Shown here: one piece after another, positions 1-58,926 of the stretch | How positions within the stretch are numbered: position 1 is the stretch's first letter | How the letters are laid out: the number at the start of each line of letters is the position of its first letter | Assembly: GCA_003209225.1 (NCBI GenBank) | Contig: QCRZ01000004.1 | Coordinates: forward strand, 1 to 58,926 | Origin: Pelagibacteraceae bacterium AG-464-B04 | Lineage (GTDB): Bacteria; Pseudomonadota; Alphaproteobacteria; Pelagibacterales; Pelagibacteraceae | DNA length: 58,926 bases | Reading direction: 5' to 3' | Notes under the pieces: generated by a model | Told to the model about the DNA's origin: nothing | The model's database searches: none | Seen by the model: the letters and a program-made list of their open reading frames with translations, nothing else | Position numbers and translations under genes: made by a program

Positions 1-1152
1 ATTCACAATCAACATATCATGTTCTCTATAACCTCCCGAGCCTGGTTTATCCTCGGGAATCATAATCATTGGCTCCATAGAAATAACCATATTAGGCTGC
101 AAAATAGTATCTATGTCTTCTCGAAGTTCTAGACCCGCTTCTCTTCCATAAAAATGTGAAAGAACTCCAAAAGAATGGCCATAACCAAATGTTCTATATT
201 GAAGATAACCAAGTTGGGCTAAAATATCATTTAATTCGTGACAAATTTCTGAACATTTAACACCAGGTTTAATTAATTCTAGTCCCCTCTTGTGTACTTT
301 TATATTTGCTTCCCAAACTTTAAGAGAAGCATCATCTATGTTATTTAAAAACAAAGTTCTTTCTAATGCAGAGTAATAGCCGGATATCATTGGAAATGTA
401 TTAAGTGAGAGAATATCGTCAGAAACTAATTTTCTTGATGTTTTTGGGTTATGTGCACCATCTGTATTTATACCTGATTGAAACCATACCCAAGTATCCA
501 TATATTCTGCTTCAGGATATTTTTTTGCAATTTCTAATTCCATTTTATCTCTTCCGGTCATTGCTATTTCTAATTCACTAGCACCAACTTTGATATGTTT
601 GACTATTTCCTCTGCTCCAATATCTGCTATTCTTGCTCCGTTTCTAATAATTTCCATTTCTTCCTTAGATTTAATCACTCGAAGCTTCATTAGATCCTTG
701 GACACATCTTTAAATTTTGAAAAACTGAATAAAGAAGTTAATTTTTCTTTTGCTTCAATGGTTACATGGTCATTTTCTATACCAATATTTTTAGGAGGTT
801 CATCTTTTCCAATGACTGAAACGATAGCTTTTAAAAAGTTATCTTTCTTCCAATCAGTATAAATAACATTGTCGCAAAAAGATCTTCTCCAAGGCTGGCT
901 TGCATCAATATTTGCTGAGATTGTTACTATCTTTTTTTCATTAATTACGCATCCATATGGTCTTCCAAAAGAACAATAAATAAAACCTGTATAATAAGCA
1001 ATATTATGCATTGATGTTAAAATAATCATATCTAAATTATTTTTGCTGATTGTAGTTCTGAGACTATCTAATCTATTTTGATATTCAGTTTTACTAAATG
1101 GAAGTTTTACTCTTGATCCATTTTTCAATTCAAAAAAATCTGGTCTTTCCAT
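1..1152 (-). CDS. Creatinase-like M24 family hydrolase, 3' end runs off the window
   Basis: Manual reverse translation: MERPDFFELKNGSRVKLPFSKTEYQNRLD... through ...HNPKTSRKLVSDDILSLNTFPMISGYYSALERT...FGYGHSFGVLSHFYGREAGLELREDI; open to the window edge; creatinase-type pita-bread fold motifs. Confidence 0.8.
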   Translation of the reverse strand, partial: MERPDFFELKNGSRVKLPFSKTEYQNRLDSLRTTISKNNLDMIILTSMHNIAYYTGFIYCSFGRPYGCVINEKKIVTISANIDASQPWRRSFCDNVIYTDWKKDNFLKAIVSVIGKDEPPKNIGIENDHVTIEAKEKLTSLFSFSKFKDVSKDLMKLRVIKSKEEMEIIRNGARIADIGAEEIVKHIKVGASELEIAMTGRDKMELEIAKKYPEAEYMDTWVWFQSGINTDGAHNPKTSRKLVSDDILSLNTFPMISGYYSALERTLFLNNIDDASLKVWEANIKVHKRGLELIKPGVKCSEICHELNDILAQLGYLQYRTFGYGHSFGVLSHFYGREAGLELREDIDTILQPNMVISMEPMIMIPEDKPGSGGYREHDMLIVN

Positions 1153-1161
1153 AAATTTTTC

Positions 1162-2064
1162 TTAGTTAAGTCCAATAAATCTTTTATTTCTTTTAATAAA
1201 GAAACTGTAATAAAAAATCGCAAAAGTAATAATAACTCCTCCGATTATAGTATTTTCTGATGGAATTTCATTAATCCCAAAAATTGGTAGCCAAACCCAA
1301 AAAATTCCCCCTATTACTTCGGTTAAAGACAACAAAGTAAGATCAGCTGCAGGTAATTCTTTTGATCCTATTGAGTATAATATTAATCCGCAACATACTA
1401 AAAGACCATGTAATGCTGACAATGATGAGTTTCCAAATGTAGTTAAAAAATTTGCATCTGAAAAGGTTAATACCAAGGATGAAAAAATTGCACAAAACAA
1501 CCCAGCTATTGCAACTGTAGTAAATTTTGGGGTCTCTTTTCTCCACCTTAGTGAAACAGAAAAAATTGAAAATCCAAATGCAGACATAAGTCCAACTAGT
1601 AATCCAAATAATGTTCCTATTTTATTGCTATTTGATGCCATAAAAAAAATTCCAATAGATGCAATAATTATTGCTGTAAATGTTGTTATTGAAATTTTTT
1701 CTTTCAAAATAAAATAGCCTAAAATTGCAGTAATGAATGGCATTGCCGCTAACATTAAAAGTGTAACTGCCGCTGATGTGTGAGTTATAGACCAAATAAA
1801 ACACATCATAGCTGAACCTAAGCTAACCCCTCCAATGACTCCGGATAATCCAATTTTTGAATAATTGTTCAAAAATGATTTTCCTTCTTTTAAAAACAAA
1901 TAAAAATTTAATAGTAAAAAAATAGTAATTCCTCTAAAAAAGACATATTGCCATGGAACGTTTCGAGCATCTTCTATATACCTTACGACTAATGCTCCAA
2001 AAGACCATAGTATTCCTGCTATTAAAACAAGTAGAATTGCCAAATTAGTTTTATCTTTTGGCAT
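1162..2064 (-). CDS. EamA/DMT-family transporter
   Basis: 300 aa, about 10 hydrophobic segments, two EamA-like repeats. Confidence 0.85.
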   Translation of the reverse strand: MPKDKTNLAILLVLIAGILWSFGALVVRYIEDARNVPWQYVFFRGITIFLLLNFYLFLKEGKSFLNNYSKIGLSGVIGGVSLGSAMMCFIWSITHTSAAVTLLMLAAMPFITAILGYFILKEKISITTFTAIIIASIGIFFMASNSNKIGTLFGLLVGLMSAFGFSIFSVSLRWRKETPKFTTVAIAGLFCAIFSSLVLTFSDANFLTTFGNSSLSALHGLLVCCGLILYSIGSKELPAADLTLLSLTEVIGGIFWVWLPIFGINEIPSENTIIGGVIITFAIFYYSFFIKRNKRFIGLN

Positions 2065-2066
2065 AT

Positions 2067-2525
2067 TTATTTTATTTCTTTTTTAGGTCTTAAAGAATGG
2101 CCTGGGAGCCAACCTTCAGTTCCTTCAATATAGTGTTCTTTTTTCCATATTGGAGATTGGTGTTTAACTTCTTCAAGAATATATCTACAAATTTTAAAAG
2201 CTTCATCTCTATGCCCTGCCCCAACTGCAATAATAATGCTTATCTCTCCTACAGGGACAAACCCTTTAGCGTGCTCTAAAAAAATTTTAGCGTTTTTATC
2301 GAATTTGTTAATCGCCATTTCACATATAGAATTGAAAGACTTTAAAACCATTTGATCATGAGCATCATAGGTAACTGCAGTCACCTTTTTTCCACTATTT
2401 TCGTTTCTTACTCTTCCAATAAAAACGGATTCTGCTCCATTTGATTCAGAAGAAATAAATTTTATGGATTTTTCTTTTAAGATTTTTTGATCTTTTGTAT
2501 TAACTATTGCTGTATGAATATTCAT
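2067..2525 (-). CDS. moaE: Molybdopterin synthase catalytic subunit MoaE
   Basis: 152 aa; GAESVFIGRVR, YDAHDQMV, HAKGFVPVGEISIIIAVGAGHRDEAF, PIWKKEH motifs. Confidence 0.93.
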   Translation of the reverse strand: MNIHTAIVNTKDQKILKEKSIKFISSESNGAESVFIGRVRNENSGKKVTAVTYDAHDQMVLKSFNSICEMAINKFDKNAKIFLEHAKGFVPVGEISIIIAVGAGHRDEAFKICRYILEEVKHQSPIWKKEHYIEGTEGWLPGHSLRPKKEIK

Positions 2526-3514
2526 TAACCACCGGTAACGTTCATGTGGCGTGGAACATATGTTTCTTCTTGTTCCCTATCAATCAAAAAGTCATGACCT
2601 TTAGGTTTTCTAGAAATTGCTTCATATATGACATTTTTTAAAAGATCATTATTTTCACTTTGTCTAAGAGGAGTTATTAAGTCTGCTTTATCCTGTTGTC
2701 CTAAGCACATGTACATAATACCAGTACAAGTTACTCTTACACGGTTACATAATTCACAAAAATTGTGTGTATGAGGTGTAATAAAACCAATTTTTTGATC
2801 TGTTTCATGACAGTGTACATATCTAGCAGGTCCTCCCGTTCTTAAAGGATCGTCAGTTAAACTATACTTAGTTTGTATTAATTCTTTTACCTCTGTTAAT
2901 GGCATGTACTGATCGGCACGTTTTTCTCCTATTTCACCCATAGGCATAACTTCAATAAATGTAAGAGAAAATTGATTTTCTCCGCACCAGTTAACCAAAT
3001 TTAAAATCTCATTGTCATTAATTCCTTTTAACGCAACTACATTAATTTTTATTTTCAGACCAGCTTTTTTTGCTGCCATAATTCCATTAATAACCTTTTC
3101 AAAGTCACCAATTCGAGTGATTTTTTTAAATTTATTTTTGTCTAAAGAATCTAACGAAATATTAACTCTTCTAACTCCATTATTTAATAAATCTTTTGCA
3201 TAGCGTTCTAGCTGAGAACCATTTGTTGTAAGCGTTAATTCTTCCAATCCGTGACCTATTTTTTTTCCAAGATTGCTAAATAATTTCATTATATTTTTTC
3301 GAACTAAAGGTTCACCTCCAGTAATCCTAAGTTTTTTTACACCGAGATCGATAAAGGTATTACAAAGTCTGTCCAGTTCTTCTAATGATAAAACATCTTT
3401 TTTAGGTAAAAATTCCATATCTTCAGACATACAATAAGTGCATCTGAAGTCACAACGATCTGTAACTGAAACTCTTACGTATGATATTTTTCTTTGAAAT
3501 GGATCTATCAACAT
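2525..3514 (-). CDS. moaA: GTP 3',8-cyclase MoaA (radical SAM)
   Basis: [41 protein letters not shown]-terminal GG. Confidence 0.96.
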
Positions 3515-3591
3515 AAATAAATTAAATCACAAAAATTATGATTTGTTAATTACTTTATTTTATTTAATTCTTCCCTGATTATACAATTTTT

Positions 3592-3918
3592 CTATTTTTC
3601 AGAGCTATGAGCGACATAATATGATACTGCATCAATCTCGTCTGAAGTTAATAAACCTTCCTCTCCAAATGCTGGCATAACTCCAAGCCCCTCGATTACA
3701 ACACTTCTTACTTGTTCTTCTGAAGGTTTTAAACTATCTAAATCTGGACCTATATCGCCCGTTGATCCAGCAGCCTTTAAAACATGACAAGTACTACACA
3801 TCGCTTTATTGTTGAAAACCTCCAACCCTAAAACCATTTTTTCAGAATCTGCTTTTAGATCTGTCATCAAGAAAAATGAAAAAAATAAAACAACAAAATA
3901 AATTTTACAAATTCTCAT
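3592..3918 (-). CDS. Class I cytochrome c, probable SorB-like subunit of sulfite dehydrogenase
   Basis: Sec signal peptide, single CSTCH heme motif, MPAF axial Met region; immediately downstream of the SorA-like gene. Confidence 0.8.
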   Translation of the reverse strand: MRICKIYFVVLFFSFFLMTDLKADSEKMVLGLEVFNNKAMCSTCHVLKAAGSTGDIGPDLDSLKPSEEQVRSVVIEGLGVMPAFGEEGLLTSDEIDAVSYYVAHSSEK

Positions 3919-3970
3919 TACAGAAAATTATTAAATTAAGAAAAATTTAATATCTTTAATGATTAAATTT

Positions 3971-5191
3971 TTATACTACTTCAACGTTTACGCTATGATC
4001 TTTCCAACCGTTATGGGCGTAGCCTCTTCTATTTTCGTATCTTAGTTCAGGTTGACTATCGCCACCGGCAGTAGCCTTACTAGCAAGATTGTGACTTCCG
4101 GGTGCTAAGTTTGCTTCAAAGACAAACTGTCTCCATGCGTATTTCCCAAGATAGGGTCCTACAAATTTTGCTTTTTTCCAGGTCCCGCCATCAATTGAAA
4201 CTCTAACGTTACTAATTTTTTTAGTTCCACCCATCGCTACTCCAGCAATTTGGACCTTGCCAGATTTTACCACTCCAGTTTCATCGGTAGGTCTTACAAT
4301 CCATGATTTAACGGGCATTTCCCAACAAGAAGGATACTCCGGACCTTTTTTTCCAATTGGTGAAATTCTGTAACTTGTTTTCATGTATTTCACATCTGAC
4401 TCTGTTTCAGTAAAAGCTAATTTTCCTAAATGTTTTACGTTATTAATGCCAAAATATCCTGGTGGAACAGATCTTAGTGGACCTCCATGAGCATTTGGAA
4501 GAGGCACACCATTCATTTCCCAAGCTAAAATTGATTCTTTATAGACTAGAAGCGGAACTGATCTCTCGACCGTTGCTTTTTTTGGATCCAAATCTTTTGG
4601 TGCATCAACTCCTGTGCAGGTCATATATTTTGCACCACTTGCAATTCCACCACATGCAGAAACTATCTTTTTAACTGGAACACCTGTCCATAAAATACAC
4701 GAAGCAGCACCTGTCCTCCATTGTGATCCTTTTGGTCCATGTTCAAAAAAACCTCTTCCGTTACCTGAACATTGTAGCACTGTTGCGATAGTTGTCTGGC
4801 CAAGTTTTTTCAACTGAGCCAAAGTAAATGTTTTTGGCTTTTTAACTCCTTCAACAGACAATTTCCATTTATTTCTATCTCCAATTTGTGCATCAGTCAT
4901 AGTCGGCATATTATTTCTAATATAAACATTTCTAATTGGTGTAATTATACTTTCGCCAATTGCACTTCTGTGTGCCTCAATACCTTTTTTAGAATGAACA
5001 ATTAGAGCTTCTCTATTTTTCCATTTAATAAAATCTGGTAAACCTTTTGGATCAGAATCTTCATGATTAGCTTTTGCAATTGATATCGGTAGTACCGATG
5101 TTGCGGCAGCTACCCCAGCCAAAGTTGCTGAACCTGTTAAAAAATTCCTTTTACTAGTATCAATTTTTTTTATTATTCTTTTTTTCATCAA
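3971..5191 (-). CDS. Molybdopterin-dependent sulfite oxidase/dehydrogenase catalytic subunit (SorA/SoxC-like)
   Basis: 406 aa; Tat-like leader SKRNFLTGSATLAG; LQCSGNGRGFF, HGGPLRSVPPGYFGINNVKHLGKL; C-terminal Mo-co dimerisation domain. Confidence 0.88.
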   Translation of the reverse strand: MMKKRIIKKIDTSKRNFLTGSATLAGVAAATSVLPISIAKANHEDSDPKGLPDFIKWKNREALIVHSKKGIEAHRSAIGESIITPIRNVYIRNNMPTMTDAQIGDRNKWKLSVEGVKKPKTFTLAQLKKLGQTTIATVLQCSGNGRGFFEHGPKGSQWRTGAASCILWTGVPVKKIVSACGGIASGAKYMTCTGVDAPKDLDPKKATVERSVPLLVYKESILAWEMNGVPLPNAHGGPLRSVPPGYFGINNVKHLGKLAFTETESDVKYMKTSYRISPIGKKGPEYPSCWEMPVKSWIVRPTDETGVVKSGKVQIAGVAMGGTKKISNVRVSIDGGTWKKAKFVGPYLGKYAWRQFVFEANLAPGSHNLASKATAGGDSQPELRYENRRGYAHNGWKDHSVNVEVV

Positions 5192-5352
5192 TTTCTCCTT
5201 TGATCCATTAAATATATATTCATTATAAATAATTAAGTATTAATTTCAATAAAACAAAGCCGTTATCATATTTATAAATTTTCACTTTCTGATTGAAAAA
5301 CAAAACTCTTAAATAATTAGAGAGTAATAGAAAAAACATTTATATAAGGATA

Positions 5353-5574
5353 ATGGTGGATACAACTGAAGATAAAAAGAAATATAAACTTACACACGAA
5401 CAAGTAGATAAAACTGTAGAATCTCCATGTATCCAAATTTGCACGTATGATGAAGAAGAAGAATTTTGTATTGGATGTTATAGAACTAAAAAAGAATTAC
5501 AAGATTGGTGGATTATGACTAGAGAACAAAAGCTAGAAGCATTAAAAAAACTTGAGGACGGTTATGATGATTAA
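5353..5574 (+). CDS. DUF1289 domain protein
   Basis: ESPCIQICTYDEEEEFCIGCYRTKKELQDWW, the typical DUF1289 four-Cys pattern. Confidence 0.82.
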   Translation: MVDTTEDKKKYKLTHEQVDKTVESPCIQICTYDEEEEFCIGCYRTKKELQDWWIMTREQKLEALKKLEDGYDD

Positions 5575-5652
5575 CAACAACTGGTACGACATTTGATTGT
5601 TAACCAACCACCTCGAAACTAGAGGTAAAACTGAGATAAAAATTTATCCCTT

Positions 5653-6900
5653 TCAGCAACTAGGAATTAAAGGTACCCATTCAATAATATCTCCTGATTT
5701 AAATTGTTCTTTGCCACCAGGAAAAATACCCCAACAGTTTGCTTTTACAAATGATTCGACTCTATGAGACTGCTGTCCTTGCAACACCTGCAATTTCCCC
5801 AACCCCTTAGTATTAACATTTATTAAACATCTCGCAAAATGAGTAAAATTCTTTGGTTTTGAATATTTGTTAATTAGTTGGGCCTTAAATTTTTTTTCTT
5901 TTAACATTCCTAAACTATTACGTAGCAATGGATAAATAAAAAAACGAAACCCTGCTGCACATGAAATGGGATTCCCAGGCAGTCCAAAAAACAATTTTTC
6001 TTTTCTCTTGAATTTCGACAACATTATGGGTCGACCAGGTTTTATAGAAACACCTTTAAAATACGTTTTAAAACTGAGTTCTTTTATTAATTCTGGAATA
6101 AAGTCAAATTTACCTGCAGATATTGCGCCCGAAGTTACAAATATATCAATATCTGATTTAAGTGACTTTTTAAGTTTTTCTTTAAGCTTACTTTGTTCGT
6201 TGTCTTTTATAGCTCCACCGTCAATAATTTGGTAATGCAAACTTTTTCCAAATGATGTGATGTAATGATTATTTGAATTACGAACTTGCCAATTCGATAT
6301 ATTTTTCTTTTTATAATCTACAATTTCATCGCCAGTTCCAAAAAAAATTATTTTAGGCCTTTTTTTTACATACAAGTACCTAATTCCAAGAGTAGTAAGA
6401 GCCATAATGTGCTTTGGTTGAATTAACTCACCTTTTTTTACTACTACATCTTTTAAATTATAATCTTCACCTGCAAATCGAATAAATGAAAATTTTTTTA
6501 CTTCACTATCTACAAAAATATGTGTTGGTTTTTTCTCAGATGGGTAATATTTTATCTTTTCAACTGGTACGATAGAATCAAAAGGTTTGGGAACTATGCC
6601 TCCTGTCATAATTTCTACAGAAGAATTTTTTAGATAATTATTTATTTTTGGATTGTCGCCAGCTCCAATAGTTTTTAAAATCTTAAATTTTTTAATATTT
6701 TTTTTAGATAACCCTTTGGTTTCTTTAGCTAAAACTGCAAAACCGTCGAATGCTGTGTTATTAGCCAATGGATTTGTCGATGGTGATAAGATATTTTTTG
6801 CACAAACTCTATTTAAAGAATCTTGTATAGAAATTTTTTCGTTAGGTAAATTTAAGAAAACTTTATTTATTATTTTTATAGCTTTTAGGTAGTTGATCAT
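5653..6900 (-). CDS. moeA: Molybdopterin molybdenumtransferase MoeA
   Basis: NTAFDGFAV, EIMTGGIVP, TSGAISAGKFD, FFGLPGNPISC motifs. Confidence 0.93.
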   Translation of the reverse strand: MINYLKAIKIINKVFLNLPNEKISIQDSLNRVCAKNILSPSTNPLANNTAFDGFAVLAKETKGLSKKNIKKFKILKTIGAGDNPKINNYLKNSSVEIMTGGIVPKPFDSIVPVEKIKYYPSEKKPTHIFVDSEVKKFSFIRFAGEDYNLKDVVVKKGELIQPKHIMALTTLGIRYLYVKKRPKIIFFGTGDEIVDYKKKNISNWQVRNSNNHYITSFGKSLHYQIIDGGAIKDNEQSKLKEKLKKSLKSDIDIFVTSGAISAGKFDFIPELIKELSFKTYFKGVSIKPGRPIMLSKFKRKEKLFFGLPGNPISCAAGFRFFIYPLLRNSLGMLKEKKFKAQLINKYSKPKNFTHFARCLINVNTKGLGKLQVLQGQQSHRVESFVKANCWGIFPGGKEQFKSGDIIEWVPLIPSC

Positions 6901-6901
6901 T

Positions 6902-7438
6902 TTAAATATTTAAAACGTTTTTTATTTTTTTTGGTATCCCTTCGGGGTTGATCCATAATCCTTTTTTACCTCCTGATTTGACAAGCAATCTTGTGTTAGT
7001 AATTTTTAAATTTGGTTCTACAATTTTTGAAAGGTCATAAATTGCAAGAAGCGCTGAGTTCACCCCAGATAAAGCTTCCATTTCAACGCCTGTTTTAGAA
7101 TTTGCGGAAACTAAACAGTAAACAATAATTGAATTTTTTGGTTCATCAATCTCTGTATGAATAGAAATATGATCTAAAGGCAAAGGATGACAAAGAGGTA
7201 TTAGTTCACTCGTCTTTTTAACTCCATTGATTCCAGAAACTTCTGCAATAGCAAGAGGGTCACCTTTGGGCATTTTCTTATTCTTAACCATCTCTATTAC
7301 CTCAGAACTTAAAATTATTTCCCCAACAGCTAGGGCTTTACGATGAGTTATCTCCTTACTACTTACATCTACCATTTTGTAACCCGAGGACGAAAATATT
7401 TTATTTAAAGAATTTTCTAAGTTATTATTTTTTTTCAT
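6902..7438 (-). CDS. moaC: Cyclic pyranopterin monophosphate synthase MoaC
   Basis: MVDVSSKEITHRKALAVG, KKTSELIPLCHPLPLDHI, KTGVEMEALSGV. Confidence 0.95.
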   Translation of the reverse strand: MKKNNNLENSLNKIFSSSGYKMVDVSSKEITHRKALAVGEIILSSEVIEMVKNKKMPKGDPLAIAEVSGINGVKKTSELIPLCHPLPLDHISIHTEIDEPKNSIIVYCLVSANSKTGVEMEALSGVNSALLAIYDLSKIVEPNLKITNTRLLVKSGGKKGLWINPEGIPKKIKNVLNI

Positions 7439-8054
7439 TTTTTATCCTTGTGCCTAGCTTTCTTGCAAATTCTAAATCCTCATTGGTATTAATGTTAAAA
7501 AAAGGATCATAATCTTCAAATTTAAATTCTAAATTTTTTATATTATTTTCCTTTGTCCAGTCTTGAACTTTTCGCACTTTTTTATTAACTAAATCATTAT
7601 AGAGTTTGTCATAAAGATCTAATGACCACAAACCAAAAATATTGTGTTGGCGTCCATGAGAGCTTGCACAAAGTATTAAAGAATCTTTTTTTTCAGATTC
7701 CTTAATGAAATTTTTAATAATGGCTTCTGGAAAAAAAGGTGTATCACATGGAAAAGTAGCTATCCAAGAATACTTAGTTGAATTTTCCTTTGCCCATTTC
7801 ATCGCAGTAAGTATACCGACTAAGGGACCAAGTTGTCCTTTGATGCAGTCTTTAACCGTTATTAAATTATTTTTAGAGAAAAATTCATTATCTTTATTAG
7901 TTATTATAATTAATTCCTTAAAATATTTTTTTACTTTATCTACTGTGTATTCAATAAGTTTCTTATTATCAATCTCAAGAAAAAGTTTATCTTTACCCAT
8001 TCTTTTTGATTGACCACCAGCTAGTATAGCTCCGAGTATATTGTGTTCGTTCAT
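7425..8054 (-). CDS. mobA: Molybdenum cofactor guanylyltransferase MobA; start moved to MNEHNILGAILAGG
   Basis: ILGAILAGGQSKRMGKDK, FPCDTPFFP; the ORF-track start at 8096 adds an unlikely 14-aa extension. Confidence 0.88.
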   Translation of the reverse strand: MNEHNILGAILAGGQSKRMGKDKLFLEIDNKKLIEYTVDKVKKYFKELIIITNKDNEFFSKNNLITVKDCIKGQLGPLVGILTAMKWAKENSTKYSWIATFPCDTPFFPEAIIKNFIKESEKKDSLILCASSHGRQHNIFGLWSLDLYDKLYNDLVNKKVRKVQDWTKENNIKNLEFKFEDYDPFFNINTNEDLEFARKLGTRIKNEKK

Positions 8055-8096
8055 GAAACAAATTATAAATGTTAAAGAAAATACAATAAAGTTCAA

Positions 8097-8507
8097 ATGA
8101 TAGATAAAGAAATCATCAAAATAGCATCAAATACTGAAAATCACGGTATGCTTGATAATCATACTCACTTTTCAAAGTTAAAAAACCCAATATGTGGCGA
8201 TGAAATGAAAGTCTACTTAATTATTAAAAACAACAAAATAACAAATTTTAAATATGAGTGTGAATCATGTATATACTGCCAGGCTTCAGTAAGTTTATTG
8301 TCAAGAAAATCTAAAAATAAATCTATTGATAAAGTTAAAAATTTTACGGAACAAGCAAAAAAAATTTTTGAAAAAAATACAATTTCTTTTGATAAAGAGT
8401 GGAAAGAATTTGATAAGATTATGAATAAAAATAATATTTCTAGAAAAGATTGCTTATTGCTACCTATAAATACGACTATCAATGCTCTAAATAAAAAAAC
8501 TTTATGA
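8097..8507 (+). CDS. IscU/SufU-like iron-sulfur scaffold protein
   Basis: KNPICGDEMKVYL, ECESCIYCQASVSLLSR, SRKDCLLLP, the three-Cys layout of NifU_N/SufU. Confidence 0.8.
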   Translation: MIDKEIIKIASNTENHGMLDNHTHFSKLKNPICGDEMKVYLIIKNNKITNFKYECESCIYCQASVSLLSRKSKNKSIDKVKNFTEQAKKIFEKNTISFDKEWKEFDKIMNKNNISRKDCLLLPINTTINALNKKTL

Positions 8508-9013
8508 AATTTAAAAAAATAATTTGTTGGCCACCATTATTAGCTGGTGTAGGAGCTGGGGTTACTATAGGAATTCTTACTTATATAACTTATATATCTT
8601 TTTTAGCTGATAGTGTTTATGGACTTTGGCTAGCTACATCTTTTGGATCAACTGTCGTTGTAGTGTTTGGGTATCCTGATAATGAATTTGCTCAGCCAAA
8701 AAATGTATTATTGGGTCACCTTTTATGCACTTTAGTTGGAGTCGTTTTTGTAACTATATTTAAGATCACTCAAGATAGATCAATATTTTTTCTAACAATT
8801 GCTTTGGCTATAGGTATTGCGGTTATGCTTATGATGGCATTTAAAATTACACATCCACCTGCTGGAGGTAATACAATCGTTGTAATGCTTGCGCAAGATT
8901 CGTTTCAATATTTAATATTTCCAATAATGGTTGGTGCTGTCACTATAATAATTGGTGGCATAGTTTATAATCGTTTTATTTTAAAAAAAAACTATCCTTT
9001 GAAATGGTTTTAG
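8504..9013 (+). CDS. HPP family membrane protein
   Basis: 169 aa, 4 TM segments, ATSFGSTVVVVFGYPDNEFAQPKNVLLGHLL and ITHPPAGGNT motifs. Confidence 0.87.
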   Translation: MKFKKIICWPPLLAGVGAGVTIGILTYITYISFLADSVYGLWLATSFGSTVVVVFGYPDNEFAQPKNVLLGHLLCTLVGVVFVTIFKITQDRSIFFLTIALAIGIAVMLMMAFKITHPPAGGNTIVVMLAQDSFQYLIFPIMVGAVTIIIGGIVYNRFILKKNYPLKWF

Positions 9014-9014
9014 C

Positions 9015-9851
9015 ATGAATTCAAAATATAAAACTATTAAATATAAAAATAACAAACCATCAAATTTAGAAGATCTGATATCAATCGAAGAACCTCTTGA
9101 AATGATAGTTCGTTATAAAAAAAATAGTGAATGGATTGATAATTCTATTTCAATAACAATGCGTACACCTAAAAATGATGAAGATTTAATTGTTGGTTTA
9201 TTGTTTTGTGAAGGAATAATTAATAAAATTACTGAAATTAAAAAAGTTGAATCTTTAGGAGATAAAGTTGGAAAATTTGATTTACAAAATAAAGTTAGAG
9301 TTACATTAAGTAGTGGTGAAAATCTTGACATAAAACATTTAAGGAGAAATTTTTTGACAAATTCTAGTTGTGGAGTTTGTGGAAAAACTTCTATGGATTC
9401 TTTAGAAATTGTATGCAAAACAAAAATAAATAAAGATATTCCAAAGATTAAAAACTCTTTGATTATTAAAATCCCAGACTTTTTAAGACAAAGTCAGTCT
9501 GAATTTTCAAAAACCGGAGGTATACACGCTAGTGCATTATTTAATAAAGAAGGTAAAGCTCTTGTGATAAAAGAAGATGTTGGTCGCCACAATGCTTTAG
9601 ATAAGGTCATTGGCCACAGCTTTAGAAATTCTCTTTTTGATACAAAAAATCAATTTATAGCTTGTTCGGGACGTTTGAGTTTTGAGCTGGTCCAAAAAAC
9701 TCTTATGGCAAACATTGGGCTTTTAATGGGTGTGGGTGCGCCAACAAGTCTTGCTATAGATCTAGCAAAAAGGTTTGATATGACATTAATTGGTTTTGTT
9801 AAATCTGATAGTTTTAATATATATTGTGGTGAAAATCGTATTTTAAAATAG
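9015..9851 (+). CDS. fdhD: Formate dehydrogenase accessory sulfurtransferase FdhD
   Basis: SSCGVCGK, TGGIHASALF, EDVGRHNALDKVIG, CSGRLSFELVQK. Confidence 0.93.
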   Translation: MNSKYKTIKYKNNKPSNLEDLISIEEPLEMIVRYKKNSEWIDNSISITMRTPKNDEDLIVGLLFCEGIINKITEIKKVESLGDKVGKFDLQNKVRVTLSSGENLDIKHLRRNFLTNSSCGVCGKTSMDSLEIVCKTKINKDIPKIKNSLIIKIPDFLRQSQSEFSKTGGIHASALFNKEGKALVIKEDVGRHNALDKVIGHSFRNSLFDTKNQFIACSGRLSFELVQKTLMANIGLLMGVGAPTSLAIDLAKRFDMTLIGFVKSDSFNIYCGENRILK

Positions 9852-9858
9852 ATTAATT

Positions 9859-11517
9859 ATGTCAAGAAATATTAGTAAACTATCTGGAAGAAAAGGTCTT
9901 AAAGACAATCTATTCAAAAGAATGATTGACATAACTAGTAAATCTAAAAATGGTGAAGAAATAAAACAATTGGCTGACGAATATCATGTAGGTATGTCAA
10001 CTATTCACGGTGCAGAAAGTTTTTATGAATTTTTGAGACCAGAACATAAAGAAAAAAAAGCATGGGTATGCAATGGCAGTGCATGCATGTGTGCTGGGAA
10101 TCAAGACAAGCTTAAAGAAAAATTAGTAGATAAATTAGGTAAAGATAAAGTAGGTGAAATGTTTTGTTTAGGACATTGTTATGAAAACACTGCATTTCAT
10201 TATGATGGTTACAATTATTCAGGAAAAGATATTGACCAGATTGATGAAATTATTAAAGGGAAAAAAATTAACGAAAAAAATATTAATTCAATAAGCCATG
10301 CAACAACAAGCATATTAATGGGTGAGGACTTATCTACTATTGAAAAATTTAAAGATTTATTATCACAAACATTAAAAAACGATAAAAAAGAAACTCTTAA
10401 AACTATAACTGAGTCAAACCTTTGTGGTAGAGGTGGCGCAGGTTTTCCAACTGGAATGAAATGGAATTTCTGTAGTCAGCAAAAAGTAGAAAAAAAATAT
10501 GTAGTTTGTAATGCTGATGAAGGAGACTCGGGTGCTTTTTCTGATAGATATCTTTTAGAAGACCAACCTCTTAAAGTTTTGTTTGGAATGATTGCTTGTG
10601 CCTATATTATAGGAAGCGATGAAGGTGTTCTTTATATTAGAGGAGAATATCCAAAATCGATCGAAATCATTAACGGTACAATTAATGAATTAAAAAAATT
10701 AAATCTATTAGGTGAAAATATCTTGGGTACTAATTTTTCATGTGATTTATCTATCTGCATTGGACAGGGTGCTTATATATGCGGAGAAGAAACTGCTTTG
10801 ATTGCATCTATTGAAGGGAGAAGAGCTGAAGTTGATGTTCGCCCACCCTTTCCAACAGTTGAAGGTTTATATAAAAAACCAACTGTAGTTAATAATGTTG
10901 AAACTCTAGCAGCTATAGCTAACATATTAAAACTTGGCGCAAAATCTTTTTCCTCTATAGGTAATGTTAAATCGGCTGGTACCAAACTCGTTTGTTTAGA
11001 CAGTTTGTTTAAAAATCCTGGTGTTTATGAAATAGATATGGGAACTCCTATGAAAAAAATAATTTATGATATTGGGGGTGGATTTGTTGAACCCGTAAAA
11101 GCTTTACAGGTTGGAGGGCCATTAGGTGGAGTTATTCCAATCAAAGAAGTGGAAAAATTAAATTTAGATTTTCAGGAATTTACTAACGCAGGTTTTATGT
11201 TGGGGCATGGTAGTATTGTTAGTATTCCCGAAAACTTTAATATGATTAAATATATTCATCATTTGTTTAAATTTACTGCTGAAGAGTCTTGTGGAAAATG
11301 CTTTCCTGGAAGACTAGGTTCATACCGGGGAAAAGAAATGTTTGATCAAGCAGTGAATAAAACGAATAAAATTCCAATAAAACTTTTAAACGAATTGCTT
11401 ATAACTATGCAAAAAGGTAGTTTATGTGCTCTTTGTGGAGCGATTCCAGTGCCTATTCAAAACATACTTAAATATTTTACCCATGAATTTAAAGCTGATA
11501 TAAACCAGGAAGCTTAG
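9859..11517 (+). CDS. NAD-dependent formate dehydrogenase flavoprotein subunit (NuoE-NuoF fusion, FdsB-like)
   Basis: N-terminal NuoE-like 2Fe-2S domain (CNGSACMCAG ... CLGHC) followed by NuoF domain (GRGGAGFPTGMKWNF, CNADEGDSGAFSDR, ESCGKCFPGR). Confidence 0.92.
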   Translation: MSRNISKLSGRKGLKDNLFKRMIDITSKSKNGEEIKQLADEYHVGMSTIHGAESFYEFLRPEHKEKKAWVCNGSACMCAGNQDKLKEKLVDKLGKDKVGEMFCLGHCYENTAFHYDGYNYSGKDIDQIDEIIKGKKINEKNINSISHATTSILMGEDLSTIEKFKDLLSQTLKNDKKETLKTITESNLCGRGGAGFPTGMKWNFCSQQKVEKKYVVCNADEGDSGAFSDRYLLEDQPLKVLFGMIACAYIIGSDEGVLYIRGEYPKSIEIINGTINELKKLNLLGENILGTNFSCDLSICIGQGAYICGEETALIASIEGRRAEVDVRPPFPTVEGLYKKPTVVNNVETLAAIANILKLGAKSFSSIGNVKSAGTKLVCLDSLFKNPGVYEIDMGTPMKKIIYDIGGGFVEPVKALQVGGPLGGVIPIKEVEKLNLDFQEFTNAGFMLGHGSIVSIPENFNMIKYIHHLFKFTAEESCGKCFPGRLGSYRGKEMFDQAVNKTNKIPIKLLNELLITMQKGSLCALCGAIPVPIQNILKYFTHEFKADINQEA

Positions 11518-11524
11518 GGGAAAA

Positions 11525-14320
11525 ATGAAAAACAAAAAAAACGGATCAAACGGGAAAGATCATAAATTTGCTTACATTAATGGTGTAGCTCATGAAATTA
11601 AACCTAATCATACTTCTGTTTTAAAATTTGTAAGAGAGCATATTAGTGAAAAAGAGGTTCCTAGCTTATGCGACGATCCAAATTTGGTTCCTTATGGAGC
11701 GTGCAGAGTCTGTTCCGTTGATGTTGCTCTTAAAAAAGATGGACCAACAAGAACAGTAGCTTCGTGTCATACTCCAATAACTGAAGGATCCTATATAATT
11801 ACTCAAAATGAAGATTTAACAAAGCTAAGAAAAAATATTGTAGAACTTGTTCTTACCGACCATCCGATGACATGTTCAACCTGCGAAGTTAATAATAATT
11901 GCGAACTACAAACCGTAGCTAACGATTTAGGCATAAGTGAACACCGTTATAATAAACCAAAACAAAATAAAGGAATTCCAAAAGATACTTCGCATGCATA
12001 TATGCGAATGAATTTAGATAACTGTATTAATTGTGGACGCTGTGTAAGAGCATGTGATGAAATTCAAGGTTCGTTTGTTTTAACGATGAGTGGAAGAGGT
12101 TTCGATTCAAAAATTACAACGGATAATGATTTGATGTTTGGCGACTCTTCTTGTGTTTCTTGTGGAGCTTGCGCACACACTTGTCCAACAGATGCGATAT
12201 CGGATGTTTTTGCATCTAAATCAGCTGACTATGATGAAAAAGTTAGAACGACCTGTTCTTATTGTGGAGTGGGATGTAATTTAGAAGCATCAGTAAAAGA
12301 TGGTAAAGTAGTTTCTATTGATACACCAAAAGAAACAGAGGTAAATGCAGGTCATACTTGCTTAAAAGGTAGATATGCATTTGGTTTTTATGATCACGCA
12401 GACAGATTAAGAAATCCTCTAATAAAGAGAAATGGAAAGTTTGAAAAAGCATCTTGGGATGAAGCTTATGATTATATTAAGATCAAATTAGAAAAAATAA
12501 TAAAAGAAAATGGTCCTGATGCTATTGCAGGTATTTCATCTGCAAGATGTACAAACGAGGAAAATTATGTTTTCCAAAAAATGATTAGAGCTACAATAGG
12601 CACAAATAATATTGATTGTTGTGCAAGAATTTGTCATTCACCAACCGCATGGGGTATGCAACAAACATTTGGAACGGGAGCTGCAACAAATTCAACTGAG
12701 GACATTTATTTTGCAGATTTATTTTTGGTTATTGGAGCAAATCCAACAAACGCACATCCAGTTACCGGTTCAAAAATTAAGCAACAAGTAATGAAGGGAA
12801 AAAAACTTATAGTTTTAGATCCAATAACAACAGAATTAGCAAGAATGGCGGACTATCATATTAGATTAAAACCTGGAACTAATGTAGCGGTTCTAAATAT
12901 GATGTTATATTTCATTATAGAAGCTAAATTATGCAAAGAAGATTTTATTTTAAGCAGAACAGAAGGTTTTGAAAACTTCCTTAAAGGAATTAAGAAATTA
13001 GATATCGATCAATTAGCTAAGGCTGCTGGAGTTGATAAGCAGCAAGTAAAGGAAGCTGCTATTGCTTATGCAACTGCAAAAAATTCAATGGAGTTTCATG
13101 GTCTGGGAGTTACTGAACATGAACAAGGTTCAAAAACGGTAATGTTAATTGCTGATCTTGCAATGATAACAGGAAATATTGGAAGAAGAGGTGTTGGGGT
13201 TAATCCATTAAGAGGTCAAAATAATGTTCAGGGTGCTGCTGACATGGGTTGCCAACCACATCAAGGAGCGGGTTATTTTCCCGTTGCTGATAAAAAAATT
13301 CAAGATTTTTATACTGAAAAATATGGAGTTGTTCATCCAACAAAAGCTGGATTAAAAATTCCACAAATTTTTGATGCAGCAATAAATAGAGAGGTAAGAG
13401 CAGTATGGATAATTGGTGAAGATGTCGTTCAAACAGATCCCAACAGTGCTCACGTTGCTAAAGCTATGAATGCATTGGACTTATTAGTGGTTCAAGAAAT
13501 ATTTATGAGTGAAACTGCTAAACATGCAGATGTAGTTTTGCCTGGAACAACTTTCTTAGAAAAAGATGGAACTTTCACAAACACTGAAAGAAGGGTTCAA
13601 AGAGTTAATAAAGCAGCAGAACCTCTTCCTGGAACAAAAACAGATGGTCTCATAGTCACAGAAATGATGCAAAAACTTGGCTATGATCAAAAATTATATG
13701 ATGCTGACGAAGTATTAGCTGAAATTGCAGATGTAGTTCCTTTTTTCAAAGGCATAACTCGAGAAAGACTTGGAAAATTAGGATTACAATGGCCAGTAAA
13801 AGAAGATGGAACAGATACAAAAATTCTGCATGAAAAAGAATTTAAATTAGGGAAAGGTAGAATTAAGTATTTTGACTGGAAAGAAAGTAGTGAATTAGAG
13901 AAAAACAAAAAAGATTTTCCATTAATACTAACCACAAGTAGAGTATTACAACACTACAACGCAGCTACCATGACGAAAAGAACTAAAAATATTAAAATTG
14001 TTGATGAAGACATTTTATTAATTCATCCAAAAGATGCTAAACTTAGAGAATTAAACACAGGCGATGTTGGAAGACTTTATTCAGGAAGAGGTGAAGTTTC
14101 CTTGAAAGTTGAAGTTACTGAAAAAGTTAAAGAAGGTATAGTATTTACCACTTTCCATTTCCCAGAACACATGGTCAATATGGTAACTGGCCACGGAAAA
14201 GATGAAGAAACAATGTGTGCTGAATACAAAGTGTCAGCTGTTGAAGTTCAAAAAATATCCAATCAATTTAAAACTGAAGTTTCAACTGAAAAAAATCAAG
14301 CCGAAGTATTGAAATCTTAA
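11525..14320 (+). CDS. NAD-dependent formate dehydrogenase catalytic (alpha) subunit, FdsA-like, Cys-type
   Basis: 931 aa; N-terminal 2Fe-2S and 4Fe-4S ferredoxin modules, CSYCGVGC, CARICHSPTAWGM, HEQGSKTVMLIADLAMITGNIGRRGVGVNPLRGQNNVQGAADMG. Confidence 0.95.
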   Translation: MKNKKNGSNGKDHKFAYINGVAHEIKPNHTSVLKFVREHISEKEVPSLCDDPNLVPYGACRVCSVDVALKKDGPTRTVASCHTPITEGSYIITQNEDLTKLRKNIVELVLTDHPMTCSTCEVNNNCELQTVANDLGISEHRYNKPKQNKGIPKDTSHAYMRMNLDNCINCGRCVRACDEIQGSFVLTMSGRGFDSKITTDNDLMFGDSSCVSCGACAHTCPTDAISDVFASKSADYDEKVRTTCSYCGVGCNLEASVKDGKVVSIDTPKETEVNAGHTCLKGRYAFGFYDHADRLRNPLIKRNGKFEKASWDEAYDYIKIKLEKIIKENGPDAIAGISSARCTNEENYVFQKMIRATIGTNNIDCCARICHSPTAWGMQQTFGTGAATNSTEDIYFADLFLVIGANPTNAHPVTGSKIKQQVMKGKKLIVLDPITTELARMADYHIRLKPGTNVAVLNMMLYFIIEAKLCKEDFILSRTEGFENFLKGIKKLDIDQLAKAAGVDKQQVKEAAIAYATAKNSMEFHGLGVTEHEQGSKTVMLIADLAMITGNIGRRGVGVNPLRGQNNVQGAADMGCQPHQGAGYFPVADKKIQDFYTEKYGVVHPTKAGLKIPQIFDAAINREVRAVWIIGEDVVQTDPNSAHVAKAMNALDLLVVQEIFMSETAKHADVVLPGTTFLEKDGTFTNTERRVQRVNKAAEPLPGTKTDGLIVTEMMQKLGYDQKLYDADEVLAEIADVVPFFKGITRERLGKLGLQWPVKEDGTDTKILHEKEFKLGKGRIKYFDWKESSELEKNKKDFPLILTTSRVLQHYNAATMTKRTKNIKIVDEDILLIHPKDAKLRELNTGDVGRLYSGRGEVSLKVEVTEKVKEGIVFTTFHFPEHMVNMVTGHGKDEETMCAEYKVSAVEVQKISNQFKTEVSTEKNQAEVLKS

Positions 14321-14736
14321 TTAAAGACCTTTGCTAATAAAAATCCTAAAAACATGGATACAATGAAAGCTAAAGAATAATTATTTAATAAAGCTAAAGA
14401 CGATATTGCGGGTCCTGGGCATAATCCTGCTGACCCCCAGCCTACGCCAAACATTGAAGACCCAATAATCAATTTAGTATCAATTGTTTTTACTTCTGGA
14501 ATTGAAAAAGATTGTGCAAATAATGGCTTTGTTTTATTTCTAGTTAAAAAGAAAAATGGTGAACTCACAACTATTGCTCCTATCATAACAAATATTAATG
14601 ATGGGTCCCATTGTCCAAATAAATCCAAAAACCCCAAAACTTTAGCTGGGTTTGTCATGCTTGAAACTGTTAACCCAAAACCAAAAATTACCCCGCTAAT
14701 TAATGAAATTATTTTATTCATTTTAACTTTATCCAA
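14317..14736 (-). CDS. YeeE/YedE-family half protein (DUF6691-like)
   Basis: GFGLTVSSMTNPAKVLGFLD, GWGSAGLCPGPAI. Confidence 0.82.
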   Translation of the reverse strand: MDKVKMNKIISLISGVIFGFGLTVSSMTNPAKVLGFLDLFGQWDPSLIFVMIGAIVVSSPFFFLTRNKTKPLFAQSFSIPEVKTIDTKLIIGSSMFGVGWGSAGLCPGPAISSLALLNNYSLAFIVSMFLGFLLAKVFN

Positions 14737-15142
14737 AAAATGAAACAGTAACTATTCCAGTTAAAATAAAAGTAATTGTTGCAATAATAGATCTTAGTGA
14801 AAATCGCCCAATTCCACAGATGCCATGACCACTTGTACAACCACCACTTACTTTAGTTCCGATTCCAACTAATAATCCAGCAAAAATAATAGATGTAAAA
14901 GAATCTGTAATTAAAAATGGAATTTCATTATTAACAAATATACTAAATATAATTGGCCCAATAATTAAACCTATAAGAAATAAGAAATTATCTGTTCTAT
15001 TAATTTTTGATGTAAGAAAATTGCTCGCAATACCACTAACTCCTGCTAATCTACCGTTTCCAATAAAAAATAACACAACAGCAAGTCCAATAATTACTCC
15101 ACCAGTAAAAGCAGCAAAGGGTGTAAAGTTTACAATGTTCAT
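14729..15142 (-). CDS. YeeE/YedE-family membrane protein, first half
   Basis: GGCTSGHGICGIGRFSLRS motif; overlaps the downstream half by 8 nt. Confidence 0.84.
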   Translation of the reverse strand: MNIVNFTPFAAFTGGVIIGLAVVLFFIGNGRLAGVSGIASNFLTSKINRTDNFLFLIGLIIGPIIFSIFVNNEIPFLITDSFTSIIFAGLLVGIGTKVSGGCTSGHGICGIGRFSLRSIIATITFILTGIVTVSFFG

Positions 15143-16242
15143 AAAACGTAAGGTTCTGTTCTTTTTTCTTTAGCAAAAATTCTATCTAGGCCAAAGCAAG
15201 ATAAATCTATAGTTTGATATTTGCCTGTCATGATTAACTCGGTTAATCCTCTTCCGATCCCTGGTGCTTGCATCAAACCTCTTCCGGTAAATCCTGTAGC
15301 CATAAAAACATTTTCATATTTGGGATGTTTTCCTACAATTGCATTATTATCTAAGGTGTTACAGTCGTAATATCCTGCCCAACCGCCGGTGAGTTTTAAT
15401 TCTTCAAATTCAGGAATTCTGTTTGCTAAAGCAGGCCAAACAAATTCTTCAAAATCATTCCATTCTGGTTCTAAATCAGGTGAATCAAATTTGGAGATAG
15501 GAGATCCTGCAAGATATTCTTTACCTTCTGGTCTCCAATATACTCCTGATGGCAAATCACCTATTAAAGGCATATCGGGGTAATGTTTAGGACATTTTAC
15601 TCTAAACACCGTATGTTTTTGTGGAGCAACCGGAATATCTTCTAGCAATTCTTTAGTCCAACACCCAGCGGCGGATACGATAGTTTTTGCTTTAATATCA
15701 TTTATTTTTTCAACATTTCCTTTTTCAAATTTAGCCCCTAGTTCAATAGCTTTATTTTTCAATGCATTGTGAAACATGTGAGGATCTATCCAACCTTCAA
15801 TTTTACTATCTGTATAGGTTGCTGTTTCTAATCCTTCTGGATTTATCCAATTAAAAACTTCTTTTAATTTACTTGCTGGAATATTTTTTGTACCAGCATC
15901 ACATGCTTTATGATTTTTTAATGCTTCGTATTGCTCTTGAGCATGTTCTGGTCCAAATAATAAAAGATAGCCATTAGGAACCATGCTAGCAGTTGGGTTG
16001 GGATTATTTTTTGTTTTTAGTGTACTAGAAATATTTGAAATAAATTCTAAAGCAAATTTACCTAAATTAATATTTTCTTTTTGAAAAAATTGCCTTCTAA
16101 AACCACCCAAAGATAAAGGGAATGATGCTTTTTTATAAGTTGGATCTCTTTCTATAACTCTTACTTTTCTACCTTCTTTTGACAGAAAATAAGCTGTAGC
16201 AACTCCTATAATTCCACCACCAACAACTACTATGTCATCCAT
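15139..16242 (-). CDS. FAD-dependent oxidoreductase (DAO / sarcosine oxidase beta-like)
   Basis: VVVGGGIIGVATAYFLSKEGRKVRVIERD, GGWAGYYDCNTLDNNAIVG, ATGFTGRGLMQAPGIGRGL. Confidence 0.87.
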   Translation of the reverse strand: MDDIVVVGGGIIGVATAYFLSKEGRKVRVIERDPTYKKASFPLSLGGFRRQFFQKENINLGKFALEFISNISSTLKTKNNPNPTASMVPNGYLLLFGPEHAQEQYEALKNHKACDAGTKNIPASKLKEVFNWINPEGLETATYTDSKIEGWIDPHMFHNALKNKAIELGAKFEKGNVEKINDIKAKTIVSAAGCWTKELLEDIPVAPQKHTVFRVKCPKHYPDMPLIGDLPSGVYWRPEGKEYLAGSPISKFDSPDLEPEWNDFEEFVWPALANRIPEFEELKLTGGWAGYYDCNTLDNNAIVGKHPKYENVFMATGFTGRGLMQAPGIGRGLTELIMTGKYQTIDLSCFGLDRIFAKEKRTEPYVL

Positions 16243-16274
16243 GAATCCCCGTTCTTTGGGGAATATATCATAAT

Positions 16275-16751
16275 TTAATTAAGGGTTAAAATATTGAAAT
16301 TTAAAATAAATGCAAAACCTAACCAGGCAAGGTAAGGTATCATTAGTGCGACACTAATTTTATTTATAGGGTAATATAGTCTTATTAACCATAGTACAAA
16401 AAAAATGATTAAACCTATTAATATTAAAGATACAAGTATTTGGTGAAGTGCAAAAAAAGCTACACTCCAACTAGCGTTAACGAATAAGTGAATAAAATAA
16501 ATATAAAATATTTTTTCTGTTTTTCTAGGACTTAACCAAATTAACCATACCGCAAATGCAATTGATAAATATAAAGTTATCCAAACTGGAGCAAAAACCC
16601 AATCTGCTGGATTAAACGAAGGTTTTGCCAATGTTGAATACCAAGGTTCTTTATAATAATTTGTTATAAATCCACCCCAGGCTGACATACAAAAACCAAA
16701 AAAAAGAAAAAATATCAGATAAGAAATTTTTTTAGATAAAATATTTTTCAT
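16275..16751 (-). CDS. TspO/MBR family protein; start moved to MKNILSKK
   Basis: 5 TM, WYSTLAKPSFNPADWVFAPVWITLY, LFVNASWSVAFFALHQ, PYLAWLGFAFILN. Confidence 0.88.
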   Translation of the reverse strand: MKNILSKKISYLIFFLFFGFCMSAWGGFITNYYKEPWYSTLAKPSFNPADWVFAPVWITLYLSIAFAVWLIWLSPRKTEKIFYIYFIHLFVNASWSVAFFALHQILVSLILIGLIIFFVLWLIRLYYPINKISVALMIPYLAWLGFAFILNFNILTLN

Positions 16752-17464
16752 GCTACAGCTGATCTTCCTCCATCTATACCAATTATTTGGCCTGTTATCC
16801 ATGAGCTTTCTTTTGAGAGTAAAAATTTTGCCAAACTTGCAGCATCTTTTCCTTCACCTAAGCGTTTTAATGGATGCATTTTTTCAATTATATCTATGTT
16901 TTTTTTGTTATTAAACAAAAAGTTTGATATTTTTGATTTAGTTAAACTTGGTGCTATACAATTAATTCTAATTTCTGGAGATAATTCAGCCGCCAAAGAA
17001 ACAGTTAAACCTTCGATTGCTGCTTTTGCAGAAGAAATAATACTGTGGTTTGAAAAACCTTTTTTTGCTGCCACTGTTGAAAACAAAACAATTGATCCAT
17101 TGTTTTTTTTTAAGTTACTTTGAAAAGCTTTAATAACTTCTGTTACAGAAACAACATTTAAAACATAGCTTGAAATAAAATCTTTTGCTTGAGTTGACCT
17201 AAATGGCTTAATATCAATAGACCCTACGCAGTAAGCTAAACCAAGTATATCTGTTAAAGATAAGTCTTTAATTAATTTTTCAACAAAATTTAAATCTAAT
17301 ACGTTACATATTGAATAACTATAACCATAAGCTAATGCAAGATCTTCAAGTTCTTTCTTATTCCTTGAAACTAAATGGCAATCTTTTTTATCTTCAAACA
17401 TTTGTTGGGCTAACACTGAACCCGTTGCGCCAGTAGCACCAAAAATAATATATTTTTTATTCAT
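16748..17464 (-). CDS. SDR family oxidoreductase
   Basis: FGATGATGSVLAQQM; S-N-H-S-x8-K (SNHSIISSAKAAIEG) near the catalytic region; C-terminal SSWITGQIIGIDGGRSA. Confidence 0.84.
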   Translation of the reverse strand: MNKKYIIFGATGATGSVLAQQMFEDKKDCHLVSRNKKELEDLALAYGYSYSICNVLDLNFVEKLIKDLSLTDILGLAYCVGSIDIKPFRSTQAKDFISSYVLNVVSVTEVIKAFQSNLKKNNGSIVLFSTVAAKKGFSNHSIISSAKAAIEGLTVSLAAELSPEIRINCIAPSLTKSKISNFLFNNKKNIDIIEKMHPLKRLGEGKDAASLAKFLLSKESSWITGQIIGIDGGRSAVA

Positions 17465-17576
17465 TTATTCGATTTGATATTATAAGTTGACCTTGTTGTA
17501 GCTTTATAAACAATGAAAGATTTTAATCTACTTACATCTTGTCGCATAATATATATAAAAGAATTAAACTTATTTT

Positions 17577-18167
17577 ATGAATATTAAGACCCTAAAAAAA
17601 AATGATTTTTCATACGCAGATACTTTAGCCAGTTTGCATGCCAAGAACATTAATGGAAAACTATCAAATATAGGGGTTGAATTTTTATCAAAAATTTATC
17701 AAACATTTTTGCAAGACAAAAACATCAGAATATGGATTTTAGTTCATAAAAAAAAAGCTATAGGTTTTCTATGTGGATGTGATAATAATGAAAAAATTTA
17801 CAAAAAATTTTTACTAAAAAACTTTCCTTTTTTAATTTTTCTTTTTTTAAGCAATATATTAAATTTTTTTTTTATAAAAAATATTTACGGTTTAATTATT
17901 TTATTTTTAAATCCTAAAAAAAAAACAATTAATTCTGAACTTCTTTCAATTGCTATTACAAAAAAGTTTCAAAATAAACATTATGGAAAAAGATTAGTAC
18001 GTAAATTGGAACGTTATTTAAAAAAAAAAAATAAAAAAGAATATATTGTAAAAGTTGAATCTAATAACAAAAGAGCAATTAGTTTTTATTTATCAAATAA
18101 ATTTAGATATATATTTAAAACGAGCTATCCTTTATTTGATATAATTAATTTAAAAAAAAAACTATGA
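17577..18167 (+). CDS. GNAT family N-acetyltransferase
   Basis: ITKKFQNKHYGKRLVRKLERYLKKKN...VKVESNNKRAISFYLSNKF, GNAT C-terminal half; unusual hydrophobic insert. Confidence 0.72.
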   Translation: MNIKTLKKNDFSYADTLASLHAKNINGKLSNIGVEFLSKIYQTFLQDKNIRIWILVHKKKAIGFLCGCDNNEKIYKKFLLKNFPFLIFLFLSNILNFFFIKNIYGLIILFLNPKKKTINSELLSIAITKKFQNKHYGKRLVRKLERYLKKKNKKEYIVKVESNNKRAISFYLSNKFRYIFKTSYPLFDIINLKKKL

Positions 18168-20045
18168 TTCACAAGTTTTTTTAAGATTGTTTTTTAAGTA
18201 TAAAATGTAAATGTCACCATTGTATAGTTCGCAATAATCTTTTTCACTTATTGAAATTTTCTCCGTGATGGGTTTTGTTTTTTCCAATATAATAATTTCA
18301 GGCTTTTTAAAATTTATTGTTTGGTTGCTATAAAATTTTGCTCTTAATCTGTCAAATTCTTCCTTAGGTATTGCTATTTGCTGACTCAGTATTGGCGATG
18401 TAGATAAAATAAATTTTTTAATATCTTCTTCAAAATTTTTAGATCCTTTAAAAGTATTTAATGAATTTGCACTATATCTATAATCAAAAAAAGTTCCTAC
18501 ATTAGAGTTAAAATATCTCCATCCTCTTTTTTCATTTTTTAAGAAATTTAAAAGGTCTTCATCATTAAGATTCAAGAATTTAAAATTGTTAATCAAATCA
18601 TTTTCAATCATTTCATTAGTTTTTCCTGTAAACATACCTTTAACTAAGCTCAAATATTTAACATCATTTAAAATTGCCCAAATCATTAATTCATTATCAA
18701 ATGTTAACATTGAAATATTTTCAATAACGATATTTTTATTATTGTTTATTTTTTCTGTAATTTTTTCAAACTCTACTCTCCTTTTTTTATATTTCTGATT
18801 ATTAAATTCATAATTTTTTTCTAAATAAAAATTAAAAAAATAAATAACAATTAACAAAGTGGATAAAATATTAATTAATGGCAATTTTAAATCTTTTTTA
18901 AAATAGTGTTTGATTGATATAATTAAAAAAAATATAAAAAATAAAATTATACAAACAACGACGGCATTGTTAAAATGATAAAGCAATCCTGAATTAGGTG
19001 AGATTATAATAAAAAAAATAGGAGAAAAAATAGATCCTATAAAAATTATTAAAAGGAGATTTAATAATCTGGTACCAGCAAAGTTTTTTTTATTTGAAAC
19101 ATAAATACAAATTACCGACAAAAACAATAAAAGTAAAAATTTTAAGCTAAAATACTTCCCAAAATAATAATTAGCTAATACAATTTTTTTTTCAAAGCTT
19201 AGTTTAAATAATCCTGCACGCATTACAGAATCATTTTCGGTGTATATTATATTTATTACAAAAGGCGAAATAATGATTAAAAAAATTAGTATTGAAAATA
19301 AAATATTTTTGTAATTATTAAATAATTCTTCAATTATCTTTGTTTTAAACTTGTAAATCAAAAATATTAAAAGTGAAAAAAATTCAATTAAAAAAAAATA
19401 ATAAAAACTTGAAAAAGTAAGCCCCAATATTATTGCTAAAAAAATTATTTTTTTTTTTTGTAAATTTTGGTCACAATCCATACTTACGAGCAAGTAAATG
19501 AATGAAAAAAGATATAAATTTGATGGAACTGGTCTATGAGTTCGAAGGAAAAAAAAATTATTGAAAAAAGTTTCTAGATAAATTGTATTAAAGTTTTGTA
19601 AACTTTCCATGTTGTTTATTTCTTTCATCAGGATAGGAATCATAAAAATAAGCAAACTTAAGAACACAGATTCATTTTCATTAAAAAATTTTGAAAAGAT
19701 TTTAAAAAAAATAAGTAGAAAGATAAATATTGCAAAAAATTCTATAATAACTAATCCGATAGAACTAAATATTTTAAAAAATATTGCGTGAAAAATAAGA
19801 GAACCCACAGGAATAGGAACACCTTTTAAATTATTAACATTAGGATCAAATGAATTATAAAAATTTAAAGAAGTTAGGTATTTTATATATGGGTACCAAT
19901 AGTGTCCATCACCTACATTTTCAAAAATAATTCTAACTGATAATTTTTCATCGAAAAAATAGAATGACAGAATCCATTTTGTTGAGAAAAGCAATATTGA
20001 TAAAATTAAAATTTTATTAATATTTTTATTTTTAAATACCATCAT
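18162..20045 (-). CDS. Large polytopic membrane protein of unknown function (possibly glycosyltransferase-like)
   Basis: 627 aa ORF, many hydrophobic stretches, soluble C-terminus; no family motif recognised. Confidence 0.62.
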   Translation of the reverse strand: MMVFKNKNINKILILSILLFSTKWILSFYFFDEKLSVRIIFENVGDGHYWYPYIKYLTSLNFYNSFDPNVNNLKGVPIPVGSLIFHAIFFKIFSSIGLVIIEFFAIFIFLLIFFKIFSKFFNENESVFLSLLIFMIPILMKEINNMESLQNFNTIYLETFFNNFFFLRTHRPVPSNLYLFSFIYLLVSMDCDQNLQKKKIIFLAIILGLTFSSFYYFFLIEFFSLLIFLIYKFKTKIIEELFNNYKNILFSILIFLIIISPFVINIIYTENDSVMRAGLFKLSFEKKIVLANYYFGKYFSLKFLLLLFLSVICIYVSNKKNFAGTRLLNLLLIIFIGSIFSPIFFIIISPNSGLLYHFNNAVVVCIILFFIFFLIISIKHYFKKDLKLPLINILSTLLIVIYFFNFYLEKNYEFNNQKYKKRRVEFEKITEKINNNKNIVIENISMLTFDNELMIWAILNDVKYLSLVKGMFTGKTNEMIENDLINNFKFLNLNDEDLLNFLKNEKRGWRYFNSNVGTFFDYRYSANSLNTFKGSKNFEEDIKKFILSTSPILSQQIAIPKEEFDRLRAKFYSNQTINFKKPEIIILEKTKPITEKISISEKDYCELYNGDIYILYLKNNLKKTCES

Positions 20046-20217
20046 TAAGTTAAGAATACTGAGTAAGAGTTATAAATGAAAGCTTTTGTTGAGAGTGGTA
20101 CAAAATTGTTAACAATTTTATTTGTATATTGTAATGGTTTTTATTATTACTACTATTAAAAATTATAGTTATTTTATTAACAAAATTTATGAAACTTTCA
20201 AACAAATTATTAGCTAA

Positions 20218-20928
20218 ATGAACTTATCAATCATACTTCCAACATATAATGAAAAAGGAAACATCATCGTTTTAGTAAACAAAATATTAGAGGTAACAAA
20301 AAATATTGATGATAAAGAGATTTTAATTGTTGATGATAATAGTCCTGACGAAACCTATTCGATTTGTAAAAAAACTTTTGAAAATAATAATAAAGTTAAA
20401 ACTATTTTGAGAGAAAACAATAGAGGTTTGGCTAATTCGATTAAAGAAGGAATTAAATTTGCTCAAGGAGAAAATATCATAGTTATGGATACAGATCTAA
20501 CACATGATCCACAATTAATACCTCAATTAGTTTATCTAATTAAAGTATACGATATAATAAGTTGCTCTCGTTATTGCGCTGGAGGACTTATGGAAAATAA
20601 AATACATTTTTATTTTAGTTTTCTTTTTAATTTAATTTTAAGAATCATGCTAAAAACACAAATTCAAGATAATCTAGGAGGTTATTTTTGTATAAAGAAA
20701 TCAGTCTTAAAAAACTTGCCTGAAGAAAAAATTTTTTTTGGGTATGGAGAATATTTTTTTAGACTATTATGTTATGCGCAAAAGAAAAACTATAAAATAG
20801 TTGAAATACCTGCCTATTATAATATGAGATATAAAGGTAAATCTAAATCTAATTTTTTATTACTTTTATTTAAGTATTTTTTTGAGGCTATAAAATTACG
20901 ATTCATTTTAAGTAAGTACGATAAATAA
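20218..20928 (+). CDS. Family 2 glycosyltransferase (polyprenol-phosphate mannosyltransferase-like)
   Basis: LSIILPTYNEKGNI, ILIVDDNSPDETY, NRGLANSIKEGIKFAQGENIIVMDTDLTHDP. Confidence 0.9.
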   Translation: MNLSIILPTYNEKGNIIVLVNKILEVTKNIDDKEILIVDDNSPDETYSICKKTFENNNKVKTILRENNRGLANSIKEGIKFAQGENIIVMDTDLTHDPQLIPQLVYLIKVYDIISCSRYCAGGLMENKIHFYFSFLFNLILRIMLKTQIQDNLGGYFCIKKSVLKNLPEEKIFFGYGEYFFRLLCYAQKKNYKIVEIPAYYNMRYKGKSKSNFLLLLFKYFFEAIKLRFILSKYDK

Positions 20929-21018
20929 TTGAAAAATATTTATTGATAATGAATTGTATAAATAAAGATTGTAAAATTTTATGAAATTTTATTTTAAAGA
21001 GAATAACAAAAGGATTAA

Positions 21019-22113
21019 ATGATACCTTGGGCTAAACCAGATTACTACGGCTATGAAAAAAAATATATTAATCAAGCTCTAAAATCTTCATGGTTGTCCG
21101 ATGGTAAATTTGTTAAAGATCTTGAAAATAAAGTTTGTAAATTTGTTAATTCTAAATTTGCAATTTCCGTCACTAACTGTACATCTGCAATACATTTATC
21201 TTACCTAGCCTTGGGATTAAAAAGAGGAGATGAAATAATCATTCCTGGATATGGTTATTTAGCAGCAGCAAATATCGCACTACAAATGGAACTAAAACCA
21301 GTATTTGCAGATGTGGATCAAGAAACTTTTTGTGTAACTTCAAAAAGTATAGAAAAAAAAATAACAAAAAGAACAAAATTAATTATTGTATTTAGTACCT
21401 ATGGAAACATTTGTGATTTAGACGCAATAATAAAGATAGCCAAGAATAAAAAAATATGTGTTTTAGAAGATGCCGCAGAATCTTTTGGATCCACATATAA
21501 AAATAAAAAATCTGGAACATTAACCGATATAGGCACTTATAGTTTTCAGGCAACAAAAACAATCACCACTGGAGAAGGGGGAATGGTTGTAACAAACAAA
21601 GATAAAAATTTTATAGCTAAATTAAAATCTTATAGAAGTCATGGTGTCAAAGATAAAAGATACTACCATTATTTTCCAGGCCACAATTTTAGATTGACCA
21701 ATATTCAAGCTGCTATTGGTTGTGCTCAGCTTAAAAAAATTAATGAAATTATTATAAAAAGAAAAAAAATTTATAATTCTTATTTTAATTTTTTCAAAAA
21801 TATAGAAGGTTTAAAATTACAAATGTTTACTCCAAAAGTTAAACCTGTTGTATGGACATTCGCTATTGTTCTTGACCCTAAAGCTTTTATTGATAGAGAC
21901 AAAGTTATGAAAATTATGAAAACCAAAGGTATAGAAACAAGAAATGGCTTTTATTCTCCAAATCTATTACCACTATATAAAAAGTTTCAAATATCTAATT
22001 TAATTAATGCTGAAACGCTTTCAAAAAACATTATTTGCTTACCTTTTTATACAAGTATAAAAGAAAGAGAAATTGAATATATTTCTAAAACTCTTTTAAG
22101 TCTTAAAAGATGA
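21019..22113 (+). CDS. DegT/DnrJ/EryC1/StrS family PLP-dependent sugar aminotransferase
   Basis: VTNCTSAIHLSYLALGLKRGDEIIIPGYGY, LEDAAESFGSTYKNKKSGTLTDIGTYSFQATKTITTGEGGMV. Confidence 0.93.
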   Translation: MIPWAKPDYYGYEKKYINQALKSSWLSDGKFVKDLENKVCKFVNSKFAISVTNCTSAIHLSYLALGLKRGDEIIIPGYGYLAAANIALQMELKPVFADVDQETFCVTSKSIEKKITKRTKLIIVFSTYGNICDLDAIIKIAKNKKICVLEDAAESFGSTYKNKKSGTLTDIGTYSFQATKTITTGEGGMVVTNKDKNFIAKLKSYRSHGVKDKRYYHYFPGHNFRLTNIQAAIGCAQLKKINEIIIKRKKIYNSYFNFFKNIEGLKLQMFTPKVKPVVWTFAIVLDPKAFIDRDKVMKIMKTKGIETRNGFYSPNLLPLYKKFQISNLINAETLSKNIICLPFYTSIKEREIEYISKTLLSLKR

Positions 22114-22862
22114 GTAAAAAAGTTTGGATAACTGGAGCTAGCAGTGGAATAGGAAGAGCTTTGGCAATTAAGTTTGCTAATGAGGGTTGTCTTGTTGCTG
22201 TATCTGCAAGACGAGAAAACTTATTAAAAGAGTTAACTGAAAAAAATAATAATATTTACTCTTTCCCTTTGGATGTTACTGATATTAATAATTGCAAAAC
22301 TGTTTTTAAACAAATTTTAGAAAAATTCAAAAATATTGATATTTGTATATTTGGAACTGGAATACACGATCCAAAATCAGAAAAAAAATTTAATTTAGAA
22401 AAAATAAGAAAGATTATGGAGGTTAATTATTTTGGAACAATGAACTCTATTAACTCAGTCTATGATTATTATAATGAAAAAAAAGGTGGGCAAATATCTA
22501 TAATTTCTTCCGTAGCAGGTTATAGAGGATTACCAGCGGCAGGGGCTTACTGCGCTTCAAAATCTGCTTTAACAAGTTTTGCTGAAAGTTTACATTTTGA
22601 AATGAAAAGAAAAAACGTAAGAATATCTTTGATAAGTCCAGGTTTTATTAAAACACCAATGACTGATCAAAATGATTTTCCTATGCCAATGATAAAATCA
22701 CCAGAGTTTGCAGCAGAACAAATATACAAGGGGTTAATTAAAAAAAATGGATTTGAAATACATTTTCCTAAAGCTTTTACCTTTTTTTTAAAAATTTTAA
22801 GAATTCTTCCAATCAATATATATTTTAAGCTTGTTGAAAAGGGATTAAAAAAAAAAATTTAA
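22110..22862 (+). CDS. SDR family NAD(P)-dependent oxidoreductase
   Basis: WITGASSGIGRALAIKFA, SSVAGYRGLPAAGAYCASKSAL. Confidence 0.9.
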   Translation: MSKKVWITGASSGIGRALAIKFANEGCLVAVSARRENLLKELTEKNNNIYSFPLDVTDINNCKTVFKQILEKFKNIDICIFGTGIHDPKSEKKFNLEKIRKIMEVNYFGTMNSINSVYDYYNEKKGGQISIISSVAGYRGLPAAGAYCASKSALTSFAESLHFEMKRKNVRISLISPGFIKTPMTDQNDFPMPMIKSPEFAAEQIYKGLIKKNGFEIHFPKAFTFFLKILRILPINIYFKLVEKGLKKKI

Positions 22863-22883
22863 TCCAATTAAAATAATCAAATA

Positions 22884-23402
22884 TTAATTTTTTAAAAAGA
22901 AAACAGTTAGTTCGCCAACTTTAAAACCAAACTTTGTAATAGTAGCTCTATTAATCGCGACTTCTTCATCCTGTTTAAATATCCAGTCATCAAATCTAAC
23001 TTTAATTTTTTTGTCTTTAAAAGGAATTAATAAATTATATTCAAATTTAAAAGCTGATCCATAGGATGTGCCTTTAGCAATACCAACCACATCTGCCGCT
23101 GTTCCTTCATATTTGTTTTTTCCAATTTTTTTTATAGTCCATTTTCTGCTTTGCTTTTCTCCATCATTCCAATTAAAATTTTCATTAAGGATAAAATTTT
23201 CTTTATCAAACGAACCGTTCATTGTTGCTGTAAATTGCCTTTTAACAACTCCTGACCTTCCTTGAAAAATTCCCCAAGCTTTAACATTTCCTAAAAAGTA
23301 TTCTTCAATCTTCATTTCTGGTTTTGTATCTTTGTAATCTTCTGGTTTCATTTTTTCACAGCTAGTTAACAAAATAAAAAAAATAATCGCTAGAAATTTC
23401 AT
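22884..23402 (-). CDS. DUF3833-like lipoprotein
   Basis: Lipobox LLTSC, NVKAWGIFQGRSGVVKRQFTATMNGSFD, YGSAFKFEYNLLIPF. Confidence 0.8.
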   Translation of the reverse strand: MKFLAIIFFILLTSCEKMKPEDYKDTKPEMKIEEYFLGNVKAWGIFQGRSGVVKRQFTATMNGSFDKENFILNENFNWNDGEKQSRKWTIKKIGKNKYEGTAADVVGIAKGTSYGSAFKFEYNLLIPFKDKKIKVRFDDWIFKQDEEVAINRATITKFGFKVGELTVFFLKN

Positions 23403-24586
23403 TTCTTACAAAATGAAAATTGCACTAAATCTATATTTTTTGATTTAAACCCTGCCTCACAATAAGAAAGATAAAAATCCCACATATTTTTAAAACTCTT
23501 ATTAAAACCTTGTCTAGAGATTGCATCCCAAGATTCCAGAAAACTTTTCCTCCATTGTTGCAAAGTGTTATAATAATGTCTTCCATATAATTGATAATTT
23601 TTAATTTTTAAACCTGACTGATCAGACAACTTATTTAATGATTGCAAAGATGGTAAAAATCCACCTGGAAAAATATATTTTTGAATAAAATCTTCTTTAG
23701 TTCTATACCTGTCATATAACTCATCTTTAATAATAATTGCTTGAATTGCTCCACGTCCTCCAGGTAATAAATTTTCTTTTATTTTTTTAAAATATTTCGT
23801 TAAATATTTTTCACCAACTGCCTCAATCATTTCAATTGATATAATGCAGTCATATTTTTTTTTTATGTCCCTATAATCAAGCATTTTAACATTTACTTTA
23901 TGATTTAATCCCAGACGTCTTATTCTTTCTTTTGCAAATACCAATTGTTTCTTTGATATTGTTATGCAGTCTAATTTAACATCATAATTTTTTGCTAGAT
24001 GTTCAGCAAATCCACCCCAGCCACATCCTATTTCTAAAATTTTATCTCCTCGTTTTGGCTGAATTAAATTTATTAATTTATTATATTTATTTATTTGCGC
24101 TTTTTCTAGAGTTTCATTTCTAGAATTAAATATACCACAGGAATATGTAAGAGTTTTATCTAACCAAGTAGAGAAAAATTCATTTCCTAAATCATAATGC
24201 AGAGAAATATTTTTTTTACAGCTTTCCTTGTTATTCAAAAATATATTACTGCTAAATAATTTTTGTAAAAAGGTAAATTGAAGCAAGCCAGAAAATTTGT
24301 ATGTTACATCAATGTTTCTAGCACTTAATTCTATTAAAGATGGTAAATCTTCAGTTTCAAATTCATTATTAATATAACTTTCAGCTAAACCACTGCTACC
24401 TTTTCTCATTAGTTTTTTAGTAAAGGTGGGATCATTAATTTTTACTTTCGTTTTTAAATCACTATTTTTATTTCCAAAAAAAAATTTACTTCCCTTGGAG
24501 TCCACAAGTTCTAAATAACCATAAGCAATTTTTTCAAGATTCCAAAAGACAAATTTGTCGCTAAGATCGTTAAAGCCAAAATTCAT
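23399..24586 (-). CDS. Cyclopropane-fatty-acyl-phospholipid synthase family SAM-dependent methyltransferase
   Basis: NISLHYDLGNEFFSTWLDKTLTYSCGIF, LEIGCGWGGFAEHLA, IISIEMIEAVGEKY, IFPGGFLPSL. Confidence 0.92.
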   Translation of the reverse strand: MNFGFNDLSDKFVFWNLEKIAYGYLELVDSKGSKFFFGNKNSDLKTKVKINDPTFTKKLMRKGSSGLAESYINNEFETEDLPSLIELSARNIDVTYKFSGLLQFTFLQKLFSSNIFLNNKESCKKNISLHYDLGNEFFSTWLDKTLTYSCGIFNSRNETLEKAQINKYNKLINLIQPKRGDKILEIGCGWGGFAEHLAKNYDVKLDCITISKKQLVFAKERIRRLGLNHKVNVKMLDYRDIKKKYDCIISIEMIEAVGEKYLTKYFKKIKENLLPGGRGAIQAIIIKDELYDRYRTKEDFIQKYIFPGGFLPSLQSLNKLSDQSGLKIKNYQLYGRHYYNTLQQWRKSFLESWDAISRQGFNKSFKNMWDFYLSYCEAGFKSKNIDLVQFSFCKK

Positions 24587-25356
24587 TAGTTTTCTAAAGA
24601 TAAATTATTTTTAATTTTTAAGTTCTTGCTCACATGTTTAATGCCTTTTATCCACAATCTAAATGCTTCAAAATGTATCGCTGCAATAACTTTAAATGAC
24701 ATTAGGGGGTGTTTTATAAATTCAAAAAATAAATTTTTACTAGTAAAATCAAGTCGTTTTCCAATTTGTTGAGCAATAAGCAAAGTTCCTTTTACATCAC
24801 TTTGTTTAATTAAAACATTTAGTTTCTTTCCAGGTTTTAACAATTTAAAGTTGTAAAATGTTTTCATTTCAATAAACGGTGAAACATAAAATTTTTTACT
24901 ACATTCGTGTAACAACAAACTTAATCGTGAAGAAACTCGAAATATATATGTGTGTTGCTCATTGAAAGTATTTTTTACTTCATAAAGAATAGCTTTTAAT
25001 TTTAGATTTTTATCATAACAGTAAAAAATACTCAGAGGGTTAAACACATAACCAAAAAATCTTGGATAACACAGTAATTTAATTTTTCCTTTTCCAATAT
25101 TTATTTTAGATTTTTTTAAAGTTCTTTTTACCCATTTAACTAATGATTTTCCATTACGTGAACCATGATCAATATTATAAAAACTCAAGATGTTAAATTT
25201 ATTATATGAAAAAAATTTAATTTTTTTTTCTAATTCATTAATTTCATTTAAATCAATTAACAAAGAAAAAGTTTTGTAAGAAAAAAAATGTTTTTTTGGC
25301 TTAAATCTTTTATGAGTTACAAAACCTGAATATATACAAGAGGAAAAAATACTCAT
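24586..25356 (-). CDS. DUF1365 family protein
   Basis: YSGFVTHKRFKPKKHFFSY, DHGSRNGKSLVKWV, LLCYPRFFGYVFNPLSIFYCYD, FNEQHTYIF, KKFYVSPF. Confidence 0.9.
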   Translation of the reverse strand: MSIFSSCIYSGFVTHKRFKPKKHFFSYKTFSLLIDLNEINELEKKIKFFSYNKFNILSFYNIDHGSRNGKSLVKWVKRTLKKSKINIGKGKIKLLCYPRFFGYVFNPLSIFYCYDKNLKLKAILYEVKNTFNEQHTYIFRVSSRLSLLLHECSKKFYVSPFIEMKTFYNFKLLKPGKKLNVLIKQSDVKGTLLIAQQIGKRLDFTSKNLFFEFIKHPLMSFKVIAAIHFEAFRLWIKGIKHVSKNLKIKNNLSLEN

Positions 25357-26594
25357 AGTTTATTTGAAACATCAATTGCTGATTTTAAACCATCCTCATG
25401 AAAGCCATACCCAAAATAGCTACCACAAAACCAACTATTATTTATTCCCTGTAATTCTGCTAAATTTTTTTGGGTTTTAATAGTTTTTTCATCATAAAAT
25501 GGATGAGTGAAATTAACTTTTTTTAAAATCTTATTATTTTCAATTTTATAAATTGGATTGAGTGTAAGAAAATAATTTTTTTTTGTTTTTAAATTTTGTA
25601 ATTTATTTAACCAATAAGTAAGACAACTTTTATTTAAATCATCTTTATCTAAAATCGAGTTCCAGCTCGACCATGCATTTATTTTTTTTGGCATCAAGCG
25701 ATTATCACAATGAAGATAGGCGGTATTATTTTTATATTCAAAACTGCTTAAAGTTTTTTTCTCATTTTCTGTTGGATTTTGAATTAATTTTAATGTTTCA
25801 TCTGCGTGTGTAGCAAATATAACTTTATCATAATCAAAGTATTCATTAAGCTCTCCATAATATAATCTCGCGTTGTTTTGATTTCTTACTACACTTTTGA
25901 TTTCATAATTTTTAAAATATTCTCCACTAATTGTCTGTAAAACTTTATTTACATAAACTTTGCTTCTTCCACTAACAGTATACCATTGTGGCCTATTTTT
26001 TGTTTTAAGTAGACCATGATTTCTAAAAAAATTAAGAAATAATGTCATTGGCATTTTTTCTGCTAATCTTGGTTGCATCGACCAAATTGCAGCGACCATA
26101 GGTATAATATGAAAATTAGTAAAATATGCTGACATTTGTTTTGATTTTAAATATTCTCCTAATGATTGGCCTTCATGTTTTTTTATATCTACTTCTGTAG
26201 CTTCTTTATAAAACGAAGTTATTTCTTTCAACATTTTCAAAAAATTTAAATTAAAAATATTAGATTTATTTGAAAATAATCCTTTTATTCCATTTCCTGA
26301 ATATTCAATATTTGAATTTTTAACTGAAACAGAAAATGACATATTGCTTTTTTCATAAGGGATATTAAGATCTTTAAAAAAGTTAACTAGGTTTGGATAA
26401 GTAATTTCATTAAATACAATAAAACCTAAATCAAGAGAAATTAATTCATTTTTATCATTTTTTGGAACTTCGACTGTATAAGAGTGTCCACCAAAATGAT
26501 TTTCTTTTTCGAACAAATCTACTTTGTGTTTTTTTGATAAAAAGTAAGCTGCTCCTAATCCAGATATACCTGATCCTATAACGGCAATTTTCAT
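25353..26594 (-). CDS. FAD-dependent oxidoreductase (amine-oxidase-like, DUF1365/CFA-associated)
   Basis: IAVIGSGISGLGAAYFLSKKHKVDLFEKENHFGGHSYTV, GLGFIVFNEITYPNL region, ATHADETLKL, FCGSYFGYGFHEDGLKSAI. Confidence 0.9.
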   Translation of the reverse strand: MKIAVIGSGISGLGAAYFLSKKHKVDLFEKENHFGGHSYTVEVPKNDKNELISLDLGFIVFNEITYPNLVNFFKDLNIPYEKSNMSFSVSVKNSNIEYSGNGIKGLFSNKSNIFNLNFLKMLKEITSFYKEATEVDIKKHEGQSLGEYLKSKQMSAYFTNFHIIPMVAAIWSMQPRLAEKMPMTLFLNFFRNHGLLKTKNRPQWYTVSGRSKVYVNKVLQTISGEYFKNYEIKSVVRNQNNARLYYGELNEYFDYDKVIFATHADETLKLIQNPTENEKKTLSSFEYKNNTAYLHCDNRLMPKKINAWSSWNSILDKDDLNKSCLTYWLNKLQNLKTKKNYFLTLNPIYKIENNKILKKVNFTHPFYDEKTIKTQKNLAELQGINNSWFCGSYFGYGFHEDGLKSAIDVSNKL

Positions 26595-26606
26595 TAAAAA
26601 AAAAAA

Positions 26607-29474
26607 TTAAGCTGCAGTTTCCTTATATTCATCTAGTGAAGGACAAGAGCAGAAAAGATTTTTATCTCCATAAACGTTATCTACTCTAGCAACTGGTGGC
26701 CAGTACTTATAAGATTTTAAAGTCGCAGAAGGATATGCGGCACTTTCTCTATCATATTTATGTTTCCATTCATTAGCGGTAAGCTCAATATGAGTATGTG
26801 GCGCATTTTTTAATGGATTATCGTTTTTATCAAATTTCCCACTTTTAACTTTATTAATTTCTTCTTTTATTTTAATTAGTGTATCGCAGAATCTATTAAT
26901 TTCAGAAAGACTTTCGCTTTCGGTTGGTTCTATCATCATCGTACCTGGAACAGGCCAAGACATGGTGGGTGCATGAAAACCAAAATCGATTAGTCTCTTA
27001 GCAATATCTTCTTCGGTAATTCCTGTTTCGCTCTTAATTTTTCTAATATCTATGATGCATTCGTGAGCTACATTTCCATTTTTTCCTTTATATAAAATAG
27101 GAAAATGATCCTTAAGTTTATGTGCTATATAATTAGCATTTAAAATTGCATTTTGAGTAGCAAGTTTTAAACCCTCTGCACCCATCATTTTAATATACAT
27201 CCATGATATAGAGAGAATGCTTGAACTTCCCCAAGGAGCTGCTGAAATCGCCCCTATTCCAGAAGGAGGACCACAATCAATTACTGTATGACTTGGTAAA
27301 TAAATCTCTAAATGTTTTTTACAGGCAATAGGACCCATTCCTGGACCGCCTCCGCCATGAGGTATGCAGAATGTTTTGTGTAAATTGATATGACAAACAT
27401 CTGGGCCAAAATTTCCTGGTTTTGCAATGCCAACCAATGCATTCAAATTTGCCCCATCCATATAAACTTGACCACCGTGTTTATGAATTAAATCACAAAT
27501 ATCAGTTATTTTTTCTTCAAAAACTCCGTGGGTTGACGGATAAGTTACCATTAGCGTGGACAAAGTTTCTGAGTATTCTTCGGCCTTTTTCTTTAAATCT
27601 TCATAATCTACATTTCCATATGAGTCACAATTAACAACAACAACTTTCATGCCAGCCATTTGAGCGCTTGCTGGATTAGTTCCATGCGCAGAGCTCGGTA
27701 TTAAACAAACTTTTCTGTTTTTTTGACCATTTTTTTCATGAAACTTTCTAATAACCATTAAGCCAGCAAATTCTCCTTGGGCTCCAGCATTTGGTTGCAA
27801 AGAAACACCAGAAAAACCTGTTATTGTTCTTAACCAATTTTTTAAATCAGTGAATAATTCTCTATAACCGTCCATTTGTTCTATGGGGGAATATGGATGT
27901 GGATGTGAGAATTCTTTCCATGTTACAGGTATCATTTCGGAAACTGAATTTAATTTCATCGTGCATGAACCTAAAGCTATCATTGATCTATTCAATGCAA
28001 TGTCAGAGTCTTCTAATTTTTTTAAATATCTAAGCATTGAGGTTTCAGAATGGTAACTATTAAAAACTGGATGATCTAAATATGTTGAGGTTCTTAATAA
28101 AGTTTTTGGGAGATTAGATAAGCTTTTGTTTGTCGTTTCTTTAGTCGTTTCCTTAATTGTTTCTGAACAGTTAAAAATTTTTAATAATTGATTAGCTCTA
28201 TAAAGATTTTTTCTTTCATCAAATGAAACTGCTAACATCTCAGAGTTAACTTTTCTTATGTTTACTTGTTGATCTAGTGCGTTTTTGTAAATTTTATCTG
28301 TTTTATCTAGTGTTTTTACAGTAACGGTATCAAAAAAATAATCTGAATAAAGATCATAGCCAGATTGTTTTAATTTATCCGCAAAATTTTTAGCAAGCTG
28401 TGAAACAGTGTCTGCTATTTTTTTAATTCCTTTTGGACCATGATATACAGCATAGGCTGCTGAAACTATTGCAAGCAAAGCCTGAGAGGTACAAATATTG
28501 CTTGTAGCTTTATCTCTTCTTATATGTTGTTCTCTTGTTTGTAGAGCCAATCTGTAAGCTTTGTTACCATGTCTATCCACCGAAACACCAACTATTCTTC
28601 CTGGCATTGATCTTTTGTATTCATCTTTAGTAGCGAAGAACGCGGCATGAGGACCTCCATAACCCATTGGAATTCCAAAACGTTGTGCACTTCCCACTGC
28701 TATATCGGCTCCTAATTCGGCAGGTGTTTTAATTTTGGCAAGAGCTAATAAATCACAAACCAATACTGCTTTTCCATTTTGTTTATGTATTTTGCTAATA
28801 GCTTCACTAGGATCCTTTATATCTCCTAGAGTTCCTGGGTATTGTATAATTCCACAAACAATATTCTCATTAATATCTTTGTCTTCATCCCCTACTATTA
28901 TTTTTAAACCCAATGGTTCGGCTCTTGTTTTAATCACATCAATGGTTTGAGGGTGACAACTTTTCGAGACAAAGACTTTTTTGATATCTCTTTTGCAAAT
29001 TCTATAACTTAAACCCATAGCTTCGGCTGCGGCTGTACCCTCATCTAAAAGAGATGCATTCGCAATATCCATCCCTGTGAAATCAATTATCATCTGCTGA
29101 AAATTTAAAAGCATCTCGAGTCTTCCCTGGGCCACTTCAGGTTGATATGGAGTATAAGAAGTATACCATCCTGGATTTTCCAAAATATTTCTTAGTATTA
29201 CATATGGGGTGTAATTTCCGTAATATCCCATTCCGATAAAATTTGAATGAATTTTATTCTTTTGAGAGATGTCTCTTAATTTTCTAAGCGCTTTATACTC
29301 TGAATTAGGTTCACCAATACTTAGATTTTCTTTTAATAGAATTTTTTCTGGCACTGTTTTAGCAATCAGCTCATCTAAGTTATTATAACCCAATTCTTTA
29401 AGCATAACTTTCTGTTCTTCTTTAGAAGGTCCTATATGCCTTTGAATAAAATCTTTCTGGGCGTTTTTTAGCAT
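26607..29474 (-). CDS. gcvP: Glycine dehydrogenase (decarboxylating), P-protein
   Basis: 955 aa; [49 protein letters not shown]-type PLP lysine motif. Confidence 0.97.
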   Translation of the reverse strand: [955 protein letters not shown]

Positions 29475-29855
29475 TTAATTAGGATTCTCCTTTGCAAACT
29501 TATCGTAATCAGTTTTACTCATTAATTGATCTAATTCTGATTTGTTTTTTATTTTAATTTTAAAAAACCAACCTGAGCCCTCTGGATCTTTGTTCACAGC
29601 ACCGGGGTCGTCTACAATAGATTGATTTGTATCAGTAATTTCTCCAGTTATCGGAGTATAAACATCACTGGCTGCCTTTGTTGACTCTACTACTCCCGCC
29701 TGTCCTTCTTTCTCTACACTCTTTCCCTTTTCGGGTAACTCGACGAACACAACATCTCCTAACATTTCAGCGGCGTGCGTCGTAATACCAATAGTCGCGA
29801 CATCTCCTTCTATAGTAACCCACTCATGTTGCTTTGAATATTTTTTTTCACTCAT
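29475..29855 (-). CDS. gcvH: Glycine cleavage system H protein
   Basis: [38 protein letters not shown] lipoyl-lysine motif. Confidence 0.96.
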
Positions 29856-29859
29856 TTTT

Positions 29860-30954
29860 TTACCTCACATAATTTTTTTTATAAAACGGAAGTTTAGATA
29901 CTTTGGCTTCATGCTTCTTTCCTCTAACTTCCAAAGAGACCTTTGTTCCAAGTTTAGAAAAATCTAATTTTACATAACCCATAGCAATAGGTCCATTAAC
30001 ACTTGGGCCAAAAGTACCACTTGTAATAGATCCAATTTCTTTACCATCTTCAGAAAAAATCTTAACTCCTTCTCTTGCTATAATTTTTCCTTCAGGTTTA
30101 ATGCCAACTCTCAATCGGCTTAAACTCCCATTTAAATCTGATTTGATTTTGTTGTAACCTACAAATCCACCTTCTTCTCTCCTTCTATTAGATATTGCCC
30201 ATTTAAGATTTGCTTCGATCGGACTTGTAGATTCATTTATATCATGACCATAAAGACACAATCCAGCTTCTAACCTTAAAGTATCTCTGGCTCCTAAACC
30301 GATCGGCTTTACGTCTTGTGATATTAATTCTTTTGCTAAATTTTCTACAAATTCATTTGATATAGAAATTTCAAATCCATCTTCCCCTGTATAGCCTGAT
30401 CTAGTGATATAAACATCTTTGCCATTATAAGAAAATTTATTTCCATTCATAAATTTAAGAGAAGAAATTCCACTAATTATTTTTTCTAATATTTCTGATG
30501 ATTTTGGTCCTTGTAATGCAATAAGAGATAAATTTTTATGTAAAATTATTTTAAATTTATTATTAAGAAAATTATTAATTATTTTAAAATCATTATCTTT
30601 GCATGCGGCATTAAGAATAACATTAAAACCTTTTTCAACTTTAGTTACAATTAAATCATCATAGATTCCACCCTTTTTATTAGTAAGAAAAGAATATTTT
30701 GATTGATTGAGTTTTATTTTCTTAAGATCTATTGGAATAATTTTTTCTAATTCGACAGCTAGATCTGCATTTCCTTCGATTGACAATTGTCCCATATGGG
30801 AAACATCAAACATGCCTGCGCTATTCCTCGTTATTTTATGCTCGTCTACAATTCCTGAAGAATATTGAACAGGCATTTCATATCCTGCAAAGGGAACAAA
30901 CTTTGCCCCAAGACTCTTGTGATATTCATATAAAGCTGTTCTTTGTGTTTCCAT
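29860..30954 (-). CDS. gcvT: Aminomethyltransferase, T-protein
   Basis: [34 protein letters not shown]-type motif, [20 protein letters not shown]. Confidence 0.96.
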
Positions 30955-30969
30955 AATAACTCTTTTTAC

Positions 30970-31116
30970 ACCCCATCTGTCTGTTTACCTGAGAGATTTT
31001 TGCTCCGTCGGTGAGGCCCTAAGCCTGCTTTCCAGAGTTATTATGTACGGTCCTTTTGCCTGAGAGTTTCCGGGGTGGTTGCTCCTTCGGCGCCATTTGA
31101 ATTGGTCTCTCCCGTA
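30970..31116 (-). promoter_or_regulatory. Tandem glycine riboswitch (two aptamers) upstream of gcvT
   Basis: Minus-strand text: TACGGGAGAGACC...GCGCCGAAGGAGCAACC...ACTCTCAGGCAAAAGGACCGTA (aptamer I, P1 TACGG/CCGTA) then ACTCTGGAAAGC...TCACCGACGGAGCAAA...TCTCTCAGGTAAACAGACAGA (aptamer II); ends about 15 nt before the gcvT ATG. Confidence 0.95.
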
Positions 31117-31163
31117 TTAGTTAGAGTTTGTGTCAGAAGTGACTAAATGTCAAATGAATAAAA

Positions 31164-32036
31164 TTATTGTTTTTTTTTGTAACTGAAAAAAAATTCAAAT
31201 AAAATTGCTGAAATAATAATACTTCCACCAATAATAACACTTGTTGGTGGTATCTCATTTATAAAGAGCCAAGCCCACAATGGTCCAAAGACAGCTTCTG
31301 TTAACATTAAAATACCCACTACTGCAGCAGGTGTTGTTTGCGATCCTATGGTAATCATAATAAATCCAAAACCAATTTGAAAGGTGCCTGCTAAAAAACC
31401 CAAAAATAGATCATATGATGAAATAGATAATTTTCCAGCAACTAAATATCCAATAAAGACGGCAAAAATTCCTGCAACAAATTGGGATGGAACCATATCC
31501 ACTTTTGGGTATTTTCTGACTATTATAATTAATACTGTAAATGAAAGAGGCATTATAAATGCAACAATATTTCCAAAAAATTGACTGCTAGATTGGATAG
31601 ATAAAGAACTTCCAAGTATTAAAAGAATACCTGACATTCCTAAAATAATAGAAATTAATGTTACTAAATTAATTTTTTCCTTCAAAAAAATATAGCCAAA
31701 TAATGCTAAAAAAATTGTCTCTGTTGTAATAATAAAAAGTGTATTAGCAACAGTGGTGTGATACATCGCAAATACATAAGCACAGAAACCTATACCTAAA
31801 GATATTCCTGCTAAAAATCCAGGTAAGCCAGAAGCGTGAAAGGATTTAAAAAAATTTTTTTTATAAGTAATTAATAGGTAAAAAGCTACGATAATTGAAA
31901 AAAAAGTTTGTCTCCAAAAAAGAATTTGCCATAAATTAGCTCCTTCAAATGATTTTACAATTAAGCCTCCAAAACTTAAACATAAAGCACCTAAAAAAAC
32001 TAAAAATGTACCAGGAATTTTATTTAAAAATGTCAA
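31164..32036 (-). CDS. EamA/DMT-family transporter
   Basis: 290 aa, about 10 TM, two EamA repeats. Confidence 0.87.
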   Translation of the reverse strand: MTFLNKIPGTFLVFLGALCLSFGGLIVKSFEGANLWQILFWRQTFFSIIVAFYLLITYKKNFFKSFHASGLPGFLAGISLGIGFCAYVFAMYHTTVANTLFIITTETIFLALFGYIFLKEKINLVTLISIILGMSGILLILGSSLSIQSSSQFFGNIVAFIMPLSFTVLIIIVRKYPKVDMVPSQFVAGIFAVFIGYLVAGKLSISSYDLFLGFLAGTFQIGFGFIMITIGSQTTPAAVVGILMLTEAVFGPLWAWLFINEIPPTSVIIGGSIIISAILFEFFFSYKKKQ

Positions 32037-32992
32037 TTTATTTCTTTAATATTTTTTATAATTTTTGAAATGCTACTAACGTGTTCTTTATACAATAGCT
32101 CAGCTTCTTTCAACTCTACATTTTGAAACAAAATTTTTTCCCCTGGTATTTTTTGTACTAACAGATGATAATCAGCAGATATAACGTTAGCTATTTTAGG
32201 ATAACCTCCAATAGTAGGATGATCTGTTAATAATATAATTGGTTGTCCATCAGCAGGAACCTGAATTGCTCCTTTGGTTATACCTTCCGATCTAATATTT
32301 GTGCTAACAGTATTTTTTATAATTGTTCCTTCCAATCGCATACCCATACGGTCTGTAAGATTAGTGATCTTATAATTTTTTGAAAAAAATTTTTTTTTAC
32401 TATCTTTTGAAAAATAATTAAATTGCGTACCTTGCAAAACTCTAATTATGTATTTTTTTTTACTTGAAATATTTACCTTAAAATTTTTTTTTATAATGCT
32501 ATTTTTTTTAATAATTATTTTATCATCTATCTTTATTTTTTTTCCTTCATTGGGTCCTATTTGGGCTCTGGATAAGATAGAAATACTATTACAAAAAGGT
32601 TCAACCTTAAAACCTCCTTCTACAGCCAAATATCCATAAGCTGATTGTTTTGTTGATAAAATATCAATTTGTTCGCCTTCAATTAAATTATAACTTCTAT
32701 TACACTCTCCTTTTACTATTTTGTTATTTGTTTTAATGATTTGAAAAATAACATTGCCAGTAACCGCAACTTTTGTTTTTCCACCAATCAATTTTAGTGA
32801 GGGTCCTTGATAAGCAAATTCTAAAACGCCTTCGTCTAAATTATTTTTAACTAACGCATTTGCAATTAAAAAAGATTTCGTATCCATACACCCTGCGGGA
32901 GCAACTCCAAAGTGCTGCATATGAAAACGCCCCTTGTCTTGATAAACTGTGTTAATTCCAGCTCTTGAAGCTTTAAAAAAAATATCACTCAT
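32033..32992 (-). CDS. pxpC: 5-oxoprolinase subunit PxpC (biotin-dependent carboxyltransferase family)
   Basis: AGINTVYQDKGRFHMQHFGVAPAGCMDTKSFLIANALV, LTDHPTIGGYPKIANVISADY. Confidence 0.92.
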   Translation of the reverse strand: MSDIFFKASRAGINTVYQDKGRFHMQHFGVAPAGCMDTKSFLIANALVKNNLDEGVLEFAYQGPSLKLIGGKTKVAVTGNVIFQIIKTNNKIVKGECNRSYNLIEGEQIDILSTKQSAYGYLAVEGGFKVEPFCNSISILSRAQIGPNEGKKIKIDDKIIIKKNSIIKKNFKVNISSKKKYIIRVLQGTQFNYFSKDSKKKFFSKNYKITNLTDRMGMRLEGTIIKNTVSTNIRSEGITKGAIQVPADGQPIILLTDHPTIGGYPKIANVISADYHLLVQKIPGEKILFQNVELKEAELLYKEHVSSISKIIKNIKEIN

Positions 32993-33671
32993 TATTAAAA
33001 TTTTTAAATTCTTCTTTCGAAATTAATTTAAATTTTACAGAATCCCCTGGTGATAAAAGACATGGATTTAAGTTATTTTTTTCATTAAAAAGTTTAATAG
33101 GAGTTCTTCCTATAATATTCCAACCACCAGGGCTTTCGTATGGATAAATGTTACAAAATTTTTCTACTATGCCAACTGATCCGGGTGGAATTTTAACTCT
33201 TGGTGTTTTCAAACGATTTAAAAAAATTTTTGAATTTAAGTCTCCCATAAAAGGATGCCCAGGAATAAAACCAACCATATATATATAAAAAGTTGTATTT
33301 AAATGAATGTTTATAATTTCTTTTATATCTATTTTTAGAGTTTTGCTTATATTTTCTAAATCCATCCCAAAATCATAACAAATAGGGATTACCCATTCTT
33401 TTTTATTTTGAGAAAAATTAAGTTTTGAAAAATCTATTGATTTTATAAAATCAACAATTTGTGATGATTTTATTTTTTCAAGATCAAAATTTATAATTAG
33501 TTTATTGTATGAAGGTGTGCAGTTTAATATTCCTAGTAAATTTCCATCAGAACACTGTTTTGTTACATAATGGAATAATTTAATTACTTCTATATTTACA
33601 CTTTTATTTACTTCATCGCCAAAATCACAAACGATGCCGCAGTCACCAATATTGCTTAATTTTTTAAACAT
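32985..33671 (-). CDS. pxpB: 5-oxoprolinase subunit PxpB
   Basis: MVGFIPGHPFMGDL, RLKTPRVKIPPGSVGI, YPYESPGGWNIIGRTP. Confidence 0.92.
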   Translation of the reverse strand: MFKKLSNIGDCGIVCDFGDEVNKSVNIEVIKLFHYVTKQCSDGNLLGILNCTPSYNKLIINFDLEKIKSSQIVDFIKSIDFSKLNFSQNKKEWVIPICYDFGMDLENISKTLKIDIKEIINIHLNTTFYIYMVGFIPGHPFMGDLNSKIFLNRLKTPRVKIPPGSVGIVEKFCNIYPYESPGGWNIIGRTPIKLFNEKNNLNPCLLSPGDSVKFKLISKEEFKNFNNE

Positions 33672-33723
33672 AAATTGATATAATTAGTATAATTCCTTAA
33701 TAAACAAATAAAGGTTTTAAAAG

Positions 33724-34497
33724 ATGGAAATTAACATCAACTGCGACTTGGGGGAAAGCTCAAAATTTTGTTCAACCGAAAATGACCCTTTATTACTTAA
33801 AATTGTTAATTCAGCAAATGTAGCTTGCGGTTATCATGCTGGGGATAAACCCACAATGGAAAAAACGATCAAAATTTCAAAAGAAAATAGTGTTAGCATA
33901 GGAGCTCATCCATCTTTTAATGACCCAGAAAATTTTGGAAGAAAAAGACTTAATTTACCTTCGAGTGAAATAACAAAATTAATAGTTGATCAAATAAATA
34001 TTTTATCGGACGTAGCAAATACCTCTGGAATTAAAGTTACACATGTTAAACCTCATGGCGCATTAAATAATATGGCCTGTGAAGATTATGAATTAGCAAA
34101 AATAATCTCCAATTCTATTATGTTAGTTAACAAAGATTTAATTTTTTTAGTTCCTACTGGATCAGAAATGGAAAAAGCAGGTAAAAAACTTGATATGAAA
34201 GTTGCTGCAGAAATATTTGCTGACAGGAATTATGAAGATAATGGAAATTTAGTTTCAAGGTCGAAGAGTAATGCGATGATTATTGATCCGGAAATAGCTA
34301 AAAAACATGTTATTAAGATGGTAGAGAATCAAGCACTTAATTGCTATTCTGGAAAACAAATTTCTTGTGAGATTGATTCTGTTTGTGTGCATGGTGATGG
34401 GCAAAGTGCAGTTAATACTGCAAAAGAAATAAGAAAAGGACTTATAAAAGCTGGTGTGACTTTAAAACCATTGGATAAAATGAAAAAATTTATCTAA
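33724..34497 (+). CDS. pxpA: 5-oxoprolinase subunit PxpA (LamB/YcsF family)
   Basis: INCDLGESS, SANVACGYHAGDKPTM, VKPHGALNNMA, VCVHGDGQSAV. Confidence 0.95.
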   Translation: MEININCDLGESSKFCSTENDPLLLKIVNSANVACGYHAGDKPTMEKTIKISKENSVSIGAHPSFNDPENFGRKRLNLPSSEITKLIVDQINILSDVANTSGIKVTHVKPHGALNNMACEDYELAKIISNSIMLVNKDLIFLVPTGSEMEKAGKKLDMKVAAEIFADRNYEDNGNLVSRSKSNAMIIDPEIAKKHVIKMVENQALNCYSGKQISCEIDSVCVHGDGQSAVNTAKEIRKGLIKAGVTLKPLDKMKKFI

Positions 34498-34513
34498 ATC
34501 ACTGTATAAAAAA

Positions 34514-35017
34514 ATGAAAAAAAATACTAAGTCTGTTTCAATAATTATTACTTTTATTACTTTACTATTTTTATGCAATCCAAGCTTTGTTAAAGCTGCA
34601 ATGAGCGGTAACAGTGGTGATGGCGGCAAGAATAAGGTAAATTTATATGAAGAAGCTAAAAGATTTGTTTTAAAAGCAAAAAAACTCGAAAAAAAAAATA
34701 AAACAGAAAAAGCATTAAAATTATATTCAAAAGCACACAAAAAACTATTGAAAGCCTATAAAAAGAATAAAAATAATCCAGATATACTAAATTATCTAGG
34801 ATTTACTTTGCGAAAGGCTGGAAATTTTGAAGAAGCAGAAAAATTTTATATAGCTGGACTCAAAATTAAACCTAATCATAGAGGGATTAACGAATATTTA
34901 GGAGAACTTTATGTTCAAACAAACAGAATTGATCTTGCTAAAAAAAGACTTAATGTACTTTATGGTTGTAACTGCGAAGAGTATGAAGAACTAAAAGAAT
35001 TAATAGAAAATAAGTAA
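34514..35017 (+). CDS. Secreted tetratricopeptide repeat protein
   Basis: Signal peptide ending near VKAA, Lys-rich linker, TPR repeats LNYLGFTLRKAGNFEEAEKFYIAGLKIKPNHRGINEYLGELYVQTN. Confidence 0.82.
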   Translation: MKKNTKSVSIIITFITLLFLCNPSFVKAAMSGNSGDGGKNKVNLYEEAKRFVLKAKKLEKKNKTEKALKLYSKAHKKLLKAYKKNKNNPDILNYLGFTLRKAGNFEEAEKFYIAGLKIKPNHRGINEYLGELYVQTNRIDLAKKRLNVLYGCNCEEYEELKELIENK

Positions 35018-35019
35018 AA

Positions 35020-35475
35020 ATGAAATCCGTTGAATCTGCGGAAATAAAAATTTTATATAAAATATTTAAGCCACAACTAACTCCCAGAAAAATGTTAGAG
35101 CTTGGAGTTTTTGGTGGATCTTACTTTGGGGGAAAAATAAAAGAATATCCAAAATCATGGTTTATAAAAGCAAAACTCAGCAAAACCTTTGATATTGAAA
35201 AAAATTATTTTCGAATAAAAGCAGGTTTGTCTAGAAAGCATTGGATAGATAAAGGATGGATTTTTAAAGAAGATCCACTAGGTTGGTTTCAGTGGTATTG
35301 TAGATTTTCAAATGGAAGACGTATTCCAAATGTTGACGCTGTTCAAATTAAAAGATGGAAAAATTTTACAAGACATGTCACTGCAATAAAAAAAAATTGT
35401 GAAACAGGAGACATACATTGTAGACGAAGACAAAGACAAGCAATATTACAATGGGCTTACGATCCTTTTATTTAA
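35020..35475 (+). CDS. Conserved-looking protein of unknown function, Trp/Arg-rich
   Basis: 151 aa; MLELGVFGGSYF, PLGWFQWYCRFSNGRRIP, RRRQRQAILQWAYDP; 2-nt spacing after the TPR gene. Confidence 0.72.
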   Translation: MKSVESAEIKILYKIFKPQLTPRKMLELGVFGGSYFGGKIKEYPKSWFIKAKLSKTFDIEKNYFRIKAGLSRKHWIDKGWIFKEDPLGWFQWYCRFSNGRRIPNVDAVQIKRWKNFTRHVTAIKKNCETGDIHCRRRQRQAILQWAYDPFI

Positions 35476-36778
35476 TGGATTGAATCATTTGTTTTGGAAG
35501 CCATAATGCTATTTCTGGAAAAATAATTATTATAAAAACAGCGAAAATCATTAATAAAAAAAGTGGAAAAGCACTTTTTGCTATAAATCCCATATCTTTA
35601 TTAGCCATACCTTGAAGTACAAATAAATTGAAACCGACAGGAGGTGTTATTTGCGCCATTTCAACAACTATTACTAAAAATATTCCAAACCAAATCATGT
35701 CAAAACCCGCTTGTCTAATCATTGGCTCTATAATAGCCATGGTCAATACTACGGCTGATATTCCGTCTAAAAACATTCCTAGAATAATATAGAAAATTGT
35801 TAAAACTATAATTAAGACATAAGGAGATAGGCTCATTTCTTGTATCCAAATTGCTAAATTTCTAGGTAATCCAGTAAAACCCATGGCCAAAGCTAAAAAT
35901 GAAGAGCCCGCTAAAATAAATGCAATCATACATGAAGTTTTTGTTGCTCCCAATAAAGATAGTTTAAAACTTTCTTTAGTTAAGCTTCTTTGAAAAAAAG
36001 ATAGAATTAATGCTCCTACTACTCCTAAGGATGCTGCCTCTGTAGCTGTTGCAATACCCACATATATAGATCCAATTACTGAAGTGATTAAAATAATAAC
36101 AGGTATTAATTGAGCAGAATCTTTAATTTTTTTTGAGAAAGAAGAAGTCTTTTCTAATTTAGGCATACTTTTTTTATTTATTATTGACCAGCCAATAACA
36201 TAAAGCATAAAAAAAATAGCAATCATAATTCCTGGAATAATTCCAGCTATAAAAAGTTTAGCTATAGATTCTTGAACTGTTACTCCATAAATAATCAATA
36301 TGATGGAAGGAGGTATTAGTAGACCTAACGTTCCTGAACCAGCTAAGCTTCCAAGTAATAATTTTTCTGGATACTTTCTTTTTCTTAATTCTGGTATAGA
36401 CATTTTGCCAACTGTAGCGACAGTTGCTGCCGAAGAGCCAGAAATTGCAGCAAATAGAGCGCAGCCAACAACGTTTACATGTATTAAACCTCCAGGCAAA
36501 CGTGACATCCAAGGAGCTAATCCTTTGAATAAATTCTCGGATAGTTTAGTTCTAAATAATATTTCTCCCATCCAAACAAATAGAGGTAGTGCAGTCAAAG
36601 TCCAGGATGAGCTTGTTCCCCAAATTGTTGTTGCCATTGCATCACCAACAGGTCTTGAAGTGAAAAGCAACATTCCAATTGCTGAAACTCCTACCATGCT
36701 AAGAGCTACCCATACACCAGTACCTAAAAATATTAATAAAATAGAAATAAAAAATATTATTAAAAATAGTTCAGTCAT
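35468..36778 (-). CDS. TRAP transporter large permease subunit (DctM)
   Basis: 436 aa, PLFVWMGEILFRTKLSENLF, GSLAGSGTLGLLIPPSIILIIYG, QITPPVGFNLFVLQG. Confidence 0.94.
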   Translation of the reverse strand: MTELFLIIFFISILLIFLGTGVWVALSMVGVSAIGMLLFTSRPVGDAMATTIWGTSSSWTLTALPLFVWMGEILFRTKLSENLFKGLAPWMSRLPGGLIHVNVVGCALFAAISGSSAATVATVGKMSIPELRKRKYPEKLLLGSLAGSGTLGLLIPPSIILIIYGVTVQESIAKLFIAGIIPGIMIAIFFMLYVIGWSIINKKSMPKLEKTSSFSKKIKDSAQLIPVIILITSVIGSIYVGIATATEAASLGVVGALILSFFQRSLTKESFKLSLLGATKTSCMIAFILAGSSFLALAMGFTGLPRNLAIWIQEMSLSPYVLIIVLTIFYIILGMFLDGISAVVLTMAIIEPMIRQAGFDMIWFGIFLVIVVEMAQITPPVGFNLFVLQGMANKDMGFIAKSAFPLFLLMIFAVFIIIIFPEIALWLPKQMIQSIK

Positions 36779-36780
36779 AA

Positions 36781-37272
36781 TTATGTATTATTTTTTTTTA
36801 AAATTAACAAAATAAAATTATGCAAAATACAAACAAAAAATATTGTTGAACCTAAAGCTACTGTTGTTTGAGGTATCCAAATATACATTTCATCAGCACC
36901 TTCACTTCTTTCTTTAAAATCAATTGATACAATTAACATTTTAATAAAATAATACGATAAAAAACCTGAAAAAAATGTTGCAACAGATAAACACCAAAGC
37001 TCTAGGTATCTTTTAATATTTTTATTAGCTTTTTCTAAAAATAGTGTAATTCTAATATGTCCTTTTTCTCCAAATGTATAAGCTAAAGCTAAAAATGAAG
37101 ATGCGGCCATACTATAACCAGAGTATTCAGCTAAGCCTCTAATGTAGAAGCCAAATACTCTAGATGCTATTCCTGTAAGAATAAATATAGCTACCAATAT
37201 AAGAAATATTGCTGCTGCATAGCCTGATAGCCTATACAGAGTTTTTAAATAATTATCTATTTTATAAAACAT
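36781..37272 (-). CDS. TRAP transporter small permease subunit (DctQ)
   Basis: 4 TM, SRVFGFYIRGLAEYSGYSMAASSFLALAYTFGEKGHIRI. Confidence 0.9.
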   Translation of the reverse strand: MFYKIDNYLKTLYRLSGYAAAIFLILVAIFILTGIASRVFGFYIRGLAEYSGYSMAASSFLALAYTFGEKGHIRITLFLEKANKNIKRYLELWCLSVATFFSGFLSYYFIKMLIVSIDFKERSEGADEMYIWIPQTTVALGSTIFFVCILHNFILLILKKNNT

Positions 37273-37275
37273 AAA

Positions 37276-37309
37276 AAAAAGGCCGTTTAATTATACGGCC
37301 TTTTTTTAA
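37276..37309 (-). terminator. Rho-independent-type hairpin between dctP and dctQ
   Basis: AAAAAAGGCCG-TTTAATTATA-CGGCCTTTTTTT; GC stem with A/T tails. Confidence 0.8.
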
Positions 37310-37320
37310 ATTTAAATTTA

Positions 37321-38295
37321 TTATTTATAAGCAGCTAAAACAGCTTGCCCTCTAGAACCAGCTCTATCCGCCCATTCTTTAGACATCGTAGCTCCAACTT
37401 CTTGGAAATGTTTTTTTAAGGTTGCATTAACTTTACCAACTTTCATACCTGCGTCAGCTAAAGATTTTTTATCATTTTTATTACCTTTTTTAGATAATGC
37501 CCATCCTTTTTTTTCAGCTTTTGCTGCTTCTGACATTACTAATTTTTGAGTGTCAGCATCCAATTTATTCCAAGCTTCTTTATTAACGATTACCATATTT
37601 TTTGGAAACCAAGCCGCTATATCATAAAAATAAGTCACTCCATTTTCCCAAATTTTACTATTTTTTCCTGTTGTAGGAGATGTAATCATACTTTCAACAG
37701 CTCCAGTAGAAAATGCCTGACTAATTTCAGCAGCTTCAATTTTTGTTGGCGCCATTCCAGTTAATTCTGCTAATCGAATTAGTGAACTATTATAAGCTCT
37801 AAATTTTAATCCTTTTAGATCTTCAACACTATTAATTGCATTTTTACTATAAAGACCTTGAGCTGGCCACGGTACAGCATATAAAAATACTAAACCTTTA
37901 CTATCCAATCCTTTTACTATCTCGTCTTTAGAAGCTTTGTACAATTTTTTAGCATCCCCATAACTTGATGCTAAAAAGGGTTGTGAGTCTATTTCTAACA
38001 ATGGATCTTCTTTTCCAAGTGCAGACATAAATCTTTCTCCTATTTGAGCCTGTCCTGTTCTAACAGCTCTAAAAATTTCCCCCCCTTTATAAAGAGATCC
38101 TCCTGGGTGAGTAACAATTGTTAATTTACCCCCACTCTTTTCACTAACATTTTTAGCAAACTCTGTAGCATTTGCTGAATGGAAATTTCCTGCTCCATAT
38201 GCAAGCGCCATATCCCATTTTTCTCCAGCATTAGTTAGACTTTGACTAAATAGTAAAGCTAAGAATGTGAAAAAAATATTTTTTAATAATTTCAT
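37321..38295 (-). CDS. TRAP transporter substrate-binding protein (DctP); start moved to MKLLKNIFFTF
   Basis: Signal peptide, GGSLYKGGEIFRAVRTGQAQIG, LKGLKFRAYNSSLIRLAELTGMAP; AGGAGA SD before the downstream ATG. Confidence 0.9.
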   Translation of the reverse strand: MKLLKNIFFTFLALLFSQSLTNAGEKWDMALAYGAGNFHSANATEFAKNVSEKSGGKLTIVTHPGGSLYKGGEIFRAVRTGQAQIGERFMSALGKEDPLLEIDSQPFLASSYGDAKKLYKASKDEIVKGLDSKGLVFLYAVPWPAQGLYSKNAINSVEDLKGLKFRAYNSSLIRLAELTGMAPTKIEAAEISQAFSTGAVESMITSPTTGKNSKIWENGVTYFYDIAAWFPKNMVIVNKEAWNKLDADTQKLVMSEAAKAEKKGWALSKKGNKNDKKSLADAGMKVGKVNATLKKHFQEVGATMSKEWADRAGSRGQAVLAAYK

Positions 38296-38418
38296 ATACT
38301 CTCCTTTTTTTGATAATTGTATTTCACAATGTTGAAATATAAATTGCAATACAAAAATTTGTAATTTTAGTTGGATTCATTCACATTACTGTCATAATAT
38401 TATTATAAAACCAAAAAA

Positions 38419-39030
38419 GTGATTGAAGAAACCTTAATATTTATTCAAATAGTATTTATAGACATCGTAATGGCTGCTGATAATGCCATCATTATAGGGA
38501 TGGTTGCTGCAAATTTCGCTCCAAAAAATAGAAAAAAAATAATTATGTGGGGAGTGTTTGCTGCTTTTATTTTTAGAGTTATTTTTGCATTTTCTGCAAC
38601 TTACCTACTTCAATTTGCTCTACTCAAATTAATTGGGGGAATACTTCTTTTGTGGGTCATAAATGATCTAAGACAAGATTTATTTACAATCAAAAAAATA
38701 AAATCTCCTACTAAAAAGTCAAAAGAACCTTCGTTTATGAATGGCGTATATAAAGTTTTAGTAGCTGATATAACATTAAGCTTTGATAATGTTTTGGGTG
38801 TAGCGGGCGCGGCTAAAGATCATTACTTTTTATTAGTATTTGGATTATTATTATCAGTAGTTCTTATAGGTGCGGCAGCTTCTTATTTTGCAAAATATAT
38901 TAAAGAACATCAATGGGTGGGTTATGTGGGTTTAGTAGTAATTTTATTTGTTGCTGTTCAATTAATTATTGGAGGATTAATTGATATGAATGTTTTGTCA
39001 ATTAATGAATCTTTTAAACATTTTTTTTAA
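38419..39030 (+). CDS. TerC/YkoY/YjbE family membrane protein (GTG start)
   Basis: IDIVMAADNAIIIGMVA, ADITLSFDNVLGVAGAAKDHYFLLVFGL. Confidence 0.9.
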   Translation: MIEETLIFIQIVFIDIVMAADNAIIIGMVAANFAPKNRKKIIMWGVFAAFIFRVIFAFSATYLLQFALLKLIGGILLLWVINDLRQDLFTIKKIKSPTKKSKEPSFMNGVYKVLVADITLSFDNVLGVAGAAKDHYFLLVFGLLLSVVLIGAAASYFAKYIKEHQWVGYVGLVVILFVAVQLIIGGLIDMNVLSINESFKHFF

Positions 39031-39037
39031 AATATAA

Positions 39038-41707
39038 TTAAATCATATTTCTTAATACATACTGTAATATTCCACCATTCTTATAATATTCAATTTCATT
39101 AGCCGTGTCTATTCTTGAAAGTAAATTAATTTTTTTTATTAATCCATCAGCAAATTTAATTTCGCAAATTACAGAATCTCTTGGTTTAATACCTTTTTCA
39201 ATATCAAGAATAGTTATCAGTTCTGAACCATGAAAGTTTATTTTTTTACGATCAAAACCTTCTTCAAATTGTAAAGGCAAAATTCCCATTCCAACCAAAT
39301 TAGACCTATGAATCCTTTCAAAACTTTCAGCAATAACAGCCTTTATTCCTAGCAATTTAGTTCCTTTAGCTGCCCAATCTCTTGATGAACCTGTTCCGTA
39401 TTCCTTTCCAGCTATTACAACTAAATCTTCTTTTCTTTTTTTGTATTCCATTGCTGCATCAAAAACACTAATAATTTTTTCTTCAGGATAGATTTTTGTA
39501 AAACCTCCTTCTTTGTCGTTGAGCATTTCATTTCTAATTCTTATATTTCCGAATGTACCTCTCATCATGACTTCATGATTGCCTCTTCTTGCCCCATAAG
39601 AGTTAAAATCTTTTTGCTGAACTTGATGTTTCATAAAATATTCACCTGTAACACTTTCTTTTTGAATTGTTCCAGCTGGCGAAATATGGTCTGTTGTTAT
39701 GGTGTCACCAAGTATTAATAATGGTCTAGCATCTTTAATTTTAATAAATCCTTCTGGCTTATCAGGTAAATTTTCAAAAAAAGGAGGTTTCTTTACATAG
39801 GTAGATTCTTCTTTCCAATCATATACGCTGCTTTCTTTAATTTTAATTTTACTCCATTCTTTTGGCCCAATTGATATATTAGAATATCTTCTATTAAACA
39901 TTTCTGCATTTATAGATGAGTGAATTAGATCTTCGATTTCTTTATTTGTTGGCCAAATATCTTTAAGAAAAATATCATTTCCATTTTTATCTTGCCCAAG
40001 TGGGTCTTTGTATAAATCGGTCTTCATTGATCCTGCTATTGCGTAAGCTATAACTAAAGGTGGTGAAGCAAGATAGTTTGCTTTTACATCTGGATTTATT
40101 CTACCTTCAAAATTTCTATTTCCTGATAATACTGAAACTACATAAAGATCACTTTTTTTTATAGCGTCTGAAATGCTTTGTTTCAAAGGACCTGAATTTC
40201 CAATACATGTTGTGCAACCATAACCAACTAAATTAAAACCTAATTTATCTAAATATTGGCTCAGATTTGCTTTATCTAAATAATCGGTTACTACTTGAGA
40301 GCCTGGAGCTAAAGAGGTTTTAACCCAAGGTTTTACCAATAATCCTTTTTCTATTGCTTTTTTTGCTAATAATCCTGCCCCAATTAAAACATGTGGATTA
40401 GAAGTATTTGTACAAGATGTAATTGCTGCAATAACAATATCTCCATCTTTAACTTTGAAGCTTTCTTTTTCAATATTTTCCTCTTTAAATTCAATTCTTC
40501 CAGCATTTTTATTAAATATTTCTTTAAATGCTTCTGACGACTCTGATAACAAAACTTTATCCTGGGGTCTTTTTGGTCCAGAAATAGTTGGAGCTACAGT
40601 TGATAAATCAAGATTAGTAGTGTCTGTAAAAATTAAATCTTTCTGAGACCAAAGGTTTTGTTCTTTAGCATACATTTCAACAAGCGAAATTGTATTTGCT
40701 TCACGTCCAGAAAATTTTAAATATTTAATTGTTTCATCGTCTATTGGAAAAAAACCACATGTAGCTCCATATTCAGGTGCCATGTTAGCTATAGTTGCTC
40801 TATCAGCTAAAGTTAAATTTTTTAAACCCTCTCCAAAAAATTCAACGAATTTACCAACAACATTTTTTTTTCTTAATATTTGAACAATTGTTAATACTAA
40901 ATCTGTTGCTGTTGTTCCTTCTTTAAGCTTACCTGTAATTTCAAACCCTATTACTTCAGGTACTAGCATTGAAATAGGTTGCCCCAACATTGCGGCTTCT
41001 GCTTCTATTCCACCAACACCCCAACCTAGCACTGATAATCCATTTACCATTGTTGTATGACTATCTGTACCAACTAAGGTATCTGGATAAGCAAACCAAT
41101 TTCCCTTATGTTCGTAAGACCAGACGACTTGGGCCAAATATTCTAAATTTACTTGGTGACATATGCCAGTACCAGGAGGTACAACTCTTAAATTATCAAA
41201 TGCACTTTGCCCCCATTTTAAAAAAGAATATCTTTCACCATTTCGTAAAAATTCTTTTTCTACATTTCTATTAAATGAATCTTTTGTTGCGTAATTATCA
41301 ACCATTACTGAATGATCGATAACTAGATCAACATTAGTTAGTGGGTTAATTTTATTTGGATCAACTTTTTTAGCTTTAACTGCATCTCTCATTGCAGCAA
41401 GATCTGCGATTGCTGGGATTCCTGTGTAATCTTGCATTAGCACTCTTGAAGGTCTATAGGCAATTTCAGTTTTTGAACTTCTATTTTTTAACCAATGTTT
41501 CATAGACTCAATTTGATTTTGATTTACTGTTAGGCCATCTTCGAATCTAAGTAAATTTTCTAATAATACTTTTAAAGAATTTGGAAGTTTTGAAATACCT
41601 TTAAGACCATTTTTTTCAGCTTCAACTAAACTAAAATAATTATAATTTTTTCCATTAACATTTAGTTTTTTAATACAGTTAAAAGAATTTTTTGTTCCAT
41701 ATTTCAT
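39038..41707 (-). CDS. acnA: Aconitate hydratase
   Basis: 889 aa; VDHSVMVD, GTDSHTTMVNGLSVLGWGVGGIEAEA, ITSCTNTSNPHVLIGAGLLA, GYGCTTCIGNSGPL, GKEYGTGSSRDWAAKG. Confidence 0.97.
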   Translation of the reverse strand: MKYGTKNSFNCIKKLNVNGKNYNYFSLVEAEKNGLKGISKLPNSLKVLLENLLRFEDGLTVNQNQIESMKHWLKNRSSKTEIAYRPSRVLMQDYTGIPAIADLAAMRDAVKAKKVDPNKINPLTNVDLVIDHSVMVDNYATKDSFNRNVEKEFLRNGERYSFLKWGQSAFDNLRVVPPGTGICHQVNLEYLAQVVWSYEHKGNWFAYPDTLVGTDSHTTMVNGLSVLGWGVGGIEAEAAMLGQPISMLVPEVIGFEITGKLKEGTTATDLVLTIVQILRKKNVVGKFVEFFGEGLKNLTLADRATIANMAPEYGATCGFFPIDDETIKYLKFSGREANTISLVEMYAKEQNLWSQKDLIFTDTTNLDLSTVAPTISGPKRPQDKVLLSESSEAFKEIFNKNAGRIEFKEENIEKESFKVKDGDIVIAAITSCTNTSNPHVLIGAGLLAKKAIEKGLLVKPWVKTSLAPGSQVVTDYLDKANLSQYLDKLGFNLVGYGCTTCIGNSGPLKQSISDAIKKSDLYVVSVLSGNRNFEGRINPDVKANYLASPPLVIAYAIAGSMKTDLYKDPLGQDKNGNDIFLKDIWPTNKEIEDLIHSSINAEMFNRRYSNISIGPKEWSKIKIKESSVYDWKEESTYVKKPPFFENLPDKPEGFIKIKDARPLLILGDTITTDHISPAGTIQKESVTGEYFMKHQVQQKDFNSYGARRGNHEVMMRGTFGNIRIRNEMLNDKEGGFTKIYPEEKIISVFDAAMEYKKRKEDLVVIAGKEYGTGSSRDWAAKGTKLLGIKAVIAESFERIHRSNLVGMGILPLQFEEGFDRKKINFHGSELITILDIEKGIKPRDSVICEIKFADGLIKKINLLSRIDTANEIEYYKNGGILQYVLRNMI

Positions 41708-41710
41708 AAT

Positions 41711-42301
41711 TTAAACGTAAATCAATATAACACAAACTATAAGGAAAAATGACATAACATAATTAAAACCCCGCAAAAAAAATTTATTTGTAGCAAATCG
41801 TCTTAGAAATTTACCTAGTAAACACCAACTGGTTATACTGGATGCAGCAACAATAAATGATACACCTATAACTATAATTGAATGAATTAAATAATTTGAT
41901 CCAGATTCAACAAAAGTCGATATAGTAATAATGGCTATTATAACACCTTTAGGATTAATAAACTGAAAAATGAAAGTTTGTAAAAAATTAACTGGATTTT
42001 TAATATTTTGATTTTGAATTTTGTTTTGAAAAGAAATTTTATAAGCTAAATAAATTAAAAAACCAGAACCTAATATTTTTAAAATATTTTGAAGAATAGG
42101 ATAAGATTTAAATACAATAATTAATCCAGTTGCTAAGGATAATAGAAGAGCAGTATAACCAAAAGTAACTCCTAAAATTAAAGGTAAAGATTTTTTAATA
42201 CCAAAATTAAACCCCGAATATGAAGCTAAAATATTATTTGGACCAGGAGTAAAACCTGCTGCAACACAAAAAAAAATTAATGCTAGTAGATTTGGGTACA
42301 T
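41711..42301 (-). CDS. LysE family amino-acid exporter-like protein
   Basis: FTPGPNNILASYSGFNFGIKKSLPLILGVTFGY. Confidence 0.87.
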   Translation of the reverse strand: MYPNLLALIFFCVAAGFTPGPNNILASYSGFNFGIKKSLPLILGVTFGYTALLLSLATGLIIVFKSYPILQNILKILGSGFLIYLAYKISFQNKIQNQNIKNPVNFLQTFIFQFINPKGVIIAIITISTFVESGSNYLIHSIIVIGVSFIVAASSITSWCLLGKFLRRFATNKFFLRGFNYVMSFFLIVCVILIYV

Positions 42302-42310
42302 CGCAACGGT

Positions 42311-42652
42311 TTAAGCTATTTCTAAACCGTTTTCAACTTTTTGAGAAGGGTGAACCAAAACTACTTTTCCATCTTTTTCTATTGCTCCAAGAATAAGAAC
42401 TTCGGAAACTATTCCTGCAATATTTTTTTTAGGAAAATTACAAACTCCTATAACTTGTTTCCCAACTAAATTTTCTTCGTTATAATAATGCGTAATTTGA
42501 GCCGATGATTTTTTTATCCCTATTTCCCCACCAAAATCAACTTCTACTACTAAAGAGGGTTTCCTTGCCTTTTTGTTATTAGATACCTTTAAAACAGTTC
42601 CAACTCTAATTTCTATTTTATTGTAGTCCTCAAAGATTATTTCTTGCTTCAT
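42311..42652 (-). CDS. tRNA-binding-domain protein CsaA; start moved to MKQEIIFEDYNKIEIRVGTV
   Basis: IEIRVGTVLKVSNNKKARKPSLVVEVDFGGEIGIKKSSAQIT; ORF-track start overlaps the opposite-strand gene. Confidence 0.9.
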   Translation of the reverse strand: MKQEIIFEDYNKIEIRVGTVLKVSNNKKARKPSLVVEVDFGGEIGIKKSSAQITHYYNEENLVGKQVIGVCNFPKKNIAGIVSEVLILGAIEKDGKVVLVHPSQKVENGLEIA

Positions 42653-42682
42653 AGCAATGATATATATTATTATTTGATTTAA

Positions 42683-43876
42683 ATGGCTACGCAAAAAGAT
42701 ATTATTGATCAAACATTTAATGAAACTATAAAAATTTTATCAGATTTAATAAATTTTCAGACTGTTTCTGGTACTCCAAACCTTAAATTAATTGAGTATT
42801 GTGAAAATAAATTAAATAAACTAGAAGCAAAATCTTTCAAAACTATTAATGAATCAACTCAACAAGCTAATTTATTTTCAACTATAGGCGGCAAAAAAAA
42901 AGTAAATGATGGAGGTATTATACTGTCTGGTCATACAGATGTGGTTCCAGCTTCTCCAAAAGAATGGTCTTCTGATCCATATGTTGCAAGAGAAAAAGAT
43001 AACAAGGTTTTTGGAAGAGGATCATGTGATATGAAAGGTTTTATTGCATGTACTTTGGCTATGGCTCCTTTTTTTGCTTCCGAAAATTTAAAAAAACCAA
43101 TTCATTTTTCATACACTTTTGATGAAGAAACTGCGTGCCTAGGAGCTCCTTTAATGTTAGCCGATTTAAAAAAAAGAAAAATTAATTATTCGGCTTGCAT
43201 AATTGGCGAACCCACTAGTATGAAAGCTATTACAGCTCATAAAGGTTATAATGAATACATAACACACTTTACTGGTTTATCGGGACATGCCTCAGATCCC
43301 GAACATGGTGTAAGTGCGGTTGAGTATGCAATTCGGTACAGTAATAAACTTATGGAATTGAGAAATGAATTAAAGAAAAGAAAATTAAAAAAAACAGTTT
43401 TTTCTCCTCCTTATACAACTCTACAAATAGGAAAAATTAATGGAGGAATCGGCACCAATGTAATTGCGGATAAATGTTCCCTTGATTGGGAAGCGAGACC
43501 AGTATCAAATGAGGATGGAGAATTTATTAATAAAAATATCGATTTATATGCTGAAAAAACTTTGTTGCCAGAAATGAAAAAAATTTATCCAAAAGCTAAT
43601 ATTAAAAAAATAACTGTTGGAGAAGTAGTTGGTTTTGATGAAAAAGAAGGCTCAGAAGCTGTAAATCTTGTTTGTAATTTAACAGGAGATAATTCAAAAG
43701 ATGTAGTTTCTTTTGGTACAGAGGCGGGGTTATTTCAAGAATTTGGCATCAGTACTGTAGTTTGTGGCCCCGGATCAATAGAACAAGCCCACACAGTAGA
43801 TGAATATATTACACATGATCAGTTAAAACTTTGTTTAAAAATGCTTTTTGATCTCAAAGAACGTATAACAGCTTAA
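42683..43876 (+). CDS. argE: ArgE/DapE-type M20 deacetylase (acetylornithine deacetylase-like)
   Basis: GGIILSGHTDVVP, GRGSCDMKGF, GEPTSMKAITAHKGY, SFGTEAGLFQEFGISTVVCGPGSIEQAH. Confidence 0.87.
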   Translation: MATQKDIIDQTFNETIKILSDLINFQTVSGTPNLKLIEYCENKLNKLEAKSFKTINESTQQANLFSTIGGKKKVNDGGIILSGHTDVVPASPKEWSSDPYVAREKDNKVFGRGSCDMKGFIACTLAMAPFFASENLKKPIHFSYTFDEETACLGAPLMLADLKKRKINYSACIIGEPTSMKAITAHKGYNEYITHFTGLSGHASDPEHGVSAVEYAIRYSNKLMELRNELKKRKLKKTVFSPPYTTLQIGKINGGIGTNVIADKCSLDWEARPVSNEDGEFINKNIDLYAEKTLLPEMKKIYPKANIKKITVGEVVGFDEKEGSEAVNLVCNLTGDNSKDVVSFGTEAGLFQEFGISTVVCGPGSIEQAHTVDEYITHDQLKLCLKMLFDLKERITA

Positions 43877-43885
43877 TCTTTTTTA

Positions 43886-44770
43886 CTAACGTCTAATTCC
43901 TCTTAATCTTTCTGAACGCCTTCTTAATAATTCAACTGTGGTCAATAAAAATATAGATAAAATTACAAGACATGTTGCCATGCAAAGTATTACTGGGCTA
44001 ATTTCCTGCCTTATACCAGCCCACATTTGACGAGGGATAGTTACTTGTTCAACACTTCCTAAAAATAAAACAACCACAACTTCATCAAATGAGGTAATAA
44101 AAGCAAACAGTGCGCCTGAAATCACTCCAGGAAGAATAAGTGGCATAATTACTTTGAAAAATGTTCTTATCTGATCACCTCCCAAACTTTGTGATGCACG
44201 TATAAGATTGGTATCAAAACCAGTTAATGTAGCTGTAACTGTAATAACAACAAAAGGTGTCCCAAGAGCAGTATGAGCTAGTATCAATCCAGTATAAGTA
44301 CCTATTAAACCCATTTTGGCGTAAAAGAAAAATACCCCTGCAGCTGTAATAATCAAAGGAACGATCATGGGCGAAATTAAGAGAGCCATTATTGCACCTT
44401 TGAAAGGCATATGCGGTCTACTTAAACCTAAAGCTGCTACCGTTCCTAATGTTGTTGCAAGAATGGTTGCTGATATACCAATGATAAAACTATTAACTGT
44501 ACCTAACATCCATTTGTTTGTGCATACTGTGGTAATAATTGCATCTTCTCTACATATGCCGAGCATTTGCTCGTACCACCTAAGAGAAAATGCATCAGGA
44601 TCTAGTCTTAACATTCCTTCTGTAAAACCAAAAAAAGGTGACTGATTAAAAGACAAAGGAACAATAATAAAGATAGGAGCAATAAGAAAAAAAAATACCA
44701 TCGCGCAGTAAGCCAGGAAACCATAGTATCCAATTTTTTGTCCAGTAGTTGTATATGTCGGTAAAGCCAT
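43886..44770 (-). CDS. ABC transporter permease, PotC-like
   Basis: 294 aa, 6 TM, EAA-type motif ASQSLGGDQIRTFFKVIMPLILPG. Confidence 0.92.
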   Translation of the reverse strand: MALPTYTTTGQKIGYYGFLAYCAMVFFFLIAPIFIIVPLSFNQSPFFGFTEGMLRLDPDAFSLRWYEQMLGICREDAIITTVCTNKWMLGTVNSFIIGISATILATTLGTVAALGLSRPHMPFKGAIMALLISPMIVPLIITAAGVFFFYAKMGLIGTYTGLILAHTALGTPFVVITVTATLTGFDTNLIRASQSLGGDQIRTFFKVIMPLILPGVISGALFAFITSFDEVVVVLFLGSVEQVTIPRQMWAGIRQEISPVILCMATCLVILSIFLLTTVELLRRRSERLRGIRR

Positions 44771-44775
44771 AATAA

Positions 44776-46029
44776 TTATCCCAGTTTTATATTTTCAATA
44801 CCCACTACTTTGTTATAAACCCAGTAAAGAACTAGCATCACCACAAGTAAAATGCCTCCTAGTGCTGAACATAATCCCCAATTTAAAGATGTTTTTAGAT
44901 GGTAAGCAATCCAATGACCAATTAATTGCCCATCTTTTCCTCCAACTAAAGCTGGAGTAATAAAATATCCAATGGCAAGAACAAAAACAAGTAAGCCACC
45001 AGCACTAATTCCTGGAACTGATTGAGGAAAATAAACTCTATAAAAAGCGTGCATTGGTTTTGCTCCCAAATTTAATGCTGCTCGCATGTAAGTAGGTGGA
45101 ATTGTTTTCATGACACTATACAAAGGCAGTACCATAAAAGGCAATAAAATTTGGGTCATTGCAATTAATGTTCCTGTTTGATTATAGATTAATTGCATAC
45201 GATTTTCGTCAGCAATCACTCCTCCCCAAACTAAAATACTATTAAAAATACCTTTCTGCATTAATATTACTATCCATGAAACTGTCCGAACCAATAACGA
45301 AGTCCAAAAAGGTAAAAGAACAAAAATCATGAGAAGATTGCTTAATTTTAATGGCAAAGTAGCTAAGAGGTATGCAACAGGATAGCCCAAAAGTAGAGTA
45401 AATAAAGTTACAAGAACGCTAACTTTAAGAGTTTTAATCCAAGTTGAATTATATACTCTTCTGTTTTCTGGTTGTTGTATAACATTTTTATCTGAATCAT
45501 ATTTTAAATCCACCGCATTTAAATAATAACCAAATGTAATGGGATCAACCATTTCCCCTAAGGCTTTCCAAAATTCAATTTGCCCCCACCGTTTATCAGC
45601 TTTAATCATTTGTTCTTTATAGGGACCTTCTTTTATTTTTTTAAATTTTCTTTTTGATTTCTTAAGTAAACTTTTCCATCCTGATTTACTATAATTCATA
45701 CGTGTACTAGCTTTACCGATTTGTAATTTTTCAGCGCTTAAAATTTCATGAAACATAGAAGCATAAAGTTCTTCTGGTGGAAGATCTTTTCGATCCCATT
45801 GTTTATAAACTTCAAAGGTTTTTGGAAACACTGTATTGATTTGTTTGTCATCAACACTTCTTAACAACATACTAAGAATAGGGAATGCAAATGTGATAAT
45901 AATAAATAATGCTAAAGGAAGCACTAGAGCAAATGCCCTAATCTTATTTAAACGTTCAGCACGTTTAAGACTGATTTTTAAGGGTATACCATCAGTAGTT
46001 AATATTTCACTTTTTGCTGACTGATTCAT
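44776..46029 (-). CDS. ABC transporter permease, PotB-like, with a long periplasmic insertion
   Basis: 417 aa; ALNLGAKPMHAFYRVYFPQSVPG EAA motif; soluble insert of more than 100 aa after TM1. Confidence 0.91.
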   Translation of the reverse strand: MNQSAKSEILTTDGIPLKISLKRAERLNKIRAFALVLPLALFIIITFAFPILSMLLRSVDDKQINTVFPKTFEVYKQWDRKDLPPEELYASMFHEILSAEKLQIGKASTRMNYSKSGWKSLLKKSKRKFKKIKEGPYKEQMIKADKRWGQIEFWKALGEMVDPITFGYYLNAVDLKYDSDKNVIQQPENRRVYNSTWIKTLKVSVLVTLFTLLLGYPVAYLLATLPLKLSNLLMIFVLLPFWTSLLVRTVSWIVILMQKGIFNSILVWGGVIADENRMQLIYNQTGTLIAMTQILLPFMVLPLYSVMKTIPPTYMRAALNLGAKPMHAFYRVYFPQSVPGISAGGLLVFVLAIGYFITPALVGGKDGQLIGHWIAYHLKTSLNWGLCSALGGILLVVMLVLYWVYNKVVGIENIKLG

Positions 46030-46040
46030 ATGACCATTAT

Positions 46041-46075
46041 AAAAAAAGGCGAGATAAAAATCTCGCCTTTTTTTT
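46041..46075 (-). terminator. Rho-independent-type hairpin between substrate-binding protein and permease genes
   Basis: AAAAAAAGGCGAGAT-AAAA-ATCTCGCCTTTTTTTT, near-perfect stem with A/T tails. Confidence 0.85.
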
Positions 46076-46093
46076 AATTAGATTTACTTAGAC

Positions 46094-47197
46094 TTATTTA
46101 CCCATCCAAGCTGAAAATCTTTCACCAATTTCTGTACCATTATCAGCCCAAAAAGCTGGGTTAGCAAAAACTGATCTTTTCACCTTTTTCTTCGTATTAG
46201 GCATATGCTCTAATACATTAACACCTGTATGGAACCAAGGCTCGTTTTTCTTGATAATATCAAGACCACAAGTTCTTAGTGGACCATATGTAATATATTT
46301 TGCTTGTTCAGCTTGTGCTTCGCAAGTTGTAGCGTGCTTTAAAAACTCAATAGCTTCGTCCTTATTTGGCGAACCTTTAACAATAGCTACCCAGTCACCT
46401 TCAAGAACTTGCCCTTCCCAAATATAATCGAAGTTAGCTCCTTCTGAAAGTTTAGCAGCTCCAACACGACCATTGTAAGCAATAGACATAACTACTTCAC
46501 CACTTTTTACTAATTCTAGTGGCTGAGCTCCTGCTGACCAAAATACAACATCATCTTTGATTGTATCTAATTTTGCAAATGCTCTGTCTATTCCTTCTGG
46601 AGTTTCCAATACATCATAAACTTTATTTGCTTTAACACCGTCAGCAACTAATGCCATTTCTAGATTAGCGCTTGCCCATGTGTGTATACCTCTTTTTCCA
46701 GGAAACTTTTTAGTATCATAAAAATCTTTGATTCTTTTAGGTTTCTTTCCTGGGAAAGCTGAAGGATCAAAAAATACAACATATGTCCACCAAATTTGTG
46801 GTGCTGCACATGCTGATATTGGTCCACTGCTTCCAGTACCGTTTTCAGGTATACTATCTACATAACTTACACCGCCAGGTGCTTCAGGAAATGTACTCCA
46901 GTCTAATTCTTCGAATAAACCTTCGTCACATCCAGCTATTGCATCTGATGGTAGGATATCTACGACATCCCATATTACGTTGCCCGATTCTACTTGAGCT
47001 CTGACTTCACCGAGACCACCGTTGTAGTTTTCAACGCTAATACCGTTTTTTCTATCATCCCAAGTATCAATGTAACCTTTTTGCTGACTCATTGTGTATG
47101 CTCCACCCCATGAAACGAAAGTAAAGTCAGCATAAGCTGTAGCAGCAAATGCAAGTCCTAACGCTCCGAGGAAAGCAGATTTTATTAACTTAAACAT
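46094..47197 (-). CDS. ABC transporter substrate-binding protein, PotD/PotF-like
   Basis: Signal peptide, FTFVSWGGAYTMSQQKGYID, WDVVDILPSDAIAGCDEGLFEELDW. Confidence 0.92.
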   Translation of the reverse strand: MFKLIKSAFLGALGLAFAATAYADFTFVSWGGAYTMSQQKGYIDTWDDRKNGISVENYNGGLGEVRAQVESGNVIWDVVDILPSDAIAGCDEGLFEELDWSTFPEAPGGVSYVDSIPENGTGSSGPISACAAPQIWWTYVVFFDPSAFPGKKPKRIKDFYDTKKFPGKRGIHTWASANLEMALVADGVKANKVYDVLETPEGIDRAFAKLDTIKDDVVFWSAGAQPLELVKSGEVVMSIAYNGRVGAAKLSEGANFDYIWEGQVLEGDWVAIVKGSPNKDEAIEFLKHATTCEAQAEQAKYITYGPLRTCGLDIIKKNEPWFHTGVNVLEHMPNTKKKVKRSVFANPAFWADNGTEIGERFSAWMGK

Positions 47198-47279
47198 ATA
47201 TTTCCCTCTTAATTTAATTAAATTAACGTATATATATGCTTAGATTTAAGCATAAATACAAAAGTACTTCAATGTTAGA

Positions 47280-48365
47280 TTATCTAGCGTCTAAAGCCCT
47301 TGAATCATTTGCCTTCCAAGCAAGTTTAACTTTTACTCCTTCTTGAAATTCTGCACCTTTATAAGTATTTGGGACCTTCACTATAAACTGGTCAATACCA
47401 CAAACTTCAACTCTTGTACGTATATGATCACCTAAGTAAATTAATTCCTTTATTTTTGCTTCAAATATATTTTCAAAATTATTGTTAGTCGGATTTATTT
47501 CGACACGTTCTGGGCGTAATGAAATAGTTGTATCATCACCTTCTGAATCAATATTTACTTTGAGTGCTTTTATTATTTCTCCAGTATCTGTTTTAACAAC
47601 ACAATTTTTTCCATTGATAGATTGAACCTTTCCTCTGATTTGATTATTTTCACCAATAAACTGAGCAACAAAAGAGTTTTCAGGTTTTTCGTATAATATA
47701 TCTGGGGTGGATAACTGTTGAACATATCCATCATTAAATACTGCTATACGATTAGACATTGTCAAAGCTTCACTTTGGTCATGAGTGACGTACACAACTG
47801 TAATTCCAATTTTTTCATGAATATGTTTAATTTCATATTGCATTTGCTCTCTAAGTTTTTTGTCTAATGCTCCTAAAGGTTCATCCATTAAAACAAGTCT
47901 TGGCTCAAAAACTAATGCCCTAGCTAAAGCCACGCGTTGTTGTTGACCACCAGATAATTGTAGTGGCATACGATTACCAAAATCACCAAGTTCAACCATT
48001 GACAGAGCTTTTGAAACTTTATCTTTAATATCTGATTTTTTTAATTTTCTAACTTCAAGAGGAAAAGCAAGATTTTCATTTACAGTCATATGAGGAAATA
48101 ATGCATAATTTTGAAACACCATTCCTATTCCTCTTTTATATGGAGGAATGCTTTTTATGGCTTCTCCATCTAAATATATTTCACCATTTGTTGGTGTTTC
48201 AAAACCAGCAAGCATCATCAGCGTGGTTGTTTTTCCAGATCCTGATGGACCTAACAATGTTAAAAATTCTCCTTGGGGTATATCTAAGTTAAGATTTTTT
48301 ACAACTAAGACTTCACCATCATAACTTTTGTCTACTTTTTCAAACTTTACAAAACTGTCAGACAT
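47280..48365 (-). CDS. ABC transporter ATP-binding protein, PotA-like
   Basis: GPSGSGKTTTLMMLAGFE Walker A, LSGGQQQRVALARAL signature, LVLMDEPLGALD Walker B, TOBE domain. Confidence 0.95.
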   Translation of the reverse strand: MSDSFVKFEKVDKSYDGEVLVVKNLNLDIPQGEFLTLLGPSGSGKTTTLMMLAGFETPTNGEIYLDGEAIKSIPPYKRGIGMVFQNYALFPHMTVNENLAFPLEVRKLKKSDIKDKVSKALSMVELGDFGNRMPLQLSGGQQQRVALARALVFEPRLVLMDEPLGALDKKLREQMQYEIKHIHEKIGITVVYVTHDQSEALTMSNRIAVFNDGYVQQLSTPDILYEKPENSFVAQFIGENNQIRGKVQSINGKNCVVKTDTGEIIKALKVNIDSEGDDTTISLRPERVEINPTNNNFENIFEAKIKELIYLGDHIRTRVEVCGIDQFIVKVPNTYKGAEFQEGVKVKLAWKANDSRALDAR

Positions 48366-48415
48366 AAGATTATAAAAACATTTGTGGTTATCTATTACAA
48401 GGAAAAATTACTTTT

Positions 48416-49582
48416 TTATTTTATATGCAATTCTCTCGTAAATTTGCAAAAGGTCTCTGAACTTTTTTCAGTAACTCTTACAGATTCACTTGCTTCTACA
48501 CCCCAATCACCAAATTGCATTACTGCTATCATATGAAAAGTGACATTTGGTTGTAAAATAGTTTTATCTCCTTTTGATATGTTTAAAGTATGTTCGCCCC
48601 AATCAGGAGGATAGCCAATACCAACGGAATAACCAGTTCTAGATTCTTTTTTAATATTATATTTATCTAAAACCCCCCAAAATTTTTGAGCCACATCATC
48701 AGCTGTATTGCCAGGTCTGGTGGCTGCAATTCCTGCATCTAGCGCTTCATTTGTAGCTTTCATTGCATCTATTTTTTTTTGTTCAGCTTTACCTAATAAA
48801 ACGGTTCTAGCCATAGGTACGTGGTATCTTTTATACACACCAGACAATTCAATAATTGTTGCTTCTCCCTTAATAAATTTTTCTTCTGTCCAAGTTAAGT
48901 GTGATGATGAAGTGCCTTTTCCAGTAGGCAATAAAGGTACTATACTAGAATAGTCCCCACCAAATTCTGGTGTGCCCCTTATTAATGATCTTTGAATTTC
49001 CGCAACAGCATCGCATTGTCTAGCTCCTTCTTTTACATTTTCAAATGCTGTTTTCATTGCTTTTTCAGTTATTCTTGAAGCTGTCCTCATTAATTCGATT
49101 TCTGTATCAGACTTAACAAATCTTACCCAATTTACTAATCGTTTTGAGTCTTTTAGTTTCGCATCTGGCAGTCCTGCTTTTATTTTTTCATAACAAAATG
49201 CTGTAAAATAATGACTATCCATTTCAAGGCCAATATTTTGCTTATCCCATTTTCTTAGTTTTATTTCTTCAACAAGATAGTCAAAAGGATGGGAAGGCCA
49301 TGCATGAATATACTTTTCATTGTACACAATAATATTTTTATGTTGTAAGTAAGTTTTTATATAACCACCTCCAGCATCTTGTGCTCTAAGAAAACAAATT
49401 GGCTCATCTTCATCAATATGAATTAGAACACATTGAGCATAATAAAAAGACCACGCATCGTACCCAGTTAAATAATTCATATTTCCTGGGTCTTGTGAAA
49501 TCATTAAATCAATACCTTTTTTTTGCATTGAATCTTTAACTTTTATTAATCTTTCTTTGTATTCTGTTTTTGTAAAAATCAT
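48416..49582 (-). CDS. M24-family hydrolase, ectoine-hydrolase (DoeA/EutD)-like
   Basis: DPGNMNYLTGYDAWSFYYAQC, GARQCDAVAEIQRSLIRGTPEFGGDYSSIVPLLPTG, SRTGYSVGIGYPPDWGEHT. Confidence 0.82.
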   Translation of the reverse strand: MIFTKTEYKERLIKVKDSMQKKGIDLMISQDPGNMNYLTGYDAWSFYYAQCVLIHIDEDEPICFLRAQDAGGGYIKTYLQHKNIIVYNEKYIHAWPSHPFDYLVEEIKLRKWDKQNIGLEMDSHYFTAFCYEKIKAGLPDAKLKDSKRLVNWVRFVKSDTEIELMRTASRITEKAMKTAFENVKEGARQCDAVAEIQRSLIRGTPEFGGDYSSIVPLLPTGKGTSSSHLTWTEEKFIKGEATIIELSGVYKRYHVPMARTVLLGKAEQKKIDAMKATNEALDAGIAATRPGNTADDVAQKFWGVLDKYNIKKESRTGYSVGIGYPPDWGEHTLNISKGDKTILQPNVTFHMIAVMQFGDWGVEASESVRVTEKSSETFCKFTRELHIK

Positions 49583-49597
49583 TTTTTTAAAATTAAC

Positions 49598-50404
49598 TTA
49601 CATTTTTATTTTTTTACTGTCTTCTAAATAAGGAAGTCTATTTCTAACTTTTTGAATTAAATTTAAATCAATTTCCCCGATAATTAATTCTTCTTTATCG
49701 TTAGCAGCAACAATATCTAAGCCTTTTGGATCTATAATTTTGCTTTCACCCATAAAATTAATATTATTATTTGTTCCACAATAATTTGCATAAATAACAA
49801 AAATACCATTTTCAAATGCTCTGCTTCTTGAAATATATCTTGCCGCTGCAGGCCATTCGTTTGATTGTCCAGTTGGAGCAATTATTACATTTGTTTTGTT
49901 TTTAGCTGACGCTCTAATGATTTCCGGAAATTCTAATTCATAGCAAATAACCAACGCGATATTCATATCATTTATTTGAAACGAAGAATTTTTTTGTCCA
50001 GGGCTAAAAAGTTCAATTTCATAACCTGTTCTCGGCAAAATAGTTTTTCTATGATTCGCAACAAATTTTCCATCTTTATTAAAACATTGAGCAGAATTAA
50101 ATAACTTATTTGAATTTAATTCAGGGTATCCATAAATTATTGATGTTTTAAATTTAATTGCTAGTTGAGAAATTGATTTTGAAAATTGCCCATCCATTTT
50201 TTCAGCATATTTTTTAATATCATCTGGATTTCCATATCCTGATATAAAAAGTTCAGGACACACTATGAAATCAATCTTCTGATTAGCTTTTCTTATAGCT
50301 TGTTCTAATCGCTCAATACGATCTGTTGGAGATTCTTGTCTACTCCTGTATTGAAATATTCCTGCTTTATATAGTGGAAAGATTGTATTTCCTGAATTCG
50401 ACAT
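49598..50404 (-). CDS. Carbon-nitrogen hydrolase (nitrilase superfamily)
   Basis: VCPELFISGYG, NHRKTILP, LVICYELEFPEIIRASA: the Glu-Lys-Cys triad. Confidence 0.92.
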   Translation of the reverse strand: MSNSGNTIFPLYKAGIFQYRSRQESPTDRIERLEQAIRKANQKIDFIVCPELFISGYGNPDDIKKYAEKMDGQFSKSISQLAIKFKTSIIYGYPELNSNKLFNSAQCFNKDGKFVANHRKTILPRTGYEIELFSPGQKNSSFQINDMNIALVICYELEFPEIIRASAKNKTNVIIAPTGQSNEWPAAARYISRSRAFENGIFVIYANYCGTNNNINFMGESKIIDPKGLDIVAANDKEELIIGEIDLNLIQKVRNRLPYLEDSKKIKM

Positions 50405-50412
50405 TGACTTTT

Positions 50413-51588
50413 CTATTTAATAATTGCTTCTTCAACAGAATTAGGAAAAAAAGTTATAGGTTCGTACCCATCATCAGTAATAACAACGCTATCACCAACT
50501 TGAGCTCTAAAATCTTTTGCATATGTACATCCGTCAACTGAAAATACCATTCCAGATTTTAAAACTGTCTTATCTCCAACAACTAACTCTGGTTTTTCAA
50601 GAAAACTAAAACCTGTTCCTCTGCCACATCTAAATCTAGGGTAATCATAACCTGCCAACTGAATAACTTCTGCGTACGCAGCGTGAACATCTTCTGCCAC
50701 AACGCCTGCTCGAAGTAATTTAAGTGCAGCCGCTTGGCTATCAATACATACTTGATAAGCTTTTTCTTGTGATTTTTCTAAAATTTCCGCAACCCAAAAT
50801 GTTCTGTCAAAACCAAGTTTAAAACGGTGAAAATTATTCATACCACAAAAGCATAAAAATACAGGGTCACCATGTTTTATTATTTTTGTTGAAGCACGAT
50901 GATGAGTCAACAAAGTATCTTTTCCTGAAGCCATAATTTGCAAAAAATGAATTAATGGTGACATTCGTGTCCCTTTATAATTTTTTTCAAGTATTTTTGA
51001 AGATTTTTTTGTTCCAGCTCTAGAAATAGCTAAAGCTACTTCATACTCAGGCACCCCTGCTTTAATAGTTTCACGACCGGCTGTCATCATTGCTAATCCA
51101 ACTTCTCCAGTATATCTAGCCAATTTAAGTTCTTCTTCAGATTTAATCATACGCATACCTGAAGTAATTGGTGTAACATCTATAATTTTATCCTGGCTTA
51201 CTAAGGTATTCAAATAATTGCGCACAATTGCTGCAATATGATTCATTTCGATTGCTAAACTATTTATGTTTTTTAAAATTTTTGGAATAATTTCACGCCA
51301 TTCATTGCCTACTCCATCATTCCATGGCTCAATATGATCAACCATGCCTTCATCTTCTATTAAGCCTGCATCTACACTTGGTGTTATGAGTATAGTTTTA
51401 TCTTCTTTAGGAACTACTAATATTGTTGGACGACCAAATTCCATATGAAGATAATCGTAATACCCAGTATAATAATAAACATTATCATCATCTGTGATCA
51501 TTGCTAAATCAATATTTGATTCTTTTAACTTTGATCTTAAGGTGTTAATTCTATTTTTAAAAATTTTGTTACTTGAGTTTTGCTTCAT
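50413..51588 (-). CDS. M24-family Xaa-Pro peptidase/creatinase-like protein
   Basis: DDDNVYYYTGYYDYLHMEFGRPT, MASGKDTLLTHHRAS, FRCGRGTGFSFLEKPELV. Confidence 0.82.
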   Translation of the reverse strand: MKQNSSNKIFKNRINTLRSKLKESNIDLAMITDDDNVYYYTGYYDYLHMEFGRPTILVVPKEDKTILITPSVDAGLIEDEGMVDHIEPWNDGVGNEWREIIPKILKNINSLAIEMNHIAAIVRNYLNTLVSQDKIIDVTPITSGMRMIKSEEELKLARYTGEVGLAMMTAGRETIKAGVPEYEVALAISRAGTKKSSKILEKNYKGTRMSPLIHFLQIMASGKDTLLTHHRASTKIIKHGDPVFLCFCGMNNFHRFKLGFDRTFWVAEILEKSQEKAYQVCIDSQAAALKLLRAGVVAEDVHAAYAEVIQLAGYDYPRFRCGRGTGFSFLEKPELVVGDKTVLKSGMVFSVDGCTYAKDFRAQVGDSVVITDDGYEPITFFPNSVEEAIIK

Positions 51589-52335
51589 TTAATTGCTATT
51601 AAATAATTTTCCATATCCTTTTATAGAATTATTTTTACCAATTGACTCTAATGTATCCCAAATTAAAGCTTGATTACTAGACAAAACAATTTTGTTTATC
51701 TTTTTTTCAAGTTTATCAATAATTGATAATGTGGGCAATGCAGTACAAGAAACAAAAAGTGCATCGCAATCTTTTAAATCCATATTTGAAAGAACTTCAA
51801 ACAAATAGTCTTGCTTAACTTTTCCAATATCCAAATCATTAGAAATATCAAAGTAAGAATTTGAAGTAACTTCAAAATTTTCTTTTCTAAAAAATTCAAC
51901 TACATCATTATTTAAATCTTTAATATAGGGCGTAAAAACTGAAATTTTTTTTATTTTTAGTTTTTTTAAAGCTTTAATGGCTGCTGTGCTAGGGGTTATT
52001 ACTTTTGCTTCTGGCTTAACTTGTTTAATTTTCGTTTTTACAGAATTATATCCTGCCGCTATAGTCCCCGATGTACAGGCATAAACTACACAATCTATTT
52101 TTTGATCGGGAAGAATATCTTTAGCGACTTCAGTAATCTCTTCGGACATTTTAAGTAAATTTTCATTTGTTAAAGGATTATAACAATGTATTCGATTAAC
52201 AAAAAGATCTATATCTTTATCCTTTATCACATTCGTAAAATCTTTTTCGATGATGAAATCACTTGCTAAAGCTATCAAGCCAACTCTTGGATTCTGGCTT
52301 TCTTCAAATTTAGGATTTATTTTCTTTGATTCCAT
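51589..52335 (-). CDS. Asp/Glu racemase superfamily protein (maleate isomerase / EutA-like)
   Basis: VGLIALASDFIIEKDF, CVVYACTSGTIAAGY, KISVFTPYIKDLNNDVVEFF, CDALFVSCTALPTLSIID. Confidence 0.82.
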   Translation of the reverse strand: MESKKINPKFEESQNPRVGLIALASDFIIEKDFTNVIKDKDIDLFVNRIHCYNPLTNENLLKMSEEITEVAKDILPDQKIDCVVYACTSGTIAAGYNSVKTKIKQVKPEAKVITPSTAAIKALKKLKIKKISVFTPYIKDLNNDVVEFFRKENFEVTSNSYFDISNDLDIGKVKQDYLFEVLSNMDLKDCDALFVSCTALPTLSIIDKLEKKINKIVLSSNQALIWDTLESIGKNNSIKGYGKLFNSN

Positions 52336-52482
52336 AATTAAAATTATAAACGTTAATTAAATATATATTGATAATTTAGTCTAGTTAAATTAACATACCA
52401 TTATAAGCGATACATAACTCGTCATAAATTACTATGAAAGTGGGATCGATCGTCTTTAAAATTTATTTTAAAGGAGATGCTG
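52336..52482. promoter_or_regulatory. Divergent promoter region between the two catabolic arms
   Basis: Only noncoding gap between head-to-head gene sets; AT-rich; AAGGAG SD at 52471-52476 for the plus-strand gene. Confidence 0.6.
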
Positions 52483-53652
52483 ATGAAGATTGGATATTTT
52501 TGTAATACCACTAATTGGACTAAAAAGCCCTATACCAAGATCTTAGATGAAGCTAGGGACATAGCTATTTATTGTGACAAAAATAATTGGGATTCAATTT
52601 GGTTTACCGAACATCATTTCAGTCACGAAGGAATGGAATCATGTGCAAATCCATTAATAATGGGTACAGATATTGCTGCCAGAACTAACAAAATAAGAAT
52701 AGGTCAAGCTTGCAATGTAATTACATTCTGGAATCCCATTAGACTCGCTGAAGATATTGCCACTCTTGATAATCTTTCTAACGGAAGAGTAGAGGTTGGA
52801 GTTGGCAGAGGAATTTATGGTCGAGAGGCACTTCATTTAAATATAGAAGCTGATGTTAAAGACCAGGGAAAAAATAAAAGATTATTTGAAGAAACTTTAA
52901 CAATACTAAAAAAAGCTTGGACAGAAAAATTTTTTGAACATAAGGGTGAATTTTACACATATCCTTCTCCTGATTTCATTTGGCAACATGATATGAGCCC
53001 GCCAAGCGAAGAATTTGTAGATTTAAAAACTAATAAATTAAAAAAAATTAGTGTTATACCTCAACCTTATCAAAAACCTCATCCGCCAATATGGCAAGTA
53101 GTGGACTCTCCCGGTTCAATTGAAAGAGCAGCTAAGCTTGGCATTAACTGTATAATGTGGATACCAACAGTTAAAGTATTAAAAGAAAGATTTGAAATTT
53201 ATAAAAATGCTAAATCAGAATCTGAAAAAAGAGATGTTCCAATGGGAGAAGGAATTTGTTTGGTCCGAGATTTATTTATAGCTGATAGCATGGAAGAAGC
53301 AAAAGAACTTGCTGGAGAACAAATGGTTAATTATATGCGTTGGGTATGTCATTGGCGAGGCTTAGGTAGCCACATGAATCCAGGTGAAGAACTTCCAAAA
53401 ACAAAAAATAAACTTGATTTATTATCATATGATTTCCTTCATAAACGCAATATGCTTTTCGGAACAGTTGAATATGTCATTGAAAAAATAGAAGAGTTAA
53501 AATCTGAATTAAATCTTCAAAATTTACAAGTGTGGTCAAACTTTCCAGGAGTTAAACACGAAGATTGTATGCGGAGTATTAAATTATTTACAGAAAAAGT
53601 TATGCCTCATTTTAAAAATAAATTAAATACAGAAGTTAAAAAAGTATCTTGA
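52483..53652 (+). CDS. LLM class flavin-dependent oxidoreductase
   Basis: FTEHHFSHEGMESCANPLIMGTDIAARTNKIRIGQACNVITFWNPIRLAEDIATLDNLSNGRVEVGVGRG; start set by the SD. Confidence 0.92.
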   Translation: MKIGYFCNTTNWTKKPYTKILDEARDIAIYCDKNNWDSIWFTEHHFSHEGMESCANPLIMGTDIAARTNKIRIGQACNVITFWNPIRLAEDIATLDNLSNGRVEVGVGRGIYGREALHLNIEADVKDQGKNKRLFEETLTILKKAWTEKFFEHKGEFYTYPSPDFIWQHDMSPPSEEFVDLKTNKLKKISVIPQPYQKPHPPIWQVVDSPGSIERAAKLGINCIMWIPTVKVLKERFEIYKNAKSESEKRDVPMGEGICLVRDLFIADSMEEAKELAGEQMVNYMRWVCHWRGLGSHMNPGEELPKTKNKLDLLSYDFLHKRNMLFGTVEYVIEKIEELKSELNLQNLQVWSNFPGVKHEDCMRSIKLFTEKVMPHFKNKLNTEVKKVS

Positions 53653-55358
53653 AAAGTTCGCTAAAAGAAAAAAATAGTCAAAAAATAACTGGTGGGCAAG
53701 CTGCTGTCCAAGCACTAAAAAAAGAAAAAACAAAACATATTTTTGGTTTAATCGGTTCTGCTACTATGGAAATATTCGATGCGCTCTACCAAGAAAAAAC
53801 AATTAATTTTATTGGCGTTAGAGATGAAAGAACAGGAGCTCACATGGCTGATGGATATGCACGAGCTTCTAATAAACCGGGAGTTATACTTGCTGGTCAA
53901 AACGGGCCAGGTGCAACAAACCTAGTAACAGGAATAGCTCAAGCGTCTGCTGCTTTTTCGCCTGTTGTTTCAATAGCAGGATCTTTTTCAACGAAAGATA
54001 AAGTTCAGGATGCTTTTCAAGGTGTTGATCAACAATCTTTATTTAAGACAATAACTAAAAAAACTTGGACAGTTACAGAAACAAAAAAAATACCTAAAAT
54101 ATTTAGTAAAGCATTTAAATTAGCAATGTCTCCGAGAAGAGGACCAGTTCAAATAAATTTACCAAGAAATATTTTGTCTAAGTCAGCTAAATTTAATATT
54201 AATCAAAAAGAAAAATCATACGAAACTGATAATTTTTTTGAAGGAAAAAAAAAAGATATTAAAAGAGCGATTAAAATCATTATTCAAGCAACTAAGCCAA
54301 TTATTATTGTTGGGGGAGGAATTAAGTATAAAGGTAATTATAAAGAGGTAATTAAACTTGCTGAATTAATAAATTCACCAATAATCACTGCGGCAGGACA
54401 TGGTGATGCTATTCCATTTGATTATAAATTAAATGCAGGTCAAATGGGCCCCCGGGGAAATCCGGTCGCTTCAAAACTTGCAAAAGAAGCTGATGTTATT
54501 ATAGCTCTTGGAACGCGTCTTGGATTTAATTCAACTTTCTACTCATATGAAAATTTAAATAGAAAAGCTAAAATTATTCAAGTCGAATTAGAACCAAAAA
54601 TGATAGGAAGATATTTTCCTGTTAAGGTTGGAATTTGTGCAGACGCATCGATGGTAGCAAAACAAATAAGCAAAGAAATTAAAAATAAAAAATTACATTC
54701 GGAAATCGATAATTGGACAAAACAGTATATAAATGAAAAAAAAGCATATTTAATAAAAAGAGATCAAACGCTAGATAAATTTCCTATCCAACCTACTAGT
54801 CTATTTAAACAACTTAGAAAAGTACTTCCAAAAAATTCAGCGATTACTCTTGATGCTGGTACTTTGTGTCTTCAAGCTACCGATGCTCTTGAATATTATG
54901 ATCCACCTTCTTTATTTACTCCTCTCGATTTTGGTTTGGTAGGTTTTTCGTTTGCGTGTGGCCTAGGTGTAAAAATGGCACGTCCAAACAAAACTGTTGT
55001 CAGTTTAATGGGTGATGGAGGTTTTGGTATGACTATTTCTGAATTGAGCACCGCTGTAGACTACAATATTAATACCATTACTATAGTAATGAATAACAAA
55101 AGTTGGGGCGCAGAAAAAGCTTATCAGAAAGACTTTTTTGGAAAACGTTATATAGGAGCTGACATAAGCAGTCCTCCTTTTGATAAAGTTGCCGAACTCT
55201 ATGGCGCAAAGGGTTTTAAAGTTGAACGCATTTCAGAAATAAATGAAGTGGTAAAAGCTGCTTTGGAAACTAACAAACCTTCAGTCATAGATGTTGCGGT
55301 AGATCCTAAAGCACTATACAGTTTTAGAAGAGACAGTTTTAAGCACAGGTCAAAATAA
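53649..55358 (+). CDS. Thiamine-diphosphate-dependent enzyme, acetolactate synthase/sulfoacetaldehyde acetyltransferase-like (TTG start)
   Basis: FGLIGSATMEIFDAL, DGYARASNKPGVILAGQNGPGATNLV, GDGGFGMTISELSTAVDYNINTITIVMNNKSWGAEKAYQKDFFGKR. Confidence 0.9.
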   Translation: MKSSLKEKNSQKITGGQAAVQALKKEKTKHIFGLIGSATMEIFDALYQEKTINFIGVRDERTGAHMADGYARASNKPGVILAGQNGPGATNLVTGIAQASAAFSPVVSIAGSFSTKDKVQDAFQGVDQQSLFKTITKKTWTVTETKKIPKIFSKAFKLAMSPRRGPVQINLPRNILSKSAKFNINQKEKSYETDNFFEGKKKDIKRAIKIIIQATKPIIIVGGGIKYKGNYKEVIKLAELINSPIITAAGHGDAIPFDYKLNAGQMGPRGNPVASKLAKEADVIIALGTRLGFNSTFYSYENLNRKAKIIQVELEPKMIGRYFPVKVGICADASMVAKQISKEIKNKKLHSEIDNWTKQYINEKKAYLIKRDQTLDKFPIQPTSLFKQLRKVLPKNSAITLDAGTLCLQATDALEYYDPPSLFTPLDFGLVGFSFACGLGVKMARPNKTVVSLMGDGGFGMTISELSTAVDYNINTITIVMNNKSWGAEKAYQKDFFGKRYIGADISSPPFDKVAELYGAKGFKVERISEINEVVKAALETNKPSVIDVAVDPKALYSFRRDSFKHRSK

Positions 55359-55946
55359 ATGGAATTAAATTTACGAAAACTTACAAAATTTGTTGATAAA
55401 ACTTTTATTGAAGGCGGTAAAAAAGCTAAAGAACCTGTTCTCTTAGTTTCTGTTGCGGCTGTTATAAAAAATCCTTGGGTTGGAGAATTTATAGAAGATT
55501 TAAAACCAGCTATTTTTGAATTAGCTCCAAAGCTGGGGGATATTTTGGTACCTGAATTAATTAAAGAAATAGGTTCAGGAGAAAAAATTCTTGCTTACGG
55601 AAAAGCTGCGGTCGTTGGTTTAAAAGGTGAAATTGAACATGCTTCTGCATTTATTCATACTTTAAGATTTGGAAATAAATTTAGAGATGCAGTTGGAGGA
55701 ACTTCTTATTTAAGTTTTACGAATATTAGAGGTCCTGCTGGATGTAAGGTTTCTATTCCCATGATGCACAAAACAGATAGTGGGTTAAGACCATATTATT
55801 TAACCCATGAATTTAATATTAATGATGCGCCATGTGATGATGAAATTATAATTGCTATTGGAGGATCACCAGGTGGAAGGGCTCATGCAAGAACTGGAGA
55901 TCGTTACCAAGATATGAAAGAAATGGGCATAAAAAATACAAAGTAA
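55359..55946 (+). CDS. DUF1185 'amino acid synthesis' family protein
   Basis: VVGLKGEIEHASAFIHTLRFGNKFRDAVGGTSYLSFTNIRGPAGCKVSIPMMHK, GGSPGGRAHARTGDRYQDMKEMG. Confidence 0.85.
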   Translation: MELNLRKLTKFVDKTFIEGGKKAKEPVLLVSVAAVIKNPWVGEFIEDLKPAIFELAPKLGDILVPELIKEIGSGEKILAYGKAAVVGLKGEIEHASAFIHTLRFGNKFRDAVGGTSYLSFTNIRGPAGCKVSIPMMHKTDSGLRPYYLTHEFNINDAPCDDEIIIAIGGSPGGRAHARTGDRYQDMKEMGIKNTK

Positions 55947-55953
55947 ATAAAGT

Positions 55954-56748
55954 ATGCCAAAGACTTCAGATGCTTTTAAAACCTTCTATAAATTTAATAA
56001 AGTTAATGATAAAAATGTTATTGTATTCATACATGGCGTTGGTCTAACCAATGAAATGTGGAATTATCAACTCGATTTTTTTAAAGATGATTACAGTGTA
56101 CTTACTTATGACTTATTAGGTCATGGAGAAACACCTATAAAAAAAACTAAATTCAACTTTGATCAATATTCTAAACAATTATTAAATTTAATTAATGAGT
56201 TAAACTTAAATAAAATTCACCTAGTTGGATTTTCACTGGGAGCTCTTATCGCTAGAGATTTTGCTTCTAAACACTCCGATAGATTGTCCTCATTGATAAT
56301 TCATGCGTCCATATACAAAAGATCTGAAGAACAGAAAAGAGTAGTGATAAATAGATTTAATATAGCTAAAATGGACAAGCCTGCTTCCAAAAAACAAGCT
56401 TTAAGACGATGGTTTAATGAAGATTTTATAAAAAAAAATCCAGAAACTTATAAAAAAATATATTTAAATTTAGAAACAAATAATTTAAAAAATTTTTTAA
56501 AGTCCTATGAACTTTTTGTTAACTATCAGGATGATGATAAAATATTAAAAACAATTGACGCTAATACCCTAATAACTACTGGTGAAAATGATGTGGGCTC
56601 TACCCCTGAAATGGCTAGTAATTTAAGCAAGAAAATTAAAAATAGTAATTTTATAACAATAAAAAAGGGTAAACATCTTTGTAGTATAGAATGTTCTAAC
56701 GATGTTAATATAACTTTTAAAAAGTTTATTGATAAAAATAATGACTAA
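55954..56748 (+). CDS. Alpha/beta hydrolase
   Basis: IVFIHGVGLTNEMW-type oxyanion loop, LVGFSLGALIARDFA nucleophile elbow (GFSLG), KKGKHLCSIEC catalytic His. Confidence 0.9.
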   Translation: MPKTSDAFKTFYKFNKVNDKNVIVFIHGVGLTNEMWNYQLDFFKDDYSVLTYDLLGHGETPIKKTKFNFDQYSKQLLNLINELNLNKIHLVGFSLGALIARDFASKHSDRLSSLIIHASIYKRSEEQKRVVINRFNIAKMDKPASKKQALRRWFNEDFIKKNPETYKKIYLNLETNNLKNFLKSYELFVNYQDDDKILKTIDANTLITTGENDVGSTPEMASNLSKKIKNSNFITIKKGKHLCSIECSNDVNITFKKFIDKNND

Positions 56749-57937
56749 ATTTAAAGAATATAAAATGTTTATAGATGGTCAATGGGTTGACTCGGAAAGC
56801 AAAAAAACTTTTGAAACTCTAAATCCTGAAAATAACGAACCATGGGCAATAGTTCCTGAGGCTAGTACCAAAGATGTGGATAACGCAGTTCGAGCAGCAC
56901 AAAAAGCTTTTGAAGGAGAGTGGCCAAAACTATTTCCAAAAGTAAGAGCTAAATATCTAAGAGCTATTGCTATCCAGTTAAGAGAAAATGCTGAACTTTT
57001 AGGAAAAATTGAAACAATAGATACAGGTAAACTTTTTAAAGAAACAAAAGCGCAAGCAAATTATATAGCTGAATATTATGATTATTATGCTGGTCTTGCT
57101 GACAAAGTTGAAGGAACTGTTTTACCAATAGATAAACCGGATATGCAAGTTATAACAACAAGAATACCTATAGGCGTTATTGCAGCAATTATTCCTTGGA
57201 ATTCCCAAATGCTTTTAACAGCTGTAAAAATTGCTCCTGCCTTAGCTATGGGAAATACAGTTGTGGTTAAATCATCAGAGTTAGCACCAGCTACGTTATT
57301 TGAATTTGCAAAACTAATTGAAAAAACAGGAATACCAAAAGGAGTTGTGAATGTAATTAGTGGATTTGGAGATCCGTGTGGTAAAGAATTAACTAGACAT
57401 CCATTTGTTGAAAAAATTGCTTTCACTGGAGGACCGGAAACAGCAAAACATATAATAAAAAATTCTGCTGAAAATTTATCTCAAGTAAGTTTAGAGCTAG
57501 GAGGAAAAAGTCCAGTTGCGGTTTTTGAAGATGCAGACCAAGAAAATGCTCTAAATGGAATAACGGCGGGAATTTTTGGTGCAAGTGGGCAAAGTTGTAT
57601 AGCTGGATCCAGATTATATATACAAAAAAAAATTTATGATAATTTTTTAAATAAATTAATTGAACGTGCAAAAAAAATAAAGCTAGGCAGTCCAATAGAT
57701 CCTAACACACAAATGGGTCCGATAAGTAATTTTAAACAACTTGAAATAATAGAAAAAACAATAAAACTTACCATTGAACAAGGAGGTAAGTTAAGGTGTG
57801 GTGGAAAAAGACATGCTCTTTCAAATAAAGGTTATTATTTTCCAGCTACAATAATTGAATGTAAAAATCATAATCTTCCAACTGCTGAAAATGAACTTTT
57901 TGGCCCTATATTATCAGTAATGGTTTGGTTTATATAA
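56741..57937 (+). CDS. Aldehyde dehydrogenase, C-terminally truncated
   Basis: IIPWNSQMLLTAVKIAPALAMGNTVVVKSSE, VSLELGGKSPVAVFEDAD, GASGQSCIAGSRLY (catalytic Cys); stops as ELFGPILSVMVWFI*, before the usual final ALDH segments. Confidence 0.88.
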   Translation: MTKFKEYKMFIDGQWVDSESKKTFETLNPENNEPWAIVPEASTKDVDNAVRAAQKAFEGEWPKLFPKVRAKYLRAIAIQLRENAELLGKIETIDTGKLFKETKAQANYIAEYYDYYAGLADKVEGTVLPIDKPDMQVITTRIPIGVIAAIIPWNSQMLLTAVKIAPALAMGNTVVVKSSELAPATLFEFAKLIEKTGIPKGVVNVISGFGDPCGKELTRHPFVEKIAFTGGPETAKHIIKNSAENLSQVSLELGGKSPVAVFEDADQENALNGITAGIFGASGQSCIAGSRLYIQKKIYDNFLNKLIERAKKIKLGSPIDPNTQMGPISNFKQLEIIEKTIKLTIEQGGKLRCGGKRHALSNKGYYFPATIIECKNHNLPTAENELFGPILSVMVWFI

Positions 57938-58062
57938 AATTAGGAGAATATGAAAAAGCTATTAAAAGTTATAAAGAAGCACAAAGAGTATATCCTTTTA
58001 TAAAATCTTCAGAGAGGATGATACCACAGCTTAAGGAACTAATAAAAAAAGAAGCTATTTAA
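57922..58062 (+). pseudogene. 3' remnant of a TPR-protein gene fused in another frame to the truncated ALDH
   Basis: Frame reads GLVYIKLGEYEKAIKSYKEAQRVYPFIKSSERMIPQLKELIKKEAI*; TPR consensus with no upstream start in frame. Confidence 0.75.
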
Positions 58063-58066
58063 ATTA

Positions 58067-58926
58067 TTAATTTAAAGAATTAGGTAATTTAAAAGTTACA
58101 CTTTCTTTTGTTATTTCAAACTCTTCCATAAAAACATTACAGTGCTTTTTTATCTCAGATATAAATTCTTGAACTAATTTTTCCGGGGCAGAAGCTCCAG
58201 AAGTTAATCCAATTTTATCACAATTAATAATCTCTCTTATAGGAAGTTTTTTGCTAAAATCAAATAATTCTGATTTACTACAACCAGATTTTTTTGCTAC
58301 TTCAACTAATCTTTTCGAATTGGAAGAGTTTTCACTACCAATTACAAAAAACATATCACAAAACGGAGCTATTTTTTTAACTGCATTTTGTCTGTTAGTT
58401 GTTGCATAACATATATCCTCTTTAACTGGTGATTTTATATTAGGAAATTTTTTTTTAAGTATATCTATAATATCCTTTGTATCATCTACTGATAATGTAG
58501 TTTGAGTTACAAAAGCTAAAGACTTATCAAATTCGCTGGTTTTTAAATTTTCAGCATCCTTACATGTTTCAATCAAAATTATATTTCCTTTAGGAATTTG
58601 ACCCATTGTTCCGAGAACTTCGGGATGGTTTTTATGACCAATAAGAATTATTTTGTAACCTTTTTTATACAAATGTTCAGCTTCTCTGTGTACCTTAGTA
58701 ACAAGAGGACAAGTTGCGTCTACATAAAAAATTTTTTTATTTTTAGCTTCTTCAGGTATAGATTTTGGAACTCCATGAGCCGAAAATACTACAGGTCTTG
58801 ATATATCTTTAATTTCTTCTAATTCTTCTATAAATATTGCACCTTTTTTTTTTAAACTCTCAACAACTTGTTTGTTATGTACAATCTCATGCCTTACATA
58901 AACCGGAGATCCAAATTTTTCTAAAG
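58067..58926 (-). CDS. ispH: 4-hydroxy-3-methylbut-2-enyl diphosphate reductase, 5' end runs off the window
   Basis: LEKFGSPVYVRHEIVHNKQVVESLKKKGAIFIEELEEI...VFSAHGVPKSI...VDATCPLVTKVHREA...GHKNHPEVLGTMGQ...CYATTNRQNAV...GSENSSNSKRL; the listed 201-aa ORF is only the part after an internal TTG. Confidence 0.95.
   Translation of the reverse strand, partial: LEKFGSPVYVRHEIVHNKQVVESLKKKGAIFIEELEEIKDISRPVVFSAHGVPKSIPEEAKNKKIFYVDATCPLVTKVHREAEHLYKKGYKIILIGHKNHPEVLGTMGQIPKGNIILIETCKDAENLKTSEFDKSLAFVTQTTLSVDDTKDIIDILKKKFPNIKSPVKEDICYATTNRQNAVKKIAPFCDMFFVIGSENSSNSKRLVEVAKKSGCSKSELFDFSKKLPIREIINCDKIGLTSGASAPEKLVQEFISEIKKHCNVFMEEFEITKESVTFKLPNSLN

Follow-up and report, generated by a model that had tools for sequence, protein, structure and literature searches.

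A SAR11 locus that probably pairs an ectoine-type hydrolase operon with a separable gene set related to a candidate trigonelline cluster

SAR11 are among the most abundant bacteria of the ocean, and to our knowledge little is known of what becomes of the pyridinium betaines that phytoplankton produce. Ectoine and hydroxyectoine catabolism via the eutABCDE/doeAB genes was described in Ruegeria pomeroyi and others (PMC13188858). The SAR11 potABCD genes were assigned to the transport of five polyamines (Noell and Giovannoni 2021, PMC8437039), in a study which gave fadB and ppiA as neighbouring genes, made no mention of ectoine, and stated that the specificity of the transporter was still to be validated. 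With respect to trigonelline, growth was reported for wild type S. meliloti but not for a pSymA-cured strain (PMC4207669), the trigonelline genes were mapped to the pSym symbiotic region according to the account of Goldmann 1991 given in PMC12489286, and TgnB is an LLM flavin monooxygenase (PMC11354265). The literature searched contained nothing direct on 8JV1, SAR11 trigonelline use, homarine genes or a homarine monooxygenase.

Here we compared these systems with a locus on a 58,926 nt stretch of Pelagibacteraceae DNA (the whole of which is referred to as the window), using a survey sample of 247 Pelagibacterales genomes; the present genome (G000) is a bin which is 63% complete. An ORF check and profile searches verified 13 genes in two divergent arms, with the coordinates, strands and families given in a first-pass annotation of this DNA, and with refinements, among them that the gene described there as Asp/Glu racemase-like is EutA-like (TIGR02990) and that the aldehyde dehydrogenase (ALDH) is truncated. 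The features of the locus are as follows.

43886..44770, minus strand: PotC-type permease, left arm (BPD_transp_1; syntenic in relatives)
44776..46029, minus strand: PotB-type permease, left arm (BPD_transp_1; syntenic in relatives)
46094..47197, minus strand: PotD-like solute-binding protein, left arm (SBP_bac_8)
47280..48365, minus strand: PotA-type ATPase, left arm (TIGR01187, 382 bits, exceeding the cut-off of 355.6)
48416..49582, minus strand: DoeA/EutD-like ectoine-type hydrolase, left arm (TIGR02993, 469 bits, cut-off 613)
49598..50404, minus strand: nitrilase-type C-N hydrolase, present as an insert between DoeA and EutA (CN_hydrolase, 183 bits)
50413..51588, minus strand: M24b, a divergent creatinase-fold hydrolase, present as an insert (M24 and Creatinase_N)
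51589..52335, minus strand: EutA-like protein of the racemase family, at the head of the left arm (TIGR02990, 209 bits, cut-off 318)
52336..52482, no strand: divergent intergenic gap of 147 bp (from the sequence)
52477..53652, plus strand, start possibly at 52483: LLM flavin monooxygenase, right arm, a candidate for ring opening (Bac_luciferase, 146 bits)
53649..55358, plus strand: Xsc/ALS-like ThDP enzyme, optional right-arm member (three TPP_enzyme domains; Xsc model 422 bits, cut-off 620)
55359..55946, plus strand: DUF1185/AA_synth protein, right arm (PF06684, 212 bits)
55954..56748, plus strand: alpha/beta hydrolase, PcaD/RutD-like, right arm (Abhydrolase_1)
56729..57937, plus strand: ALDH, truncated at its 3′ end, right arm (Aldedh, 425 bits)

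The extent given above for the gap assumes that the ATG at 52483 is the LLM start; another candidate ATG is located at 52477, and the sequence AAAGGAG at 52470. The promoter signal in the gap showed no clear excess over shuffled sequences, and a bare EutA/LLM gap of 135–143 bp was also found in loci L081, L083, L084, L089, L092 and L111. The ALDH is 402 aa long, compared with about 486–497 aa in relatives, with the final ~92 aa missing, and its DNA aligns with a congeneric ALDH gene only up to position 57922, followed by a fragment of a TPR-protein gene. The right arm may thus be non-functional in this bin, or the assembly may be chimeric at this point.

Both arms look catabolic, as originally annotated, and we consider it probable that they are independent modules, the left for uptake and ectoine-type cyclic-amidine hydrolysis and the right for a Tgn-like ring opening. 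The best reading is one of two known-style pathways placed back to back, not of a single new pathway. It is based on gene content, separability, the fixed divergent orientation, ALDH orthology and DUF1185 similarity, and we infer every substrate and every reaction of both arms.

The cyclic-amidine (ectoine-type) character previously suggested for the locus applies to the left arm, with its EutA- and DoeA-like proteins, but not to the locus as a whole. DoeA matched the solved DoeA structure 6twk with 347 bits and retained the GVYKRYHxPM, GYxxGIxYPPDWGE and DWGxE stretches, while the EutA-like protein has the pair of cysteines, here invariant, by which racemases and maleate isomerases of the two-cysteine type are recognised; both proteins scored below their NCBIfam cut-offs. 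DoeA and EutA proteins of equal score occur with EutB, EutC and a DoeB2-like M20 protein in the GATM-eutABC-DoeB2-like-doeA locus L200, and DoeA is accompanied by a DoeB2-like M20 protein in sister-family genomes. By tblastn, the window encodes no EutB or EutC (with the L200 proteins as queries), as already noted in the first-pass annotation, and no DoeB2-type M20 protein, GATM or rhizobial-type flavin reductase. DoeB (TIGR02994) was found in none of the 10 genomes searched and DoeB2 (NF038260) was not found in the 63% complete G000; the search used these two models, and an ArgE-like M20 gene is a neighbour of the operon. M24b and the C-N hydrolase were rejected as core members, both being missing from all 80 SAR11 loci. 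G000 was the sole carrier of M24b among the 247 Pelagibacterales genomes at E≤1e-60; its relatives elsewhere are 56–61% identical, one of them located inside the L200 locus, and a 38% identical homologue of the C-N hydrolase adjoins an M24b homologue in locus L202.

For the PotD-like protein, the top solved match was 8jv1 (254 bits), described as 'spermidine/putrescine-binding'. The potA-D-B-C order is the same in the window and in the operon of SAR11 relatives. It is a serious possibility, though a less probable one, that the left arm serves SAR11 for polyamine import, in which case the substrates of DoeA and EutA would derive from polyamines or guanidino compounds (agmatine, creatine) and would not be ectoines. 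This would be consistent with the five polyamines assigned to SAR11 potABCD in the literature, with the FadB and PpiA neighbours of the operon in relatives, as published, and with the creatinase or amidinotransferase-like gene found beside EutA in some relatives. However, the study concerned (PMC8437039) itself left the transporter specificity for validation, and DoeA retains the ectoine-hydrolase stretches and is of a subfamily accompanied by EutB, EutC and a DoeB2-like gene in L200.

Two independent modules, as preferred here, are also indicated by the distribution of the arms. DoeA-like genes were present in 190/247 and EutA-like genes in 187/247 Pelagibacterales genomes, with the two adjacent, and the right-arm LLM in 82/247, which leaves at least 108 genomes with a left arm but no right arm. 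In loci L171 and L168 the left arm is complete and the right arm absent, with EutA adjoining LivK or one gene away from it; in other genomes LivK flanks the right arm. LivK and LivMHFG follow ALDH in most loci, yet were rejected as right-arm members, since their presence in genomes without the right arm places them in the core chromosomal site. The left arm is a standing SAR11 operon, and the right arm is island cargo, a mobile gene set. In 59/80 SAR11 loci LLM is followed by ThDP-DUF1185-alpha/beta hydrolase-ALDH, and in seven more by the same genes minus ThDP, which is missing from the right arms of genomes G002, G004, G006, G011 and G028. In sister-family genomes the marker genes of the two arms are on different contigs, and right arms occur without an adjoining left arm. 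When on one contig, the arms were divergent in 49/49 measured genomes, separated by 0.9–53 kb of variable genes (0.9–5 kb in 16 of these). Since dozens of genomes show this gene order again, the co-occurrence is not due to chance, and insertion into one chromosomal site accounts for the fixed divergent orientation.

The first-pass annotation had taken both arms as one undescribed pathway, which would handle a single N-containing solute via Pot import, hydrolysis by DoeA, M24b and the amidase, and subsequent oxidation by LLM, cleavage by the ThDP enzyme and an ALDH step. The constant divergence, the close spacing in 16 genomes, the short bare EutA/LLM gap in several genomes and the presence of a Pot-type transporter in the rhizobial Tgn-like cluster itself (see below) are consistent with this, but it is unlikely in view of the many genomes with the left arm alone, including complete left arms, the splitting of the arms in sister-family genomes, and the variable genes between arms for which one insertion site explains the orientation. 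The refuting observation named in that annotation, arms which never co-occur, did not arise: the arms are recurrent divergent neighbours, but as separable modules, and a single ectoine-like or sulfonated osmolyte pathway over both arms was not supported. The suggestion of a sulfonated substrate was rejected: the ThDP enzyme missed the Xsc cut-off (422 vs 620 bits) and is dispensable, since several right arms lack it but are complete in other respects, and there is no sulfonate-specific gene in the locus.

As previously noted, the LLM, ThDP and DUF1185 genes fall outside the ectoine pathway. A relative of the right arm can be recognised in a rhizobial plasmid cluster, DUF1185-hydrolase-flavin reductase-LLM-ALDH-Pot transporter-SSADH, and related clusters are present in Azospirillum and Paraburkholderia. 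On pSymA of S. meliloti Rm41, the cluster lies within about 3–14 kb of genes reading as nifB, nifA and fixABC, and by position and gene content it is a candidate trigonelline gene set. In the tree, the ALDH grouped with the rhizobial-cluster ALDHs in one clade (support 100/98), with SSADH and others outside. Identity to the rhizobial copies was 57% for DUF1185, 31% for the PotD-like binding protein and 24% for the alpha/beta hydrolase, which has a DUF1185 neighbour in both. The SAR11 LLM formed a separate supported clade, with 26% identity to the rhizobial LLM, and fell outside the clade of the latter, which served as the reference for the TgnB type. A flavin reductase (PF01613) was not found in G000, and of eight near-complete relatives seven gave no match either; five of these seven carry LLM on single-contig genomes. 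Elsewhere, plasmid matches to LLM in Peribacillus and Sulfitobacter sit in unrelated clusters, and class-wide matches below about 350 bits are mostly without a DUF1185 or ALDH neighbour.

It is unlikely that the right arm is instead Rut-like, opening a pyrimidine- or purine-like ring with LLM as RutA, DUF1185 as a RutC stand-in and the hydrolase as RutD, as the weak matches of the alpha/beta hydrolase to the RutD and PcaD models, the chorismate-mutase-like fold of DUF1185 (PMC2954203) and the uracil/xanthine-type permease after LivK in L057, L059 and L066 are opposed by the LLM score of just 19.5 bits on the RutA model, by the position of the permease beyond LivK in few loci, and by the match of ALDH and DUF1185 to the rhizobial Tgn-like cluster.

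Under the preferred reading of two modules, the PotD-like protein would capture a small N-containing solute, either cationic or zwitterionic, for import by PotABC, DoeA would open an ectoine-type cyclic amidine by N-C hydrolysis, and EutA would act on a derived or hydroxylated product, with M24b and the nitrilase-type amidase, both inserted in this genome, as possible accessory steps. In the right arm, LLM may open an N-alkyl pyridinium or similar N-heterocycle using O2 and reduced flavin from elsewhere, after which ALDH would oxidise the aldehyde or hemiacetal formed, and the alpha/beta hydrolase would cleave a formamide or enamide, with release of formate and an amine along with a C4 unit; DUF1185 would be a constant member, and the Xsc-like ThDP enzyme an optional C-C step. 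The Tgn pathway is that of Acinetobacter baylyi, in which the hydrolase step acts on an N-methylformamido intermediate. The right-arm substrate would most likely be one of the marine pyridinium betaines homarine and trigonelline. We tentatively suggest that the right arm may serve SAR11 in the use of a major pyridinium betaine of the sea, most likely homarine, with an LLM clade in which no characterised member was found, no PF01613 partner and an extra Xsc-like ThDP step, carried by approximately one third of the sampled SAR11. If so, the five-gene operon would supply a marker, together with enzymes, by which to follow what becomes of these betaines.

When compared with known systems, the left arm resembles the eutABCDE/doeAB system in its EutA- and EutD/DoeA-like proteins with conserved hydrolase stretches, but the window is without EutB, EutC and DoeB/EutE, the family scores are under the cut-offs, and the transporter is Pot-type where that system has TRAP or Ehu. 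M24b has the creatinase fold (1CHM) and keeps the creatinase-aligned histidine, but has aspartate and glutamine at the aligned positions of creatinase glutamates, presumably the catalytic ones, and scored 82 bits compared with 537 bits for a true SAR11 creatinase. The right arm differs from the Tgn/rhizobial system in its LLM clade, the ThDP enzyme in most copies, and the absence of an SSADH or NIPSNAP gene, with no PF01613 flavin reductase found, but its operon likewise combines an LLM, a same-clade ALDH, DUF1185 and an alpha/beta hydrolase of the same fold, with a Pot-type transporter nearby. Finally, the window flank of the Pot operon (ArgE-like, LysE and aconitase) differs from that of the SAR11 potABCD polyamine locus, but the transporter operon is of the same type and, in relatives, is flanked by FadB and PpiA. 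In most genomes, genes for an ectoine-hydrolase-like and an EutA-like protein are also part of this SAR11 'polyamine' transporter operon, and the cargo of this highly expressed Pot transporter deserves re-testing.

Two gene sets, a left arm (43886-52335, - strand) and a right arm (52477-57937, + strand), had been read in the first-pass annotation as one candidate two-armed catabolic pathway of 13 genes. All 13 genes were present, and the protein families proposed for them agreed with our family searches, but the single locus gave way to cargo next to a fixed operon. Of 247 Pelagibacterales genomes, 190 have the DoeA-like gene, 187 the EutA-like gene and 82 the right-arm LLM flavin monooxygenase; within the window's own family, EutA and DoeA are mostly separated by a few bases. 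Genomes lacking the right arm retain EutA-DoeA-PotA-PotD-PotB-PotC whole, followed in most by FadB and PpiA, with EutA adjoining LivK (locus L171) or one gene away from it (locus L168), and the left arm persists as an operon in its own right. The DoeA-like and LLM genes were divergent in 49/49 genomes, a count covering those with both genes placed on one contig, at a spacing of 0.9 to 53 kb. These patterns indicate that the right arm was inserted as cargo on one side of a fixed locus, giving the two-armed appearance, and the arms are very probably separable modules.

The right arm is itself a conserved, portable operon. The order LLM-(ThDP)-DUF1185-hydrolase-ALDH was repeated around the LLM of 14 relatives from two families of the order, and was complete with the ThDP gene in 59 and without it in seven of 80 named-genome SAR11 loci, the remainder being mostly interrupted by contig ends. 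In locus L028 (5307-6480, genome G035) the LLM is broken into two frames with the other operon genes intact. Loci L098, L105, L109 and similar ones carry a second SAR11 LLM and alpha/beta hydrolase pair on the same island, beside carnitine-type genes. The window ALDH is shortened (486–497 aa in relatives); the DNA matches a congeneric ALDH to ~57922 and then a TPR-protein remnant (join region 57919-58060), with the short shared word AATGGTTT at the join, which may reflect a deletion or chimeric assembly.

The window is a complete contig of a bin of 966,640 bases (63% complete), the nearest named relatives of which are uncultured Pelagibacteraceae (SAR11), consistent with its GC content of ~30%. 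Two further features were recorded:

31038-31124, - strand: glycine riboswitch (67.6 bits), ahead of the gcvT gene at 29860-30954
18162-20045, - strand: 627-aa ORF, lowest-GC stretch (~21%)

The 627-aa ORF had no Pfam match and is located near a DegT-type aminotransferase gene, possibly marking a variable surface-polysaccharide region.

The left arm is predicted, with somewhat better than even confidence, to perform ectoine-type hydrolysis. Its first gene encodes the EutA-like protein, which scored 209 bits (cut-off 318) and has both cysteines, invariant across the family; the DoeA-like protein, encoded by the fourth gene, scored 469 bits (cut-off 613), and aligns with the solved DoeA 6twk in long near-identical stretches at GVYKRYH, YPPDWGE and DWG. 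The other M24 hydrolase of the arm (M24b) matched creatinase and prolidase weakly and about equally, with D and Q aligned to the creatinase glutamates. Two observations favour ectoine-type chemistry. In an alphaproteobacterium of 32% GC (L200), a single stretch holds GATM, EutA, EutB, EutC, a DoeB2-like M20, an M24b homologue, Sox-type genes and DoeA, and its EutA and DoeA score the same as the window proteins; in sister-family SAR11, DoeA is paired with a DoeB2-like M20. Against this, DoeB was absent from ten genomes searched and DoeB2 from the window's bin, and a published study gives polyamines as the cargo of a transporter operon of this type, its authors noting a lack of validation (PMC8437039). 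A guanidino substrate is also conceivable, since some relatives have a creatinase or amidinotransferase-like gene beside EutA. A creatinase cut by the contig start lies at 4-1152 (- strand; 66% identical to that of locus L069, which scores 537 bits to 1CHM), and in relatives a creatinase adjoins EutA. The GATM-like gene is a recurrent partner of the ectoine-type module in distant genomes (L057, L059, L066, L074, L175 and L200), where it adjoins EutA or DoeA or lies in the interval from EutA to LLM; a scan of two of the copies gave no NCBIfam match.

For the right arm, analogy suggests a ring-opening route like that of trigonelline degradation (Tgn), a reading we consider reasonably probable as a whole, with a pyridinium betaine related to trigonelline as predicted first-choice substrate. 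Homarine is abundant in the sea and is proposed for that reason, and weakly for the SoxB-type genes near the operon in locus L019; as the specific substrate it is tentative and rather unlikely. Formate would be a product of such a route, which touches on a candidate NAD-linked formate dehydrogenase (a NuoF-like and 931-aa ORF pair) found with molybdopterin synthesis genes at 2067-14320.

In Acinetobacter, the Tgn route pairs a flavin reductase with an LLM oxygenase and continues with an ALDH, an alpha/beta hydrolase and SSADH; it is matched gene for gene by a set on rhizobial plasmids (GntR-DUF1185-hydrolase-flavin reductase-LLM-ALDH-NIPSNAP-Pot-type transporter, with a terminal SSADH in R. 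phaseoli). Similar clusters occur in Azospirillum and Paraburkholderia, and in S. meliloti Rm41 the cluster is on pSymA beside genes read by eye as nifB, nifA, fixCBA and nifHDK. S. meliloti cured of pSymA does not use trigonelline (PMC4207669), trigonelline genes were mapped to the pSym symbiotic region according to a title cited in PMC12489286, and TgnB is a luciferase-family oxygenase (PMC11354265). Identity between window and rhizobial proteins was 57% for DUF1185, 49% for ALDH, 31% for the binding protein, 26% for LLM and 24% for the hydrolase. In the ALDH tree, SAR11 and rhizobia group in one clade (support 100/98) together with two further alphaproteobacteria (L137 and L138), with SSADH and others outside, whereas the LLMs fall into two clades, SAR11 with L137 and L138 in one and rhizobia in the other. 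A flavin reductase adjoins the LLM in L137; five single-contig SAR11 genomes carrying LLM had no PF01613 protein. Given this separate LLM clade and the missing PF01613 partner in SAR11, we do not class the right arm as Tgn: it would resemble the trigonelline route in its working, but differs by an oxygenase of another clade.
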